DNA of 64,000 nt, taken from the NCBI GenBank assembly GCA_903902745.1, contig CAIUWA010000011.1, forward strand, positions 124,001 to 188,000, written 5' to 3'. The position numbers were made by a program, and so were the translations under genes. This DNA comes from an uncultured Opitutia bacterium (GTDB taxonomy: Bacteria; Verrucomicrobiota; Verrucomicrobiia; Opitutales; Opitutaceae). How positions within the stretch are numbered: the stretch's first letter is position 1; every line of letters starts with the position of its first letter. The notes under the pieces are model-generated. The model was not told the origin of the DNA, made no database searches, and was given only the letters and a program-made list of their open reading frames with translations. This document shows positions 1 to 64,000 of this stretch, piece after piece.

Positions 1-133
1 TGCGCCTTGAGGTCGTCGGGAGTCACGGGGAGGAAAATCGAGTTAGCGGGAAATAAGAGTTGTTATGCGGCGGTGGCGGGCAAATAGAAAGGCCGCACTC
101 TTCACCTTCTCATTTAAGGCCGTTCTTCCGCAC

Positions 134-1333
134 ATGCAAAAATTTCTGCGCCTATTCCTGCTGTTGGGCTGCGCCGCCCAACTGACGCTGGCCGTCCAGG
201 GCGCGACCGACATCGGCGTGGTCAATGTCAACGCCGACAGCAAAACGATTCCCGTGCGCGTGACCGGCAACACGCCCGAGCTCAATGCGCTCGCCTACCA
301 GGCGTTCAAGGCCCACGGCCGCTACCGGCTGCCCGCGTCCGGGCCCTACACCTACGAGATCAATTTCACCGCCGTCGGCGCCACGCAGGTGCGGGTGGAT
401 GTCACCAAGGGCATGGCGGCCAGCGCGGTGTTTTCCGAGACGGTCAGCGGCGCGAGTGCGCGTAACGCCCTGCTGCGCGCGGCGGACCTGGCCGTGGAAA
501 AAACCAACGGGCTGGGCCTGAAGGGCTTTTTCACCGCGAAGCTGGCCTTCATCAGCGAGCGCACGGGAAAGCCCGAGGTCTACACATCCGATCTTTTCTG
601 CGGCGAGGTGAAGCAAATCACGCGCGACAACGCCTTCGCGCTCATGCCTCGCTGGTCGCCCGACGGGACGAAGATCATCTACACGAGTTATTTCAAATCC
701 GGCTTCCCCGACATCTACCTGATCGACCTGGCCGCCACGCACCGAGACACGTTTATGAGCGTCAAGGGCACCAATCTCGGGGCGCGTTACAGTCCCAATG
801 GTCGCCAGGTCGCGATGGTGCTGAGCGGCACGGGCACCTCGGAAATTTGGGTGAGTGATGCGCAGGGGCGCGGGCTGGTGCGCAAGACACATTCCGAATT
901 GGTAAAATCCTCGCCCTGCTTTTCCCCGGACGGCACGCGCCTCGTCTTTTCTTCCGAGCCGGGCCCGCAGCTCTATGTGATGCCGGTCAACGGCGGCGAC
1001 ATGCGGCGGGTGACGACGGGCCTCAGCAGCTTTTGCGCGGAGCCCGACTGGAGCCGGGCGGATCCCAACAAGATTGCGTACACCGCCAAGGTGAATGGCA
1101 GTTATCAGATCGCCGTGCTCGACCTCGCGAGCGGCAAGAACGAGCAGGTGTCGCATGCGGGTTTCGACGGTCAGGAACCTACCTGGCTGCCGGACGGACG
1201 GCATCTCGTCTACACGGCGCGTGACCGCCGCTCGAGTGTGCTGTGCATCCTCGACACCGAGACCGGAGTGAGCGCACCAATCAGCAAGGGTCTGGGGGCT
1301 AGCGCGCTGCAGGCCAGCGTGTGGGCGCCGTGA
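134..1333 (+). CDS. tolB: TolB-like periplasmic beta-propeller protein
   Basis: A 399-residue protein with a Sec signal peptide (residues 1 to about 24, ending AVQGA), an N-terminal alpha/beta domain and a six-bladed WD40-like (PD40) propeller. The blades show repeated SPDG or SPNG turns (RWSPDGTKI, RYSPNGRQ, CFSPDGTR, WLPDG). In the family, TolB works with Pal and TolA in the trans-envelope Tol-Pal system. An upstream in-frame ATG at 65 would add 23 residues before a good signal peptide, so the ATG at 134 is preferred. No pal or other tol gene follows in the window; any partners would lie upstream, outside it. Family call is confident; the exact role is inferred. Confidence 0.85.
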   Translation: MQKFLRLFLLLGCAAQLTLAVQGATDIGVVNVNADSKTIPVRVTGNTPELNALAYQAFKAHGRYRLPASGPYTYEINFTAVGATQVRVDVTKGMAASAVFSETVSGASARNALLRAADLAVEKTNGLGLKGFFTAKLAFISERTGKPEVYTSDLFCGEVKQITRDNAFALMPRWSPDGTKIIYTSYFKSGFPDIYLIDLAATHRDTFMSVKGTNLGARYSPNGRQVAMVLSGTGTSEIWVSDAQGRGLVRKTHSELVKSSPCFSPDGTRLVFSSEPGPQLYVMPVNGGDMRRVTTGLSSFCAEPDWSRADPNKIAYTAKVNGSYQIAVLDLASGKNEQVSHAGFDGQEPTWLPDGRHLVYTARDRRSSVLCILDTETGVSAPISKGLGASALQASVWAP

Positions 1334-1360
1334 GCGCTGGTGGATGACTTTCTTTCCGCC

Positions 1361-1475
1361 GGTAGGGCGCGGACTCCGCTCCGCGCCGGGCAAAAGGACA
1401 GAGTCACTTCGCAGCCAGCGGCTTCGAATCGGGTCAGGAGACATACCCGGCGCGGAGCGGAGTCCGCGCCCTACC
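1361..1475. repeat. Family A palindromic repeat
   Basis: Two near-perfect inverted arms of about 30 bp lie at 1361-1391 and 1446-1475. Each contains the shared core GGGCGCGGACTCCGCTCCGC in opposite orientation, and they enclose 54 bp. The element fills the gap between the convergent tolB and sod genes and could fold into a long hairpin in RNA. Confidence 0.8.
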
Positions 1476-1483
1476 GGAAAACA

Positions 1484-1511
1484 AAAAGCCGCACCCTTCG
1501 GTGCGGCTTTT
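1484..1511. terminator. Bidirectional intrinsic terminator between tolB and sod
   Basis: The stem AAAAGCCGCACC pairs with GGTGCGGCTTTT around a TTC-type loop. An A-run on one side and a T-run on the other mean it could stop both tolB (+) and sod (-) transcripts. Confidence 0.8.
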
Positions 1512-1534
1512 GTTTTGAGATTTCTCCCGCTGCC

Positions 1535-2167
<633 letters not shown>

Positions 2168-2455
2168 GGTCGTATGTGTTTATGGGTTGAAGGAAAGGAG
2201 GTTCAAGGATGCGCCCGGTGTCGCCGGCGTCAACTCCGGCGGCCAGAAAAGGCGTCAAGTCACAGAGCCCAATTGCGATGCAAGGTTCCGCTGCACCCTG
2301 AAATTGCCGGCGCGAAACACCGTATCTTGCCTGGAGGGCAACCGGAGGTTCGGTGGGGAAACCAGATTGCATTTTCATTCACGGCTGGGATGTTCGGCAA
2401 ACCCTCCCGCAGCCATTCCGAGTGGCGCGGTCTGCTTCTTACCCTCCTGCCCAAT

Positions 2456-3607
2456 ATGAATATGATGAAAGCGGCGTGTCTCGTTTTCCTCTCGTTCGCG
2501 GCCGGCGCCGCTTATGCCCAGGCCCCGGCCCTGGTTTCACCGGAAGTGCATCCGGATCGCACCGTCACGTTCCGCCTCTCTGCGCCCAAGGCCTCCGAAG
2601 TCACCTTCACGGCTGATTGGACCAGTGCGGTCCAGAAAATGGAAAAGTCCGCGGATGGAGTCTGGAGCCTGACGGTCGGTCCAATGGCGCCCAGCACCTA
2701 CATCTACTCGTTCACGATGGATGGCGTCGCGATCGCGGATCCGGTCAACCCGCGGATGAAGCTCCGGGCGCGCGGCTCGGCCAGCCTCGTGGAGGTCCCG
2801 GCTGAAACTCCTTCGCTGTCGGAAGCGCGGGATGTGCCCCATGGCGCGGTCGAACTCAACTGGCAGAAGTCCACGGTGCTCAACGGTGAGAACCGCGCGA
2901 TCTGGGTCTACACCCCGCCCGGTTACGGCCAGGAGCACGATCGCCGCTATCCCGTGCTCTATCTGCTCCACGGCTCGAACGACACGGCCGCCGGCTGGAC
3001 CACGGTGGGCAACGCCAACTTCATCCTCGATAACCTCCTCGCCGGAAAGCAGGCGGTGCCGATGATCATCGTCATGCCGTTCGGCCACGCCCTGCCGTTC
3101 GGCGCTCGCGGCGACGGGGGTGGTCCACGCGGAGGTGCGGCTCAGCCGGCGGCCGCTGTGCGCAACAACACCACGGTGTTCGAGGAATATTTGTTCAAGG
3201 ATGTGATCCCGCTGGTGGAATCAAAGTACCGCGTCGCCCCCGGTCGCGAGCAGCGGGCCCTGGCGGGCATGTCGATGGGCGCGGAGCAGTCGCTCCATTT
3301 GTTCTTCCACCATCTCGACCAGTTCAGCGCGATCGGCGCGTTCTGCCCCTCGGGCTATCGCGCGCTCGAGACGGACTTTCCTGCCCTGCTCGCCGACCCG
3401 AGGGGGACGAATGCCAAGATCTCCGTGTTCTGGCTGGGCTGTGGCCGGCAGGATCCCAGCCATTTCCCGGGCTCCCAGCGGATCGACGAAATCCTGACCG
3501 CGCACAAGATCGACCACATCTGGCACCCGACCGAAGGCGTCCACAACTACGCGCTCTGGCGGGACTACCTGATCGATTTTGCGCCCCGGCTCTTCCACTC
3601 AAAGTAG
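2456..3607 (+). CDS. Secreted enterochelin-esterase-like carbohydrate esterase
   Basis: A 383-residue exported protein with a Sec signal (residues 1 to about 22, ending AYAQA), an N-terminal early-Ig or CBM48-like domain (about 25-105: VTFRLSAPKASEVTF) and an esterase-D-type alpha/beta hydrolase domain. The nucleophile elbow is GMSMGAEQS and the probable catalytic His is in GVHNYALW. Relatives are often feruloyl or acetyl xylan esterases attached to plant-polysaccharide use. A Gly/Arg/Ala-rich stretch (GARGDGGGPRGGAAQPAA, near 3105-3155) interrupts the hydrolase fold, an oddity shared with other enzymes here. The much longer upstream open frame (from 1340) crosses the terminator and the antisense sod gene, so it is not used. 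Substrate unknown. Confidence 0.85.
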   Translation: MNMMKAACLVFLSFAAGAAYAQAPALVSPEVHPDRTVTFRLSAPKASEVTFTADWTSAVQKMEKSADGVWSLTVGPMAPSTYIYSFTMDGVAIADPVNPRMKLRARGSASLVEVPAETPSLSEARDVPHGAVELNWQKSTVLNGENRAIWVYTPPGYGQEHDRRYPVLYLLHGSNDTAAGWTTVGNANFILDNLLAGKQAVPMIIVMPFGHALPFGARGDGGGPRGGAAQPAAAVRNNTTVFEEYLFKDVIPLVESKYRVAPGREQRALAGMSMGAEQSLHLFFHHLDQFSAIGAFCPSGYRALETDFPALLADPRGTNAKISVFWLGCGRQDPSHFPGSQRIDEILTAHKIDHIWHPTEGVHNYALWRDYLIDFAPRLFHSK

Positions 3608-3640
3608 TGGTCGCGCGGGGATCCTAGCCAATCCCAATCT

Positions 3641-3735
3641 TGGTTTCACGCCGAGGCGCAGAGGGCGCGGAGATCGGAAATAGGATTATTGATCGGATAA
3701 ACCCTCTGCGGTCTCAGCGCCTCGGCTTGAAACAG
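3641..3735. repeat. Family E palindromic repeat
   Basis: Left arm GGTTTCACGCCGAGGCGCAG and right arm (CTGCGGTCTCAGCGCCTCGG, then CTTGAAAC) form an imperfect inverted repeat with about 35 bp between them. The same theme (cgcagaggcgc ... gcgcctctgcg) recurs at 12413, 19622 and 54700 and inside purL. Confidence 0.7.
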
Positions 3736-3774
3736 ATCGGGCCCCGAAATCCGGGGCCGCGATTTCCCCTTGAC

Positions 3775-3813
3775 GTTCTACAGGAGAGGCGGTTTTCCTT
3801 CCTCCTGTAGAAC
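3775..3813. promoter_or_regulatory. Inverted-repeat candidate operator upstream of padR
   Basis: Perfect 12-bp arms GTTCTACAGGAG (3775-3786) and CTCCTGTAGAAC (3802-3813) are separated by 15 bp, just downstream of a TTGACG at 3770 that could be a -35 box. The strong Shine-Dalgarno AGGAGG (3818-3823) and the padR ATG (3832) follow. PadR proteins usually control their own operon, so autoregulation is the simplest reading. A leader hairpin is the alternative. Confidence 0.5.
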
Positions 3814-3831
3814 ATCTAGGAGGAAAAAATT

Positions 3832-4164
3832 ATGGCCAAGGAAAAACCTGATTTGCTGCAAGGCACGCTGGACATGCTGATCCTGAAGGCGCTCCAGCTC
3901 GAACCGATGCACGGCTTCGGCATCTCCGTCCGCATTCGCCAAATGTCCGATGAGGTGCTCCTCGTCGAGCAGGGCTCGCTCTATCCGGCGCTGTACCGCC
4001 TGGAGGAGCAGGGCTGGATCAAGGCGGAGTGGGGTGTCTCCGAGAACAACCGCAAGGCGCGCTTCTACGAGCTCACCGCCGCCGGCCGGAAGCAGCTCAA
4101 TGCCGAGACGGAAAACTGGGCGCGCATGTCCGCCGCGATCAATCTGATCCTGAAGAACGCCTGA
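3832..4164 (+). CDS. PadR-family transcriptional regulator
   Basis: A 110-residue winged-helix regulator of the short PadR type. It has the family opening ([15 protein letters not shown]), the recognition region ([18 protein letters not shown]) and the wing ([16 protein letters not shown]). The family consists of dimeric repressors that often sense toxic small molecules. In Acidobacteria and Verrucomicrobia this subtype commonly precedes ADOP ABC permeases, as here. Translation starts from a strong AGGAGG 9 bp upstream. It probably controls the genes up to 10199 through the inverted repeat upstream; this is an inference. Confidence 0.92.
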
Positions 4165-4193
4165 GGGCAGGGCGCGTTGCCCATCCTTCTCCC

Positions 4194-4958
4194 ATGAAGC
4201 ACCCGCCCTTTCTTTTCCTGCTCGGTCTCCTCGCAGCTGGCGCTGCCCGCGCCGAAACGTTCAAGGCCGCGTTCGACGAGACTCATCCCTTCGACCCGCA
4301 CGGGGAAATCCGGCTGTCGAACGTGAACGGTTCGGTCTCCATCCGCACCTGGGATCACGCCGAAGTCCGCATTGAGGGCGAGAAGCGTGCGTCCAATGCG
4401 GACGATCTGGCCGCGCTGACGGTGTCGATCGACGCGTCCGCCGACACACTCGTGGTAAAAACGAAATTTCTCCGGTCCCGTGCCAGCTGGTTTGGCTGGC
4501 TCTTCGGAAGGTGGGGAAACGAGGAAGTGCATTTCACGCTCACGGTTCCAGCCGGCGTCCGCCTCAACGGGATCGACACCGTCAATGCCCGGATCGCGAT
4601 CGACGGGATTCGCGGCGCGGTCAAGGCCAGCACGGTCAACGGCGAAATCCGCGCCACCGGACTGGGAGACGACGTCTCGCTCAGCACGGTCAATGGACCG
4701 GTCCGTGCCGAGTTTGCCGCGCTGGGCGCCCAAGGGCGGCTGAAATTCCGGACGGTCAACGGCGCCGTCACCGTCACGTTGCCGAAGACGACGGGGGCCA
4801 CGGTCGCCGCCTCCACCGTCAACGGCGGGATTTCCTGTGATTTCCCTTTGCAGGGGACTAGGGCCGGCGGCCACCACCTGAACGGCACGATTGGCGACGG
4901 CACCGCCTCGCTCACGGCCAGCACGGTGAACGGCGGCATCCACCTGAAATCACTCTAA
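4194..4958 (+). CDS. DUF4097-type secreted beta-repeat protein
   Basis: A 254-residue protein with a Sec signal peptide (1 to about 19, ending AARAE). The rest is a repetitive beta-strand protein of the DUF4097 or putative-adhesin type. The phrase STVNG or TVNG recurs (LSNVNGSV, ASTVNGEI, LSTVNGPV, FRTVNGAV, ASTVNGGI twice), which suggests a stacked beta-solenoid or sandwich. These proteins often accompany PadR and ABC-permease genes and may sit in the envelope; the biochemical role is unknown. It starts 30 bp after padR and is probably cotranscribed. The longer frame from 4029 overlaps padR and is rejected. Confidence 0.8.
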   Translation: MKHPPFLFLLGLLAAGAARAETFKAAFDETHPFDPHGEIRLSNVNGSVSIRTWDHAEVRIEGEKRASNADDLAALTVSIDASADTLVVKTKFLRSRASWFGWLFGRWGNEEVHFTLTVPAGVRLNGIDTVNARIAIDGIRGAVKASTVNGEIRATGLGDDVSLSTVNGPVRAEFAALGAQGRLKFRTVNGAVTVTLPKTTGATVAASTVNGGISCDFPLQGTRAGGHHLNGTIGDGTASLTASTVNGGIHLKSL

Positions 4959-4981
4959 GGGGCGCGCGGCTTTTCCCGGAA

Positions 4982-5056
4982 GTAACGAAGAAAACGAAGG
5001 ACGGAACAACCGACATAATTCCGCCTCCTTTGGCTTCTTCGTTTCCCCTGTTGCGT
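4982..5056. repeat. Family E-like inverted repeat
   Basis: Left arm TAACGAAGAAAACGAAGG and right arm (CTTTGGCTTCTTCGTTTCC) lie in the 121-bp gap between the DUF4097 gene and the permease. It matches the style of other intergenic palindromes here but has diverged. Confidence 0.5.
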
Positions 5057-5079
5057 TTTGCTCAAACCAATTCCGGCCG

Positions 5080-7830
5080 ATGAAATTTTCCTCCCGATTG
5101 TTTTCACTCTTCCGACAGGGGAAACTCGACGCTGACATGGCCGAGGAGATGCGCGCCCACCTTGAGTTGCAGACGCAGGCGAACCTCGCGGCGGGCATGG
5201 CGCCCGCTGAGGCGCGCTACGCGGCGCAGAGGCAGTTCGGCGGGGCGGACCAGATCAAGGAAACCGCCCGCGACCAGCGCGGACTGCGCTGGCTGGCCGA
5301 TTTTCTGCAGGACGTAAATTATGGCCTGCGCCAGTTGCGGCGCAGTCCCGGATTCACGGCGATTGCCGTGCTCACGCTGGCGCTGGGGATTGGCGCGAAT
5401 TCGACGATCATGTCGTTCATCAACGACCTCATCGTTCGCCCGCTGTTGCGCGACCGGCAGACGAGTCTTGTCGCACTCCACACCGCGCAGCTCGGCCCGC
5501 AGCGGACCTACCGTCCCTTCAATTATGCGGAGTTCACGCACTTGCGGGCCGCCCCCGGAATCTTTTCCGACCTCGCCGCGATGCAGTTCAATTCCAGTGC
5601 GGTGGGTCGCGAGGAGGATGTGCAGCGGCGGCTGTTGTGCCTGGTTTCCCAGAATTATTTTTCGCTGCTCGGGGTCGCGCCGCTCCGCGGCCGCTTCTTC
5701 ACCGGGGAGGAAACGCGGCCGAACGCCGGCCTGCGGGTCCTCGTGGCCAGCTACCCTTGCTGGCAGCGCATGGGCGGTCGCGACGATTTCGTGGGCAGCG
5801 AGATGCAGATCAATGGGCTCAATTTCACCGTGATCGGTGTCGCGCCGGAGGGCTTCGGCGGATTGCAGTGGTCGGTTGGGCCGTATGCCTGGCTGCCGCT
5901 CGGGATGTCATCGCTCGCCGGCGGCTGGGGCCGGTCGGAGGTCAACGATCTGCTCGATGCGCGCAGCTATCGGCTCGAACTGTTCGGCCGCCTCCGTCCG
6001 GGCCTGACGCTCGCGGCGGCCAACGGCCTGCTCGGTCCGGTGAGCGCGCGGTTGAACCGGGAGAGCGGTGCCACCGGCAACCAGGCCCGCGAACTCAGCG
6101 TGACCGCACCCTCGCGGTTCAACCTGAGCCTGGTGGCCCCGTTGGACGAAAGCGGGATCAAGATCTACGCGGCCGCCGCGCTCGGGATGACGGTCATCGT
6201 CCTGCTCGTGGCGTGCCTGAACGTGGCCAACATGGTGTTCAGTCGCGGAGTTTCCCGACGGAAGGAAATTGCGATCCGCCTGAGCCTCGGCGCGTCGCGG
6301 GCGCGCGTGATCCGGCAGTTGCTCGTCGAAGGCCTCCTGCTCGCGCTGGCGGGCGGCGGGCTCGGCCTGCTGCTCAATCGCTGGGGCAATGCGTGGATCT
6401 TGCAGACGGCCAGCCAGACGGCGGGAGACCTGGTGATGCACCTGCGCACCACGTTCGACTGGCCGCTGCTGGCCGGAACCTTTGCCTTCTGCCTGCTGGC
6501 CGTGCTCGTTTTCGGTCTTGCGCCGGCCCTGCGGGCGACGCGGTTGAACCTGGTCGAGGACCTCAAGCGGCAGGGTGGCGAGCCGGCGGGCTCCGGTCGC
6601 TGGGCCCGTTTCTTCTCCCCGAGCCATTGCGTGGTCATGGCGCAAATCTCGCTGTCGCTCATGTTGCTTTTCACCACCGCCCTTTTGTGGCGCGCCGTTT
6701 CCGGGATGGAACGCGACCGTGGTTTCACGACCGAGGGCCAGCTGGTCGCCCATCTCGACTACAATCTCGCCGGGATCCGGCAGGCACAAATTCTCCCGCG
6801 CCAGCGCGCCGTGCTGGAGCGCATCGGCCGCCTGCCCGGGGTGGAGCGCGCGGCGCTGGCCTCGGCGGTGCCGTTTAATTTCGAGGCGAACTGGTGGACG
6901 GCGTTTCCGATCGGGCCCGGGGGCGCGGGTGACGTGCAAAGTGACGCCGGCCACAACGCCGCGCACACGGTCGTCAGCCCGGGTTATTTTGCCACGCTCG
7001 GCATTCCGCTGCTGCGCGGCCGCGATTTCACCGCGACCGAAGGGCTGGAAGGCACGGGTCCGCGCGTGGCGATCATCGACGACACGTTTGGCCGCATCCT
7101 TTTCGGCGATCAGGATCCGGTCGGGCGGCACTTCGTGCTCAACCAATCCGACGCCGATGGCCGGCACGTCGATCGCGAGATCGAAATCATCGGCCTCGTG
7201 CGCAGTCCGCAGGAGGACGCTTTTCAGTCCGGTGCCGCCGTTCCCCGCATTTATCGGCCGCTCGCCCAGGCGGGAATCAGCAACACCCACGTGCACGTGA
7301 AACTGGCGCCATCCGCCTCGATGCCGGCCATGATGGACACGCTGCGTCGCGAATTGCGCGCCCTGGATCCCCAGACGCCCGTCTTTGGCTGCGCCCCCCT
7401 GGCCGCGCTCATCGAGGGCAATCTGAATGTCTGGAGCGCGCATTTCCTCGTGATTACCTTCAGCGTGTTCGGCCTCATGGCGGTGGCGCTGGCGGTCGTG
7501 GGGATTTATGGGGTCAAGTCGTACCTCGTCGCGCGCCGGACGCATGAGATCGGCATCCGCATCGCGATCGGCGCGCGTCCGGTGGACGTCCTGGCCTTGA
7601 TCCTGAAGCAGGGTGCGTTGCAAACGGTGCTGGGCGTCGCCTTCGGCCTCGGCCTCGCGCTCCTGGCGGGGCTGTTTCTTTCCAAGCTGCTCTATCGGGT
7701 CAGCCCAGCGGATCCGATCGCGCTCCTGGTCGCGGGGGTGGTGCTGGCGCTGGTCTCGCTGCTCGCGTGCCTCGTGCCCGCCCTGCGGGCGACGCGGATC
7801 AATCCCTCCGAGGCGCTCCGGATCGAATGA
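5080..7830 (+). CDS. ADOP-family ABC transporter permease (MacB/FtsX-like)
   Basis: A 916-residue permease of the acidobacterial duplicated orphan permease (ADOP) type. The N-terminal leader (MAEEMRAHLE to AQRQFGGADQIKE, about 18-60) precedes the first MacB-like unit: a membrane segment at about 90-110 (AIAVLTLALGIGANSTI), a periplasmic domain and an FtsX membrane region near 360-490. A second periplasmic domain and FtsX unit follow near 520-910, ending ATRINPSEALRIE. The permease needs a separate MacB-type ATPase; the only one nearby is the truncated chimera at 8772. Transported substrate is unknown; relatives export peptides or antibiotics or act as mechanotransmission proteins. The stop overlaps the next start (ATGA). 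Confidence 0.92.
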   Translation: MKFSSRLFSLFRQGKLDADMAEEMRAHLELQTQANLAAGMAPAEARYAAQRQFGGADQIKETARDQRGLRWLADFLQDVNYGLRQLRRSPGFTAIAVLTLALGIGANSTIMSFINDLIVRPLLRDRQTSLVALHTAQLGPQRTYRPFNYAEFTHLRAAPGIFSDLAAMQFNSSAVGREEDVQRRLLCLVSQNYFSLLGVAPLRGRFFTGEETRPNAGLRVLVASYPCWQRMGGRDDFVGSEMQINGLNFTVIGVAPEGFGGLQWSVGPYAWLPLGMSSLAGGWGRSEVNDLLDARSYRLELFGRLRPGLTLAAANGLLGPVSARLNRESGATGNQARELSVTAPSRFNLSLVAPLDESGIKIYAAAALGMTVIVLLVACLNVANMVFSRGVSRRKEIAIRLSLGASRARVIRQLLVEGLLLALAGGGLGLLLNRWGNAWILQTASQTAGDLVMHLRTTFDWPLLAGTFAFCLLAVLVFGLAPALRATRLNLVEDLKRQGGEPAGSGRWARFFSPSHCVVMAQISLSLMLLFTTALLWRAVSGMERDRGFTTEGQLVAHLDYNLAGIRQAQILPRQRAVLERIGRLPGVERAALASAVPFNFEANWWTAFPIGPGGAGDVQSDAGHNAAHTVVSPGYFATLGIPLLRGRDFTATEGLEGTGPRVAIIDDTFGRILFGDQDPVGRHFVLNQSDADGRHVDREIEIIGLVRSPQEDAFQSGAAVPRIYRPLAQAGISNTHVHVKLAPSASMPAMMDTLRRELRALDPQTPVFGCAPLAALIEGNLNVWSAHFLVITFSVFGLMAVALAVVGIYGVKSYLVARRTHEIGIRIAIGARPVDVLALILKQGALQTVLGVAFGLGLALLAGLFLSKLLYRVSPADPIALLVAGVVLALVSLLACLVPALRATRINPSEALRIE

Positions 7831-8756
7831 TCCCCGGCATGCACTTGCGAAATTTATTTCTCGTCCTGGCCTTCAGTGCCGGCGCCAGCGCGGCGGACTT
7901 GGCCCGCGAGGCGACGAACGACGCGTCGCTGCCAGCCGAGCTGAGGGCGGCCGGCATGCTGGTGCAATCGCACGAGGTGGCGGAAGCCCGCAGGGCGTTC
8001 GAGCGAATTCTCGTCCGCGCGCCGGCGAACGCCGAGGCCAATACCATGCTCGCGCTGCTGGCCTGTGACGCCGGGGAGTGGGAAAAGGCGCTGCGTTACG
8101 CCGGGCAAGCCGTGGCGACGGCACCGGAGAATGCGTCCTGCCAATATGCGTGGGCGGCGGCAAACGGCCTGGCGGCGCTGAAGGCTGGCCTGTTCTCCAA
8201 ACTGGGCTACGCCAAGAAATGCCTCGCCGGCTATCAACGCGCGGCCGCCCTGGAACCGCGCACGCTGCAATATCACTGGGCGCTCCTCAATTACTACCAG
8301 CAGGCGCCAAGCCTCGCCGGTGGCTCCAAGGAACTCGCCTATGCGCAGGCGGCGGAGATCAGGCAGCTTAACGCCGAGCAGGGCCGCCAGGCCTTCACGC
8401 AGCTTTATGTGGGCGAGAAAAAATACGCCGAGGCCTTTCATTCCTACGACGAGATCCTGCGCTCGACGCCCGACGACTACGTGGCGCTGTATCAATTGGG
8501 CCGGATTGCGATTCTCAGCGGCCAGCGGCTCGACGACGGCTTGGCGGCGTTCCAGCGCTGCCTGCAGCAGACGCCGCCCGAGGGGGTCGACGCGCCTTCG
8601 CATGCGAACGTCCACTGGCGCATCGGCAGCCTGTGGGAATTGAAGCAAAAGCCCGAGGCCGCGCGCGCGGCCTATCTCGCCGCCTTGCAGGCGCAGCCGG
8701 ATTTTTCCCGCGCCCAGCAGGCGCTGCAAAAACTCGGACCGCCCAAAAAAGCATAA
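7827..8756 (+). CDS. Secreted TPR protein
   Basis: A 309-residue protein. The ATG at 7827 overlaps the permease stop codon (ATGA), which suggests translational coupling; an ATG at 7839 would give the same signal peptide. A Sec signal (LFLVLAFSAGASA) is followed by helix-turn-helix repeats of the TPR kind (VAEARRAFERILVRAPANAEA, WEKALRYAGQAVATAPENA, YAEAFHSYDEILRSTPDDYVA, AARAAYLAALQAQPDF). TPRs mediate protein contacts, so this may be a periplasmic accessory of the ADOP system. No catalytic motif seen. Confidence 0.82.
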   Translation: MIPGMHLRNLFLVLAFSAGASAADLAREATNDASLPAELRAAGMLVQSHEVAEARRAFERILVRAPANAEANTMLALLACDAGEWEKALRYAGQAVATAPENASCQYAWAAANGLAALKAGLFSKLGYAKKCLAGYQRAAALEPRTLQYHWALLNYYQQAPSLAGGSKELAYAQAAEIRQLNAEQGRQAFTQLYVGEKKYAEAFHSYDEILRSTPDDYVALYQLGRIAILSGQRLDDGLAAFQRCLQQTPPEGVDAPSHANVHWRIGSLWELKQKPEAARAAYLAALQAQPDFSRAQQALQKLGPPKKA

Positions 8757-8771
8757 GCCCCCCGGCCGCTC

Positions 8772-10195
<1,424 letters not shown>

Positions 10196-10199
<4 letters not shown>

Positions 10200-10274
10200 G
10201 GCGAACCCTCCGGGTGAGCCGTTCGATAAGCTCACGGTCCAAGACCGCGGCTCGGCGGGGACGCCTCGCCCTAC
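10196..10274. repeat. Family D palindromic repeat, copy 1
   Basis: It begins GTAGGGCGAA and ends TCGCCCTAC, with the internal segment GAGCCGTTCGATAAGCTCAC and an inverted CCGCGG-containing part. It matches copy 2 at 52581-52691. It fills the whole gap between the chimera stop (10199) and the tadA stop (10276), and its TAG is the chimera's stop codon. Confidence 0.85.
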
Positions 10275-10275
10275 C

Positions 10276-10785
10276 TCATTCCTCCGCCCGCTTCAGCCGG
10301 AAAAACGCCTGCAGCAATTCGCGACATTCAGCCTCCAGGACGCCGCCGGCGGTGAGCTCGAGGTGGTGGTTCACGCGCGGGAGATCGTTGAGATTGGTCG
10401 CGCCGCCGAGGCAGCCCATCTTGGGATCGGGGACGGCGTAGCACACGCGCTTCACCCGCGACATGAGCATTGCGCCGGAGCACATGGGACAGGGCTCCTT
10501 CGTCACGTAGACCTTGGCGCCTTCCAGTCGCCAGTCACCGAGCTTCGCGGCGGCCTGCGTCAGCGCGAGAATCTCGGCATGGGCGGTGGGATCGTGCGAG
10601 CCCTCGACCGTGTTGTGCGCCGAGGCAACGATTTCGCCGCCGATCTCGATGACCGCGCCGATGGGCACCTCGTCCTGCCGCCAAGCGTCGATGGCTTGGT
10701 TGTAGGCTAGGCTCATGAAAAACGCATCATCGCGGACGAGCTGCGAGGGGAAGCGTTTTTCAAACGGGCAATCGGACGGGTTCAT
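10276..10785 (-). CDS. tadA: tRNA-adenosine deaminase TadA-like / CDA-fold deaminase
   Basis: A 169-residue zinc-dependent deaminase. Zinc and proton-shuttle motifs are visible: HAE (PTAHAEILAL) and PCPMCSGAML, with the substrate-side sequence AHNTVEGSHDPTAH. TadA converts adenosine-34 of tRNA-Arg to inosine and is essential in most bacteria. The start at 10785 (MNPSDCPFEK) is chosen because the longer frame to 10851 translates a run of the intergenic AACTCCCAATT repeat. A later Met (MSLAYNQAID) is also possible. Guanine deaminase-like paralogs cannot be excluded. Confidence 0.88.
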   Translation of the reverse strand: MNPSDCPFEKRFPSQLVRDDAFFMSLAYNQAIDAWRQDEVPIGAVIEIGGEIVASAHNTVEGSHDPTAHAEILALTQAAAKLGDWRLEGAKVYVTKEPCPMCSGAMLMSRVKRVCYAVPDPKMGCLGGATNLNDLPRVNHHLELTAGGVLEAECRELLQAFFRLKRAEE

Positions 10786-10794
10786 GCAGCTAGC

Positions 10795-10851
10795 ATTACC
10801 AACTCCCAATTCCCAATTACAAACTCCCAATTCCCCATGCCCAACTCCCAA
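10795..10851. repeat. Family F repeat (AACTCCCAATT type), copy 1
   Basis: A direct run of the 9-11 bp unit aactcccaatt or ttacaaactcccaatt lies directly upstream of tadA. The same unit recurs in both orientations at 11306-11406. Confidence 0.75.
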
Positions 10852-11020
10852 TCGCGTGGCGGCGTCGCCGAGCTACCGACTCTCTCCGATCCCTTAAATC
10901 ACCCTCGCTGAGCTAAATCCTTGCCTCGACCGCGCCTTTCCGCCTTATGAAGGGCTTTTATTCTCCCTCACGAGCAACGACCTATGATTTCCTCCACGAC
11001 TGCCAACTCCCGCGTTTACC

Positions 11021-11287
11021 ATGGCTGAAGGCAACGCGATTGAAGTTGAGGGCAAGGTGGTCGCCGTGCTCCCCGGCACGATGTTCAAGGTGCAGCTCGC
11101 GAATGCCACCGGGCATATCGTGCTGGCGCACATCTCCGGCAAGCTGCGGAAGAACTTCATCAAGATCGCCGCGGGCGACACGGTGAAGATGGAGATGAGC
11201 CCGTACGACCTCGACAAGGCGCGCATCACTTTCCGCATGAAGGAGCAAAACCCCTTCGTGCCCCCGCCGCGCCGCCGGCAGTATTGA
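11021..11287 (+). CDS. infA: Translation initiation factor IF-1
   Basis: An 88-residue OB-fold protein. It aligns by eye with IF-1 along its length ([59 protein letters not shown]). IF-1 binds the 30S A-site during initiation. It is about 16 residues longer than the usual 72 because of a Pro/Arg-rich tail ([12 protein letters not shown]). It stands alone between the divergent tadA and xer genes, with repeat blocks on both sides. Confidence 0.95.
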
Positions 11288-11305
11288 GGCCGCCGCTGGG
11301 CGGAG

Positions 11306-11406
11306 GAATTGGGAGTTAGGAATTGGTAATTGGTGGAGAACCGGATCGCGCAGCGCACCCGCTGATCGACCCCAATTCCAAATTCCCAATTACTAATTTC
11401 CAATCT
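11306..11406. repeat. Family F repeat, copy 2 (inverted pair)
   Basis: Arm 11306-11333 (GAATTGGGAGTTAGGAATTG, then GTAATTGG) and arm 11371-11406 (CCCAATTCC, AATTCCCAATTACTAATT) are inverted relative to each other around 37 bp. It lies between infA and xer. Confidence 0.75.
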
Positions 11407-11423
11407 ATCATCCGGCCCAATCC

Positions 11424-12371
11424 ATGGCCCGCCCGATCCGTTCCCGTCGCGATGCTCCCAGCAAGGCCCCGCCGGCCTTTGCCGGCGACATCGACGCGTT
11501 CATCGGCGGCCTGCAGCACCAGCGTGGCCTGCCGTTCAACACGTGGTCGAACTATCAGCGGGATCTTGACCAATGCGCATCGTTCCTGGCGAAGCATGGC
11601 GTGGCGGGCTGGCCGGCGGTCACGGGCGCGATGGCCACGGCGTGGATTCATTCGCTGGGCAACGGGCGATACAATGCCGCATCGCTGGCGCGAAAGCTGA
11701 CGGCTTTGCGCGTCTTTGCCCGCCATCTGGTGCGCGAAAATGTGTGCACCGAGGATTTCACCGTGCTGATCAGCGGCCCCAAGCTGGCCCGGCGCATTCC
11801 CGGCACGCTGTCGGCGGAGGAGGTGTCGCGCCTGCTGGCTGCGCCGAGCGGCGGCGAAGCGCCTGCGTTGCGCGATCGCGCGCTGCTTGAACTGTTTTAT
11901 TCCAGCGGACTACGCGTCTCCGAGCTGGCCGGGCTTACGCTGCAGCAGCTCGATCTGGAGGGCGGCTTTCTGCGCGTTTTCGGCAAGGGTTCCAAGGAAC
12001 GCGTCGTGCCCGTGGGCGGCCGCGCGCGCGAAGCACTGGCCTCATGGCTGACGGCGGGCCGCCCGCGTTTCGTGAAAAAGGCCACGGGCAGCCAGCTCTT
12101 CCTCAACAACCGCGGCACGGCGCTTTCCCGCGTGATGCTCTGGATGATTGTGAAGAAATACGCGAAGCGCGCGGGCATTGTGCGGAACGTGAAGCCGCAT
12201 CTCCTGCGACATTCCTTTGCCACGCACCTGCTCGGCGGGGGCGCCGACCTGCGCGCCATCCAGGAAATGCTCGGCCACGCCAACATCGCGACCACGCAGA
12301 TCTACACCGCCGTCGAGTCGAAGCGCCTGGTCGACCACCACGCGAAGTTCCACCCGCGGAACAAGAGCTGA
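11424..12371 (+). CDS. xerD: Tyrosine recombinase XerC/XerD
   Basis: A 315-residue tyrosine recombinase with an N-terminal SAM-like core-binding domain (about 15-110) and a catalytic domain. Catalytic residues are visible: Arg in SSGLRVSEL, Lys near FGKGSKERV, His-x-x-Arg in HLLRHSFATHLL, His in LGHANIATTQ and the nucleophile Tyr in QIYTAVESK. Length is normal for the chromosome-dimer resolvases. No prophage or integron genes are adjacent, so a housekeeping Xer is the best reading. XerC and XerD cannot be told apart without alignment. Confidence 0.88.
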   Translation: MARPIRSRRDAPSKAPPAFAGDIDAFIGGLQHQRGLPFNTWSNYQRDLDQCASFLAKHGVAGWPAVTGAMATAWIHSLGNGRYNAASLARKLTALRVFARHLVRENVCTEDFTVLISGPKLARRIPGTLSAEEVSRLLAAPSGGEAPALRDRALLELFYSSGLRVSELAGLTLQQLDLEGGFLRVFGKGSKERVVPVGGRAREALASWLTAGRPRFVKKATGSQLFLNNRGTALSRVMLWMIVKKYAKRAGIVRNVKPHLLRHSFATHLLGGGADLRAIQEMLGHANIATTQIYTAVESKRLVDHHAKFHPRNKS

Positions 12372-12412
12372 GCAAACTGCCAACGCGGGCTAGCATCGGG
12401 TCATTTCAGCCC

Positions 12413-12530
12413 GGTTTCGCACTGGGGCGCAATGACGCGGAGCGGAGACGGGGGAGAAGGGCGGCCGACGTTTTCAGTGTCCTTGCTTCTGGGCTTTCTC
12501 GGCGTCTCCGCGCCTTTGCGCGAAACGACC
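12413..12530. repeat. Family E palindromic repeat
   Basis: Left part GGTTTCGCACTGGGGCGCAA and right part (CGGCGTCTCCGCGCCTTTGC, then GCGAAAC) are inverted versions of the Family E theme. It occupies most of the gap between xer and the next gene, and would be translated as junk if the open frame from 12432 were used. Confidence 0.65.
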
Positions 12531-12602
12531 GCCCGGAACACGGCATTGCAATTTCACAGCGGATTTTGTGACTTGGGCCCGGTGTTGCCCCGCCCCTGGA
12601 AA

Positions 12603-13841
12603 ATGTCCGCAAGGTTTTTGGTTCTGGCTGCCGTGATGTCGTCCGGTGCGCCGGCCCTGCTCGCGGCCGCGGATTTGCCCGCTCCGGTTTTGCTGCAGTC
12701 AGCCGGAACGATGGCGGGGCAGGGCGGAGCCAGTGGGGATGCTCCCGCTTTTTATCCTTTTCTGCCGCCGGCGGGCAAGGGCACGGGCTGCGCGGTGTTG
12801 ATCGTGCCCGCTGATGGGTCGAAGGCCGGTGACCTCGCGGGCGAGGGCGCACAAATGGCGGGATGGCTGAATGAGCAGGGCATCGCCGGATTTGTCCTGC
12901 GCCACCGCAATTTGCCGGCCGGTGGGGATGTCGCCGCCAGCACGGAAGTGAACCAAGCGGTGCAATTTCTGCGGGCCCATGCCGCGGACTTTAAGATTTC
13001 TCCCCGTCGGATCGGCGTCCTCGGCTTCGCGGCCGGCGCCGAACTGGCCGCTGACGCGGCATACAACCATCAATCCGCGCCCGCCACCGGGGCGAATGAT
13101 CCCGGCGAGAAGATTTCCAGCCGTCCGGACTTTCTCGCGCTGATCTGGGGCTCGGCGTTGCCAGCGGCCGATGCCGCACTGCTTCCGCCAACATTTCTGG
13201 TAGGTTCGACCCGGACGAGCGACGGCATGTCGGGCATGATCGACCTTTGGACCAAGCTGCGCGCGGCCCGCGTGCCGGTGGATGCGCACTTTTTCTCGCA
13301 GGCCGATCCCGCGTCCGGGATGGCGAAAAACAGTCCGTCGCTTGGCCTCTGGCCGGGGATGTTTTATGCCTGGGTGCGTTTTTCCGGTTTCCTAACCGAG
13401 GAGCCAAAGGTGCCCATCAAGGGCCTCGCCTCTCTGGATGGCCGGCCGCTGCCTCACGGCTACATCATCTTCACGCCGGTTGATTTTGTCGGCACCGGCC
13501 CGGTGATTGGCCGGGTGATCAATTCAACGGCCGGCATCCCGATCGGGGAATTTTCCGTGCCGGCGGAGCAGGGGCCCCTGGCCGGCCGCTACAAGGTGGA
13601 TGTGCGCCAGAACATGAACCGCTGGCTGAGCAACTCCTTCAGCGGCGAGCTGGTCAACGCCCGCGGCGGCGCCACGCCGGCCCAGGCCTATTTCGGCCAT
13701 CATCGTTTGCTCGGCCCGAGCATAGACGACCAGCATTCCTTCACGAAGGTTCATCCCACGGACCGGGAGGATTTCATCATCGAGTTCAAGCCCGGCACCG
13801 AGGCCAACTTGGACCTCAAGATCGAGGTCTTCAGCAAGTAG
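12603..13841 (+). CDS. Secreted alpha/beta-hydrolase-fold pseudoenzyme with C-terminal carboxypeptidase-regulatory-like domain
   Basis: A 412-residue exported protein (Sec signal ending LLAAADL). Residues about 45-260 match the hydrolase encoded next door at 13873 (QGIAGFVLRHRNLP versus HGIAGFVLRYRIGP; FLRAHAADFKISPRRIGVLGF versus FIRAHAAEYGISPDRIGVIGF). The nucleophile elbow is GFAAGAE instead of GFSAGAE, so the catalytic Ser is Ala, and the paralog's GPHGTSL is here ADPASGM, losing the His. The C-terminal ~140 residues (from KVPIKGLASLDGRPLPHGYI) resemble the beta-sandwich 'regulatory-like' domains of Planctomycetes proteins. Probably a binding or structural protein. The start at 12603 is chosen for its signal peptide. 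Confidence 0.8.
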   Translation: MSARFLVLAAVMSSGAPALLAAADLPAPVLLQSAGTMAGQGGASGDAPAFYPFLPPAGKGTGCAVLIVPADGSKAGDLAGEGAQMAGWLNEQGIAGFVLRHRNLPAGGDVAASTEVNQAVQFLRAHAADFKISPRRIGVLGFAAGAELAADAAYNHQSAPATGANDPGEKISSRPDFLALIWGSALPAADAALLPPTFLVGSTRTSDGMSGMIDLWTKLRAARVPVDAHFFSQADPASGMAKNSPSLGLWPGMFYAWVRFSGFLTEEPKVPIKGLASLDGRPLPHGYIIFTPVDFVGTGPVIGRVINSTAGIPIGEFSVPAEQGPLAGRYKVDVRQNMNRWLSNSFSGELVNARGGATPAQAYFGHHRLLGPSIDDQHSFTKVHPTDREDFIIEFKPGTEANLDLKIEVFSK

Positions 13842-13872
13842 GGTTTCGTCTTTTAAAACCATTCCACGCCAC

Positions 13873-14823
13873 ATGAATCCCAGACGCTTTAAATCCATCG
13901 CGTGGTTGCCGGCGCTGCTGCTTGTGACCGGCGCGACGAACCGTGCCGCCGACCAAGTCGATGTGGGTGGAATCGTGGGCGAGCCGAAAAATCCCGGCCA
14001 GGCCGCCTACGTTGATCAGATCACGCACATGCCGCCGGGCCCGGTTCCCGGCATCCCCGAGCCGATTCTCCTCTGGCCCAACGGGGCTCCCGGCGCGGTT
14101 CCCGACGCGAACGGTATTTTCACCGACGAGGACAAGCCGGCGATTTACGCCTTCCCGGCACCGGCGGGTGGAAACACCGGCGCGGCTTTTCTCGTTCTCC
14201 CCGGCGGCGCCTTCACAAACCGCTGCATGGACAACGAGGGCGTGCAGATCGCGCAGTTTCTCAACCGCCACGGTATTGCCGGATTTGTCCTGCGGTACCG
14301 CATCGGGCCGAATTATCCGACCCGGGCCACTTCCACGCTGGACGGGCACCGGGCCATGCAATTCATCCGCGCCCACGCCGCGGAGTATGGCATCTCGCCC
14401 GACCGGATCGGTGTCATCGGGTTTTCCGCTGGGGCCGAACTGCAGGGTGACGCCTTTTATAACAGCATCCTGGCCGGCGAGCCCGCGGCGGCCGACCCGC
14501 TCGACCGCGTCTCCACCCGCGCCAACTTCAGCGCCCTGATCTATGGCGGGCGGAATCTCCAGCATCCGGCCGATGCACCGCCGACGTTTTTATTCAACAC
14601 GATCGAGGACGGGAGTCATCTCAATGTGGAGGTGCCGGTGATGAATGCGCTGCGCAACGCGGGCGTACCCGTGGAGGCTCACTTCTACCAAGTCGGGCCG
14701 CATGGCACGAGCCTTTCCCCCGGGGATCCCCAATTGGGCCAGTGGCCCGATCTGATGATCCGGTGGCTGGAGGCGGGCGGGTTTATCGCGCGGTTGCCGG
14801 GCTCACCGGCGACGGCGCCTTGA
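13873..14823 (+). CDS. Secreted alpha/beta hydrolase (acetyl-xylan-esterase-like)
   Basis: A 316-residue exported hydrolase (Sec signal ending NRAA, about 1-26). It has the oxyanion region LPGGAFTNRC, the nucleophile elbow GFSAGAE and the catalytic His in GPHGTSLSPGD. The conserved block EPILLWPNGAPGA is typical of secreted polysaccharide deacetylase-type esterases. It begins 31 bp after its inactive paralog, so the pair is probably cotranscribed and arose by tandem duplication. Natural ester substrate unknown; plant-polysaccharide acetyl groups are plausible given the other carbohydrate genes in the window. Confidence 0.85.
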   Translation: MNPRRFKSIAWLPALLLVTGATNRAADQVDVGGIVGEPKNPGQAAYVDQITHMPPGPVPGIPEPILLWPNGAPGAVPDANGIFTDEDKPAIYAFPAPAGGNTGAAFLVLPGGAFTNRCMDNEGVQIAQFLNRHGIAGFVLRYRIGPNYPTRATSTLDGHRAMQFIRAHAAEYGISPDRIGVIGFSAGAELQGDAFYNSILAGEPAAADPLDRVSTRANFSALIYGGRNLQHPADAPPTFLFNTIEDGSHLNVEVPVMNALRNAGVPVEAHFYQVGPHGTSLSPGDPQLGQWPDLMIRWLEAGGFIARLPGSPATAP

Positions 14824-14928
14824 ACCAGACGGGCGGTAAACTGCGCGGTTGTCGGGGGACGCGCCATTTTCGGGCGACTTCGGGTTACACCCCATTCCGG
14901 GCTCTGCAGTTTCTGGTTATCCTCGGGA

Positions 14929-15126
14929 ATGCCCCTAATCAACGTTGTCGTAACCCTGATCGTCGTCGGTGTGATCCTCTGGCTGATCAACACTTACATC
15001 CCGATGCAGTCGACGATCAAAAAGATCCTCAACATCGTCGTCGTGATCGTGGTCATTCTTTGGCTCCTCTACGGATTTGGCGTCCTGAATCATTCCGGCG
15101 ACATTCACATGCCGATGGTTAAATAG
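14929..15126 (+). CDS. Thivi_2564-type mini membrane protein
   Basis: A 65-residue protein with two membrane helices (about 4-23 VVVTLIVVGVILWLINTYIP and 33-52 ILNIVVVIVVILWLLYGFGV) joined by a short basic loop (MQSTIKKI). It matches the small Thivi_2564 family by eye, whose function is unknown. It stands alone after the hydrolase pair. Confidence 0.8.
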   Translation: MPLINVVVTLIVVGVILWLINTYIPMQSTIKKILNIVVVIVVILWLLYGFGVLNHSGDIHMPMVK

Positions 15127-15417
15127 GGGTTGGGCAGGATTGTCGGTCACTGGACAGGGAGGGACGTGGCCAGTTTGGAGGCTTTTCCGGATGGCAGGGC
15201 GTCCCGACTTCAGTCGGAAGCCCGGACCGGCCGATGCCGTGATCACAGGCCCAAAATGGAGCCCTGTGGCATTGATCTCACCCCGTTTGCCAACCCTGCA
15301 ATTCTGTGGTGACATGTTGGCGGCGCCTGTCACTTTGTCGCCGTTTCCCCCGTCATGCTGTTTGTGCTGAAGTTTGCCTTTTTCCCCTGCGCCCGTTGCG
15401 CCTGATCCGTTTCCCCC

Positions 15418-18141
15418 ATGCTCTTGTCCGCCCCATTGCCCCCGCTCCCGCGCGTCCGCCCATTTTTCTGGCTGAATCTGACGGCATTTGCCGTCTGCGC
15501 GAGCAGCTCACTGCTCGGCGCCGATGCCAAGCAGACCGCCGCGTCGTTTCACCGCGACATCCAACCCCTGCTGGCGAACTATTGCTACGATTGCCACGGT
15601 GACGGTTCGCACAAGGGCAAGGTCGCGTTCGACGAATTGTCCGATGCTGACCTGCAGGCGAAGCCCGACCTGTGGCTCGCCGTGCTGAAGAATGTTCGCG
15701 CCGGCCTGATGCCGCCCGACGATGGCCCGCGCCCGACGCCGGAGGAAGTCACGCGCCTCGCCGACTGGATCAAATTCCAGGCGCTGGGTCTCGACGCGGC
15801 CAATCCCGATCCCGGCCGCGTGACGGTGCGGCGGCTCAACCGCATCGAATACCGCAACACGATCCGCGACCTGATGGGCACGGACTTCAACAGCGAGGCG
15901 GAATTCCCCCCGGATGACACCGGCCATGGCTTCGACAACATCGGCGACGCCCTGAGCATCTCGCCCCTCCATCTCGAAAAGTACCTGCAGGCCGCCGAGC
16001 AGATCGCGAACACCGCGGTACCCAAGGTGGCGAAGGTTCTGGCCGTCCGCTCCGCCACCGGGCGCGAATTTCTCCGCAAGGACGGCAGCCGGGCTCCCGA
16101 CCAGATGCCCGTGGGCAAGGCCGAGCTCCTCTCCCACACCTACACCATCACGGATACCGAGGATTACCGCATTGTGGCCGAGCTGGGGGTGAAGGGCTCG
16201 TTCGATTTCGATCCCAACCATTGCAATCTCATCATGACGGTGGACGGCGAGAAGCGACATCAGGAAGAAGTCATTTGGAGCGAAAACAAAACCATCCACA
16301 TTGACCTGCCCGCGCACCTGACGGCGGGCGATCACGTCGTGGCCTTCGAGATCCAGCCGCTGGATCCGATCCCGACTCCGAAGCAACAGCCCTTCCAGCG
16401 CGGCGGTGGAGTGCCGGTGCCTGCCGGACCGCGGTCCAACGGCGCCCCTGGCCGGTCCAACGACGCCCCGGTCGCCGCAGCGGCCGCCGCGCCTGAGGCG
16501 CCTGCGCCCGTTCCGGCGACGCCGACACCCGGTGCCGCGGTCGTGGCCGCCGCCGTCACTCCTGCACTTCCGGACCCCGCCGATGTGGCGCTGGACCCGG
16601 CCATCCCGGCGGGCCTGAAGGTGGCCCCGGTCGCCGCGCGAACCGCCGCCCGCCTCGATCTCCGCATCGCCTCGGTGCAGATCAACGGCCCGGCGGCGGA
16701 GAAATATTGGATTCCGCCGGAGAACCACTCCCGGTTCTTCCCGAAGGGCGCGGCCCCGGCCGAGCCCAAGGCGCGCGACGCCTATGCCCGGGAAGTGCTG
16801 CGCAGTTTCGCAACCCGCGCTTTCCGCCGTCCGGTGGACGAAGCCAAGCTTGACCAGCTCGTCTCGGTGGCGCGCAACACCTATCAGCAGCCGGGCAAGA
16901 CCTTCGAGGAGGGCTTTACCAAGGCCGCGATGGTCGTGCTCGCCTCGCCACGTTTCCTCTTCCGCATCGAGCCGGCGCCGGCCGGTGCGCCCGCCACCGG
17001 GTCCGCCCCGGTGGACCAATACGCGCTCGCCTCGCGCCTTTCTTATCTCCTCTGGTCCACGATGCCGGATGAGGAGTTGTTTCGCGCCGCCGGCACCGGC
17101 GAACTGCGGAACACGCAGTCGGCGCAGGTTGCTCGCATGCTGAAGGATGCCCGGGCGCAAGCGTTCGTGAAGAATTTCACCGGCCAGTGGCTCGAGGCTC
17201 GCGACGTCGAATTCCTGCCGATCAATCCGGCGGCGGTGCTTGGCCTGGGCGACCGGCGCGGCAACGCCAACGCCCCGCGCGTGGATTTTGACGGCGTGAT
17301 GCGGCGCGCGATGCGCACGGAAGTCGAAATGGCGTTCGATTACGTCATGCGCGAGGACCGCAGCGTGCTCGAGCTGATCGACGCCAACTACACCTTTCTC
17401 AACGAGAAGCTGGCGGCGCAATACGGCATCACCGGCGTCTCGGGCGACACGTTTCGCAAGGTCGATCTGCCCGAGGACAGCCCGCGCGGAGGCGTGCTCA
17501 CCGACGGGGCGATTCTCGTGGTGACCTCCAATCCCACCCGGACATCGCCCGTGAAGCGCGGGTTGTTCGTCCTCGAGAACATCCTCGGCACCCCGCCGCC
17601 ACCGCCACCGCCCGACATCCCCGCGCTCGAAGAGGCCAAGAAGGGGATTGATGGCCATGAACCCACCCTGCGCGAATTGCTCGCGACGCACCGCAGCAGC
17701 CCGCTGTGCAGCTCCTGCCACTCGCGCATGGATCCGCTGGGCCTGGCGTTTGAGAATTTCAATGCCTTGGGCATGTGGCGCGACACCGAGGCCAAGCAGC
17801 CCATCATGGCGGCGGGCAAACTCGTCACGGGCGAAGCCTTCGCCAATGTCCGCGAACTCAAGCACATCATCACGCATGAGCGCCGCCTGGATTTCTACCG
17901 CTGCCTCACGGAAAAGTTCATGACCTACGCCTTGGGTCGCGGCCTGGAATATTACGACGTGCCCACGGTCGACCAGATCGTGGCTCAGCTCGACAAGGAG
18001 CAGGGGAAGTTCTCGGTGCTGCTCGATGGCGTAATCCAGTCCGCCGCCTTCCAGCGCCAGCGCAACCCGGCGCCCGGTACCGTGGCCGACGGCAAAGGCC
18101 CGGCCACCCCGCCGGCTTCCACTCTCTCCGCCGTCAACTGA
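15418..18141 (+). CDS. DUF1592/DUF1588-type planctomycete cytochrome C protein
   Basis: A 907-residue exported protein. A signal segment (about 15-35) is followed by a heme-binding CYDCHG (Cys56, His60), then DUF1587 (VRRLNRIEYRNTIRDLMG), a beta ligand-binding-like insert (about 240-320), a Pro/Ala-rich linker (about 330-395), DUF1595 (FATRAFRRPVDEAKLD), DUF1592 (YALASRLSYLLWSTMPDEEL), DUF1588 (SNPTRTSPVKRGLFVLENIL) with a second CxxCH (LCSSCHSRMDPLG), and C-terminal DUF1585 (TYALGRGLEYYD). The family is abundant in Planctomycetes and Verrucomicrobia and usually sits beside a DUF1552 gene, as here. Its enzymatic role is not established; redox-linked polysaccharide breakdown is a common suggestion. 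Confidence 0.9.
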   Translation: MLLSAPLPPLPRVRPFFWLNLTAFAVCASSSLLGADAKQTAASFHRDIQPLLANYCYDCHGDGSHKGKVAFDELSDADLQAKPDLWLAVLKNVRAGLMPPDDGPRPTPEEVTRLADWIKFQALGLDAANPDPGRVTVRRLNRIEYRNTIRDLMGTDFNSEAEFPPDDTGHGFDNIGDALSISPLHLEKYLQAAEQIANTAVPKVAKVLAVRSATGREFLRKDGSRAPDQMPVGKAELLSHTYTITDTEDYRIVAELGVKGSFDFDPNHCNLIMTVDGEKRHQEEVIWSENKTIHIDLPAHLTAGDHVVAFEIQPLDPIPTPKQQPFQRGGGVPVPAGPRSNGAPGRSNDAPVAAAAAAPEAPAPVPATPTPGAAVVAAAVTPALPDPADVALDPAIPAGLKVAPVAARTAARLDLRIASVQINGPAAEKYWIPPENHSRFFPKGAAPAEPKARDAYAREVLRSFATRAFRRPVDEAKLDQLVSVARNTYQQPGKTFEEGFTKAAMVVLASPRFLFRIEPAPAGAPATGSAPVDQYALASRLSYLLWSTMPDEELFRAAGTGELRNTQSAQVARMLKDARAQAFVKNFTGQWLEARDVEFLPINPAAVLGLGDRRGNANAPRVDFDGVMRRAMRTEVEMAFDYVMREDRSVLELIDANYTFLNEKLAAQYGITGVSGDTFRKVDLPEDSPRGGVLTDGAILVVTSNPTRTSPVKRGLFVLENILGTPPPPPPPDIPALEEAKKGIDGHEPTLRELLATHRSSPLCSSCHSRMDPLGLAFENFNALGMWRDTEAKQPIMAAGKLVTGEAFANVRELKHIITHERRLDFYRCLTEKFMTYALGRGLEYYDVPTVDQIVAQLDKEQGKFSVLLDGVIQSAAFQRQRNPAPGTVADGKGPATPPASTLSAVN

Positions 18142-18193
18142 CGTTTCAGAACCTTTCAAGTCCCCCTTAATCAAACACCCGTCCCACCGCCCC

Positions 18194-19606
18194 ATGAAAA
18201 ATCAGCCGATTCCCTCCCGCGAAGCCACCCGGCAGCGCCAGTTCACCCTCAGCCGCCGCAACTTCCTCCGGGGCGTGGGTGCGTGTATCGCCGTTCCCAT
18301 GTTTGAATCGGCACTCCCGTCGATGCTCCGGGCCGCCACCACGGCGGGGGCCAGGACCGCTGCGACCACGGCGACGGGCGCGCCCCTCCGCATGGCCTTC
18401 GCCTATATTCCCAACGGGGTGCACCAGGAGAATTGGTGGCCGACGGGAGAAGGCAGCGCGTTCGAGCTGGGCCAGACCATGCAGCCCCTTGCGGCGTTGA
18501 AGAGTTCCCTTCAGGTCGTCGGTGGCCTCGACCACAAGGAGGCCGCCCCGGGCAATGATGGTGCCGGTGACCATGCCCGCGCGAATGCGACGTTCCTCAC
18601 CGGCGCGCGCGCGCGCAAGACCGACAGCGCCAACATCGAGGTGGGCACCTCGATCGACCAACTGGTGGCGCAGCGCACCGGGCACCTTACGCGCCTGTCG
18701 TCGCTGGAGCTCTCGTGCGACTTCGTGCGTAAGTCCGGCCGCTGTGACTCGGGCTACTCCTGCGCCTATCTGTACAATCTGTCCTGGGCCTCGGCCGAGA
18801 CCCCGGCCGCGCCGGAGCCGAATCCGCGCCTCGTGTTCGAGCGCCTGTTTGGCCAAGGCGATCCCGCCGACCGCCGAGCCAATTTCCTGGAGCGCCAGCA
18901 GACCCAGAAATCATTGCTGGATTTTGTCCGCGAGGACACGAAGTCGCTCGAGCGCCAGCTCGGCTACAACGACCACCAGAAACTGGAGGAGTACCTGACG
19001 GGTGTGCGCGAGATCGAGCAGCGCATCCAGCGCGCCGAGGGCTTCGGCCAGCTGCCCGATCCCCACGCCGAGACGCCGCCCGCCGGCATCCCGTCGGACT
19101 ACGGTGCGCACATGGACATCATGTATGACCTGCTCACGATGGCGTTCCAGACCGACTCGACCCGCATCGCCACGCTCCTGCTCGCCGGTGACGGCACCAA
19201 CCGCGCCTTTCCCGAGATCGGCATCCCTGAGGGCCACCACTATTGCTCGCACCACCGCCTGAACCCCGAGCTGATGGCCAAGATCGCGTCGATCGACCTC
19301 TTCTACATGCAGCACTTCGCGCGCTTCCTCAAGAAGCTCGACGAGACCAAGGATGTCGACGGCAACTCGATCCTCCACAACTCGATGATCGTCTACGGTG
19401 GCGGCAATGCCGATGGCAACCGCCACACGCATGACAACCTGCCCGTCATTCTCGCCGGCGCCGGCGGCGGCTCACTCACTCCAGGCCGCTACGCGCCCAT
19501 GGGTGGCAAGCCGATGTCCAACCTGTTCCTGAGCATGGCCGACCGCATGGGCGCGACGGACGTGACGCGCATCGGCGATTCCACCGGCCGCCTGCAGGGC
19601 GTATAA
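18194..19606 (+). CDS. DUF1552 Tat-exported protein
   Basis: A 470-residue protein with a twin-arginine signal (LSRRNFLRGVGACIAVPMFE, about 17-36). The body matches the DUF1552 family by eye (FAYIPNGVHQENWWPTGEG, LSSLELSCDF, NDHQKLEEYLTGVREIEQRI, AFQTDSTRIATLLLAGDGTN, GGGNADGNRHTHDNLPVILAG). DUF1552 proteins have a DUF1501-like, alkaline-phosphatase-superfamily flavour, but metal residues are not obvious. It begins 52 bp after its DUF1592 partner and forms an operon with it. Function unknown. Confidence 0.88.
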   Translation: MKNQPIPSREATRQRQFTLSRRNFLRGVGACIAVPMFESALPSMLRAATTAGARTAATTATGAPLRMAFAYIPNGVHQENWWPTGEGSAFELGQTMQPLAALKSSLQVVGGLDHKEAAPGNDGAGDHARANATFLTGARARKTDSANIEVGTSIDQLVAQRTGHLTRLSSLELSCDFVRKSGRCDSGYSCAYLYNLSWASAETPAAPEPNPRLVFERLFGQGDPADRRANFLERQQTQKSLLDFVREDTKSLERQLGYNDHQKLEEYLTGVREIEQRIQRAEGFGQLPDPHAETPPAGIPSDYGAHMDIMYDLLTMAFQTDSTRIATLLLAGDGTNRAFPEIGIPEGHHYCSHHRLNPELMAKIASIDLFYMQHFARFLKKLDETKDVDGNSILHNSMIVYGGGNADGNRHTHDNLPVILAGAGGGSLTPGRYAPMGGKPMSNLFLSMADRMGATDVTRIGDSTGRLQGV

Positions 19607-19621
19607 GCCTGCAGTCGGATT

Positions 19622-19842
19622 GGTTTCACGCAGAGGCGCGAAGTCACTGGCTCATAGAATGTAGGGCCCGAGCTTGCTCGGGCCTTTTTGTTGCCATGGT
19701 TTGGCGTGGACAGGGCCCTCTCAGCGCGTTGGGGACAACACGCTCCACCATTTATCCTACAGCGCAAAAAAGGCCCGACCAAGGTCGGGCCCTACAAGGG
19801 GACTGGCTCTGCTCGGCGTCTTTGCGCCTCTGCGCGAAACCG
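19622..19842. repeat. Nested repeats: Family E enclosing Family C
   Basis: Outer arms: GGTTTCACGCAGAGGCGCGA (19622) and GCGCCTCTGCGCGAAACC (end 19842). Inside, at 19661-19795, is a Family C pair: left end GTAGGGCCCGAGCTTGCTCG followed by GGCCTTTTT, and right end GGCCCGACCAAGGTCGGGCC followed by CTAC. One palindrome appears to have inserted into another. The Family C hairpins with flanking T- and A-runs could also terminate the convergent DUF1552 and serine-hydrolase transcripts. Confidence 0.8.
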
Positions 19843-19862
19843 GTTTGCAAGGTCGCCGGGAT

Positions 19863-21098
19863 TTAATCGATGACCGCCTGCATGACCACGTTGTGGAAGC
19901 CGTATTGCAGGTCGAGGTTGTTGGCGGGTGAACGCTGCACCAACAGAATCATGATGACCTGTTCCTTTGGATCGATGCGGAAATAGGTGTTATAGGCGCC
20001 GCTCCAGCCATAGGTGCCGGGCGAGCTGATCAGGCCCGAGTCGCCATCGGCCTTTTGCACGGCGACACCCAGTCCGAAGTACTGGCCGGCCAAAAATGAC
20101 AGGGGAATCGGATCCGAATGGTTGGCAGTCATCAGCTCGATCGTCTTGCGGCTGAGGAGCCGATGGCCGTCCAAGACGCCACCGTTCAGCAGCATTTGGC
20201 AAAAGCGCACGTAGTCAGGCGCGGTGGAGAAAAGTCCGCCGGTGGCGGAAAAGAATTTCGGATCGGTGCGCTGCTGGGTCGCCTTGGTCAGCCCCTTCTC
20301 TGGCGACACCGTGTAAATGGCGGCGAGACGGGAAAGCTTTTCCGGCGGCACGGTGAATCCCGTGTCCGCCATGCCGAGCGGCGCGAGGATGCGTTCGCGC
20401 AGGTACACGTCGAGTGTCTGCCCGGAGATGACCTCGATCACGCGGCCGAGCAGGTTGGTCGACGCGCCGTATTCCCACTTGGCGCCGGGCTGGAAGTTGA
20501 GCGGCGCCAGGGCCAGCGCCTTGACCTGCTCCGCCAGGGTGGCGTCGTCTGTTAGGGTCTTCTGGGCCTCGCGCAAGACCACGCCCCCGGGGCCGTTGGC
20601 GGAGGCGACGCCGGAGCGGTGAATCAGCAGGTCGTGGATGGTGATGCTGCGCTGCGCAGGGACGGTCACGTAGCCGCCGGGCGCGTCCGCCTTGGCCACC
20701 GCCACCTTGGGATTGCGGAACTCCGGGAGATATTTTTCCACCGGATCGCTGAGCAGGAGCCGGTGTTCCTCCAGGAGCATCAGCACGCCGACCGTGACGA
20801 TGGGCTTGGTCATGGACGCGAGCGCAAAGATGTCGTCGGTACGCATGGCCCGCTTCGTCTCTAGGTCGCCATAACCCTGGGCTTCCAGCCGCACGAGCTT
20901 GCCCTTCCGGGCGACGAGCGTGACCGCACCGGGAATCTGGCCGCCTGCCTCGAGACGCTCGACGAAGGCGCCGACCCGCTGCAGGCGTTCCGACGACATG
21001 CCGGCAGCCTCGGGCTTCGCCACGGGCAACGGTGGTGCGGCGCGCAAAGCGGTCGCGATCAGGATGCCAAGCAGGGGGAGGGAATGACGTAGTTTCAT
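19863..21098 (-). CDS. Beta-lactamase-fold serine hydrolase (class C / esterase type)
   Basis: A 411-residue exported protein (Sec signal 1 to about 20, ending LRAAPP). The nucleophile motif is SMTK (Ser95-Lys98) and the second-motif Tyr is in KWEYGASTNLLG. Such proteins act as esterases, carboxypeptidases or peptidases; true beta-lactamase activity is not implied. The start at 21098 (MKLRHSLPLLG) is chosen over 21149 because it opens a clear signal peptide. It lies between two DUF1592/DUF1552 pairs, transcribed towards the first and away from the second. Confidence 0.87.
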   Translation of the reverse strand: MKLRHSLPLLGILIATALRAAPPLPVAKPEAAGMSSERLQRVGAFVERLEAGGQIPGAVTLVARKGKLVRLEAQGYGDLETKRAMRTDDIFALASMTKPIVTVGVLMLLEEHRLLLSDPVEKYLPEFRNPKVAVAKADAPGGYVTVPAQRSITIHDLLIHRSGVASANGPGGVVLREAQKTLTDDATLAEQVKALALAPLNFQPGAKWEYGASTNLLGRVIEVISGQTLDVYLRERILAPLGMADTGFTVPPEKLSRLAAIYTVSPEKGLTKATQQRTDPKFFSATGGLFSTAPDYVRFCQMLLNGGVLDGHRLLSRKTIELMTANHSDPIPLSFLAGQYFGLGVAVQKADGDSGLISSPGTYGWSGAYNTYFRIDPKEQVIMILLVQRSPANNLDLQYGFHNVVMQAVID

Positions 21099-21224
21099 TG
21101 GGCCGGGGTTCGAGGGGTGGGGCGGGGGGGATATTCGGAAGCGAGCCACGACCTTGTGGCGAATCGCGCGCGATAATCAAACCTCCTGTGAAGGTTCGGT
21201 CCGGCCTGCGCCCGGGATAATTTA

Positions 21225-21254
21225 TACTCGACCCTTGTCGGAGCGGATCGAGTA
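21225..21254. promoter_or_regulatory. Small inverted repeat in a divergent intergenic region
   Basis: TACTCGA (21225-21231) and TCGAGTA (21248-21254) flank 16 bp in an AT-richer patch between the divergent serine hydrolase and DUF1592 genes. It could be an operator; there is no independent support. Confidence 0.25.
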
Positions 21255-21332
21255 CAGTAGGTTTCATTACCCTGCTGGCAGGTCCCCGCTGAAAGGCCAT
21301 CTGCCTGTGCCGACTGATTCCCCATCATCCCC

Positions 21333-24300
21333 ATGCGAAAAAGTTTTGCGCTCCTCGTTGTCGCGCCGCTGGTGATTTGTATCGGTGCGCTGGCCTGGTT
21401 CGACTATGCGCTGCCGCGTGGCGCTCCCACCCCGGCCGTGGCGGTGGAGCGCATGCCGCAATTGCTGGAGGCGCGTTTTCGCTCAAACGTCCACCCGTTC
21501 ATCGAGACCTACTGCGTCACCTGCCACGGCGGCGATAAGCCCAAGGCCCAGCTGGATCTCAGCAGCTATGCCACGGTGGATTCGATCGCGAAGGATCCCC
21601 GCCGCTGGAGCCTGGTATTGGAGCGGCTCAAGGCGGGGGAGATGCCACCGGACGACGCCGAGAAGCAGCCCACCGCGGCCGAGCGAAAGCCCATTGTGGG
21701 CTGGATCTGGACGATGGGCGCGCTGGAGGCGAAGCGGCACGCCAACGATCCTGGCGTGGTGCTGGCCCGGCGGCTGAGCAACGCGGAATACGATTACACG
21801 ATCCGCGACCTGACCGGCGTGGACATCCGCCCCACGAAGGAATTTCCCGTCGATCCCGCCAATGAGGCCGGCTTCGACAACTCCGGCGAATCGCTCGCGA
21901 TGTCGCCCGCGCTCGTGCAAAAATATCTCGAGGCCGCGAGGCTGGTCGCCGACCACGTCGTCTTTACGCCCGACGGTCTGGGCTTTGCGCCCTATCCGGT
22001 GACGACCTATGAAGATCGCGACAAATATGCCACGAAGCGCATCATTGATTTCTATAAGCGCCAGGGCGTCAGCATCGCGACGCGCTACGATCACTATATG
22101 GCGCAGTCGCTCGACTATGCCGACTTCTTTGCTGCGGCATGGCGCTTTCAAAATCGTTCGGTCCTCGGCCGAGGCGACGCCGCGCTCGCCGATTTCGCGC
22201 AGGACGCGAAGCTCAGTCCCAAATACCTCGCCACGCTCTGGGCCACGCTGACCGCGCCCGGTGGCGACAGCGGTCCGATCGCCGCCCTGCAGGCGCGTTG
22301 GAAAAAACTTCCTGCTCCCTCGGCCGGCAAGGAACCGGCGGATCTTCGTGACGGCTGCGCCGCCCTGCGCGATTTCATCCTGAACGTTCGGCCGCTCGTG
22401 CGGATGAAATACGAAAACCTCGTGCCCAATGGCCGGATCGTGGCCACCGGATCGCAAACGATGGTGCTCTGGAAAGACCGCCAATACGCCGAAAACCGGA
22501 CCACTTACGCCGGCAATGCGCTTACCCTCGATCTTGGAAAGATCGTTAAAACCGATCCCGCCATGGCAGTCCCGACCGCCGCCGCCGCCCGTGCCCGCTA
22601 CGAAGAGTCGTTCAAGCGTTTCTGCGCCGTGTTTCCCGACGCGTTTGTCGTTTATGAACGCGCCCGCATGTTTCTCGACCGGGAGCGCGACATCCTGTCC
22701 GACCTCGAAGGACACCGTTACCTGACCGCTGGCTTTCACAGCCAGATGGGCTATTTCCGCGACGACCAACCCCTCTATGACCTGGTTCTCGATACCGGCC
22801 AGCAACAGGAGCTCGACCGGCTTTGGTCGGAGTTCAATTTCGTCACCCAGACTCCGTTTCGCCAGCTGAAGGACTTCATCTGGTTCGAGCGGGCCGAGCC
22901 GCCGAGCATCATGGTCGATTCGTCCTTCGCCGATTTTCGCGCGGCGGATGACGATCTCCTTTCCGAGCCCAAGCTGAAGCGGCTTGCGGAGGTTTATTTT
23001 TACCGGGCGGAAAACACGCGCGTCGCCATCCCGCCCCCCGATCAGGGGCAAGGCATAGCCTTGAATTATCGCGCTCCCGCTCCCGGCGCCACCGTGGACA
23101 TCCCGCCCGGTTTCACCGAGTTCAAGCTCGACGCCACCATGCTGGGTGCCATCCGCGATTACTTCTCGGACATGAACGCCAGAATCCGCGCCCTTGAGCA
23201 GGCCCAGCGCGCTGCCGAGCCCCTCCAACTTAAGGCCCTCGTCGCGTTTGCCGGACGTGCCTCCCGCCGCCCGCTGGCCCCCGCCGAGGCGGAAAGCCTC
23301 CTCGCGTTCTATCGCTCGCTGCGCGCCGAGAAACTCACGCACGAGGACGCGATTCGCGAGTCGATCGCCAGCGTGTTGATGTCGCCCGCCTTCACCTTCC
23401 GCGTCGACCTGCCGAACCCGAGCAGCCCGATCGCGCGCAACGGGGTGCAGCCGCTCTCCGACTACGAGCTGGCCAGCCGCCTCAGTTACTTCCTCTGGTC
23501 GAGCCTGCCCGATCAGGAGCTGATGGCGCACGCCGCCGCCGGCGATCTGCATACGCCGGATGTGCTCCTCGCCCAGGCGCGCCGCATGGCGAAGGATGAA
23601 CGCGTGCGCGGCCTCGCCACCGAGTTCGCCGGCAACTGGCTCGATATCCGCCGCTTTGAGGAGCACAACGCGGTCAACCGCGACCGCTTTCCCGCCTTCA
23701 CGAACGAGCTGCGCGAAGCGATGTTCGAGGAACCGATCCGTTTCACCGAGGATCTGGTGCAACGCAATGGCTCGGTGCTCGATTTCATTTACGGCCATTA
23801 CACCTTCGTCAACGCCACCCTCGCGAAGCACTACGGCATGCCCGCTCCCGCCTCCGGTACCGACTGGGTGCGCGTCGATGACGCCGACAAATACCAGCGC
23901 GGCGGTCTCCTCCCCATGGCCGCGTTCCTCACCAAGAATGCCCCGGGCCTCCGCACCAGTCCCGTGAAGCGCGGTCACTGGGTCGTGACGAAACTTCTCG
24001 GCGAGCGCATCCCGGCGCCGCCGCCGAATGTCCCGGTGCTGCCCACCGATGAAACCAAGCTCGGCAATCTCACGCTCCGCCAGACTCTCGCCCAGCATCG
24101 TGCGGACAAGACCTGCGCGAGCTGCCACAACAAATTCGACGCGATGGGCCTCGTCTTCGAGGGCTTTGGTCCCGTCGGAGAAGTGCGCACCACCGATCTC
24201 GCCGGACGCCCGGCCGAGACGAGCGCCGTGTTCCCCGACGGCAGCGAGGGCACCGGCCTCGCCGGCTTGCAGGCTTATTTCCGCACCAAGGTTCAATCCG

Positions 24301-24500
24301 AGTTTCTCGACAATCTCTCGCGAAAATTGCTGGCTTACGCCCTCGGTCGCACACTCCTCCCTTCCGATGATCCCGTCGTCGCCACCATGATCCAGAGGCT
24401 TGCTGCCGATGGCTATCGCTTCGACACCATGATCGACCAGATCGTGACCAGCCCGCAGTTTCTCCACAAACGCGTTGCACCCGACTTCGCCAACAACTGA
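21333..24500 (+). CDS. DUF1592/DUF1588-type planctomycete cytochrome C protein (long form)
   Basis: A 1055-residue protein with an N-terminal membrane anchor or signal (about 5-25) and a heme site CVTCHGG (Cys61-His65). It then has DUF1587 (ARRLSNAEYDYTIRDLTGVD), a long middle region (about 210-610) not found in the paralog at 15418, DUF1595 (FAGRASRRPLAPAEAESLL), DUF1592 (YELASRLSYFLWSSLPDQEL), DUF1588 (RTSPVKRGHWVVTKLLGERI) with a second heme-like site TCASCHNKFDAMG, and DUF1585 (LLAYALGRTLLPSDD). The middle region shares no motif I recognise. It is paired with the DUF1552 gene 3 bp downstream. Role unknown; heme and export point to periplasmic redox work. Confidence 0.9.
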   Translation: MRKSFALLVVAPLVICIGALAWFDYALPRGAPTPAVAVERMPQLLEARFRSNVHPFIETYCVTCHGGDKPKAQLDLSSYATVDSIAKDPRRWSLVLERLKAGEMPPDDAEKQPTAAERKPIVGWIWTMGALEAKRHANDPGVVLARRLSNAEYDYTIRDLTGVDIRPTKEFPVDPANEAGFDNSGESLAMSPALVQKYLEAARLVADHVVFTPDGLGFAPYPVTTYEDRDKYATKRIIDFYKRQGVSIATRYDHYMAQSLDYADFFAAAWRFQNRSVLGRGDAALADFAQDAKLSPKYLATLWATLTAPGGDSGPIAALQARWKKLPAPSAGKEPADLRDGCAALRDFILNVRPLVRMKYENLVPNGRIVATGSQTMVLWKDRQYAENRTTYAGNALTLDLGKIVKTDPAMAVPTAAAARARYEESFKRFCAVFPDAFVVYERARMFLDRERDILSDLEGHRYLTAGFHSQMGYFRDDQPLYDLVLDTGQQQELDRLWSEFNFVTQTPFRQLKDFIWFERAEPPSIMVDSSFADFRAADDDLLSEPKLKRLAEVYFYRAENTRVAIPPPDQGQGIALNYRAPAPGATVDIPPGFTEFKLDATMLGAIRDYFSDMNARIRALEQAQRAAEPLQLKALVAFAGRASRRPLAPAEAESLLAFYRSLRAEKLTHEDAIRESIASVLMSPAFTFRVDLPNPSSPIARNGVQPLSDYELASRLSYFLWSSLPDQELMAHAAAGDLHTPDVLLAQARRMAKDERVRGLATEFAGNWLDIRRFEEHNAVNRDRFPAFTNELREAMFEEPIRFTEDLVQRNGSVLDFIYGHYTFVNATLAKHYGMPAPASGTDWVRVDDADKYQRGGLLPMAAFLTKNAPGLRTSPVKRGHWVVTKLLGERIPAPPPNVPVLPTDETKLGNLTLRQTLAQHRADKTCASCHNKFDAMGLVFEGFGPVGEVRTTDLAGRPAETSAVFPDGSEGTGLAGLQAYFRTKVQSEFLDNLSRKLLAYALGRTLLPSDDPVVATMIQRLAADGYRFDTMIDQIVTSPQFLHKRVAPDFANN

Positions 24501-24503
24501 TCC

Positions 24504-25847
24504 ATGAGCAATTCACTTCCCTGCAACGGTCATCAGTTCACCCGCCGCCGCTTCCTTCACGGGGCCGGCGTCGTCATGGCGCTCCCTTGGCTCGAGTCGC
24601 TCCCCGTCTGGGGCGCGGAGCCGATGACCAAGCAGGGCACGCCCGCCGCCAGCCCGAAACGTCTCGCCGTGATGTTCATGGCGAACGGCATCAACCAGAA
24701 GTACTGGACCGCGAGCGGTGCCGGAGCGGAGATGCAGCTCGGCGAGAGCCTTGCCCCGTTGGAGCCGGTGAAGACCAAGATCAATTACGTCAAGGGACTC
24801 TTCAACCAGGCCGCGGTCGGCGTCGGCATTCATCCCGGCATGACGGGCAACCTGCTTTCGGGCGCGCCGCTCACCAAGGGCGCCGAGCTCCACGGTGGGG
24901 TCAGCATGGATCAGGTGCTTGCCGCCCGCATCGGCGACCAGACCGTGCAGCCGAGCATGGTGCTGGGCTGTGAACAGCCGGTCACCGGTTACCACGAGAC
25001 CAACTTCTCGATGGCCTACAGCTCCCACATCTCGTGGCAGACGCCGACCTCGCCGGTGCCGATGGAGGTCTATCCCTCGCTCGCCTTCGACAGCCTCTTC
25101 GACAATCGCGGCGCGCAGCGCAACCAGAGTGTCCTTGATCGCGTAAAGGACCAGGCCGACACCCTCGGCCGTCAGGTGAGCGCCGCCGACAAGGCCAAGA
25201 TCGACGAATATCTTACCAGCGTTCGCGAAGTGGAGAAGCGCGCCGAAAACATGCGCGCCGCGAAAGCCAAGGCGGACGCCAAGGGCCAGGGAGCAGACAT
25301 CCCCGTGATCGCCATGAAGCGCCCGGAGAACGGCCTCCCCGAGGACATCCGGGAGCACATGCGCCTCATGTGCGACATCGTTGCGCTCGGCTTCCAGACC
25401 GACAAAACCCGCCTGGCGACCCTCCTGCTCTGCCGCGACATCTCGGGCTTGGTTTACCCCTTCCTCGACGCGAAGCTCGCCCACCATCTCGCGAGCCACG
25501 AGGACGACGATGCGTTCATGCGCATCAACAAATATTACGTGAGCCAGTATGCCTACCTCATCCAAAAACTGGCCGCGATGAAGGAAGGCGAAGGCACCGT
25601 GCTCGACAATTCCTGCATTGTTTTCATGTCGAACATGTGGTCCGGCAAAAACCACGACAGCGGCAAAGTGCCGCTCCTCACCGCCGGCTCACTCGGCGGC
25701 ACGTTGGAAACGGGGCGGGTGCTCGACTACTTGGACGCCGGCAACGAAAACCGGAAACTCTGCAGCCTCTATCTTTCGCTCATGGACCGGATGGGCGTTA
25801 AGCTCGACAAGTTCGGCGACGCCGACGCTCGGCTCGCGGGGATTTAG
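24504..25847 (+). CDS. DUF1552 exported protein
   Basis: A 447-residue paralog of the protein at 18194. Its Tat-like signal (FTRRRFLHGAGVVMALPWLE) is near residues 11-30. Conserved features include FMANGINQKYWT, a YHETNFSMAYSSHISW region, IDEYLTSVREVEKRAENM, LGFQTDKTRLATLLLCRD and FMSNMWSGKNHDSGKVPLL. It begins 3 bp after the DUF1592 stop, so it is almost certainly co-translated with it. The two DUF1592+DUF1552 units are clearly diverged, so they may handle different substrates. Confidence 0.88.
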   Translation: MSNSLPCNGHQFTRRRFLHGAGVVMALPWLESLPVWGAEPMTKQGTPAASPKRLAVMFMANGINQKYWTASGAGAEMQLGESLAPLEPVKTKINYVKGLFNQAAVGVGIHPGMTGNLLSGAPLTKGAELHGGVSMDQVLAARIGDQTVQPSMVLGCEQPVTGYHETNFSMAYSSHISWQTPTSPVPMEVYPSLAFDSLFDNRGAQRNQSVLDRVKDQADTLGRQVSAADKAKIDEYLTSVREVEKRAENMRAAKAKADAKGQGADIPVIAMKRPENGLPEDIREHMRLMCDIVALGFQTDKTRLATLLLCRDISGLVYPFLDAKLAHHLASHEDDDAFMRINKYYVSQYAYLIQKLAAMKEGEGTVLDNSCIVFMSNMWSGKNHDSGKVPLLTAGSLGGTLETGRVLDYLDAGNENRKLCSLYLSLMDRMGVKLDKFGDADARLAGI

Positions 25848-25871
25848 GGTTTCCTGCTGCTACACGGATCT

Positions 25872-26333
25872 CTACGCCTCCCGGAAATCCTCGCCGGTGA
25901 ACTGGCGGCTGGCCGGCGTGTATTCCTGGAGCTCGATCAGGTTGCCGTCGGGATCCTTGACCCAGGCCTGGCGCGAGTTGTCGTTGCCCGTCTTTTGCCC
26001 GGTCACGGAGACGCCGCGAGACTCGATCAGCCGGACATATTCATCCAAGCCTTCAACCTGCAGGCAGAAGTGGTTGTAACGCGCCAGCCACGGATCCCGC
26101 GGATCCTCGAGCGGCTCCAGGGGCTTTGGCGAATTGCTCCGGCGGTGCGCGTCGGCATGGTCAAAGACCTCGATGAACGTCGTGGCGCCGAAGGCGAAGT
26201 AACAGCCGATCGGCCGTCCGTCCTTGGCGAGATAACGGAACTTGAGGGTCGCTCCCAGCTGGTCGCGGTAGAATACCGTCAATTTGTCCAGCTGGCTCGT
26301 TTTCAAGCACAGGTGTGCCAGTTGTTTGATCAT
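25872..26333 (-). CDS. VOC-superfamily (glyoxalase/dioxygenase) protein
   Basis: A 153-residue protein with two beta-alpha-beta-beta-beta modules. Likely metal ligands are His in AHLCLKTS, Glu in TTFIEVFDH, His in YNHFCLQVEG and Glu in GNLIELQEY, a glyoxalase-I-like pattern. No signal peptide, so cytoplasmic. Members include lactoylglutathione lyase, epimerases and ring-cleavage dioxygenases; the substrate cannot be set. The start at 26333 (MIKQLAHLCLK) gives the family N-terminus; the open frame upstream runs into the next gene. Confidence 0.85.
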   Translation of the reverse strand: MIKQLAHLCLKTSQLDKLTVFYRDQLGATLKFRYLAKDGRPIGCYFAFGATTFIEVFDHADAHRRSNSPKPLEPLEDPRDPWLARYNHFCLQVEGLDEYVRLIESRGVSVTGQKTGNDNSRQAWVKDPDGNLIELQEYTPASRQFTGEDFREA

Positions 26334-26344
26334 GATTTTTCTGG

Positions 26345-27406
26345 TTAAAGCCGACCATCCGGGTTCACGGCACGCTCCAGCATGTAAAGCCAGTCCAAGC
26401 CGGCGATGTCCTTCCTGGACTCCATCTGTTGCTTGATGAAGCGCAGCGGTTGCGCCGTCACCTCCGTGACCCAAGCGGTCTGGGTGCTGAGATTCTCGAT
26501 CCTTTCGCCGCGGTATATGTTCTTCCGGAGCACCCGGATCGTGCTGACAAAGTCCAGGCGGGACTTGGTTTTGTCGATGCCGTCCACGCGGATGATCACG
26601 TCATCTCCGACGAGGCGGGTTTCGGTGAAGGCGACATAGGGGTTGGAATTGGCGGCGTGCTTCTGCTGGTCGAGGGGGTTGAGGATCTTGAACCGCAGCC
26701 ACTGCTCGCGGATGCTGGCGGCCGCGGCCTGGCGGCTTTGCAGAAAGGGATCCTGTGAGATGGAGCCCTGCACGATCTCGTTGCCGAGGCGGATGTCCTC
26801 GTCGACCAGCATTTGATACAGTACCAGCAGATCGATCAGGTGCTGCTCGAGCAGGAGCAGAAACGCGGAAAAATAGAGCGGCTCCTGCGCGTGCAGCCGG
26901 TCGAGGAGCATCCGCACGACCTGGGGTTCCCCGATCGCGCCCGCGGCCAGTTCGCCCTTCGCATGCAGGTCCGCGAGTTTGCGGGCCACGCGATGCGGCG
27001 TCGCGGATCCGGCCAGATCTCTGATCAACGCCTGCTCGGCCGGTGAGGGGAGCCGATGGAGACCGGCGAGCGTCCGCTGCACGTCATCCAGCCAGAAAAC
27101 GGCGCGGGCGCGGTTTTCCGTGTTAACGTAATAAAGGATCCATCCGTCGCCTTCCGCCTCCCCGGTGGCATAGGTGAAGTTGACGCTGCGGAGCAAATCC
27201 TTCGCCAAGGTATTGCCCGCCGCGTTTTTGGCTGCGACGGCGAACAGTGCCCAGGCATCCGGTCCGATCGCTAGGTTGCACCCGAAGTCCCTGACCTGTG
27301 GCCGGAGAAAACCCAGGATTTCCTGATCATCCATCACCATCGCCGGGCCACTGAGCGGAAACGGGGCGCCCGAGGTGGAGGAGGGGATCGGAGGCGTGGA
27401 GGACAC
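26345..27406 (-). CDS. Unrecognised 353-residue protein
   Basis: I do not recognise this protein. It has a low-complexity Ser/Pro start (another Met lies at residue 23), an alpha-rich middle (about 120-210, including FSAFLLLLEQHLIDLLVLYQ, amphipathic rather than membrane-spanning) and a beta-rich C-terminal part (VAFTETRLVGDDVIIRVDG) before a final helix. Codon use resembles its neighbours, and its ends fit closely between the VOC gene (12 bp) and the cupin gene (11 bp), so it is probably a real member of that minus-strand group. No signal peptide or catalytic motif seen. Confidence 0.7.
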   Translation of the reverse strand: MSSTPPIPSSTSGAPFPLSGPAMVMDDQEILGFLRPQVRDFGCNLAIGPDAWALFAVAAKNAAGNTLAKDLLRSVNFTYATGEAEGDGWILYYVNTENRARAVFWLDDVQRTLAGLHRLPSPAEQALIRDLAGSATPHRVARKLADLHAKGELAAGAIGEPQVVRMLLDRLHAQEPLYFSAFLLLLEQHLIDLLVLYQMLVDEDIRLGNEIVQGSISQDPFLQSRQAAAASIREQWLRFKILNPLDQQKHAANSNPYVAFTETRLVGDDVIIRVDGIDKTKSRLDFVSTIRVLRKNIYRGERIENLSTQTAWVTEVTAQPLRFIKQQMESRKDIAGLDWLYMLERAVNPDGRL

Positions 27407-27416
27407 GGGACGGAGC

Positions 27417-27878
27417 TCAGCTCTTTGGCGTGAGCGGCGTGTAATAGTAGATGTCCGTGTAGGTGACCGGGACCTTGCCGGGATTGCGCAGGAAGGTGGT
27501 CGCGCCGGAGGCGAGAAAAATGACCGAGCCGGGGCCGCCGGTCTTGGACGTGCCGTTCCAGTTCGCCTCGAGGGTGCCTTCCTTGACGATGACGATCTCC
27601 TCCTGCAGGTGCAGGGTGGGCGGATTGCTGCGCTCGCCGGGATTGAGGGTGGAGATATGGCAGTGAATCTTGTCGAGAGTGGTCGTGGTGCCCTCGAACA
27701 CCATGCGGCGCTCGCCCGTCGGCAGCGTGGCGGGCGTCAACTTTGTCCAGTCGTAGAGTTCGGAGGTCAGTTTTTCCAAGGCTGGGGCGGGAGCGGCCGC
27801 CTTGGGTGCCGACGGGGTTTGGGCATAGAGCGCCCCGATGAGGGCGGCGGAGAGGGCGAACGGAATGAGGAATTTCAT
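27417..27878 (-). CDS. Secreted cupin-domain protein
   Basis: A 153-residue protein with a Sec signal peptide (MKFLIPFALSAALIGALYAQ). It has one cupin barrel with motif 1 around LNPGERSNPPTLHLQEEIVIVKEG and motif 2 around PGSVIFLASGATTFLRN. The usual His cluster of motif 1 is partly replaced (PPTLH), so metal binding may differ. It lies downstream of the DapA/enolase/PQQ genes on the same strand and could bind a sugar or sugar acid in the periplasm. Function is inferred from fold only. Confidence 0.8.
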   Translation of the reverse strand: MKFLIPFALSAALIGALYAQTPSAPKAAAPAPALEKLTSELYDWTKLTPATLPTGERRMVFEGTTTTLDKIHCHISTLNPGERSNPPTLHLQEEIVIVKEGTLEANWNGTSKTGGPGSVIFLASGATTFLRNPGKVPVTYTDIYYYTPLTPKS

Positions 27879-28018
27879 GGTAGGGTGAGGGTGCGGAAAC
27901 AAACACAACGATGGGGATTTCCACTGCGGGTTGTCGAGAATGCAGCCGCGGTCCTTTCCATCTGTGATTGAGTCCGCTCGACTTGAATCATCGTCCACAA
28001 CGGACTCCCCTACGACAA

Positions 28019-28110
28019 ACGGCGGTCATCCGCCTTCGCTGAAGTTTACCCGCCTTTGGCGGCGCCAGAGGCGACCAGGGCTATGGCGGACAAGTTGACC
28101 GCCGCTACAT
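28019..28110. repeat. Family B palindromic repeat
   Basis: Segments AACGGCGGTCATCCGCC, CGCTGAAG, GGGCTATGGCGGACAAG and GACCGCCGCTACA match the copies at 36681 and 42817. It is followed at once by a terminator hairpin. Confidence 0.75.
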
Positions 28111-28126
28111 CTTCGTCGGTTGACGC

Positions 28127-28158
28127 AAAAAAAGGGCGTCCTGGAGGACGCCCTTTTT
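28127..28158 (-). terminator. Intrinsic terminator after the DapA-like gene
   Basis: The stem AAAGGGCGTCC pairs with GGACGCCCTTT, with an A-run and a T-run on either side. It lies 23 bp past the stop of the minus-strand DapA-like gene and would end the PQQ-enolase-DapA transcript. Confidence 0.8.
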
Positions 28159-28180
28159 CACAGTCTGTTCTCTGGCCTGA

Positions 28181-29290
28181 TTAGGCCTTGAGATAGGGCT
28201 TCATGTAGGTGTTGAGAGCGTCGCGGATTTCCTTGTCGGTGAGACGGGGACCGCCGGCGGCGCGTCCGCCGCCACCACCGCCGCCGCCTTTTCCTGCTGC
28301 TCCACCGCCCGCGCCACCACCGCCGGCTTTCCGGGACTTGTAGCCGGGCTTGAAGACTCCCCGAATGGCGAGGACGTCGCTCCAGTCGGCGGTGCCGAGG
28401 CTGGCGAAGGCCATGATGCGGCCGAACATGTCGAAGGCCTGCTGACGCTTGCCTGCATGCCAGAGGTCGAAGGTCTGGGCGTAAACGTCAGCCAGTCCCG
28501 TGTACGGGCAGTGCCCGACGAAGCCCAGTTCCATCTCGTTGATCATCGTGCGCACGCCCTGGCCCGAGAACACATGGAGCTGGTCGTTGGTCTTCTGGCG
28601 CAGCTCGGCAATGCGCTCGAGCGGAACGCCGGCCTCGTCCTTGACCTGCCGCACAGTGGGGATCGTTTTGAACATCTCGACGATCAGGTCGACGCTCATG
28701 TTGCCCTGGCTCTGGACGAACAAGGGCAGTGCGGTCATGCGGCCGATCTGCTGGTAATAGTCGAGGAGGACCTTTTCGTCCGTCACATTTGCGGGCGGGA
28801 GCGCGCAGAGGGCATCCGCCCCCGTCTTGGCGGCGTGCTTCGCGTAACGTTCAACCTCCGCGGAGTCCCCGGTCTTCGACTGGACTCCGATCACGAGCGT
28901 CGTCGCCCCACCCTTGTTGGCAGCGACGAGGGCCTCGGCTCCAGCCATGCGTTCCGGCTCGGTGAGCATGGTCCAGTCGCTGGCGATCTGCGGCCAGATG
29001 AAGCCGTGCACACCGCCGCGGTTGCAGAACGGCATTTGCGCCGCCAGCGACTCGAGGTCGAGCTTGTCGTCCGCGGTGAACGGGGTCTGCCCGATGGGGA
29101 AGAGGCCGCGCAGCTTCTTCGGCCCGGGGCTCAGATCCATGGGCGGAGCGGTGCCCGCGCCGAAGTCGACCGCCTGGGCGCTGCGGGACGACAGGGCGAG
29201 GCCCAGGGCGCCCGCGCCCAGATAGTGGAGGAAGTCCCGCCGGGGCAGGCTGGTGGCGGGGCGGTCGGAGGAGGGTAATCTAGGATTCAT
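28181..29290 (-). CDS. Tat-exported DapA-family (DHDPS-like) lyase
   Basis: A 369-residue protein. A twin-arginine signal (LPRRDFLHYLGAGALGLALS, about 15-34) is followed by a DapA/NanA-type TIM barrel (LRGLFPIGQTPFTADDKLDLE, GGVHGFIWPQIASDW). The Schiff-base Lys is present (VRQVKDEAG). The family's usual catalytic Tyr (VTPYY in DHDPS) is replaced (CALPPANV), so chemistry probably differs from dihydrodipicolinate synthase; aldolase or dehydratase action on a keto-sugar acid is likely. Near residues 317-345 a Gly/Ala/Lys-rich insert interrupts the C-terminal helices. It shares a strand with the enolase-superfamily and PQQ genes. A paralog lies at 34796. Confidence 0.85.
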   Translation of the reverse strand: MNPRLPSSDRPATSLPRRDFLHYLGAGALGLALSSRSAQAVDFGAGTAPPMDLSPGPKKLRGLFPIGQTPFTADDKLDLESLAAQMPFCNRGGVHGFIWPQIASDWTMLTEPERMAGAEALVAANKGGATTLVIGVQSKTGDSAEVERYAKHAAKTGADALCALPPANVTDEKVLLDYYQQIGRMTALPLFVQSQGNMSVDLIVEMFKTIPTVRQVKDEAGVPLERIAELRQKTNDQLHVFSGQGVRTMINEMELGFVGHCPYTGLADVYAQTFDLWHAGKRQQAFDMFGRIMAFASLGTADWSDVLAIRGVFKPGYKSRKAGGGGAGGGAAGKGGGGGGGGRAAGGPRLTDKEIRDALNTYMKPYLKA

Positions 29291-29346
29291 GGCTTGTTTT
29301 TCTATTCCGGAATTTTTCCGGCATGGGGTGGTGAAACGCAGGGAAA

Positions 29347-30663
29347 TCAGCGGTCGATGCGGAGCATCATCTTGTCGAGCACATCACGGTCGAGTTCAAT
29401 GCCGAGGCCCGGGCCCTTCGGCGCATTGACGTAGCCCTCCTTGTCGACGCGGAACTGGCCCTTCAGGTAGGGGCGGTCGGAAAGCGTCTGCGGGTAGGGC
29501 ATCTCGAACCAAAAGGTGTTGGGCAGGGCTAGCTCGATTTGAAAATGCGCCGCCAGGTCGAACCCGTTGCCCCAATTGTGGGGGGTGCAGGGCATGCCGA
29601 ACGCATCGGCCAGCTGGCCGATGCGGAAAGAGCCGGTGATGCCGCCGACGTTGTCGGCGATCAGCCGGACGATATCGAGCGCGCCGCGGCGGATATACTC
29701 CGCGTAGGCCTGGATCGAGTAGAGGAACTCGCCGACCTCGATGGGCACGGTCAGCTTCTGGCGCAGCTCGATGAGTCCCTCGATGTCCGACTCCGGGATC
29801 GGGTCCTCGAACGAGACATAGCCATATTCTTCCAGCGCACGCCCGACCTTCAGGGCCTCGAAGACATTGTAGCGCTGGACCGGATCGAACAGGAGGGTGA
29901 ATTCCTCGCCCATCGCCTTGCGGACCTCGCGGATCTCCTCGATGTGGCCGACGTAGGCGGGAATCGCCCCGCCCGTGGGGGTGGTGTGCTGGCCGCCGCC
30001 GGGATGGATCTTGTAGGCCTTGAGCCCGTCCGCCTTCGCCTGCAGCGCCTGCGGCGCGAAATCCTCGATCGCCGCCAGGTGCAGGGAACTACCGTAGGCG
30101 AGCAGCTTGTCCTTCGTCCCGCCGAGCAGCTTGTAGATGGGCCGGTTGACAGCCTTGCCGAGAATATCCCACAGGCAGATATCAATGACGGCGGCGTGGT
30201 AATTCGTTTCACCCGCACTGCCCAGCTTTATGCCGCGAGGATAGCCAAACCCGCCGACAAAAGGGGTCGCGCCGCCGAAGCCCGTCGGGCCGCGCTGGGC
30301 GGCGGCGGCCAGGGCCGGCAGGAGATCGAGCACATTCTTCCCGAGGCAGACGCCCTTCGCGTATTCGAGCCAGCCGGTGCCGCCCACACGGTTGCCGAGC
30401 GTATAATTGGCTTCGATCCCGCTGTTGGTGACGATCGAGACGATTTCCCCGCTTTCCGGACTGTTGATGCGGCGGATGGCCGGGCCAAGGTTTGCCACAT
30501 AAACCTTCACCTCCTTGATGGTGAGGTCGGGCAGATCGGACGGCTTCACGCCCACGGCGTCAGCGGCGGCCCGGACGGGATTGGAAAGAACCGATGCTCC
30601 GGCGACCGCGCCAAAGGCGGAAGCCGCGAAAAAATCCCGGCGTGATAGTGGTCGTTTCAACAT
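29347..30663 (-). CDS. Tat-exported enolase-superfamily (mandelate racemase-type) dehydratase
   Basis: A 438-residue protein with a Tat signal (PLSRRDFFAASAFGAVAGAS, about 5-24). The capping domain starts near 45 (LTIKEVKVYVANLG), then a TIM barrel with a K-x-H motif (LKAYKIHPGG), metal ligands Asp (LLFDPVQRY), Glu (VSFEDPIPES) and Glu (PIEVGEFLYS), and a catalytic-type His (CTPHNWGNG). This architecture dehydrates sugar acids (aldonates) to 2-keto-3-deoxy acids. Export of such an enzyme is unusual; most are cytoplasmic. It lies between the PQQ dehydrogenase upstream and the DapA-like lyase downstream. Substrate not deducible. Confidence 0.87.
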   Translation of the reverse strand: MLKRPLSRRDFFAASAFGAVAGASVLSNPVRAAADAVGVKPSDLPDLTIKEVKVYVANLGPAIRRINSPESGEIVSIVTNSGIEANYTLGNRVGGTGWLEYAKGVCLGKNVLDLLPALAAAAQRGPTGFGGATPFVGGFGYPRGIKLGSAGETNYHAAVIDICLWDILGKAVNRPIYKLLGGTKDKLLAYGSSLHLAAIEDFAPQALQAKADGLKAYKIHPGGGQHTTPTGGAIPAYVGHIEEIREVRKAMGEEFTLLFDPVQRYNVFEALKVGRALEEYGYVSFEDPIPESDIEGLIELRQKLTVPIEVGEFLYSIQAYAEYIRRGALDIVRLIADNVGGITGSFRIGQLADAFGMPCTPHNWGNGFDLAAHFQIELALPNTFWFEMPYPQTLSDRPYLKGQFRVDKEGYVNAPKGPGLGIELDRDVLDKMMLRIDR

Positions 30664-31056
30664 AAGATGATCCTGGTTGAGGTTGCGTTATTTCACGGTT
30701 GAACCGGTGTCCGGCCTCGAAAGGTCGCGAAGATCCAAGGCGCCGCCCTCAGCTGGTGGCCGGAAAACAAGGGCGCGAAAGAAACTTTCTCCATGGGGTA
30801 CACGAGATGGGGGCTTCGCTCTCCCTTTTCGTATTCTTGCCCGTCGTTGCGGTCAAGTGCCGGCTGAGGTAGGCGTTGATTTCTTCCGGATTGAAAAGAT
30901 GGAACGCGTTGCGGTGCCCGCCGCAGATTCCAGCGAAGGCTGGGGTCCCCAATGCATTGCCTAGGCCGGTCGAAGGCGCATGACCCTTGGCAACGGCAAA
31001 GGCCGCGACCAAGGTCGGTCCCTACAAGATGGTGAGCGTGCCAGCGCTTGGCTGGC
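30664..31056. other. 393-bp intergenic region with repeat debris
   Basis: It contains a Family C half-element (31000-31033, GGCCGCGACCAAGGTCGGTC then CCTAC), a short CCAGCCTTCGCTGG-type palindrome (about 30937-30950) and, on the minus strand around 30850-30935, an open stretch reading GHRNAFHLFNPEEINAYLSR. That stretch looks like the tail of a former alpha/beta protein. No intact gene seen. Confidence 0.45.
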
Positions 31057-33363
31057 TTACTGCGGCAGGGCGAAGGACAGGAAATTTGAGCCCGCGGCGA
31101 TCGCGACGTACTGCTTCCCATCAATAGCGTAGGTCATGGGAGAGCCTTTGAAGGGGTGGGCATGCGTCTCGAAGTGCCAGAGATATTTGCCCGTCTTGGC
31201 GTCGGCCGCGGCAAATCCGCCGCTGCTCTCGCCAAAGAAAACCACGCCACCGACGGTCGAGAGCACCCCCGAGTAGTTGTTTTCCGCGACGCCGGGGAAC
31301 GCGATCTGCCAGGCTTCCTTGCCGGTATCGATGTCGAAGGCCCGCAGGATTTTCTTGGCCGGATCGGCGGGATTGTTGTAGCGGCCGAAACCCCCGTTTT
31401 CCGCTTTGCGATAAACGCCGTAGTCCTCGACCGTCATCACATAATAGAGCCGCGTGGCGGGATTGAAGGCGGTGGAATACCAGTTCGTCGCGCCGCGCAC
31501 CGCCGGCGCGGTTTTTACGCCGGCCGTGGTCACTTCGTTGTTGGGCAGCAGATCCGGTTTCCAGGTCGTTGGGTTGATGCCAGTCGCCCAAGTCAGCTTG
31601 TCCACCATTCTGGTCGCCATCACCGGCTTGCCGGCGGCGCGATCGAGGACGTAGAGAAAGCCGTTCCGATTCGCATGCAGCAGGAGCTTGTGATCCTGAC
31701 CCCGCCACTTGGTATTCACCAGCACGATGGGCTGGTTCGCGTCCCAGTCGTGCACGTCATGCGGATTGTATTGGTAGTACCAGAGAATTTTTCCGGTCTT
31801 CGGGTCGATCGCGAGGTCGCAATTGGTATAGAGATTGTCGCCGATGCGTTCATCACCATCGGTGTCGGGGTGGGGGTTTCCCGTGGCCCAGTAGAGAATA
31901 TTTGCGTCCACGTCCATGGCTCCACTGAGCCACGTGCCTCCGCCACCCAGCGCGAGGGCGGTCCCTTTCCAAGTGTCGGCGGCAGGTCCGGTTTCCCCGA
32001 CTTTGGGAATGGTCCAAAGCCTCCAGGCCAGTTCGCCGGTCGTCGCCTTGTAGGCGGCGATGAACCCGCGGATGCCGTTGTCGCCACCGCTCACCCCGAC
32101 GGCCACCAGGTCGCCCACGATGAGCGGGGCCGAGGTGCCGCCGTAGGCCTGCCTTTCCTCCGGTGCATAAACTTCCCAAAGCAGGGCGCCGGTCAGCCGG
32201 TCCAGCGCCAGCAATCGCGCATCGTCAGTCATGTAGAAAACCCGGTTGCCCAGCACCGCGACGCCGCGGTTGACGCCGATTGCGGCGTCGCCCGAGACGA
32301 TGGACCGCGGGCTCTTCGGGCGTTCATACCGCCAGATTTCCCGGCCGGTTTTGCCGCTCAGGGCAAAGACCTGGTTGTTGCCCGTCACATACATCACCCC
32401 ATCGACGACGACGGGAGTTGCTTCGAGGCCGGCGAAGGGCACGGAGAAACTCCACTGCAGCTGGAGCTTTGAAACATTCTTCTGGTCAATCTGGTCGAGA
32501 CTGCTGTGGCGATTGCCGTTGAGATTGCCGTTGTAGCTTGGCCAGTCGCCTTTTTTGGGATGCGTGATCGCCTCCATCTCCGCTTGGGCCGTGGGCGCCT
32601 GCGGCTCGGTCATTCCGCCGACCGTGATACCCTTGAGGCTGCCCAGATAGGCGATCAGGTGGTTCATCTCGGCGGCCGTGCCCTTGAAGACGGGCATGGC
32701 GGGATTTTTTTCCGGCGTGATTTTGCGATACTCACTGTCGACCAGCAAATGCAACTTCCCGTCGTCGGTCTGCAGCACGACGTCGTGGCTGCCCTGCGCC
32801 CGGGCAAAGCCCCGCAGCGTGCTGCCATTGTTCAGCTCGACGGAAACCAGGTCATAGCCCTCCGTGATGATGGCGCCGGGATCGACGAGGGACTGCCGCA
32901 ATTCCGTCTCCCGCAGCCTCCGTCCCACGGTGGTGAGATTCGGCCCGTTGGAACTGCCCCGGCCTCCGGCGACATGACAGGTGGAGCACTGCGCGCTGCC
33001 AAAGAAAAGAAGTTCGCCGGTCTTCGGGTCCCCCCCGCCGGCGTTCATGGCCTGCAGCGCATTGAGCGACCGGATGTAATTCACCAGAGTCTGGATGTCC
33101 GCGGCCGCGATGTCGTCGAACGCGGGCATCTTGGCCTTCCCCTTGCCGATGATGCGGGTCAGGTCGCTGTCCGACAGGGTGAGGAAATGATCGGGATTGA
33201 TCAGCGTCGGCCCGCGCTCGGCTCCGCGTGCATCGTTGCCGTGGCAGTCGGTGCAGTTTTCTTCAAAGAGCGGCGGCTGGGGCAGGGCGCCGGCATCAGC
33301 CGCGGCGCCCATGGCAGGGAAGGCGCCGAGGATGATCGCGAACCAGGGGAGGATTCGTTTCAT
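31057..33363 (-). CDS. PQQ-dependent dehydrogenase with two N-terminal cytochrome c domains
   Basis: A 768-residue exported protein (Sec signal about 1-22). It has two c-type cytochrome domains, CTDCHG (Cys37-His41) and CSTCHV (Cys126-His130), then from about residue 290 an eight-bladed quinoprotein propeller (WPSYNGNLNGNRHSSLDQI, YWATGNPHPDTDGDERIGDN, PHDVHDWDANQP with the likely catalytic Asp, HANRNGFLYVLDRA). The enzyme would oxidise an alcohol or aldose in the periplasm and pass electrons through its hemes. Cytochromes at the N-terminus reverse the order of classical quinohemoprotein alcohol dehydrogenases. First gene of a probable minus-strand operon with the enolase-superfamily and DapA-like genes. 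Its leader faces the divergent gene at 33552. Confidence 0.9.
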   Translation of the reverse strand: MKRILPWFAIILGAFPAMGAAADAGALPQPPLFEENCTDCHGNDARGAERGPTLINPDHFLTLSDSDLTRIIGKGKAKMPAFDDIAAADIQTLVNYIRSLNALQAMNAGGGDPKTGELLFFGSAQCSTCHVAGGRGSSNGPNLTTVGRRLRETELRQSLVDPGAIITEGYDLVSVELNNGSTLRGFARAQGSHDVVLQTDDGKLHLLVDSEYRKITPEKNPAMPVFKGTAAEMNHLIAYLGSLKGITVGGMTEPQAPTAQAEMEAITHPKKGDWPSYNGNLNGNRHSSLDQIDQKNVSKLQLQWSFSVPFAGLEATPVVVDGVMYVTGNNQVFALSGKTGREIWRYERPKSPRSIVSGDAAIGVNRGVAVLGNRVFYMTDDARLLALDRLTGALLWEVYAPEERQAYGGTSAPLIVGDLVAVGVSGGDNGIRGFIAAYKATTGELAWRLWTIPKVGETGPAADTWKGTALALGGGGTWLSGAMDVDANILYWATGNPHPDTDGDERIGDNLYTNCDLAIDPKTGKILWYYQYNPHDVHDWDANQPIVLVNTKWRGQDHKLLLHANRNGFLYVLDRAAGKPVMATRMVDKLTWATGINPTTWKPDLLPNNEVTTAGVKTAPAVRGATNWYSTAFNPATRLYYVMTVEDYGVYRKAENGGFGRYNNPADPAKKILRAFDIDTGKEAWQIAFPGVAENNYSGVLSTVGGVVFFGESSGGFAAADAKTGKYLWHFETHAHPFKGSPMTYAIDGKQYVAIAAGSNFLSFALPQ

Positions 33364-33439
33364 AGACGGAAAGAGTGGAGCGGTCGGGCGGCATTACGCA
33401 ACTCCAACTGCCCGCGACCATGCGGTGGCGGCCGGCGAG

Positions 33440-33470
33440 TTGTTGAACGTTGACATCATTAATGAACGCG
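33440..33470. promoter_or_regulatory. Candidate promoter/operator in the PQQ / propeller divergent gap
   Basis: An AT-rich patch in the 188-bp gap contains TTGACA (33450-33455) and partly symmetric GAACGTT / AATGAACG words. It could carry a promoter or regulator site for the divergent genes. Support is weak. Confidence 0.25.
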
Positions 33471-33551
33471 CCTCGGATTTCGCGGCTTTCACTGAAAGAG
33501 AACCCCCGATCCCCGGTTAGAGAAACACCAATGAATTGGAGAAATTCGACC

Positions 33552-34781
33552 ATGCGCATCACAAAATTGTTTCGGAACTCAGTTATCATTTTGGCCGGCA
33601 CCCTGTGCCTGTGGCCGACCGTCACCTGGTCGCAGGTTCCCTCTTACGTGCGGCCGGCCACCCGGAACACCGGCGGCACCCGGCCGCCGGCGGAGAAAGA
33701 ACTGATCTATGTGACCGTCCCGGGAACTCTGGAGGGAACATGGGATAGTGCCGGCACGGGAATCGTGGTGCTGGATGTCGCGAACAACTTTGGATTCGTT
33801 AAGCGGATTCCCACCTGGGACGTGCCGGCGAGCGCGTTCCCCATGCAGGTGGCCGGGGTCACGGCCAGTGTCGAGAACCAGATGATTTACGTCGCGGCGC
33901 GCGGCAAGCTCGGCGCCTGGGACTTGAAGACGGAAAAGATGGTCTGGGAAAACGCCTTTGACGGTAGCTGCTGCGAGCGTCCGCAAATGGCGCCCGACAG
34001 CTCGTTCATGTACGTGGGGTCGGACCTCAAGGATTTTTGGTATGTCGTGAATCCCAAGAACGGCGAATTGATCACGACCGTCCGGTCCCCCCTCAGTCCC
34101 AACGCCCACAACCTGAACCTGAGCCATGACGGCAAGACCGCCTTCATGTCGCCCAACGGCAAGGTCATGGGCATCGCCGACACGACGACGAACACGCTCA
34201 CCAAGACGATCCCGTTTCCGGACAACGTCCGGGTCTTCGTGCTGAATCACGATGACTCGCTGATCTACTCCAACCAGAACAACCTGCTCGGATTCGTGAT
34301 CGCCGATGTGAAGACGGGAGCGATCCTCCACAAGGTGGAGGTAACGGGTTTCCCCTTTCACGAGATCTGGGATGTCACACCGCGCCCGCGCATTCCGCAC
34401 GCCTGCCCGAGCCACGGTATTGCCCTGGTCAACAACGAGACGGAGGTCTGGTGCGTCGATGGCATCAACAATTACATCCACATTTTCGACAACACCCAGA
34501 TGCCGCCGAAGCAAATCGCGGGAGCGAGCATCAAGACCAATGGGGGAGCCTACTGGATCACCATCGGCTTGGATGGAAAGCTGGCCTACTGCTCGTCCGG
34601 GGATGTCATCGACACCAAGACCCACAAGATCGTCGGCCAGATGAAGGATGAATACGGCCGCATTCTGCGCAGCGAGAAGCTCCTGGACATGCTCTTTGTC
34701 GGCGGGAAACTGACCCGGGTGTCGAATCAGTTCGGCAATGGCTCGATTGCCGTCGTCGAGCCGGCCTCGACCAAGAAGTAA
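33552..34781 (+). CDS. Secreted YncE-like beta-propeller protein
   Basis: A 409-residue exported protein (signal MRITKLFRNSVIILAGTLCL, cleaved after TWSQ). It has seven or so repeats of the YVTN/YncE style (IVVLDVANNFGFVKRIP, LGAWDLKTEKMVWE, FWYVVNPKNGELITTV, GIADTTTNTLTKTIPFP, GFVIADVKTGAILHKVEV, IHIFDNTQ). Such propellers bind ligands or partners; no catalytic motif is visible. It is divergent from the PQQ dehydrogenase and 14 bp upstream of a DapA-like gene, so it may be a periplasmic binding component of the same pathway. In-frame Mets at 33450 and 33531 lie upstream, but the signal peptide favours 33552. Confidence 0.8.
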   Translation: MRITKLFRNSVIILAGTLCLWPTVTWSQVPSYVRPATRNTGGTRPPAEKELIYVTVPGTLEGTWDSAGTGIVVLDVANNFGFVKRIPTWDVPASAFPMQVAGVTASVENQMIYVAARGKLGAWDLKTEKMVWENAFDGSCCERPQMAPDSSFMYVGSDLKDFWYVVNPKNGELITTVRSPLSPNAHNLNLSHDGKTAFMSPNGKVMGIADTTTNTLTKTIPFPDNVRVFVLNHDDSLIYSNQNNLLGFVIADVKTGAILHKVEVTGFPFHEIWDVTPRPRIPHACPSHGIALVNNETEVWCVDGINNYIHIFDNTQMPPKQIAGASIKTNGGAYWITIGLDGKLAYCSSGDVIDTKTHKIVGQMKDEYGRILRSEKLLDMLFVGGKLTRVSNQFGNGSIAVVEPASTKK

Positions 34782-34795
34782 TCCCTCACATCCCC

Positions 34796-35857
34796 ATGCA
34801 AGCGCCCGGCCCCACGCGCCCTGGAGAAGTCAGCCGCCGGAACTTCCTGCTCGGCCTCGGGGTCGGCGCCGCCGGGCTCGGCCTGGCCCCTCGTGGTTTC
34901 GCGGCTGCGGCTGCGGAACGCATGGCGGCCAAGCGCCTTCGCGGCATTTTTCCCATCGCCCAGACGCCGTTCACCGCGGCGGACAAACTCGATCTCGAAT
35001 CCCTGGTCCGCCAGGTGGATTTCATCGAGCGTGGCGGCGTGCACGGCTTCGTGTGGCCGCAGAATGCGAGTGAGTGGTCGACCATGACCGATGACGAGCG
35101 GCTGGTTGGCATGGAGGCGGTGGGCCACGCCGGCGCAAAGTTGCGGACGGCGATCATCCTCGGCGTGCAGGGGACGGACCTCGCGGCGGTGCGCAAGTTC
35201 GTGAAGCAGGCCGAGCGCGTCGGCGCGGATGGCATCATTTCCCTGCCGCCCTCCGAGACGGCCGACGCTAAGACCATCCTGCAGTACTTCCAGGAGGTCG
35301 GGAAGATGAGCAATCTGCCGCTGTTTGTGCAGGCGGTGGGCAACGTGGAGGTGGATCTCCTGCTTGAGCTTTACCGCACGGTGCCGACGATGCGTTACGT
35401 CAAGGACGAGACGGGCGATCCGTTGCAGCGCGTCGTACCCCTGCGCGAAAAGAGCCACGATGAGATCAAGGTCTTTTCCGGCGGACACGGCCGGAAGCTC
35501 ATTGAGGAGATGGAGCTGGGTTTTACCGGCACCATGCCCGCGGCGTCGCTCGCGGATCTTTATGTGACGACCTTCGACCTCTGGCATGCGGGCAAGAAGG
35601 ACGCGGCGAAGGAAAATCACGCCCGGACGCTCGACGCGCTCGCCACAATGCTTCGTTACGGCACCGAAGGCATGAAATACGTTCTTCAGCTTCGCGGCGT
35701 GTTCAACACCTACGCGGCGCGGAAGCCAGTGGCCCGCGGTCTCACCGATGCGGCTAAAATCGCCACGGGTGGAGCGAAGACCCAGCCGCTTGACGAAGAG
35801 GGCAAGAAGATCCTACAGGCGCTGGTCACTTCGCTGAAGCCGTACTTCAAGGCGTAA
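34796..35857 (+). CDS. Tat-exported DapA-family (DHDPS-like) lyase, second copy
   Basis: A 353-residue paralog of the protein at 28181. Tat signal VSRRNFLLGLGVGAAGLGLA (about 13-32), then the barrel (LRGIFPIAQTPFTAADKLDLE, GGVHGFVWPQNASEW). The Schiff-base Lys is in MRYVKDETG; the DHDPS Tyr position reads SLPPSET, again without Tyr. The Gly-rich insert of the other copy is absent; the corresponding segment is KPVARGLTDAAKIATGGAK. Both copies end in a similar tail (MKPYLKA / LKPYFKA). Two exported copies on divergent operons suggest a heteromeric enzyme or two substrates. Confidence 0.85.
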   Translation: MQAPGPTRPGEVSRRNFLLGLGVGAAGLGLAPRGFAAAAAERMAAKRLRGIFPIAQTPFTAADKLDLESLVRQVDFIERGGVHGFVWPQNASEWSTMTDDERLVGMEAVGHAGAKLRTAIILGVQGTDLAAVRKFVKQAERVGADGIISLPPSETADAKTILQYFQEVGKMSNLPLFVQAVGNVEVDLLLELYRTVPTMRYVKDETGDPLQRVVPLREKSHDEIKVFSGGHGRKLIEEMELGFTGTMPAASLADLYVTTFDLWHAGKKDAAKENHARTLDALATMLRYGTEGMKYVLQLRGVFNTYAARKPVARGLTDAAKIATGGAKTQPLDEEGKKILQALVTSLKPYFKA

Positions 35858-35951
35858 AGCCGGTTGGTGGCATCAGAGGACAGGATTAGGTTGACCCCGG
35901 ATTTTCCGGGGCCGGCTTGACTCGACCGCCCGTCATTGCTGACTCGCGGCC

Positions 35952-36662
35952 ATGGCCGCTTCCGACCTGACCATCGGCTTTGATGCCGACGACACCCTCT
36001 GGCACAACGAGGTGATCTTCGAGCAGGCGCACGAGCGCTACCGCGCCTTGCTGGCCCAATACCACGATGCCGCGACGGTCGATCGCACGCTCTTCGGGGT
36101 CGAGATGCGCAACCTCGAGCTTTATGGCTATGGGATCAAGGGCTACACGCTCTCCGCCATTGAAACCGCGATCGAGCTTACCGGCGGCCGGATCAGTGCG
36201 GGTGAAATCCGCGGGTTGATCGAGCTAGGGCGCGAGATGCTCGCCCATCCGGTCAACCTTCTTGAGGGTGTGGCCGAGACCTTGGCGGCACTTGCTCCGC
36301 GCCATCGTTTGGTGCTCATCACCAAGGGCGACCTGCGAGACCAGGAACGGAAGCTGGGCAAGTCCGGCCTCGCCGTCCATTTCGAGCATGTTGAAATCGT
36401 CTCGGAGAAAAACGCCGGCGCCTACCGCCGGTTTTTCCAACGGCACGGCATCGCCCCCGGACGCTTTCTCATGGTCGGCAATTCGCTGAAGTCCGACATC
36501 CTGCCCGTGCTCGAACTCGGCGGTGCCGGGGCGCACATTCCCTATCACCTCACCTGGGCGGCCGAGCACGCGGAGCAGCCGGTGGCGCATCCGGGCCGAC
36601 TCTTCACGTTGAAACACATGCGAGAGCTGCCGGGCGCGGTGCAAAGCTGGGCCGGGTTGTAA
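35952..36662 (+). CDS. HAD-superfamily hydrolase
   Basis: A 236-residue cytoplasmic HAD hydrolase. Motif I is FDADDTLWHNE (Asp nucleophile plus DxDDT), motif II LVLITKGDL, motif III Lys near RKLGKSGL and motif IV VGNSLKSDILPVLELGG. The helical cap lies between about 20 and 95. It probably cleaves a phosphate ester; the substrate is unknown. Its start is 94 bp after the DapA-like gene, so it may be read through from that operon. Confidence 0.88.
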   Translation: MAASDLTIGFDADDTLWHNEVIFEQAHERYRALLAQYHDAATVDRTLFGVEMRNLELYGYGIKGYTLSAIETAIELTGGRISAGEIRGLIELGREMLAHPVNLLEGVAETLAALAPRHRLVLITKGDLRDQERKLGKSGLAVHFEHVEIVSEKNAGAYRRFFQRHGIAPGRFLMVGNSLKSDILPVLELGGAGAHIPYHLTWAAEHAEQPVAHPGRLFTLKHMRELPGAVQSWAGL

Positions 36663-36680
36663 TAGTCCGAAGATTCGGAC

Positions 36681-36798
36681 GTAGCAGCCGAGGTGACGAG
36701 GCAGAAGCTTGTTGTAGCGGCGCTCTATGAGCGCCGAATTCAAGCCGGCGGTCATAGACCGCCGCTACAACCTACCCAGCCTCGTCACCTCGGCTGCT
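36681..36798. repeat. Family B nested palindromic repeat (complete copy)
   Basis: The outer inverted arms GTAGCAGCCGAGGTGACGAG and CTCGTCACCTCGGCTGCT enclose a second palindrome, GTTGTAGCGGCGCTCTATGA to TCATAGACCGCCGCTACAAC. The outer arm recurs alone at 42251; the inner palindrome recurs at 42817. Confidence 0.88.
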
Positions 36799-36800
36799 CC

Positions 36801-37850
36801 ATGGCCCCAATTTGCTTCCGGCGATTTCCTTCACTCCTTTTCGGGATCATGGCATCATTGCTCTCACCCGTATCCGACGCGCCGGTGGATGAAACGCTCA
36901 TCGACGCCTATTCCAGCGCGGTGTCCGACGCCGTGGCCGCCGCACATCCTGCGGTGGTCCATATTGAGGTCCGCGGTCAGCGCGCTGCCGCTGGCAACCA
37001 GACCCAGTCGGAACAACCGGGCGGGTCCGGCTCGGGGTTCTTCATCTCGCCCGACGGTTATATTCTCACCAACAGCCACGTCGTCCATGGCGCGCGTGAA
37101 TGGAAGGTCTTCCTCGCTGATGGCCGCAAGCTGTCTGCCGATCTGATCGGCGACGATCCGGACACGGATCTCGCGGTGCTGCGGGTCAGCGCCGATGAAC
37201 TCTCCTTTCTGACGCTCGCCGACAGCGACACGCTGCGTCCCGGGCAGATTGCCATCGCGATCGGCTCCCCGATGGGATTCCAGCAGACGGTGACCGCCGG
37301 CATTGTCAGCGGGCTCGGCCGCTCGCTGCGTGGCGCCTCTGGTCGGCTGATTGACAATGTGATCCAGACTGACGCCGCGCTCAATCCCGGCAACTCCGGC
37401 GGTCCGCTCGTCAACTCCCGTGGCGAGGTCATTGGCGTGAACACCGCCATCATCCGTCCGGCGCAGGGCATCTGCTTCGCCATCGCGAGCAACACGGCAC
37501 ACTGGGTCGTGGGATTGCTAATCAAGGACGGACGCATCCGCCGCAGCTTCATCGGCGTCGCCGGACAAACCGTCCCGCTGATCCGCAAGGTCGCGCGTTA
37601 TCACCACCTCAAGGAGGAAACCGGCGTGCTGGTTGCGGGCCTGGAGCCCGACAGCCCGGCGACCCGCGCCGGCCTGCAGGAGGGCGACATCGTGCTCGCT
37701 CTCGACGGTGCGCCCACGCCGGCGGTCGACGCGCTGCACAAGCTGCTGACGGGCGACCGGATCGGCGAGCGGGCGATTGTCAGCTTCCTGCGGGGCGTCG
37801 AACTGCGCCGCCACGCGATCATCCCGCTCGAAATGCCCGGCCGCAGCTGA
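36801..37850 (+). CDS. HtrA/DegP-like trypsin-fold serine protease with PDZ domain
   Basis: A 349-residue protein from the ATG at 36801. An inner ATG at 36849 would remove a weak signal-like segment (FRRFPSLLFGIMASLL). Catalytic triad visible: His in TNSHVVHGA, Asp in DDPDTDLAVL, Ser in NPGNSGGPLVN. One PDZ domain follows (about 250-340: GVLVAGLEPDSPATRAGLQEGDIVLAL). Single-PDZ HtrA proteins degrade or refold misfolded envelope proteins. The ATG at 36801 lies 3 bp after the Family B palindrome, so repeat sequence forms the whole 5' leader. Confidence 0.87.
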   Translation: MAPICFRRFPSLLFGIMASLLSPVSDAPVDETLIDAYSSAVSDAVAAAHPAVVHIEVRGQRAAAGNQTQSEQPGGSGSGFFISPDGYILTNSHVVHGAREWKVFLADGRKLSADLIGDDPDTDLAVLRVSADELSFLTLADSDTLRPGQIAIAIGSPMGFQQTVTAGIVSGLGRSLRGASGRLIDNVIQTDAALNPGNSGGPLVNSRGEVIGVNTAIIRPAQGICFAIASNTAHWVVGLLIKDGRIRRSFIGVAGQTVPLIRKVARYHHLKEETGVLVAGLEPDSPATRAGLQEGDIVLALDGAPTPAVDALHKLLTGDRIGERAIVSFLRGVELRRHAIIPLEMPGRS

Positions 37851-37862
37851 GGAGTTTCCGGG

Positions 37863-37972
37863 TTTTTGGCCACTGATTGCACAGATGGGCACAGATACGA
37901 GCCCATGATCTCGAACCGGTGATTCCGGGGTTTTGTATCTGGGCCCAACCCTGTAATCAGTGGCTAAAATCC
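37863..37972. repeat. Intergenic inverted repeat (CCACTGATTRCACAGAT type)
   Basis: Left part GGCCACTGATTGCACAGATG followed by GGCACAGATAC, and right part GTATCTGGGCCCAACCCTGT followed by AATCAGTGGC, are inverted copies. It lies between the protease and the acetylesterase. Confidence 0.75.
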
Positions 37973-38065
37973 TGGCTGTTGTTGAAGCTTGGGTTTGCCT
38001 CCGTTACTTTGGGCGCTGAGATTCGTCAGGTCTCGGCTGCTTAAACCCCGTCTTGGTTTCCCCTT

Positions 38066-39004
38066 ATGCACTCATCCCGTCTTCGCCCCCTTGCGATACT
38101 TCAGCTCCTGCTCGCCGGCGCGTCTTTGCTCGGCCCCGGCCGGCTCACTGCGGCCGACGTCACGGCCGTTCCGCCCACCATTTTTGTGATGGGCGACTCG
38201 ACGGCCCGGAACCCCGGCAATGGCAAAAACGGCCAGCCTTGGGCCGGGTGGGGTACTCCCCTGGCCGATTATTTTGATCCCGCCCGCGCGGTCGTCGCGA
38301 ATGTCGCCCACGCCGGCACGTCGAGCCGCACCTACTATAACAATCCCGCGGACTGGCCGCACGCCCTGCCGCTGATCAAGGCGGGTGATTTCGTGCTCCT
38401 CGTCTTCGGCATCAATGATGGCGGCCCGCCGACTTCCGTTTCCGCCCGCGGCTCGATCCCCGGCATCGGCGATGAGACCGTCGAGTTGAAGCGCCCCGAC
38501 GGCACGGTCGAGATTGCCCACACCTATGGCTGGTACATGTCCACGATGGCCACCGCGGCGCGGGACAAGGGGGCGCGCGTTTACCTGCTGACAGTGACCA
38601 CGCGCAACATCTGGACGAATCCCAAGGTGAAGTTCAACGACGCCACGCCCGCCGGGCCGCTGCCGGCGGACTACGATCCGAAGGAGGACCGCATCGAGCG
38701 CGGCACGGCGAACGGCAAATACACCCAGTGGACCAAGGACATCGGGGCGAAGCTGCACTTGCCCGTGCTGGACCTGACCAACCTGTGTGCGGACAAATAC
38801 GAAAAAATGGGGCGGGAGACGGTCAACGCCTTATACAGCGACCACAACCACACCTATGTGCCCGGAGCGGACATTGTCGCCGCCTCGATTGTCTCCGGCC
38901 TGAAGGCGTTCAAGGGCAGCCCGTTCCTCCCGTTGCTCTCGGACAAGGGCCGCGCGGTGGCCTCAGCGGACGCCAGGTACCTGAACGAAAATCCCGCGCC
39001 CTGA
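38066..39004 (+). CDS. Rhamnogalacturonan acetylesterase-type SGNH hydrolase
   Basis: A 312-residue exported protein (Sec signal to about residue 30, ending LTAAD). SGNH blocks: GDSTARN (Ser), HAGTSSRTY (Gly), FGINDGGPP (Asn) and DHNHTYVPGA (Asp-x-x-His). The length and the GDSTxxN/NDGG pattern match the RGAE (CE12-like) family, which removes acetyl groups from the rhamnogalacturonan backbone of pectin. It sits shortly upstream of a GH106 gene, consistent with pectin use. A second RGAE-like gene is at 52713. Confidence 0.87.
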   Translation: MHSSRLRPLAILQLLLAGASLLGPGRLTAADVTAVPPTIFVMGDSTARNPGNGKNGQPWAGWGTPLADYFDPARAVVANVAHAGTSSRTYYNNPADWPHALPLIKAGDFVLLVFGINDGGPPTSVSARGSIPGIGDETVELKRPDGTVEIAHTYGWYMSTMATAARDKGARVYLLTVTTRNIWTNPKVKFNDATPAGPLPADYDPKEDRIERGTANGKYTQWTKDIGAKLHLPVLDLTNLCADKYEKMGRETVNALYSDHNHTYVPGADIVAASIVSGLKAFKGSPFLPLLSDKGRAVASADARYLNENPAP

Positions 39005-39080
39005 TTTTTGGCCACGAAGGCACGAAGACACGGAGGTCAATTCATTCCTTGCTTTGGGTCTTCGGGCCTCCGTGGCCAAT
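39005..39080. repeat. Intergenic inverted repeat (GGCCACGAAGGCACGAAG type)
   Basis: Left arm GGCCACGAAGGCACGAAGAC and right arm (GGGTCTTCGGGCCTCCGTGG, then CC) are imperfectly inverted. It directly follows the acetylesterase stop. Confidence 0.65.
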
Positions 39081-39132
39081 CCGCCGGTTGCATTGGAGGC
39101 TTGACCAGCACGCCGCATTGCGGGCCCCTTGT

Positions 39133-39372
39133 ATGATGGCGACACCGGCCGACGAGAATTTCAACGATTACAAGAAGGCGGAGAAAAAAGCCCTCGAAAT
39201 CCTCGCGGCGATGAAGGCCGTGAGCCCCAAGAAGGTGGACATCGAACTCGCGCTGCTCGTGGCGATCTTTGAGCTCCACAAGGGCACGCTTCCCGCGGAC
39301 ACCATCGCGGCCATCGTGCAGGGACATCTCAAGGCGCTAATTCCGTTTTATGCGGGGAAGACCGCCGGCTAG
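39133..39372 (+). CDS. Small unrecognised helical protein
   Basis: A 79-residue, mostly helical, charged protein (FNDYKKAEKKALEILAAMKA, KKVDIELALLVAIFELHKG, ADTIAAIVQGHLKALIPFYA). It has no signal or membrane segment and I do not recognise the family. Its regular codon use and clear helices argue for a real gene. An alternative Met is one codon later (39136). Confidence 0.6.
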   Translation: MMATPADENFNDYKKAEKKALEILAAMKAVSPKKVDIELALLVAIFELHKGTLPADTIAAIVQGHLKALIPFYAGKTAG

Positions 39373-39462
39373 CCGCGGCTCGGTTTTGAAAGCTGTCTTC
39401 GACTGATTCGCGCCGCATCTTTTACCTGTCAGTTGCGTCGTGCTACTGACCCCCTTTGCCCC

Positions 39463-42228
39463 ATGAAAATTACCCCCATGAAAATGTTGCCCCTTCTCGC
39501 CCTGCTCGCTGGTTCGTCCCTGCTGTCCGGTGCGGAGCAGCCCTGGCGGCAGGTCACCCAGCCGACGGTTGCCGAGGCGGCAGCCAGCTTTCCCAAGCCC
39601 GCCCGCGAATATGGCGCCATCAACTGGTCCATCTGGGGCGGACCCCAGAGCAAGGAAAAGGTTCTCGGCGAGATTGAGCGGATGCAGGCGAATGGAAACT
39701 ACGTCTACATGATCAACAACTCGCGCGGGCTCCAGCCCAAGTACTTTTCGCCCGAGTATCTCGATTTGGTCAAATTCACCGTCGATGAACTGAAAAAGCG
39801 CGGGATGAAACTGTGGATCGAGAACGACGCGGGCTATCCGGACGGCATGGCGGGCGGTCTCATCAGCAAGGATTATCCCGAGCTCGGCATGCAGGCACTC
39901 GTCGCCGATGCGCGCTACTCGGTGGCCGCCGGCCAGACGCTGAGGATTCCGGTGCCGCCCGACACGCTGGGCATTCTCGCTTACAACCGGCAGGCCGGTC
40001 CGGCCAAGGCCCTGCCGCTTCCGGCCGACGGCCGCTTCCAATACACCGCGCCGAATCCCGGCTCGTCGGAGATCATCTTCGTGCGCCACGTCTTGCGCAG
40101 CTCGCCCACCCGCTACACCAACCGCGAGGACGGCACCGCGGACAAGGACAGCCTCTATTCGCTGATCGACTATCTCAATCCCGAGGCGACCCGCACTTAC
40201 CTGAAGCTCATCCACGAAACCTACGAAAAGATCGTCGGCGACGAGTTCGGCAAGACCATCCTGGGCTTCCGCGGCGACGAACCCGACTACACGGGCTTCA
40301 TGCCCTGGACCCCCAAGCTGCTCGAGACCTTCCGGCAGACGAAGGGCTACGATCTCCAGCCTTACCTGGCGCAATTCTTCGCCCCGGAGTTCACGCCCGA
40401 GGTGCTGCGCGCGAAGGCGGATTACTGGGATGTGTGGAGCGCGATGTTCCGCGACAATTATTTCAAGCCGCAGCAGGAGTGGTGCAAGGCGCGCAACATG
40501 GACTTCATGGTGCATCTGAACCACGAGGAACTCATGCTGAATCTCGCCCTCGGCGAGGATCTCATCCGCAACGAGGGCTCCTTCTTCCGCGCCATGCGTC
40601 AGGTGGGAGTGTCCGGCATCGACAACCTCGGCCAGATCGGGCCGGGCATTGTCGCCGATTTTCCAAAACTCGCCGCCTCGACGGCCCACTTGAATGGCCA
40701 CCCGCAGGTTTGGACCGAATCGGGCGGCACCCTGCACCAGGCGGGCAAGTTTGTCACCGACTACCAGTTTGTGCGCGGCGTCAATTTTATGAACATCCGC
40801 GGCTTGACCAACCCGGTGGCCGACAGCGCCCAGCTGTTGCTCAATCCTTCCACCACGACCGCGTGGTATGTCAACCGCGCCAGCTACCTGCTCGCAAGCG
40901 GTAGGCCGGGCGCCCAAGTCGCGCTGTTTCATCCGACGGACAGCATGTGGATGGGCGACAAGGAATCCGACGATGTCACGGTCAAGCTAACGACCCAGCT
41001 GATGGAGCATCAGATCGACTTCGACCACATCGACACGGATGCCCTGGTCACGGACTGCACGCTTGCCGACGGTGGCCTGAAGAATCTGAGCGGGCAGGTC
41101 TACCGCGGAATTGTCATCCCGACCTCGACCGTGATCGACAAGCGGATGCTGGACCGGCTGCGGGCGTTTGCCGCGGCCGGCGGCAAGGTCGTTTTCGTCG
41201 GACGCACTCCCACGATGGTCGTTGGCCGCAGCTTCATGAATCCCGAGCCCGGCGCGCCGGATCTCAGCTTCGCCACGCTCGAGCCCAAGCCGGAGATCAC
41301 CGACCGCGTGGTCGCGGCGTTGCCGCCCTCGGACGTCCGGCTCAGCGCCTCGTGCCCGCCGATCAAATACATCCGCCGCACGCTCAAGGATGGTGACGTA
41401 TATTTCTTCTTCAATGAGTCCAACCAGTTACAGTCGCTCACGGCGACCTTGGCTGGCACCGGGCAGGTCCAGGTGTGGGACGCCACTCGCGGGACGGTTC
41501 ATCCACTGGCGTCGGTCGCGAAGGCCGCGGGCAGCGTGACGGTGCCGCTGACGCTCGGGCCGCAGGAGTCGCGCTTTATTGTAATCGGCCCGCTGCCGGC
41601 TTCCGCCGGCCAGCCTCTGCCGTCGGTTTCAACCAGTCAGTCCCTCGCCGAATTGAGCGGGGACTGGTCAGTGACACTGGGCGCCAAGCAGGTGACCTCG
41701 GCACTCAAGTCATGGGAAGATCTGGGCGTCACGTCGTTTGCCGGCACCGCGGTCTACAAGCGCGAATTTACCGCGCCCGCCTCCCTGCCGCAGGGCAAGC
41801 GGGTCTATCTCGACCTGGGGAATGCGCATGAGGATGTGCGTGTCCGCTTCAACGGTTCCGATCTCGAGGCCAAGGCTTGGCCGCCGTATCTTTGGGACGT
41901 AACCGGGCTGATCAAGGGTGGGGCCAACACGCTTGAAGTGCAGGTGCAGATGCCGCCCGCGGGTGGTGGCCGTGGTGGGTTCGGTGGCGCCGCCGGCCGC
42001 CGCGGCGGAGCCGGAGCTGCTGCCGCTCCCGGTGCGCCTCGTGGATTTGCCCCGACGGGAGTTCCCGGTGGGCTGACGGCCGACAACGGTGGTGGACGTG
42101 GCCGCGGTGGTCTCGGGGCTGCCGGCGGCGCGGCGGTACCGGCGGGTGGCCGCCAAGGCAATGCGCCCGCCGAACTCGCGAGTGTCGCTTCCGGATTGCT
42201 CGGCCCGGTCCGCGTGCTCGCGCAATAG
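39463..42228 (+). CDS. GH106-like alpha-L-rhamnosidase
   Basis: A 921-residue exported glycoside hydrolase (Sec signal to about residue 23). The N-terminal region matches GH106-type enzymes by eye (NWSIWGGPQSKEKVLGEIER, MKLWIENDAGYPDGMAGGLI). The barrel continues through GFRGDEPDYTGFMPWTPKLL and MVHLNHEELMLN (candidate acidic residues). A jelly-roll, sugar-binding-like domain lies at about 735-920 (TAVYKREFTAPASLPQGKRV). In that domain a ~70-residue Gly/Arg/Ala/Pro-rich insert (nt about 41955-42165) separates NTLEVQVQ from the closing SGLLGPVRVL. In the family the enzyme releases rhamnose from rhamnogalacturonan. Family is likely; substrate is inferred. Confidence 0.8.
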   Translation: MKITPMKMLPLLALLAGSSLLSGAEQPWRQVTQPTVAEAAASFPKPAREYGAINWSIWGGPQSKEKVLGEIERMQANGNYVYMINNSRGLQPKYFSPEYLDLVKFTVDELKKRGMKLWIENDAGYPDGMAGGLISKDYPELGMQALVADARYSVAAGQTLRIPVPPDTLGILAYNRQAGPAKALPLPADGRFQYTAPNPGSSEIIFVRHVLRSSPTRYTNREDGTADKDSLYSLIDYLNPEATRTYLKLIHETYEKIVGDEFGKTILGFRGDEPDYTGFMPWTPKLLETFRQTKGYDLQPYLAQFFAPEFTPEVLRAKADYWDVWSAMFRDNYFKPQQEWCKARNMDFMVHLNHEELMLNLALGEDLIRNEGSFFRAMRQVGVSGIDNLGQIGPGIVADFPKLAASTAHLNGHPQVWTESGGTLHQAGKFVTDYQFVRGVNFMNIRGLTNPVADSAQLLLNPSTTTAWYVNRASYLLASGRPGAQVALFHPTDSMWMGDKESDDVTVKLTTQLMEHQIDFDHIDTDALVTDCTLADGGLKNLSGQVYRGIVIPTSTVIDKRMLDRLRAFAAAGGKVVFVGRTPTMVVGRSFMNPEPGAPDLSFATLEPKPEITDRVVAALPPSDVRLSASCPPIKYIRRTLKDGDVYFFFNESNQLQSLTATLAGTGQVQVWDATRGTVHPLASVAKAAGSVTVPLTLGPQESRFIVIGPLPASAGQPLPSVSTSQSLAELSGDWSVTLGAKQVTSALKSWEDLGVTSFAGTAVYKREFTAPASLPQGKRVYLDLGNAHEDVRVRFNGSDLEAKAWPPYLWDVTGLIKGGANTLEVQVQMPPAGGGRGGFGGAAGRRGGAGAAAAPGAPRGFAPTGVPGGLTADNGGGRGRGGLGAAGGAAVPAGGRQGNAPAELASVASGLLGPVRVLAQ

Positions 42229-42250
42229 TCGCGGGGTTTGCGTCAAATTC

Positions 42251-42305
42251 GTAGCAGCCGAGGTAACGAGGCTGGGCCTTGTTGCGTGATCACCGCCGGT
42301 GATAG
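42251..42305. repeat. Family B partial repeat
   Basis: GTAGCAGCCGAGGTAACGAG matches the outer arm at 36681 and is followed by GGGCCTTGTTG and a short ACCGCCGGTGAT palindrome. The opposite arm is missing. Confidence 0.65.
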
Positions 42306-42357
42306 CGCGATGCTTCAGTCGGTGTCTTTTTGCGTCCGGAGTGCGGATAGAAGCACT

Positions 42358-42759
42358 CTACTGCTTGGAATATTCCACGTCGGTGACGTGTTCGAGCCAG
42401 GCGGCCGAGTTGCCCTCGGCGTCCGTCTGCTGGACCGCGAGGTGGACCATCACGCCACCGGGAGCGGCGCCATGCCAATGACGCTCGCCGGGTTCGAACC
42501 ACACCGTGTCACCGGGATGTAGCTCAACCACGTTGTCACCGGCCCGCTGCACCCGGCAAATTCCGGAGAGGATGTGCAGCACCTGCCCCGCGGGATGCGT
42601 GTGCCACGCCGTCCGGGCCTTGGGCTCAAAGGTCACCCGCAGTACGCGCACGCGGGAGGTATTTGGCCCGGCGGCGATCTCATCCAGCCACACCGTGCCC
42701 GTGAACCACTCGGCGGGACCGCGCTTGGAGACAGGGATGCCGGCACGGGTGATGTTCAT
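42358..42759 (-). CDS. Cupin-domain protein
   Basis: A 133-residue single cupin. Motif 1 is present (AWHTHPAGQVLHILSGICRV, with two His and a Gln where Glu is usual) and motif 2 (PGDTVWFEPGERHWHGAAPG). It resembles the quercetinase-like or carboxymuconolactone-type (R)-mandelonitrile-lyase group of cupins, which bind a divalent metal. Cytoplasmic. The start at 42759 (MNITRAG) is favoured; 42771 is also open. Function not determined. Confidence 0.85.
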   Translation of the reverse strand: MNITRAGIPVSKRGPAEWFTGTVWLDEIAAGPNTSRVRVLRVTFEPKARTAWHTHPAGQVLHILSGICRVQRAGDNVVELHPGDTVWFEPGERHWHGAAPGGVMVHLAVQQTDAEGNSAAWLEHVTDVEYSKQ

Positions 42760-42816
42760 CGCCCGCCACACTAGGAATCCTGCAGGCTGCTTGGCAAGGC
42801 GGGCGGCTGGTCAGTT

Positions 42817-42910
42817 TGTTGTAGCGGCGCTCTATGAGCGCCGCTCTTCCCAGGCCGGCGGTCATCCACCGGCGCTGAAGCTATGGCGGACAAGTAGACC
42901 GCCGCTACAA
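42817..42910. repeat. Family B palindromic repeat
   Basis: TTGTTGTAGCGGCGCTCTAT is followed by GAGCGCCG, CCGGCGGTCATCCACCGGCG, CTGAAGCTATGGCGGACAAG and GACCGCCGCTACAA. It is a longer version of the inner palindrome at 36681 and shares the GCTATGGCGGACAAG insert with 28019 and 57851. Confidence 0.85.
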
Positions 42911-42946
42911 TTTTCAAATCGAGCCACTACCGAAATTCTGGACGGA

Positions 42947-43150
42947 TCAGGGGGCGACGGCGGGGACCGGTTGCTGTCTCTTTCCATCGGGTCGGATCGA
43001 CAGGTTGTCCGTCATCACGTAGATGGTCATCGCCAGCATGATAAAAAAGGCCGCCACCCAGAAAAACGGGCTTTGATGCATGCGTTTCCAGTAGGGGCGA
43101 TGCTGGGGACGGGCGCCGCCGTCGTGTGGTTGAGGGTGGGGATCATTCAT
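42947..43150 (-). CDS. Small single-helix membrane protein
   Basis: A 67-residue protein. The basic, His-rich N-terminus (MNDPHPQPHDGGARPQHRPY) is followed by one membrane helix (FFWVAAFFIMLAMTIYVMT, about 29-47) and a short polar tail. I recall similar short proteins (YWK...H..PFFW) from related Verrucomicrobia but know no function for them. Probably inner-membrane. Confidence 0.65.
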   Translation of the reverse strand: MNDPHPQPHDGGARPQHRPYWKRMHQSPFFWVAAFFIMLAMTIYVMTDNLSIRPDGKRQQPVPAVAP

Positions 43151-43186
43151 GGATTTGTCGGTATTGGAGGAAGCTCGGAGGTGTCG

Positions 43187-43246
43187 CCAAAGTCGGGCCC
43201 TACGAGGGATTAGAGTCGGTTAGGGCCGAGCTTGCTCGGGTCTTCC
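43187..43246. repeat. Family C repeat
   Basis: It contains AAAGTCGGGCCCTACGAGGG and TAGGGCCGAGCTTGCTCGGG, the two ends of the Family C element, in outward arrangement compared with 19661-19795. Confidence 0.65.
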
Positions 43247-43249
43247 GCG

Positions 43250-43693
43250 CTATTTCCCGGCCGGGCCTTTTTCATTCGGCTCGGTTTTCGGCGTGGGCTT
43301 TCCGTCTGGCTGCCAGTGGCCTTCGCTCCAGTGCTTGGTTGCGGCATCGTAGGTGCCCATGATCCACACTGACTCCACGGTCGGTGGCATGCTCCACTTC
43401 CCGGAGACCCACGTCCATTGCCCCTTCACGGGCATGTAGTACCCGGCCACCCAGAAATAGAGCGGCCCGGGTGCAGGCGGTTTCGTCTCGGCCCGAAGCT
43501 TGGGCGGCGGCGCTTCCATGATGGTCGGATCCGTGCGGGCCCCGAAGGTCTCGGAGCCGCCGTGGGCGGTGGCCGGCGCGTCGGCGGGAGGTGGGGGATT
43601 GGCCGCGGTCTCACGGTTGCTTTCGCCAAACGATGTCGCCGCCAGAACGCTGGCACTGAGGCCGGCCAGAACCCACACGAGTGTCGTTTTCAT
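43250..43693 (-). CDS. Secreted YXWGXW-repeat-like protein
   Basis: A 147-residue exported protein (Sec signal MKTTLVWVLAGLSASVLAAT). A Pro/Ala-rich linker (about 25-75) is followed by Trp-rich repeats: FWVAGYYMPVKGQWTWVSGKW, which I split as WVAGYYMPVKGQW and WVSGKW, then SVWIMGTYDAATKHWSEGHW. They resemble the short YXWGXW units found in envelope proteins. It ends in a charged tail. Role unknown; it lies divergent from the large TPR gene. Confidence 0.7.
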   Translation of the reverse strand: MKTTLVWVLAGLSASVLAATSFGESNRETAANPPPPADAPATAHGGSETFGARTDPTIMEAPPPKLRAETKPPAPGPLYFWVAGYYMPVKGQWTWVSGKWSMPPTVESVWIMGTYDAATKHWSEGHWQPDGKPTPKTEPNEKGPAGK

Positions 43694-43820
43694 AGGCCGC
43701 GACTGACCCGGACGGCAGGGGTTGGTTGCAATGGGGCGCAGGTGCGATGGAAGTTCCCTTGTCAGGCTTCGCATTACATGGCTGCCTTTCAATGCCTTGG
43801 CCCCTCCTTCCAGCCAAAAC

Positions 43821-46313
43821 ATGCCGATCCTCACGCGAAGCAGTCTGGCTGAGGTCTCCACTCAGGCGGAGGACAGGGCGAAGGTCGTCATCCGGCCCGG
43901 TGCGGGGCTCATACGGGCAGGACTGTTATCCCTTTGCTGGCTCACCCTTCCACTCGCGGGTCAAACGTCGCTGGCGGACTACATGGCCAGCGGGCAGGCG
44001 AAAGGCGACAAGGGAGACTACGAGGGAGCCATCGCGGACTTCAGTCAGGCACTCACACAAGATCCGAAAAACGCGCCCGCCTACTACCTGCGCGGCCGGG
44101 CCAAGCTTGTGCGGAAGGATCTCGCTGGGGCGATTGACGACTTCAGTCATGCCATCGACCTTGAGCCCAACCATCAAGCATGGTCCTTCGAAAGCCGCGG
44201 GCTGGCGAAAAGGGACCAAGGCGATCTCGACGGGGCGATCGCCGATTTTGACCTCGCGGTCATGCTGGATGGGAAGAACCCGCTTTTTTTCTATAATCGG
44301 GGCAGTGCCAAGGACACCCGGGATGACTTGCTCGGGGCGATGGTCGATTTCGACCATGCCATCGACCTGGATCCAAATTACGCTGACGCCTATAGCGGCC
44401 GTGGTTCCGTCAAGTTTCAGCGAGGCGACTATCCCGACGCCCTGCCCGATCTCAATCGCGCCATTTTCCTGAACCCGCGGGATTATTATGCCTGGATGCT
44501 GCGAGGAAACATCAAGAATGACCAAGGGGATCACGACGGTGCGATCCGCGATCTCGATCGGGCTGTCGCCCTGGCTCCGGCGTTTGCCCGCGCTTACATG
44601 AGTCGGGGAAATGCCAAACAAGCAAAAGAAGATTACGACAGTGCCATTGCCGACTATGACCACGCGATCGCGTTGGATCCGGATTTCGCGCATGCCTTCT
44701 ACAATCGCGGTCTGACCAGGAACAATAAAGGCGACCGTACTGGGGCCCTAGCCGACATGGATCGCGCGATCGCGTTGAGTCCGACAGATTTTCTGGGTTT
44801 TTTCGGTCGCGGTCTGGTGAAGAATGACAGCGGCAACCCCGCCGGTGCCATCGCCGACTTTGATCGCGCCCTAGCGTTGAATCCAAAAAGTGTCCGCACC
44901 CTCGTCTACCGCGCCCGAGCCAAGGATGGCATGGGGAACTACGCAGGGGCCCTGGCCGACAACGCGCAGGCCATGCCTTTGGGTACGGACAATGACCACC
45001 TTTTCAGTGAACGCGGCAATTTCAAGATCTCCGCTGGTGATTACGCGGGTGCAGTGGCGGATTTCAGTCGGGAAATTACGCTGAACCCAAGGAACGTCAT
45101 AGATCTCTGCAATCGCGGCATCGCCCTGATGAAAATGGAGAATTTTGACGGCGCCATCAGTGACTTTGACCGCGCCCTGAATTTTGACTCCCGCAATGAA
45201 ACCGCCTGGTATAACCGTGGTCTCGCGAACCAGGGCAAGGGCAACTATGCGGCGGCGGTTGCCGATTTTGACCGCCTGCTGGATCTGAATCCGGGCCACG
45301 TTTTGTCCTATGTCTATCGCGGCGTGGCCAAGAGCTTTCTCGGCAACTATGCCCAAGCCTTGGAGGATTACCGCAAAGCTATGTTCTTCGACGATAACAA
45401 TGTATTTGCGCTGTCCTCCCGCGCCCGGACGAAGACCGCCATGCTCGACTTCCCGGGAGCCATTGGTGATTTAGACCGCGTTCTTGTGCTCAGCCCAAAG
45501 AATGCCGTGGCCCTCGAACTTCGCGGCGACGCCAGGAGAATGACAGGTAATTTTGACGGCGCCATGGCCGACTACAGCTCCGCGATAAACCTCGGGCCGG
45601 AGAAAACCCCGACATGGGAAGGACTGGTTTTGAAGAGAATCCGCGTCCGGCTATGGGATAAGGGAGAGCTTAGTGCCGGAATTGCCGACATCAACGAGGC
45701 CATGGTACGCGGCCTGCAAAATCGGGGCGCTTGGGAAAACCGTGGCCTGGCGAAAAGGCAAATAGGCGACCTGGCCGGAGCGATTGCCGACTTCGATCTC
45801 CTGATAGGCAAAAATTCGGCCGATGCCGCGGCTCACTTTGATCGCGGCGTGGCGAAGGACGCCAAGGGCGACTTCAGGGGCGCTTTGAGCGATTACAACC
45901 GGACGATCATTCTGGCGAAGAACAACGAGTCGCTGCTTGAAACGGCAGGCTATGCGCGCCTGCGCAGCGCCATCATTCTCGCCCGGGCACCATGGAACCA
46001 GCCGATGGATGCGCTAGGCCACCTAGTCGAGCACTGGCCGAGAGGGTCGACTGAGATCTTTGCGCGATTCTTGGCCGGCATCCTGCCGGAATCTGTATTT
46101 TTAGATACATCATTTGCTCCCTACATCGCCCGCGATCTGCGCCGGCACGAATGTCTGGTGACCTACTATGCCGGGATGATGCATCTGCTGCACCAAGACC
46201 CGCAGGGCGCGGAGATCTTATTCAAGCGGTGCGTGGCCTCCGGCTCCATCTCGTCCGACGAATACCTGCTCGCCCAACGGGAACTCGGGCGATTGCCGCC
46301 CGCCCGGCCGTGA
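43821..46313 (+). CDS. Large TPR-repeat exported protein
   Basis: An 830-residue protein. A hydrophobic segment (AGLLSLCWLTLPLAGQTSLA, about 31-50) acts as signal or anchor. The remainder to about residue 740 is an almost uninterrupted array of about 20 34-residue TPRs with a strong consensus (GDYEGAIADFSQALTQDPKN, GDLDGAIADFDLAVMLDGKN). The C-terminal ~90 residues are non-repetitive (HLLHQDPQGAEILFKRC). Such a superhelix should bind an elongated partner. The start at 43821 is chosen because it gives the shortest N-terminus before the hydrophobic segment; upstream Mets fall in the leader of the divergent gene. Confidence 0.85.
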   Translation: MPILTRSSLAEVSTQAEDRAKVVIRPGAGLIRAGLLSLCWLTLPLAGQTSLADYMASGQAKGDKGDYEGAIADFSQALTQDPKNAPAYYLRGRAKLVRKDLAGAIDDFSHAIDLEPNHQAWSFESRGLAKRDQGDLDGAIADFDLAVMLDGKNPLFFYNRGSAKDTRDDLLGAMVDFDHAIDLDPNYADAYSGRGSVKFQRGDYPDALPDLNRAIFLNPRDYYAWMLRGNIKNDQGDHDGAIRDLDRAVALAPAFARAYMSRGNAKQAKEDYDSAIADYDHAIALDPDFAHAFYNRGLTRNNKGDRTGALADMDRAIALSPTDFLGFFGRGLVKNDSGNPAGAIADFDRALALNPKSVRTLVYRARAKDGMGNYAGALADNAQAMPLGTDNDHLFSERGNFKISAGDYAGAVADFSREITLNPRNVIDLCNRGIALMKMENFDGAISDFDRALNFDSRNETAWYNRGLANQGKGNYAAAVADFDRLLDLNPGHVLSYVYRGVAKSFLGNYAQALEDYRKAMFFDDNNVFALSSRARTKTAMLDFPGAIGDLDRVLVLSPKNAVALELRGDARRMTGNFDGAMADYSSAINLGPEKTPTWEGLVLKRIRVRLWDKGELSAGIADINEAMVRGLQNRGAWENRGLAKRQIGDLAGAIADFDLLIGKNSADAAAHFDRGVAKDAKGDFRGALSDYNRTIILAKNNESLLETAGYARLRSAIILARAPWNQPMDALGHLVEHWPRGSTEIFARFLAGILPESVFLDTSFAPYIARDLRRHECLVTYYAGMMHLLHQDPQGAEILFKRCVASGSISSDEYLLAQRELGRLPPARP

Positions 46314-46439
46314 GCATTTTGCCCGGTCAGGACTATTAATCGCGAAGAAGCGAGGGGGCGAAAAAAACCATCGAGGAGCGGAACGGGCAGAAGACCGATC
46401 TTCGCTCCCTTGTCGGCTCGGAGTTCATCCGCCCACCGC

Positions 46440-47372
46440 TCACTTCATCAACTCGGCCAGCGGGCCTTTGACGGCCTCGGCCCAGATGACGTAGCCCTTT
46501 TCATTCGGGTGCAGCTTGTCGGCCATGATGTCCGGCTGGAGCACGCCGTTGGCGTCGAGGAATTTGTCGCCGATATCGAGGTAGAAGACATTTTTGCCGT
46601 CGTGGAGCTTCGCAATGATCGGGTTGACGTCGGAGACTATCTTCCGGGCCGCGTCGCCCGGATTGCCCCGCGGGAAGATGCCGAGCAGCAGGATTTTGGC
46701 GGCGGGGAAATCCTTGCGCATCTCCATCACGATCGCGCCGACGCCCTCGGCGATTTCCGCGGAGGTGCAGGTGGTGTAGTTGTTGGTCCCGATCATCAGC
46801 ATGATGGCCTTGGGCTGGAAGCCCCGGCCTTCGCCGTCCATGAGGCGGTAGAGCACGCCCTGGGTGGTGTCGCCGCCGATGCCGAAGTTCGCCGTCTTGA
46901 TGGCGCCGTAATATTTATCAAAGACCGCCTTGCCGGCCCGGGGAGGGTTGGGGTCGCCGGCTGGCCCGCTATTGCGCCAGAAGTCATTGATGGAATCGCC
47001 CATGAAGAGCAGGTCGATGTCGCCCTTTTGGGCAACGGCGAGGTTGGCCTCGTGCTTGGCGCGATGCATCGGATTGAGAGCGGGAACGGTGGCTGGATTC
47101 ACCCGCGGCGGGCGGACGGCGATCAGGTCCGGAAACTTGGCGACGATGGCCTTGGTTGCGGGATCAGCCTGGCTCACGAACCGCTTCAGGCTCTCATTGG
47201 CCTGCACGACCTCGGCAGCCGTGGGCCGCGCAATGGCCACCGCGGCCGGAACCGGGGCGGAAGCGGGCGCCGCCATGGCGGCATCCGCGGCGTGGCCCAT
47301 CGGGACGCGCAGCGCGAATGTGCCCAGCAATGAAAGAACAATCAGTCGACGGGTGAACGGAGGGGTATTCAT
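46440..47372 (-). CDS. Secreted SGNH/GDSL esterase (PAF-acetylhydrolase-like)
   Basis: A 310-residue exported protein (Sec signal to about residue 30, then an Ala/Pro-rich spacer to about 60). SGNH blocks: FMGDSINDFW (Ser), ANFGIGGDTT (Gly), LMIGTNNYT (Asn) and DKLHPNEKGY (Asp-x-x-His). It resembles the secreted PAF-AH-like esterases common in polysaccharide-degrading bacteria. Substrate unknown. The start at 47372 (MNTPPFTRR) is preferred to 47408. Confidence 0.85.
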   Translation of the reverse strand: MNTPPFTRRLIVLSLLGTFALRVPMGHAADAAMAAPASAPVPAAVAIARPTAAEVVQANESLKRFVSQADPATKAIVAKFPDLIAVRPPRVNPATVPALNPMHRAKHEANLAVAQKGDIDLLFMGDSINDFWRNSGPAGDPNPPRAGKAVFDKYYGAIKTANFGIGGDTTQGVLYRLMDGEGRGFQPKAIMLMIGTNNYTTCTSAEIAEGVGAIVMEMRKDFPAAKILLLGIFPRGNPGDAARKIVSDVNPIIAKLHDGKNVFYLDIGDKFLDANGVLQPDIMADKLHPNEKGYVIWAEAVKGPLAELMK

Positions 47373-47647
47373 CACATCTCTTGTTAATTTGGCCCGGCGC
47401 TGACGCAATTTAAAATCCGCCCGAATCTATTTCACCAAGCCCAGACATTGCCCGCGACCGTCGCGGCTCGCTTGGAGGAAGGGGAGTGGAATCCCTTAGT
47501 CTCCGGTCGTGGCTGACTGTGGCGGCGATGGCCGATTCCCCCGATGGCGGGCGCACTGTGCCAGTGGTATGATGAAAAGATGAAGACGCCGCCGCATCGG
47601 GAATTTGTGCCGGTGGAGCCCTTGCGCCTTCCGGGCGTCACCCAGCA

Positions 47648-48253
47648 ATGCTGGACCGGCCCGACCCCCGCTGGAGTCGTGAACGAAGGCGAACGTTGAT
47701 TCGCTTGGGCACATGGAGGCGTTTTTGGTCGGCAGCCGCCGGGCTGGCGGTTGGGCTGCTGGCGGGCTGCAATGGGACCTTGCCCGTCGGCGTGGCCGCC
47801 TACAGTGCGGGCATGGGCCGCGAGGCGAAAAATCCGGCACCCATTTCGCGGATGAAAAAATCCGAGGCCATGATGATCGCAAAACTTTGGGCGTCCAGCG
47901 ACCTTGCCAACCGGAGCTTCACGACCGTGCTACCGACCGGGAGCATGCTCCCGGTCCTCGATAGCAACAGCATTCTGCTGATGGAACGGGTGACAGCCGG
48001 CGAACTGCGGAAGAACGACATTGCCATCTATCAGAGCGGGAAGGATGGCATGAGGATCGTGCACCGGGCGAAGGAGGTCACGCGCGATGGAGTTTATTTT
48101 GAGGGGGACGCCAACTCGCGGAGCGACGGCTGGATCGCTTCCGACCAAGTCCGCTGGCGGATCGCCGGCATTCTCTACACGTCGCCGCAGGCCCCGGATC
48201 CGGCCAAGCCGGATCGTTCCGAACCAGCCGCCTTGGGTCAGCTGCTCCGCTGA
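47648..48253 (+). CDS. S26B-like (Sec11/SipW-type) signal-peptidase-fold lipoprotein
   Basis: A 201-residue frame from 47648. A TTG at 47696 would place the lipobox (VGLLAGC) nearer the N-terminus and may be the true start. The core has the S26 nucleophile motif (PTGSMLPVL), a box C-like segment (KNDIAIYQSGK), a His where signal peptidase I has Lys (RIVHRAKEV) and a GDAN...D box (FEGDANSRSDGW). Ser-His S26 enzymes are the SEC11/SipW type. A lipoprotein anchor on such a fold is unusual; normal signal peptidases have membrane helices. It may process a specific substrate or be inactive. Confidence 0.7.
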   Translation: MLDRPDPRWSRERRRTLIRLGTWRRFWSAAAGLAVGLLAGCNGTLPVGVAAYSAGMGREAKNPAPISRMKKSEAMMIAKLWASSDLANRSFTTVLPTGSMLPVLDSNSILLMERVTAGELRKNDIAIYQSGKDGMRIVHRAKEVTRDGVYFEGDANSRSDGWIASDQVRWRIAGILYTSPQAPDPAKPDRSEPAALGQLLR

Positions 48254-48270
48254 TTGCAGCGCTTTTAAGC

Positions 48271-49827
48271 TCAGGGCTTCTTCACCTCGCGGATCGTGAT
48301 CGCCTGGCCTTCCTTGACGGTGAGCTTGAGGCCGGACGTGTCGACGTTGTGCGCGTTTTCAATCACGAGGCCCCGTTGCGCGGTGATGTCGCAGTTCACG
48401 AACGTGATGCCCTCGATGTAGCTGTCGTATAACCCGTGCATCATGCCGGCGGAGGCGACGGTGCCGTGGACGTTGATGAGTTTCACGTTGCGCACGATGG
48501 GTTGCATGCGGACGTCGCCGGAAACGTTGATGCGCATGTTCCACTCCAGGTTGAACTCGACGAACTGGCGGGTGTCGCGCAGCTCCAGGTTGCGGTAGGT
48601 GATGTTTTCCACCACGCCACCGCGGCTCGGCTGGGTCTTGAACCGGATGGGAGCGAAGTTGCCGTCCGTGGCGATGCAGTCGCGCACCTCGACGTTGCGG
48701 ATGCCGCCGGAGGTCTCGCTGCCCATGGCGGCGCCGCCGTGGCCGTAGGCGAAGGTCGTTTTCTCGATGATGATGTCCTCGCACGGGCGGTTGACGCGGC
48801 GGCCGTCTTCATCCTTGCCGGATTTGATGGAGAGGCAGTCGTCGTTGCAGTCGAAGTAGCAGCCGGTGATCAGCACGTGCCGGCAGGAATCCACATCCAT
48901 GCCGTCGGAGCTGGGAATGTAATGCTCGGCGATGGACTTGAGCTTCTCGGCGACGACGTTTTCGCAATAGATGAACACCCAGCCCCAGCGGGCCTCGTTC
49001 TTCAGCGTGAGGCCGGATACGCGCACGTCCGTGCAGTTTTGAAACACGACCGAGCGCGGCGGGGTGTTGATGGTGCCGCCGCCCCCGCCGCCGCGGGGGA
49101 TGGCGACGCCGGCGGCATTGATGATCGGAATATTTTTGGACGTGTTCCAAAGGCTGAGCGTGCCGGTGGTCGGAAGCGGCAGGGAGAAAACCTCCTCGGG
49201 CTTCGGGAGTGGTCCCGTGGGCGTCGTGGCGGCAAAGCCCGCGCCCGGCGCGCCTGGTCCACCCGGCCCGCCCGGTCCGCCACCACGACGTCCGCCAGCC
49301 GGTGGCGCGCCCGCGCCAGCTTGGCCGCGTTGGCCTCCGGCCGCCGGGGCTCCGCCCGGACCGGGAACGATCCGCGCGTTCTGGCCGAAGTTGGCCCAGG
49401 CGTCGCCCGAGCCGTCGATGAGGCCTTCGCCCGAGACGCTGACGTTTTTCATGCCGACGAAATTGAGGAAGGCGGATGTCCAATAGCGCTCGATACCCTC
49501 CCAGCGCGTGTAGATCGGCGGGAAGTCGGCGATGGTGATGGTGCTCTTGAGGACGGCGTCCTTTTCCACGAGTAGGTCCACGCCCTGTTTGAAATAAAGC
49601 GCGCCAGTGAGGAACGTGCCCTTGGGGATGACGATCACGCCACCGCCGGCCGCGGCGCACTGGTCAATGGCGGCCTGGATCGCCTTGGTGTTGACGGTCT
49701 GTCCGTCACCCACGGCCCCGAGCTCGGAAATGACATAGCGGGTTGAGGGCCGCCGCGCGCTTTGGAGCGACATGCAGCCAACGAGCAGGGCGGCGGACAT
49801 CGCGAGGAAGATGAGGGCTTTTTTCAT
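48271..49827 (-). CDS. GH28-type polygalacturonase lipoprotein
   Basis: A 518-residue exported protein with a lipobox (LLVGC, Cys about 18). A right-handed beta-helix fold starts with ISELGAVGDGQTVNTKAIQA. GH28 motifs are visible: DVDSCRHV (NTD-like), NDDCLSIKSG (DD), YGHGGAAMGSE (GHG) and APIRFKTQ (RIK-like). In the family it hydrolyses polygalacturonan or rhamnogalacturonan. Near residues 205-245 a Gly/Pro/Arg/Ala-rich insert sits in a surface loop, with repeated GGPGGPGGPGAPG. The start at 49827 is selected for the lipoprotein signal. Confidence 0.87.
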   Translation of the reverse strand: MKKALIFLAMSAALLVGCMSLQSARRPSTRYVISELGAVGDGQTVNTKAIQAAIDQCAAAGGGVIVIPKGTFLTGALYFKQGVDLLVEKDAVLKSTITIADFPPIYTRWEGIERYWTSAFLNFVGMKNVSVSGEGLIDGSGDAWANFGQNARIVPGPGGAPAAGGQRGQAGAGAPPAGGRRGGGPGGPGGPGAPGAGFAATTPTGPLPKPEEVFSLPLPTTGTLSLWNTSKNIPIINAAGVAIPRGGGGGGTINTPPRSVVFQNCTDVRVSGLTLKNEARWGWVFIYCENVVAEKLKSIAEHYIPSSDGMDVDSCRHVLITGCYFDCNDDCLSIKSGKDEDGRRVNRPCEDIIIEKTTFAYGHGGAAMGSETSGGIRNVEVRDCIATDGNFAPIRFKTQPSRGGVVENITYRNLELRDTRQFVEFNLEWNMRINVSGDVRMQPIVRNVKLINVHGTVASAGMMHGLYDSYIEGITFVNCDITAQRGLVIENAHNVDTSGLKLTVKEGQAITIREVKKP

Positions 49828-50082
49828 GGGGCTGGATGGGGGCGGGGAGGACGAACGAAGACGCAGGTTAAAGGAACGGAAAGGAGCGGGGTTGCCACCG
49901 GTTGACGAACCGCGGGGCAAAAAGTAGCGGACAAGAGACCGGATCATTCCAGCCAAAATTCTCCTCGCGGCGGCCTCTGGGCAGAAGCGGGGGGAATTAA
50001 CCCTGATCCCTTCTCTCCTCCCTTGTCACCCCGGCGGCTCTTGCGCGGCCACCACAGCGGCGGTCTTTGGACGGCTCGCTTC

Positions 50083-50442
50083 TCAGGGATTTTCCGGCAC
50101 AGGCAGCTGGGGCAGGCCGGCCGCACCGGCGGACGAGGCAAAGGCCGTGATGGTCACCACCGGGGCCTCCGCGCTCACGGTGTGCGCGGCCCCGGCGGGG
50201 ATGTCCACGCGTGTGCCCGCGCCAGCCAGGACGGCAGGTTGGGTCCGCCCGTCATTTATGAGCAGGGTGCCCGCCAGGACGTAAATGCGAACGCTGGCAT
50301 CATGGCAGTGAAGGGGCGCGGCGGGAAAGCCGCCTTGATGCACCGTGACCGGCCAGAGATCATCCCGTGCGATCTCAGCCAGCACCTCGGTCTTTGAGGC
50401 AAAGTGTCCCGGCTTGATCGTGGTCTTGGCGCGCGCTTTCAT
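50083..50442 (-). CDS. Small cupin-domain protein
   Basis: A 119-residue single cupin with motif 1 FPAAPLHCHDASVRIYVLAG and motif 2 GTRVDIPAGAAHTVSAEA. Metal-type His are retained (HCH, AAH). No signal. It is probably a small-molecule-binding or enzyme cupin; nothing nearby fixes its role. Confidence 0.8.
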   Translation of the reverse strand: MKARAKTTIKPGHFASKTEVLAEIARDDLWPVTVHQGGFPAAPLHCHDASVRIYVLAGTLLINDGRTQPAVLAGAGTRVDIPAGAAHTVSAEAPVVTITAFASSAGAAGLPQLPVPENP

Positions 50443-50572
50443 TGGCTGGGCGAGCGATGTGTCATGGGAAACCCGGTGGCGTCAAAGCGCAGGAGTGGGT
50501 CAATCGGTCTTTCCGCCATCGAACCTGCACTACTTCCTCCCGGTTCATTGCGGTGGAAAACCGATCCTTGGC

Positions 50573-51073
50573 TTAAAATCCCGGCATTTTTTTCCCCGCG
50601 GCCTTTTGCGCGAGCTCGGCATCAACGCGGGCCTTGATGGACTCGGCGCGGCGGTGGACTTCATCGGCCACCCGTTCAAAATCCTGCGACATGATCTTCC
50701 CGCGCTGACTGACCAGTTTGCCGCCGATGTAGACCTGCTCCAGATTGGCCTGGCTGCAGGCCAGTACCAGGGTCGCGTAGGGATCGTGCACCGGCCCGGT
50801 ATCCCGGTCCCGGGGATTGATGACCAGGAAATCCGCGAATTTTCCCGGCTCGAGGTTCGCGGGCGGGTCGCCGCGGCCCACCTCGCGAATCTTTCCGTCC
50901 GTTCCCACCACGAGGTAGCCGATGAACGGCGCGCGCTCGGATTCCTTCATGGTGAGCAGGAGGCCGTTCTTGACCAGCAGCAGCGCGGGGTCCGCCGCCG
51001 CCGCGAGCAGGACGGGTCCGGCCAGCGCCTGCAGGAATCCGCCCTTCAGCCATGACCGGATGGATTTTCTCAT
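50573..51073 (-). pseudogene. Internally deleted amidohydrolase
   Basis: A 166-codon open frame. Residues about 28-70 are the N-terminal beta-sandwich of an amidohydrolase (LLLVKNGLLLTMKESERAP, GTDGKIREVG). Directly after GRGDPPAN comes the family C-terminal segment (LEPGKFADFLVINPRDRDTG, VYIGGKLVSQRGKIM). The intervening TIM barrel with all metal His and Asp ligands, some 300 residues, is absent, yet the frame is intact. A Tat/Sec-like start (RKSIRSWLKGGFLQALAG) is present. It cannot be a working hydrolase; it is either a decaying gene or a small protein of new use. Confidence 0.75.
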
Positions 51074-51268
51074 GCCGGCTGAAAAGCAAACCGCGAGCCA
51101 AACCGGCCGCATCCCGTCGCATCCGCCGCCCGATCGGTTTCAGGCCTCGACGCAACGCCGCTGTGTCGGAGTGCGAAGTCCCGCCGCTTTGAGCAGTGGT
51201 GCGCAAATCCGCAGGTACAGCCACGGAGGCCTTGCGGGTGAAAGGCTTTCGGCAACCTTGGCGGTGCG

Positions 51269-52570
51269 ATGACTACCGCTTCACCGTCCGTGCGTTCACC
51301 GATTCACTATGCGTGGATTGTCGTGGCCGTGACCTTTCTCACGCTGCTCGCGGCGGCGGGCGGGCGGGCCGCTCCCGGGGTGATGATCCTGCCGGTCTGC
51401 AACGAATTCCAGTGGAGCCGGGCGACGGTGTCGTCGATCATCGCGATCAACATTTTTCTCTATGGCCTGATCGGGCCGTTTGCCGCGGCGCTGTACCAGA
51501 GCCTGGGCCTGCGGCGGACGATGCTGCTGGCGATGACACTCATGGGGGCGGGTTACGGGTTGTCGACCTTGGCCACGCAGTACTGGCAGTTCGTGGTCCT
51601 GTGGGGCTTCGTCGTGGGCGCGGGCTCGGGCATGGCGGCGACGGTGTTGGGCGCGGCGGTTGCGACGCGCTGGTTCACGCAGCGGCGCGGGCTGGTGACC
51701 GGGCTGCTGACGGCGAGCACCGCGACGGGACAGCTCGTGTTCCTGCCATCGCTGGCGCGGGTCGTGACGACGCAGGGCTGGCGGGGTGCGCCGTGGGTGG
51801 TCTGCGCCGGAACGGTGGCCGTGCTGCCGGTGATCTGGTTTTTCATGCGCGACGACCCGGTGGATGTCGGCCTCAGGCCGTATGGGGAAGGAGAGGCCGG
51901 AGGACAGGTGACGGTAGACAGGAGACAGGGGACCATGGCCTTGGGAAATCCGGCGAAGCAGGCGATTGATACGCTGCTGGCGGCGGTGCGGGTGCGGGAT
52001 TTCTGGCTGCTGGCGGGATCATTCTTCGTCTGTGGGGCGAGCACCAACGGGCTGATCGGCACGCATCTCGTGTCGGCGGCGTTCGACTGCGGCATCCCGG
52101 AAGTGCGCTCGGCCTCGCTGCTGGCGATGATGGGTTTGTTTGACCTGGTGGGGACAACGATGTCGGGCTGGCTGTCGGACCGCTTCAACTGCCGTTACCT
52201 GCTTTTCGGCTATTACGGCCTGCGTGGCGTATCGCTGCTCTTTCTGCCGGCGGCGCTGGTGGGGCCATCGGCGGGGTTGATGATCTTTGCGGTGTTCTAC
52301 GGGCTCGACTGGATTGCCACGGTGCCGCCCACCGTGCGGCTGACCGGGGAAGTTTTCGGCCGCGAGCGCGCAAGCATCGTGTTCGGCTGGGTGGTGGCGG
52401 CGCACCAGCTGGGCGCGGCCTGCTCCGCCTTCGGCGCGGGCTGGCTGCGCACGAGCACGGGCGCCTACACCGCGGCGTTCACAGCCGCCGGTCTGCTGTG
52501 CCTCGCAGCGGCGGTCGGCGTGCTGCCGGTCGGCCGCGCCGCCAGCAAACGGAAACTGGCGGCGGCCTGA
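51269..52570 (+). CDS. MFS transporter
   Basis: A 433-residue, 12-helix major facilitator (first helix HYAWIVVAVTFLTLLAAAGG; later WLSDRFNCRYLLFGYYGLR, a MFS loop motif). It resembles the oxalate/formate or monocarboxylate-type permeases. The central cytoplasmic loop (about 207-230) contains GGQVTVDRRQGTMALG, encoded by a gacaggtgacggtagacaggagacagg tandem-like repeat (nt 51901-51931) seen as intergenic clutter in many genomes. It appears to be an in-frame repeat insertion in a tolerant loop. Substrate unknown; a small organic acid is plausible. Confidence 0.85.
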   Translation: MTTASPSVRSPIHYAWIVVAVTFLTLLAAAGGRAAPGVMILPVCNEFQWSRATVSSIIAINIFLYGLIGPFAAALYQSLGLRRTMLLAMTLMGAGYGLSTLATQYWQFVVLWGFVVGAGSGMAATVLGAAVATRWFTQRRGLVTGLLTASTATGQLVFLPSLARVVTTQGWRGAPWVVCAGTVAVLPVIWFFMRDDPVDVGLRPYGEGEAGGQVTVDRRQGTMALGNPAKQAIDTLLAAVRVRDFWLLAGSFFVCGASTNGLIGTHLVSAAFDCGIPEVRSASLLAMMGLFDLVGTTMSGWLSDRFNCRYLLFGYYGLRGVSLLFLPAALVGPSAGLMIFAVFYGLDWIATVPPTVRLTGEVFGRERASIVFGWVVAAHQLGAACSAFGAGWLRTSTGAYTAAFTAAGLLCLAAAVGVLPVGRAASKRKLAAA

Positions 52571-52580
52571 ACTGCCTTGG

Positions 52581-52691
52581 GGCAGGGCGAACCGTCCCGG
52601 TGAGCCGTTCGACAAGCTCACGCTCCAAGACCGCGGCTCCTCCTTCGCCAAGGCTTCGGCGGACTAGTCGGCAGGGACCCCTCGCCCTGCC
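52581..52691. repeat. Family D palindromic repeat, copy 2
   Basis: GGCAGGGCGAACCGTCCCGG is followed by TGAGCCGTTCGACAAGCTCA, CCAAGACCGCGGCTCC and CCCTCGCCCTGCC. It matches copy 1 at 10196 with an extra 30 bp in the middle (CGCCAAGGCTTCGGCGG). It lies between convergent genes. Confidence 0.85.
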
Positions 52692-52712
52692 AAACTCGGA
52701 TTCCCCGCTGAT

Positions 52713-53687
52713 CTACGGACTGGCGGGGGCGATGGCCGCGGCCTTCGCGGAAAAATAAGCGGCGACCGGATTGTCCTTCAACGCTTTCAGGCCGGAGACC
52801 ACGACCTCGGCGTTGATGACGGCGCCGTCCCAGCCCGGATGGACCGATTCGCCCTTGGGCTTGTCGGGCGTCGGATTGGGCACGTAAAGCAGATCGGTCT
52901 TCTCCTTGCCGAGCGCGTCGAGCCGGCGGCCGATCAATTCATTGAGATCGATGAAGCCTACTTTCTCGGCTGTGGCGACCTGGCCCGTCCAGCCTTCGAA
53001 GCCGTCCATCGTGCGCTTGATATGCCCGTTGTCGTCCCAGGCCTTGCGCGGGATAAGCGAGCAGACGATGGGCGTGGCGCCCTTGGCGCGCGTTTCGGCG
53101 ATGAGCTGCCGGAGATACCAGCCGAAGGTGTGGACCGTCTCGAGCTTGCCGGCCCGGTTGGTGATTTCCTGCGTTTCGTCGCCGATGCCCTTGAGTTCAC
53201 CCACGCTGGAGGCGGGAGCGCCGCCGTCGTTGGTGCCGAACTGCATGATGACAGTGTCGCCTGGCTTGATCAGCCCGACCATGTTCTTCCAGTTGGCGTT
53301 GTAGAAACTCCGGGCGCTGGTGCCGCCGAGGGCGCGGTTGACGACGTTCACCTTCTGCGGGTCGAAATAAAACGTGAGCGGCGCGCCCCAGCCCCACTGG
53401 TTCAGGTTGGTGCCGTCACCGGCGGAACCGTTGCGCACGGTCGAATCGCCGATCAGCCAGAAAGTCGGCAGCTTGTTTTCGGGTGGCGAGGGCGGCGAGT
53501 AGCGCGCGGCACCCGGCGGCCCGGATTGCGTGCGCATGTCCACGCCATGCGTGTCCGGGGGTGGGCGGGGAGCCTGCGGTGCGGCCGGAGTGGAGGTAGA
53601 GGGTGCCGGGGCCGCGGCTTCTTCGGCGTGAGTGGCTGCCGCGCTGAAGAGGGCCGAAAGCAGAAGATAGGGGAGGGGATTTTTCAC
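52713..53687 (-). CDS. Rhamnogalacturonan acetylesterase-type SGNH hydrolase, second copy
   Basis: A 324-residue exported protein from a GTG start at 53687 (VKNPLPYLLLSALFSAAATH signal). A Pro/Ala-rich linker spans about 22-75. SGNH blocks: LIGDSTVRNG, RALGGTSARS, QFGTNDGGAP and a C-terminal His in ESVHPGWDGAV. It resembles the RGAE at 38066. It convergently faces the MFS gene and is 20 bp from the dienelactone hydrolase start-side neighbour, which is on the same strand upstream. Confidence 0.85.
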   Translation of the reverse strand: MKNPLPYLLLSALFSAAATHAEEAAAPAPSTSTPAAPQAPRPPPDTHGVDMRTQSGPPGAARYSPPSPPENKLPTFWLIGDSTVRNGSAGDGTNLNQWGWGAPLTFYFDPQKVNVVNRALGGTSARSFYNANWKNMVGLIKPGDTVIMQFGTNDGGAPASSVGELKGIGDETQEITNRAGKLETVHTFGWYLRQLIAETRAKGATPIVCSLIPRKAWDDNGHIKRTMDGFEGWTGQVATAEKVGFIDLNELIGRRLDALGKEKTDLLYVPNPTPDKPKGESVHPGWDGAVINAEVVVSGLKALKDNPVAAYFSAKAAAIAPASP

Positions 53688-53707
53688 GAGGTGGGAAGGG
53701 GACGGCC

Positions 53708-54598
53708 TCAGACGAGCTTGCGCTTGAAGAAAGCGATCGTGCGGGTCCACGAGAGTTCGGCCGCCGCCTTGTCGTAGCGTGGCGTGGTATCGTTGTGGAA
53801 GCCGTGGTTTACCTCGGGGTAGATGAACGCCTCGTACTCGACGTGCGCCGCCTTCAGGGCCGCCTCGTAAGCCGGCCAGCCGGCGTTCACGCGGGTGTCC
53901 AGTCCGGCATAGTGGATGAGCAGGGCGCCCTTGATCTTCGCGGCGTCAGCGGCCTGGGGCTGGCCGCCGTAGTAGGGCGCGGCCGCCTTGATGATGTCGG
54001 GCAGGCGCCACGCGAGGGTGTTCGCGATGCCGCCGCCGAAGCAGAATCCGGTCACGCCAAGCGCGCCGTTGCAGTCCGGATGGCTGTGCAGGAATTTCGC
54101 GGCCGCGACGAAGTCCTCTGTGATCTTCTTGCCGTCCAGTTTCGACTGCATGACGCGCCCCGCTTCGTCATCACCCGGATAACCTCCCGCGGGGTAGAGG
54201 GCGTCGGGCGCGAAGGCCACGAAGCCGGCGAGAGCGACGCGTCGGGCCACGTCCTCGATGTAGGGGTTGAGGCCGCGGTTTTCATGCACCACGAGCACAC
54301 CGGGCAGCTTGCCGGTCGCATTCGCGGGCTTCGCGAAGAGGCCGCGCATCTCACCGCTGCCCTCGGGCGACGAATATTTCACGTAGTCGGACTTCACCCG
54401 CGCATCCTCTTTCGGCACCTGCGCGGCAAAGGCGTAATTCGGGTTGAGCATCTCAAGGAGCGCGGCGGCTGTCAGGCCGCCGATGGCGAACTTGGCGGCC
54501 CGTTCCAAAAAGCCGCGGCGGTCGATCTGGCCGTGGACGTAGTAGTCGTAGAGGTCGAGCAGCTCCTGGTCGAATTCCTTGGCGGTCTTACGTTCCAT
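53708..54598 (-). CDS. Tat-exported dienelactone hydrolase
   Basis: A 296-residue protein. An N-terminal helix (about 1-24) precedes a Tat-type signal ([20 protein letters not shown]). The DLH-fold hydrolase has the nucleophile Cys in GFCFGGG, Asp in GLDTRVNAG and His in VNHGFHND. The start at 54598 is chosen; 29 upstream codons look like leader. In the family it hydrolyses lactones or esters. Its neighbour, an RGAE-like esterase 20 bp downstream, suggests a joint role in ester removal. Confidence 0.87.
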
Positions 54599-54699
54599 AA
54601 ATCTCGGGGGATTGGGGTTATTGCCGGGGGAGAAAAGGAAATTTGCCGGTGGAGAAGGCATGGTCAAACGCGAACGACGGGCCATCGATCACGGAAGGT

Positions 54700-54796
54700 G
54701 TCACGCGAAGCCGCGAAGGTCGCGAAGAAGACAATGAGAGTGATCGAGTCCGCTGCCCCTTCGCGACCTTCGCGACCTTCGCGGCTTCGCGTGAGC
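54700..54796. repeat. Family E-like palindromic repeat
   Basis: TCACGCGAAGCCGCGAAGGT is followed by CGCGAAG; the right part is TTCGCGACCTTCGCGACCTT followed by CGCGGCTTCGCGTGA. The arms are long and near-perfect. It lies in the divergent gap upstream of the rhomboid gene. Confidence 0.8.
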
Positions 54797-54866
54797 TATT
54801 CCGACTGCTCGATCCGAAAATCGCCTTTCGTTTTTCGCCCACTTCGTTCACCCCTGCCGCAGCAGC

Positions 54867-55436
54867 ATGGATGACATCACCCGCCAACTTGCGCGGCTCT
54901 TCACGGAAGGGCCGTGGTATTTTATCTCGTGGCCGGCGGTGGCGATGGTGGTGGGCACGATCATCGGGATGCTCTCGTCGCCGGCCGCGCGACAGCTCGC
55001 CGTCGTGCCGCGGACCGCGGGCGGCCTGCTCGGGCTCGTCACCGCGCCCTTTGTCCACGCCAACTTTGCGCATCTCTCCGCGAACCTGCCGCCCTTCATT
55101 GTGCTGGGCGGCCTGGTGCTCCATCACGGCGAATCGCAATTTGTCGGGATCACCCTGGCAATCACGCTGGGGCAGGGCGTGCTGCTCTGGCTGCTCGGCC
55201 GCAAGGCTGCGCACGTCGGTATGAGCGGCGTGATCTTCGGTTTCCTCGGCTGGCTGCTGGCGGTCGCGTGGTTCACGCGCACCACCCCCGACCTGCTGGT
55301 CGCGGCCGGCGTGTTGGTCTTCTACGGCGGCATGCTGGCCGGCCTCGCCCCTGCGCGCAACGGGACCTCATGGGAGGGCCATCTCTTCGGCCTCATCGCC
55401 GGCTTGGGCGTGGCGTGGTTCCAATATGGGCGGTGA
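54867..55436 (+). CDS. Rhomboid-family intramembrane protease
   Basis: A 189-residue membrane protein with about six helices. The nucleophile Ser is in GMSGVIFGFLGWL (GxSG), the catalytic His in WEGHLFGLIAGLG, and the HAN motif appears as FVHANFAHLSAN. Rhomboids cleave membrane helices. The catalytic dyad is intact. It is alone on the plus strand between minus-strand genes. Confidence 0.88.
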   Translation: MDDITRQLARLFTEGPWYFISWPAVAMVVGTIIGMLSSPAARQLAVVPRTAGGLLGLVTAPFVHANFAHLSANLPPFIVLGGLVLHHGESQFVGITLAITLGQGVLLWLLGRKAAHVGMSGVIFGFLGWLLAVAWFTRTTPDLLVAAGVLVFYGGMLAGLAPARNGTSWEGHLFGLIAGLGVAWFQYGR

Positions 55437-55462
55437 CCTCTATCTAGCCTTCCGCATTTGGA

Positions 55463-56029
55463 TTAAAAGTGGATGTCGAGGATGTCCCAGCCCTTGTGCA
55501 GCGGGTTGTATTTGAGCTGCAGCTCGGCCCGGTCGCCGAACCGTTTGATGGTGCCGCCCTCTTTGAATTTGAACGCCTCGTCCTTCAGTTTTTGGGCTTT
55601 TTCTTCCATTCCACGCTCCGCCCTTTCAGCAATGTTGGTCCCGGTGACATGGAAGGGCTTCATCTCCACGATGTCGCTGTTGGGCGGCGTGCTGGCTGCC
55701 ATGGCTACCGCCGGCGGGGCGTAGGGAAACGCCCGCCGGATCATGGAGGAAAGCTCCCGACGCACGGTTGATTTGGCCGGAGGCGCGGTCGCAGCATCAG
55801 TGACCGCAATGGCGGTGGAGCTGGTGACAAGGAGAGAGGGAGCGGATAGAAACTTCTGTTTGCCCTCCTCGGATAGGAACGGAGGAGGTGGATTGGCCGG
55901 CGGGGGAGCCAAGGTCGGCGGCGGATTGGGCGCGGGAGCCGTCGCAGGATTCTCCTCGGCGCGGGCGGTCAACAGGCCCAGGACGAGGACCGGCGAAAGA
56001 ATCGTCGAGCTCCAGGTGATGGGCCTCAT
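55463..56029 (-). CDS. Unrecognised secreted protein with TonB-plug-like motif
   Basis: A 188-residue protein (start at 56029; ATG 56053 also open) with a signal segment (STILSPVLVLGLLTARA), a Pro-rich region (PPPTLAPPPANPPPP), a middle of low complexity and a charged helical C-terminal half (RAERGMEEKAQKLKDEAFKF, then FGDRAELQLKYNPLHKGWDI). The phrase VEMKPFHVTG resembles the mspFeV-type plug box of TonB-dependent receptors, but no barrel follows. Not recognised; probably periplasmic. Confidence 0.6.
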   Translation of the reverse strand: MRPITWSSTILSPVLVLGLLTARAEENPATAPAPNPPPTLAPPPANPPPPFLSEEGKQKFLSAPSLLVTSSTAIAVTDAATAPPAKSTVRRELSSMIRRAFPYAPPAVAMAASTPPNSDIVEMKPFHVTGTNIAERAERGMEEKAQKLKDEAFKFKEGGTIKRFGDRAELQLKYNPLHKGWDILDIHF

Positions 56030-56176
56030 CAGGGAAATGCGACAGAAGGGCATCGGACTCGTTCCCGGCGGGTTTTGCTTTATGCCGGTCATTTCGATCG
56101 GGCGATCGCAGGGATGCCGTGGCAAGGGGATTTCATCAAAAGGCCAGCGGGGCAGCGTTCCGAACGATCTCCCTTC

Positions 56177-56551
56177 TTACACCTTTGGCGATTGGCTCCG
56201 ATTTCGTTTTGCGATCACCAAGGCACGGATCACGGAATATAGCCCGAAGAGGAAAAATGCGCCGCCCATGAAGTTCGTCAGGCTGACGCCGCCGGAGAAT
56301 CCGCCGGCGAAATAAATGAACGCGCCACCGGCCAGGATCGAAAACACCCCTGATACCGCGGTGTTGCTGGCGGTGCCGCCTGGGCCATCAGCGGCCGCCC
56401 CGCTCAGCCGGATCAACCGCTGCACGTCGGCTTCGCACCGGTTACGGCAGGCCAGTCCCTGCGGAAACTCGCTGGCGAAGGACAGGGAAAGACCGCGCCC
56501 GCACGATTTGCAAATCCCCACCGCGTCGGCATCCGAGTAGAAGCATTTCAT
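56177..56551 (-). CDS. Small zinc-ribbon/B-box-like membrane protein
   Basis: A 124-residue protein. The N-terminal Cys/His-type segment (MKCFYSDADAVGICKSCGRG, then CRNRCEAD) suggests a small zinc-binding head. Two membrane helices follow (about 68-86 SGVFSILAGGAFIYFAGG and 92-112 LTNFMGGAFFLFGLYSVIRA), with a basic tail. It is of the type often called double-Cys ribbon plus TM proteins. Function unknown. Confidence 0.65.
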   Translation of the reverse strand: MKCFYSDADAVGICKSCGRGLSLSFASEFPQGLACRNRCEADVQRLIRLSGAAADGPGGTASNTAVSGVFSILAGGAFIYFAGGFSGGVSLTNFMGGAFFLFGLYSVIRALVIAKRNRSQSPKV

Positions 56552-56613
56552 ACCCGAGGCTGGGTGCGAAATACGCGCGGGGCAACCTTGCGGTCGGTCG
56601 GGCGCAGGCGGTC

Positions 56614-56991
56614 TCAGGCCGGCTGGAGGACGAGGACGGAGCGGATCTTTTCGATCAGGGAAGCGGCGTTGAAAGGCTTCATCAGGAATCCACATGCGCC
56701 CATGGCGGTGAATTGGGGGATGACGGCGTGATCGGGCGGCGAGGGCAGCATGATCACGGGGATCGCCTGGATCTCGGGGGTCGATTTCAATCGCCGCAGC
56801 ATTTCGATGCCGTCCATGACAGGCATGCTCACGTCGAGGAGGATGAGATCCGGCCGGGTGCGCTCGATGCTGAAGAACGCATTGAAGCCATTCGCCGCCT
56901 CGTCCACCTCGCAGTCGAAGCCACTCAACGCCTTTTGCACAAAGATCCGCAGGCTCTTGGAATCATCCACGGTCAGGATCTGGGGGCGCAT
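56614..56991 (-). CDS. Single-domain response regulator (CheY-like)
   Basis: A 125-residue receiver domain. The acid pocket is ILTVDDSKS, the phospho-acceptor Asp is in LILLDVSMPVMDG, the switch Thr/Ser region reads VIMLPSPPD (Ser instead of the usual Thr) and the conserved Lys is in LMKPFNAASL. It has no output domain. No histidine kinase or chemotaxis gene adjoins it. It may relay signals by protein contact. Confidence 0.9.
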   Translation of the reverse strand: MRPQILTVDDSKSLRIFVQKALSGFDCEVDEAANGFNAFFSIERTRPDLILLDVSMPVMDGIEMLRRLKSTPEIQAIPVIMLPSPPDHAVIPQFTAMGACGFLMKPFNAASLIEKIRSVLVLQPA

Positions 56992-57111
56992 GGAGCAGGA
57001 GTGGAAGGCTTCTGCTTTCGAACTTCGATCAGAATTTAAGGGAGCGTAATGGGACTTATGCGACGGATGGATCTTATGGGAACACTGCGGGGACAAATAT
57101 GGCCCGGTTAA

Positions 57112-57669
57112 TCAACTTTGACCCCGGATTTTCAGGCGGGCGCGGGTCATGCGTTCGCGGAGGCCGCCTTCCTGGAGGAAGTCCTGCTCGAGGCGGCGGA
57201 TTTGCTGGTCGAGGAGGAAGTTGGTCTGGTGGATCAGGCAGAGGGCGATGTTGGCGATGACCTCGGGTGGGCGGGTTTCCACTTAGGGCCTATAGGTCTC
57301 ATAGGTCACATGGGACCTATGGCCGATCCGGCGGACAAAGAGCGCTTTCTTGGAGTCTTTGGCCCAGACGGGGAAATCCCGTACGCGCAGGAAATCGCGG
57401 TAGTCGGCGAGCAACTCTTCGAGGCTGGCCCGGGCGACATTCGTGAGCTTGAGCTCCATTTCCTTGGAAGTGCCGGAGGCCTTGCTGCCTTCGAGGATGT
57501 TCTGTTTTCCGGAGCGTGCGGCCTGCACCATCTGGTCGACGGTGCGGTCGCCCTTGCTCAGGAAGCGCTGGCAAAAGCGGAAGGTGAGATCGTAGATGAC
57601 CTCGGCCTTCTGGTAGGAGAGAAGCTCGTGGTAGTTCCCGTGGGCGGGGATGAAGCCGGGGTTGGGCAT
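57112..57669 (-). pseudogene. Four-helix-bundle suffix-domain protein split by an in-frame stop
   Basis: The first 128 codons (57669-57283) match the S23/four-helix-bundle family (HELLSYQKAEVIYDLTFRFC, GKQNILEGSKASGTSKEMEL, ARASLEELLADYRDFLR), followed by a TAA at 57283-57285. In the same frame, 56 further codons (57282-57115, then TGA at 57112) read VETRPPEVIANIALCLIHQT and LRERMTRARL. This is the 'suffix' region that normally follows. The stop lies at a palindrome (57285-57323, CCTATAGGTCTCATAGGTCA followed by CATGGGACCTATGG) built from an ATAGGTCC-type repeat. A related palindrome is upstream at 57668-57714 (ATAGGACTTATACGCCCCAT). The tail (KIRGQS) comes from a TTGACCCCGGATTTTC repeat also at 35891. 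Broken or read-through protein. Confidence 0.7.
57285..57323. repeat. ATAGGTCC-type palindromic repeat inside the four-helix-bundle gene
   Basis: AGGGCCTATAGGTCTCATAG and GTCACATGGGACCTATGGCC form an imperfect palindrome. It introduces the in-frame stop that splits the gene. Related units flank the gene at 57668-57714. Confidence 0.7.
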
Positions 57670-57754
57670 AAAAATAGGACTTATACGCCCCATAGGTCTT
57701 ATAAGCCCTATGGAACGTAGCCTTTTCATGAAATCTATCGGGAAACTTTAGGCT

Positions 57755-57845
57755 CCCTCATTTCACCCAGCTGCGCGCATTGTAGAAAAGCTTCATCCAA
57801 GGCGAGTCTTCCGGCCAGTCGGCGGGCGCCCAGCTTCCGCCCTCG
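57755..57845 (-). pseudogene. Relic duplicate of the purL 3' end
   Basis: On the minus strand this reads [20 protein letters not shown], ending in RSWVK and a TGA. It parallels the end of the present purL ([20 protein letters not shown], ending RAWVA). Between relic and gene lies a fragment of the Family B repeat (57851-57867, GGCTATGGCGGACAAG). It seems to be a tandem or older copy of the tail, displaced by repeat insertion. Confidence 0.75.
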
Positions 57846-57881
57846 CCCGTTGGGCTATGGCGGACAAGCATGCGACGAAAT

Positions 57882-60800
57882 TTAAGCGACCCACGCGCGG
57901 GCATTGTAGAATAATTTCATCCAAGGGCTGTCCTCGGGCCAGTCCGACGGGTGATAACTCATGGCGACCGACCGGAAGACGCGCTCGGGGTGCGGCATCA
58001 TGATGGTGACTCGTCCATCGGTGGTGGTGAGTGCGGTCATGCCGAGGGGCGAGCCGTTGGGGTTGAGCGGGTACTGCTCGGTGATCTCGTGTCGGTGGTT
58101 GACGTAGCGGGCCGCCACGAGGCCCGAGTCCGAACATTTTTTGGCCGCTTCGACGCTCGCAAATTCGGCGTAGCCCTCGCCGTGCGAGACGGCGATGGGG
58201 ATGACGCTGCCTTCCATGCCGGCGAAGAGGAGGCTGGGACTTTGCTCGATCTTCAGGGAGGCGAAGCGGGCCTCGAAGCGCTCGGACTGGTTTTGCACGA
58301 AACGCGGCCAGTGGCTGGCGCCGGGAATGATCGAGTGGAGGTTGCTCATCATCTGGCAGCCGTTGCACACGCCGAGGGCGAAGGTGTCCTCGCGCGCAAA
58401 GAACGCCGCGAATTCGGCGCGGGCACGGGGATTGAAGAGGATGCTCTTGGCCCAGCCTTCGCCGGCGCCGAGGACGTCGCCGTAGCTGAAGCCGCCGCAG
58501 GCGGCGAGGCCGCGGAAATCCTTCAGCGCGATGCGACCGCTGAGGATGTCGGTCATGTGGACGTCGACCGCCTTGAAGCCGGCGCGGGTGAACGCGGCGG
58601 CCATCTCGACCTGGCCGTTCACCCCTTGCTCGCGCAAGATTGCGACGGGAGGTTTGGCTCCCAGCACCAAGCCCGGAATATTTTCACGCAGAGGCGCTGA
58701 GACGGCAGAGGTCTGAGAAATGGAAGAATTGGGGTTCGAATCCTCTGCGGTCATTGCGCCTCTGCTGGAAACACTTCCGGGGAATTCGAAGGTGATCTTG
58801 GGAGAAATCCCGGGGTCGGTCTGATCGAGCTTCAGTTGGAATTCCTCCTCGGCGCACTGGGCGTTGTCGCGCATTGCGGCGATGCGGCGGGTGACGTCGG
58901 ACCAGAGGGCGCGGAGGGTCGGGAGGCTTTCGTTGAGGAGGGTTTCACTGCCGCGCTTGATGCGCAGGGCGTGGTGGGAATTGAGCGTGCCGATCCGGGT
59001 GACGCAGGCCTTGAGCCCGTGCTGGCGGAAGATGAGCGAGACGTCGTCGAGGTCCTCCGTGCGGATTTGGATGACCGCTCCCAGCTCCTCGCTGAAGAGC
59101 TGGGCGAAGGGGGCGTTGGCGGAGGTGGCACCCTGCTTCCGGGCGTCGGCGGCGGCCGGAGGTGGCGTGATGGGGAGTTCGAGGTCGACACCGACATGGC
59201 CGGCGAAGGCCATCTCGACGACGGTGGCGAGAAGTCCACCGTCGGAACGGTCGTGGTAGGCAAGGAGTTTTTTCTCGCGGCCGAGCTGCTGGATGGCGTT
59301 CCAGAAACCCTTCAGGTCGGCGGCGCTGTCGACGTCGGGCGGGACGTTGCCGGTCTGGGAGAGGACCTGCGCGAGGATGGAGCCGCCGAGGCGGTTTTTG
59401 CCCCGGCCCAAATCAATCAACAACAGAATGGTTTCGCGCAGAGGCGCTGAGACGGCAGAGGACTGAGAAATGGAAGAATTGGGGTTTGAATCCTCTGCGG
59501 TCATTGCGCCTCTGCGTGAAATAATTCCGGGATCACACTGCAGTTGTGGGGTCAGGGACAAACGGATGTCGGTCACCGGGGCGAAGGCGGAGATGATGAG
59601 CGAGATGGGCGCCGTGATGCGCTTGTCCTTGTCGCCGTCCTTCCAGGCGGTGCTCATGCTCATGGAGTCCTTGCCGACGGGAATGGTGATGCCGAGGGCG
59701 GGGCAGAGGTCCAGGCCGACGGCCTCGACGGCGGCGTAGAGGTCGGCACCGTCGCCTGGTATCGCGGGCGCGGCCATCCAGTTGGCGGAGAGATTCACCT
59801 TTCCGATATCGCCGACCTGGGCGGCGGCGAGGTTGGTGAGGGCCTCGCCGACGGCGAGGCGAGCGGAGGCCGCGGCGCTGTTGATGGCGACGGGTGTCCG
59901 TTCACCCATGGCCATGGCCTCGCCGGTATAGACATCGAAGGCGGCGGCGGTGACGCCGCAGTCGGCAACGGGAACCTGCCACGGGCCGACCATCTGGTCA
60001 CGGCAGGTCAGGCCGCCAACGGTGCGGTCGCCGATGGAGATCAGGAAGGTCTTGTCCGCCACCGTCGGGTGGCTCAGGACGCGGCGGATCGCGTCCGAGA
60101 GTGAAAGTGAAGGTGAGAGTGAAAGGGGGGCGAGGGGGCGGGAAAGCGTGGTGTCGTGGCGGTGCATTCTCGGCGGTTTGCCGAGGAGGACGTCGAGGGG
60201 GAGATCGATCGGGGTGTTTTTGAAATGGGAATCGTCGAGGACGAGCTGCTTTTTTTCGGTGGCCTCGCCGACGACGGCGAAGGGGCAGCGCTCGCGCTCG
60301 CAGAGTTGGCGGAACACGGCGAGGCGGGCGGCGGGGACGGCGAGGACGTAGCGTTCCTGGGACTCGTTGCACCAGATCTCGAGCGGGCTCATGCCGGGCT
60401 CGTCGTTGGGGACGGCGCGGAGATTGAAATGACCGCCCCGTCCGCCGTCGTTGACGAGCTCGGGGAGGGCGTTGGAGATGCCGCCGGCGCCGACATCATG
60501 GATGAACGAGATGGGGTTGGCGTCGCCGAGGGCCCAGCAGCGGTCGATGACCTCCTGGCAGCGGCGTTCCATCTCGGCGTTGTCGCGCTGGACGCTGGCG
60601 AAATCGAGGACCTCGTTACCGGAGCCGCTGCCCATCGAGCTGGCGGCGCCGCCGCCGAGGCCGATCAGCATGGCGGGCCCGCCGAGGACGACGAGCTGGT
60701 CGCCGGGATGGATGGCGCCCTTTTGGACATGGTCGGCGCGAATGTTGCCCAACCCGCCGGCGAGCATGATGGGTTTGTGATAGCCCCGAATTTCGGTTGC

Positions 60801-62201
60801 GGGGAGGGGCGAGGGCGAGGTGCGGGGGGCAGAATTCGGATTTTTTAACGCAGAGGTCGCAGAGCGCGCGGAGTCAGGGGAACCAGATGGTTTTGATTTC
60901 AATCCCTCCGAGTTCTCTGCGGCCTCTGTGTTTAAACTTCCGGTGCTTGCAGCTGGGACTTCCTGTTCATACGTGCGGAAGTACCCATTGATGTTCGGGC
61001 GGCCGAATTCGTTGTTGAAGGCGGCGCCGCCGAGGGGGCCTTCGATCATGATGTCGAGGGCGGAGACGATGCGGCCGGGTTTGCCATGGTCTTTTTCCCA
61101 GGGCTGCACGGCGCCGGGGAGCCGGAGGTTGGAAACCGTGAAACCGGTGAGGCCGGCCTTGGGTTTGGCCCCGCGACCGGTGGCGCCTTCATCGCGGATC
61201 TCGCCGCCGGAGCCGGTGGCGGCGCCGGGGAACGGGGAGATGGCCGTCGGGTGGTTGTGCGTCTCGACCTTGCAGAGGAGGTGGATGTCCTCGTCGTGCG
61301 CGGCGTATTCGCCGGTCTCCGGGTTGACGTAGAAGCGGCCGCCCCGCGTCCCGGCGAGGACGGCGGCGTTGTCTTTGTAGGCGGAAAGGACGCCGTCGCT
61401 GTGCAGCTGGTAGGTATTCTTGATCATCTGGAACAGCGAGTGGTCGCGTTTCTCGCCGTCGATGTCCCACGTGGCATTGAAGATCTTGTGGCGGCAGTGC
61501 TCGGAGTTGGCCTGCGCAAACATCATGAGCTCGATGTCGTTGGGGTCGCGCCCGAGGCCCTGGAAGGCCGTCACGAGGTAGTCGATTTCGTCGCCAGCGA
61601 GCGCGAGCCCGAGCGACTGGTTGGCCGCCACGAGCGCTGCGCGGCCCTGGGCGAGGACGGGCACGCTCGTCATGGGCCGCGGCGCGGCGTGAGTGAAGAG
61701 GACGTCACACGCGGCGAGATCGGTGAACACGGCCTGCGTCATGCGATCGTGGAGCAGTGCCGTGAGCTTAGGGACGAGGGCGAGGGGCGAGGGATTGGCA
61801 GCGTCTGATTTCTGACCTCCGGTCTCTGGCGTCTGGCGTCCGGCGGCCTGTTCTTCCAGATCGACAGTATACGCGATCACCCGCTCGATGCGCAGCACGG
61901 CGGCCAGCCCGCAGATGTGGGCGATGTCCGTCGCCTTCGAGGACCAGGGCGAGATCGTGCCGGGGCGGGGCGCGACGACCTGAACGAGGCCGATGAGCGT
62001 CGCGGCCGTGCGGCGAGGGCCGTAGGTGAGGAGTTTTTCGAGGACGGCGCGATCGGCGGGCGACAGTTCGGCGCGGGTCTCAACGAGGTGGACAAACTCG
62101 GCACCAAGGGCCCGGGCGGGGACACCGGCGGCGACGAGGGAGGAGAGCAGCTTCTGGAGCCTGAAGTCGGAGAGGGCAGGAGAGCCGCGTAAGATCAGCA
62201 T
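57882..62201 (-). CDS. purL: Phosphoribosylformylglycinamidine synthase (large, single-chain PurL) with in-frame repeat insertions
   Basis: A 1439-residue single-chain FGAM synthase: N-terminal PurS-like domain, two synthetase halves ([33 protein letters not shown]-like region), and a C-terminal glutamine amidotransferase with nucleophile Cys in [11 protein letters not shown] and His in MMPHPERVF. It makes FGAM from FGAR, glutamine and ATP. It is about 140 residues longer than E. coli PurL (1295). The excess lies in repeat-encoded segments: about 117-134 (GRQTPETGG type), 422-454 (Family E), 455-470 (Pro/Ser), 891-924 and 1143-1174 (two near-identical Family E copies). A Ser/Leu run sits at about 688-702. 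All fall in loops or domain linkers, and core motifs are intact, so the enzyme is probably active. Start [10 protein letters not shown]. Confidence 0.92.
58680..58774. repeat. Family E palindrome inside purL, copy 1
   Basis: ACGCAGAGGCGCTGAGACGG and GGTCATTGCGCCTCTGCTGG are the inverted ends. It encodes PurL residues about 1143-1174 in the linker before the amidotransferase domain. It is nearly identical to the copy at 59430. Confidence 0.9.
59430..59529. repeat. Family E palindrome inside purL, copy 2
   Basis: GCGCAGAGGCGCTGAGACGG and GGTCATTGCGCCTCTGCGTG are the inverted ends. It encodes PurL residues about 891-924, placed between TPQLQ and LLLIDLGRG. It differs from copy 1 at only a few positions, same strand and frame. 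Confidence 0.9.
60842..60938. repeat. Family E palindrome inside purL, copy 3 (diverged)
   Basis: TTTAACGCAGAGGTCGCAGA and (TTCTCTGCGGCCTCTGTGTT, then TAAAC) are the inverted ends. It encodes PurL residues about 422-454, between RTYEQEVPA and [10 protein letters not shown] further GC-rich tract (about 60795-60840) adds the Pro/Ser segment. Confidence 0.85.
61800..61852. repeat. Family G repeat inside purL
   Basis: TCTGACCTCCGGTCTCTGGC is followed by GTCTGGCGTCCGGCGGCC. The same CCGGCCTCTGGCCTCCGG-type word occurs upstream of purF (63127-63254). It encodes PurL residues about 117-134. Confidence 0.75.
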
Positions 62202-62452
62202 GGAGGAGGAACGGCGATGTTTCTAAACATCGGCGGCGCGGTCAAGTGACCTCAGAAGAAGATTGCCGCCAAGTCCCGGTTTCTTGCGCCCGGAGAAGCG
62301 TGGGCTGGCCAATGGAATCATGGGCCCAGGGGAAGGGCCCGACTCCAAGTCCACGGTTGCAGGTGCGCTTGCCCTGGAACGTGGCTTGGGTAGGTTTGGC
62401 TGAAGGTGAAATTCGCCCCGCTGGATCACTGCAACCCTTCGACCCCATCCCC

Positions 62453-63001
62453 ATGAAAAAAGTCTCTATCGCCCTCCTGTTGCTATCCCTGACCGGAGCC
62501 GTGTCCGCCCAGGAAACCCGGACCGAGATTGTCAACGCCACCACCCCGGCCCAGGACGGGAAGCCGAACAGTCCCGACGTGCCCGACGTTTTCGCGGTGC
62601 AGGGGAAGTTTGAGCGGATCGTGATCCTGCGCTTCAAGTACCAGACCGACCTCCTGGCGGGGCTGGAGCGGATGGTAAAGGAGCAGAAAATCCAGAACGC
62701 CGTGATCCTGACCGCGGCCGGGTCGGTCCGCAGCTATCATTATCACATGGTCAGCAACCGGACGCTGCCGTCGAAGAACATCTTTGTGAAGAATCCCGAG
62801 GGTTTCGCCGACATTATCGGCATGAGCGGCTACGTGATCGATGGCCGGCTGCATCCCCATATCACGTTTGCGGACGCGAACCATGCGTTCGGCGGGCATC
62901 TCGAGCCCGGAACTTCCGTGTTTACCTTTGCCGTGGTGACCTTGGGCGTGCTGGAAAACGGCCTGGATCTCAAGACCCTCGACGACAAAAACTATCGTTG
63001 A
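62453..63001 (+). CDS. Secreted PPC/DUF296-domain protein
   Basis: A 182-residue protein with a Sec signal peptide (MKKVSIALLLLSLTGAVSAQ). The PPC domain (about 45-175) shows the family pattern GLERMVKEQKIQNAVILTAA, then SYHYHMVSN and HPHITFADANHAFGGHLEPG, with a His cluster that may bind metal. Relatives are trimeric, DNA-binding in plants but of unknown role in bacteria; the signal peptide here rules out a nucleoid role. The start at 62453 is preferred because of the signal peptide. Confidence 0.85.
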   Translation: MKKVSIALLLLSLTGAVSAQETRTEIVNATTPAQDGKPNSPDVPDVFAVQGKFERIVILRFKYQTDLLAGLERMVKEQKIQNAVILTAAGSVRSYHYHMVSNRTLPSKNIFVKNPEGFADIIGMSGYVIDGRLHPHITFADANHAFGGHLEPGTSVFTFAVVTLGVLENGLDLKTLDDKNYR

Positions 63002-63126
63002 GTGGCCGGCGGTGAGGCCGGTTTCCCCAGTGGGGTCGGGCGGAATTTGCGCTTTTGGAGAAAGCCGTTGACCATTCGCACCCTCTCTTCGAGATGAGAG
63101 GTCTCCATTGCCCGTGAGGATCAAAC

Positions 63127-63254
63127 ACCAGATGCCGGACACCAGACGCCAGATGCCAGCCCCCGCTGCCCGCCTGACATTGTCGCAGCGAACTCCGTCC
63201 TTCGTGCCCTGCCTTCCGTCGTCCGGCCTCTGGCCTCTGGCCTCCGGCCTCCGG
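63127..63254. repeat. Family G repeat upstream of purF
   Basis: Left part ACCAGATGCCGGACACCAGA, right part GGCCTCTGGCCTCTGGCCTC followed by CGGCCTCCGG. The right part ends two bases before the purF ATG, so the ribosome-binding region lies in repeat sequence. The intergenic gap (63002-63256) holds nothing else. Confidence 0.75.
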
Positions 63255-63256
63255 TC

Positions 63257-64000
63257 ATGAGCGACCGGATCACCCACGAATGCGGCATCGCGCTGGTGCG
63301 GCTGCTGAAGCCGCTTTCCTACTACCAGGAGAAATACGGCTCGCCGCTGTGGGGCTTCACCAAGCTTTTCCTGCTGATGGAAAAGCAACACAACCGCGGC
63401 CAGGACGGCGCGGGCGTGGCCTGCGTCAAGCTGGACGTCGCCGCGGGCGAGCCGTTCATGTTCCGCGAGCGCAACGTGAAGTCGAACCCGCTCGACAAGA
63501 TCTTCAAGACCCTGCTCACGCAGTACAACGAGAAGGTCGACGCCGGCACGATCCACCCCGAGTTCGCCGACACGGTGAAGAAGCACTTCGACTTCGGCGG
63601 CGAACTGCTCCTCGGCCACCTGCGCTACGGGACCAGCGGCGGCTACAATCTCAGCTCGTGCCACCCGTTCTTCCGCCGCAGCCCGTGGCCGACGCGCAAC
63701 CTGGCGCTCTGCGGCAACTTCAACCTGACCAACACCGCCGAGCTCAACGAGTCTCTCACCGCGATGGGCCAGCATCCGATCTTTGCGACGGACACCCAGG
63801 CCATCCTCGAGAAGATCGGCTTCTTCCTCGATGAGGAGCACGAGGACATCTACCGTTTCCTCCGCAAGCGCGACCTCGCGGGCGAGGAACTTTCCCGCAG
63901 CATCAGCGAGGACCTCGATGTCACCCGCGTCATCACCCGCGCCTCGCAGAAGTGGGACGGCGGCTACACGCTCTGCGGCATGATCGGCAACGGCGACGCC
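63257..64000 (+). CDS. purF: Amidophosphoribosyltransferase (5' part)
   Basis: The first 248 codons are in the window; the gene runs off the end. The N-terminal class-II glutamine amidotransferase domain is visible: Cys in SDRITHECGIAL (Cys9, after a short propeptide), LMEKQHNRGQDGAGVA and GHLRYGTSGGYN. It catalyses the first committed step of purine synthesis from PRPP and glutamine. It resembles the longer PurF seen in Bacteroidetes and Verrucomicrobia. It lies near the oppositely oriented purL. Catalytic His, PRPP site and C-terminus are beyond the window. Confidence 0.9.
   Translation, partial: MSDRITHECGIALVRLLKPLSYYQEKYGSPLWGFTKLFLLMEKQHNRGQDGAGVACVKLDVAAGEPFMFRERNVKSNPLDKIFKTLLTQYNEKVDAGTIHPEFADTVKKHFDFGGELLLGHLRYGTSGGYNLSSCHPFFRRSPWPTRNLALCGNFNLTNTAELNESLTAMGQHPIFATDTQAILEKIGFFLDEEHEDIYRFLRKRDLAGEELSRSISEDLDVTRVITRASQKWDGGYTLCGMIGNGDA

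Follow-up and report, generated by a model that had tools for sequence, protein, structure and literature searches.

A candidate exported cassette for sugar-acid dehydration, partly conserved across Verrucomicrobiota and Acidobacteria

Known pathways usually place the dehydration of sugar acids in the cytoplasm. In Pseudomonas and the acetic acid bacteria a quinoprotein oxidises sugar in the periplasm, and this oxidation is the only step known to be exported. A 64,000-nucleotide stretch of DNA from an uncultured Opitutia bacterium, referred to here as the window, raises the question of whether dehydration too can be carried out beyond the membrane; here, in contrast to the periplasmic oxidation systems, the predicted dehydratases bear export signals as well. 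In the literature searched, which did not cover most subscription papers, we found no recognisable description of an exported enolase/DapA sugar-acid route. The first-pass annotation had listed a diheme Sec-type quinoprotein, three proteins of the Tat type (one of the enolase superfamily and two DapA-like), a propeller and a cupin, and all six genes were found:

27417-27878, minus strand: small cupin, predicted secreted (Cupin_2, 2.2e-8), with a signal-like N-terminus, outside the interval 28181-35857
28181-29290, minus strand: DapA1, Schiff-base enzyme resembling L-2-keto-3-deoxyarabonate (L-KDA) dehydratase, Tat-type signal; Q193 replaces the aldolase Tyr, followed by K217-D-E219
29347-30663, minus strand: enolase-superfamily protein, mandelate racemase subgroup, predicted sugar-acid dehydratase, Tat-type signal; K218, H220, D260, E286, E312, D337, H362, E387
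31057-33363, minus strand: quinohemoprotein, Sec-like signal, N-terminal diheme cytochrome part and PQQ-type propeller
33364-33551, no strand: intergenic region from which the two gene groups diverge, a likely promoter region
33552-34781, plus strand: beta-propeller protein, Sec-like signal, predicted secreted; open reading frame first called as 33450-34781
34796-35857, plus strand: DapA2, second enzyme resembling L-KDA dehydratase, Tat-type signal; Q179, K203, E205

For the beta-propeller, the ATG at 33552, where a Sec-like signal begins, was preferred over the TTG at 33450; the only match worth noting for this protein is a surface-layer protein (2.4e-5). No sigma-70 consensus was seen in the intergenic region (promoter scan, 0 found versus 1.4 expected), and terminator-like sites (13 versus 7.9 expected) were not informative. 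The cupin gene exists and its product begins like a secreted protein, but it lies outside the interval, and a tblastn search of loci L021-L052 (threshold 1e-8) detected no counterpart. It was dropped for want of such a counterpart and is probably not part of the system.

By their motifs, DapA1, DapA2 and the enolase-superfamily protein would fit Tat substrates, each combining a twin-arginine motif with a hydrophobic stretch in a genome that gives two TatC hits. The N-terminus of DapA1 reads PRRDFLHYLGAGALGLALSSRSAQA and the motif of the enolase-superfamily protein is SRRDFF, while DapA2 reaches 20.6 bits (4.1e-4) with the Pfam model TAT_signal, just below the cut-off of 22.7. The twin arginine recurs in 32 of 33 aligned DapA sequences and in all nine enolase sequences, out of 11, that cover the N-terminal part.

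Conservation was followed in 25 related loci from Verrucomicrobiota, Acidobacteria and one alphaproteobacterial bin; the Terracidiphilus locus among the acidobacterial relatives comes from a metagenome bin. A partner gene stands beside the exported DapA gene in 18 of them, and seven have no partner within 3 kb. Within that distance, an enolase-superfamily gene is present in 12 loci, a beta-propeller relative in six and a diheme quinoprotein (at least 47% identity) in four. All three enzymes occur together at close similarity only in the window and in L021, L039 and L049; among newly sampled Acidobacteriota loci, two of four have neither quinoprotein nor enolase gene beside DapA. A rough binomial estimate for the DapA-enolase linkage, which ignores kinship among loci, gives 1e-18 when based on the four enolase-superfamily hits that the window's genome contains, and 5e-14 when 15 hits per 5 Mb are generously assumed. 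This neighbourhood is more than chance, and the cluster is partly conserved, its genes being linked in part across two phyla. The cassette is perhaps of acidobacterial origin. A link to microcompartments was considered and rejected: it was seen in relatives only, and the window's own genome has its three BMC hits on a different contig.

Which reaction the DapA-like proteins perform decides the kind of route that the locus could encode. Both belong to the Pfam family DHDPS (3.8e-14 for DapA1, 1e-21 for DapA2), and the Schiff-base Lys claimed in the earlier annotation is present as K217 and K203, respectively. The same annotation had called the route Entner-Doudoroff-like: PQQ-dependent conversion of an aldose to an aldonate, dehydration, then aldol cleavage by DapA, all in the periplasm. 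Gene content and signal motifs are compatible with such a route, but the residues are not those of an aldolase. The Lys, a Gln in place of Tyr and a Glu two residues past the Lys occur in 32 of 33 exported DapA sequences, the remaining one being broken at that part. The GXXG motif is also gone, both Gly being replaced (by Q or V, and by S) in 32 of 33 sequences with a gap in one, and the region reads mostly PQxAS. In the part of PMC9795676 consulted, Tyr is the base of the cleaving enzymes, Lys171, Gln143 and Glu173 are named as the residues of L-KDA dehydratase, and a Glu at the second position past the Lys is said to occur in no other DHDPS/NAL enzyme. For comparison, control proteins of the DapA family were sought at 16 loci of related genomes, of which only L014 gave no match. 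Of the resulting 15, 11 have the Tyr without this Glu and four have Gln with Glu; two of these four, in L005 and L006, adjoin an enolase-superfamily gene. With the aldolase Tyr and GXXG lost in all 32 readable sequences and the Lys, Gln and Glu of L-KDA dehydratase in their place, DapA1 and DapA2 are expected to dehydrate rather than to cleave, and the predicted route is thus Weimberg-like. The Entner-Doudoroff-like version we regard as very improbable. What stands of the exported pathway first proposed is a partly linked set of oxidation and dehydration genes with export signals; its cleavage step is not supported.

The nearest solved match to the exported DapA family is the L-KDA (L-2-keto-3-deoxypentonate) dehydratase of Azospirillum brasilense (7c0c, 3fkk), a cytoplasmic enzyme in that organism, which converts L-2-keto-3-deoxyarabonate to 2-oxoglutarate semialdehyde; for DapA1 and DapA2 this reaction is a prediction from their residues. 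A profile of 29 of the 33 sequences finds 7c0c as its best solved chain (6.6e-32), and the two share the Lys, the Gln-for-Tyr exchange, the following Glu and the fold, at 24% identity over the structural alignment. They differ in the Tat-type signal and in one of the two proposed bases: Glu173, acting at C3, corresponds to E205 in DapA2, while Glu200, acting at C5, is absent, its column holding H in 17 sequences, G in 14, W in one and a gap in one, and the preceding column containing no Glu in the 33 sequences either. The predicted structure of DapA2 (pLDDT 86) finds its best match in L-KDA dehydratase (Z 35.4, rmsd 2.1, 287 aligned residues), but the fold cannot separate enzyme types, since DHDPS and N-acetylneuraminate lyase entries tie with it at Z 34-35.

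The enolase-superfamily protein is recognised by Pfam through MR_MLE_C (3e-52), its N-terminal part barely so. Its metal ligands, already noted in the first-pass annotation, are present: D260, E286 and E312, the three acidic ligands, are invariant in 11 of 11 sequences together with K218, the Lys of strand 2, and H362 and D337, the His-Asp pair. These residues support a predicted role as an acid-sugar dehydratase. The metal ligands, the Lys and the His-Asp pair are shared with gluconate/galactonate dehydratase (NF040790), archaeal arabinonate dehydratase (NF040866) and the structures 1rvk and 4hch; unlike these, the protein bears a Tat-type signal. It reaches no cut-off of a named-dehydratase NCBIfam model and lies far under the equivalog thresholds, at 150.7 bits against 750 for NF040790, the best, and 131.4 against 650 for NF040866. 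Its predicted structure (pLDDT 79) matches 4jhm (Z 41.9) and 4hch (Z 41.6). As a discriminator the fold was set aside: many mandelate-racemase-type entries match, cycloisomerases included (4hpn, Z 39.1; 5olc, Z 38.8), so that dehydration is not the sole possible reaction.

Both superfamilies include activities on other compounds, and the enzymes could instead act on, for example, the side chains of plant phenolics or on hydroxy acids of another kind; alternatively, the enolase-type protein could be a cycloisomerase. The distant resemblance of both kinds of protein to characterised members and the cycloisomerase matches agree with this alternative, which we nevertheless find distinctly unlikely: the nearest NCBIfam activities of the enolase-type protein and the best solved DapA match are sugar-acid dehydratases, and the window runs on into pectin-degradation genes. 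Moreover, MFS genes near L039, L048 and L049 have a D-galactonate transporter as best model, with scores below its cut-off; no such gene stands beside the cluster in the window.

The reading that we prefer, with about even confidence, is that the cluster encodes an exported cassette for the non-phosphorylative dehydration of sugar acids, resembling the lower Weimberg (L-arabinose oxidative) route but working outside the cytoplasmic membrane. Its reactions, substrate and export in the cell are deduced from the genes, residues, signal motifs and linkage observed. The enolase-superfamily protein would act on an aldonate or a comparable sugar acid, dehydrating it to a 2-keto-3-deoxy acid, which both DapA-like proteins would bind as a Schiff base on their Lys; a second water would then be removed, with the Glu past the Lys as base, giving a 2-oxo-acid semialdehyde and not pyruvate and an aldehyde. 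The quinohemoprotein would oxidise either the sugar before the first dehydration or the semialdehyde after the second, its hemes passing electrons to the respiratory chain, and the acid product would be taken up by the cell. The Weimberg and other oxidative non-phosphorylative pentose pathways, outlined here partly from general knowledge, share the expected oxidation and the first and second dehydration of sugar acids. In contrast to them, all predicted enzymes of the cassette carry export signals, the first dehydratase belongs to the enolase superfamily, and a quinohemoprotein replaces NAD(P) enzymes in the oxidation.

The quinohemoprotein has a PQQ propeller (1e-77) and CXXCH motifs at residues 37 and 126 (CTDCH, CSTCH), with a TIGR02603 domain in the diheme part. 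It scores as an alcohol-dehydrogenase type rather than a glucose type, with 426.3 bits for the methanol/ethanol-type model TIGR03075 (below the cut-off of 480.05) against 169 for the glucose/quinate type. Its top NCBIfam model is, however, the 'acido-empty-quinoprotein group A' (TIGR04528; 458.4 bits, below the cut-off of 650). The protein might accordingly hold no PQQ and have an electron-carrying or binding role, leaving the enolase/DapA pair to work alone. The vicinal Cys pair is gone and the equivalent of W476 is a Tyr, pqqC was not found in the window's genome or in the other carrier genomes tested, and pqqE did not exceed its cut-off in six carriers. The cell therefore probably does not make PQQ, which would have to be scavenged if the site is not empty. 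According to the part of PMC12124388 consulted, the acidobacterial importer PqqU is limited to Vicinamibacteria, which are not among the acidobacterial groups named for the related loci, but five Verrucomicrobia have the PQQ importer and no PQQ synthesis, and diffusion is suggested as a supply for others. Most PQQ contacts are kept, namely the equivalents of E55, R109, T159, W243, N261, D303, R331 and N394 in methanol dehydrogenase numbering, along with a lanthanide-type D539-W-D541 comparable to D-F-D in PedH. An extra Asp two residues past the catalytic one is given a role in lanthanide-type quinoproteins in the part of PMC5487730 consulted. The propeller and most PQQ contacts recur in the type II quinohemoprotein alcohol dehydrogenase 1kv9 and in PedH (6zcv), the latter also having the D-x-D motif. 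From these two the protein differs in its two N-terminal hemes, an Asp for the metal-ligand Glu, the missing Cys pair and a host genome without a detected pqqC. We judge an empty site rather unlikely.

Within the preferred dehydration cassette, the quinohemoprotein could be the aldonate maker or the oxidiser of the final semialdehyde. In a sharper form of that reading, which we put forward only tentatively and think no likelier than an empty site, the order would be enolase, DapA, quinohemoprotein, the last standing in for the cytoplasmic semialdehyde dehydrogenase and yielding a 2-oxo-dicarboxylic acid such as 2-oxoglutarate. The alcohol-dehydrogenase-type scores agree with this order, as does the description of PQQ alcohol dehydrogenases as alcohol- and aldehyde-oxidising systems in PMC5487730, and L024, L041 and L071 pair DapA with a quinoprotein and no nearby enolase gene. 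However, nine of the 12 DapA-enolase loci have no quinoprotein within 3 kb, so an oxidising partner elsewhere would be needed. The complete exported Weimberg-like route, with double periplasmic dehydration, semialdehyde oxidation by a lanthanide-dependent quinohemoprotein relying on scavenged PQQ, and import of the 2-oxo-dicarboxylic acid, is in our view improbable; if true, it would let electrons enter the respiratory chain directly.

Opitutae and Acidobacteria are common decomposers in soil and fresh water. Should the exported cassette be real, part of their central sugar-acid breakdown would run outside the membrane. Its products could then diffuse away or reach neighbouring cells, and its chemistry would be bound to scavenged PQQ and perhaps to lanthanides. 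A family of exported proteins that Pfam lists solely under the name 'dihydrodipicolinate synthetase family' would also gain a testable function. A DUF1552 gene and its partner, which neighbour the cluster, have relatives near L021 and L029 as well, but genes of this sort seem widespread in these genomes and no link to the cluster is claimed.

The gene set that the first-pass annotation had picked out is present in the window (G000:C11:124001-188000, from a genome of 3.29 Mb, 98% complete and in 52 contigs), where it forms two divergent groups:

28181-29290, minus strand, DapA1
29347-30663, minus strand, enolase-superfamily protein
31057-33363, minus strand, quinohemoprotein
33552-34781, plus strand, beta-propeller
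34796-35857, plus strand, DapA2

The cluster is real, linked and partly conserved in two phyla, and most likely its predicted exported enzymes would dehydrate sugar acids non-phosphorylatively, in a process coupled to oxidation by the quinohemoprotein. No clear gene was seen in the 393 bases separating the quinohemoprotein and enolase genes (30664-31056), whose co-transcription is uncertain. Pectin-type genes encoding GDSL esterases, a GH106 alpha-L-rhamnosidase and GH28 lie downstream (38066-49956) and could provide the cluster with sugars or sugar acids, the link being proximity only. At 21333-25847, a big secreted protein with cytochrome-like CXXCH motifs accompanies a Tat-type DUF1552 protein; homologues of both occur near the L021 and L029 clusters.

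A pattern search returned 26 loci, of which 25 were counted since L046, at 28% identity, falls outside the family. Twelve of the 25 have an enolase-superfamily gene no more than 3 kb from the DapA match, of the window's type in eight (L021, L026, L030, L031, L036, L037, L038, L039) and of another type in four (L027, L028, L033, L042). A diheme quinoprotein of at least 47% identity lies within the same distance in 4/25 (L021, L024, L039, L041), weaker quinoproteins being found near DapA in L027 and L045, and a propeller in 6/25 (L021, L022, L024, L025, L029, L041). Altogether 18/25 have at least one partner, L045 by its weak quinoprotein alone; the seven with none (L023, L032, L034, L035, L040, L043, L044) include several cut by contig ends. 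DapA1, enolase and quinoprotein genes stand together in the window, in L021 (Opitutae, on the same contig as G002:C22), in L049 (G034, same family) and in L039 (Terracidiphilus, Acidobacteria). The latter three also have a nearby MFS gene, for which the D-galactonate transporter model scores highest (239 bits for L048, scored as the copy in G002 of the L021 site, 248 for L049 and 205 for L039; cut-off 395). No MFS gene adjoins the window's cluster, and the MFS gene at 51269 best matches a lactate transporter (115 bits, cut-off 320). Clusters related to the window's are also adjoined by a pair encoding a signal-less DapA and a BMC-domain shell protein (L048:3151-4805 in G002, L021:1-983, L039:6639-8266); the signal-less DapA of L039 keeps the aldolase Tyr and GXXG, and the window's genome has BMC matches on another contig only.

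For the DapA proteins, the Entner-Doudoroff-like reading first proposed is not supported. The closest solved match of DapA2 (8.5e-16) and of the 29-row family profile (6.6e-32) is L-2-keto-3-deoxyarabonate dehydratase; for DapA1 alone, several DHDPS entries are slightly ahead of it (1e-8 vs 6.1e-8). As described, this enzyme has Lys171, Gln143 in place of the aldolase Tyr, and the bases Glu173 and Glu200, Glu173 being absent from every other DHDPS/NAL enzyme (PMC9795676). Lys, Gln and the Lys+2 Glu are kept in 32/33 exported-DapA rows, both window proteins counted, the remaining row (L034) being a broken gene with a gap at these positions. The Azospirillum dehydratase shares these three residues with the exported proteins but not its Glu200, whose column holds His, Gly or Trp. 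Among 15 other DapA-family proteins of related genomes, 11 have Tyr without the Lys+2 Glu and four have Gln with it. A 48-row tree, with SH-aLRT as sole branch support and some long branches, separates a Tyr group (12 rows) from a Gln/Glu group (36 rows) that includes the Azospirillum enzyme. Because of these residues, matches and groupings, DapA1 and DapA2 (49% identical) are expected to remove water instead of cleaving. The window's genome encodes a third exported DapA (L050:9303-10424, on G000:C14) with relatives in G002 (L048) and G034 (L051), the former adjoining a second diheme quinoprotein.

The enolase-superfamily protein keeps K218, H220, D260, E286, E312, D337, H362 and E387, all invariant across 11 rows. 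Its nearest NCBIfam models are gluconate/galactonate dehydratase (150.7 bits, cut-off 750) and archaeal arabinonate dehydratase (131.4 bits, cut-off 650), and its predicted structure resembles enzymes of the mandelate-racemase type, whether dehydratases or cycloisomerases. As a query it found 47 matches in G022, a genome of 2.6 Mb from the same order.

The predicted export of the set, also part of the original claim, is consistent with the N-terminal sequences. There, 32/33 exported-DapA rows show twin arginines with a hydrophobic stretch behind them (L046 excluded; three rows judged by eye, the script pattern having matched another site), the exception being L040, whose N-terminus is disturbed. 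S-R-R is found in the enolase protein and the eight relatives whose rows cover this part, two more rows starting downstream. Quinohemoprotein and propeller carry Sec-like signals, and TatC has two matches in the window's genome.

The best-scoring model for the quinohemoprotein is 'acido-empty-quinoprotein group A', at 458 bits (cut-off 650). Methanol/ethanol-type PQQ enzymes follow at 426 bits (cut-off 480), and the glucose/quinate type reaches 169 (cut-off 832.65). Compared with 1kv9 and PedH, in methanol dehydrogenase numbering, the quinohemoprotein keeps most PQQ contacts; Asp replaces the metal Glu, Tyr replaces one Trp, and there is no vicinal Cys pair. Where PedH has D-F-D it has D-W-D; the extra Asp of quinoproteins is linked to lanthanide binding in PMC5487730. 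PqqC was found in none of 29 relatives, the window's genome among them, and in 8/288 genomes of the phylum, the window's again excepted; the six above the cut-off serve as positive control because none of 14 built-in control genomes matches. It was likewise not found in the genomes of L021, L024, L039, L041 and L045 (completeness not stated) or in G034, this search of seven genomes being positive in one, the control G044. PqqE exceeds its cut-off of 381 bits in 2/8 genomes, both of them controls (G044 and G295); the window's genome reaches 70.7 bits. Matches of some strength turn up in all eight and in all 14 built-in controls, as expected for a radical-SAM model. The importer PqqU occurs without PQQ synthesis in 5 Verrucomicrobia and 17 Acidobacteria, the latter limited to Vicinamibacteria, according to PMC12124388. 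Scavenging of PQQ by the cell is plausible; an empty PQQ site is also conceivable. A further quinoprotein relative (G000:C48:769-3089) is 46% identical across the propeller, and the same contig has a heme-region match with an internal stop.

The nearest named relatives are metagenome bins that bear the names Opitutae, Opitutaceae, Verrucomicrobia or, in two cases, Akkermansia muciniphila, followed by Acidobacteria, which makes Opitutae the most likely source of the window. Since DapA1 and DapA2 of Opitutae take two separate positions among acidobacterial sequences in the tree, where several of the relevant forks are only moderately supported, their placement suggests transfer from Acidobacteria, perhaps twice. 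An even sample of Acidobacteriota gave matches at 1e-50 in 5/149 genomes, sample centre counted. Among the four new loci, whose DapA matches all keep the Gln and Lys+2 Glu, L071 has quinoproteins beside DapA, L072 an enolase-type gene with no obvious Tat motif, and the other two neither. At L069:6875-8984, also acidobacterial, two Tat-type DapA genes lie in tandem, one with Tyr and one of the dehydratase type (Gln, Lys+2 Glu).
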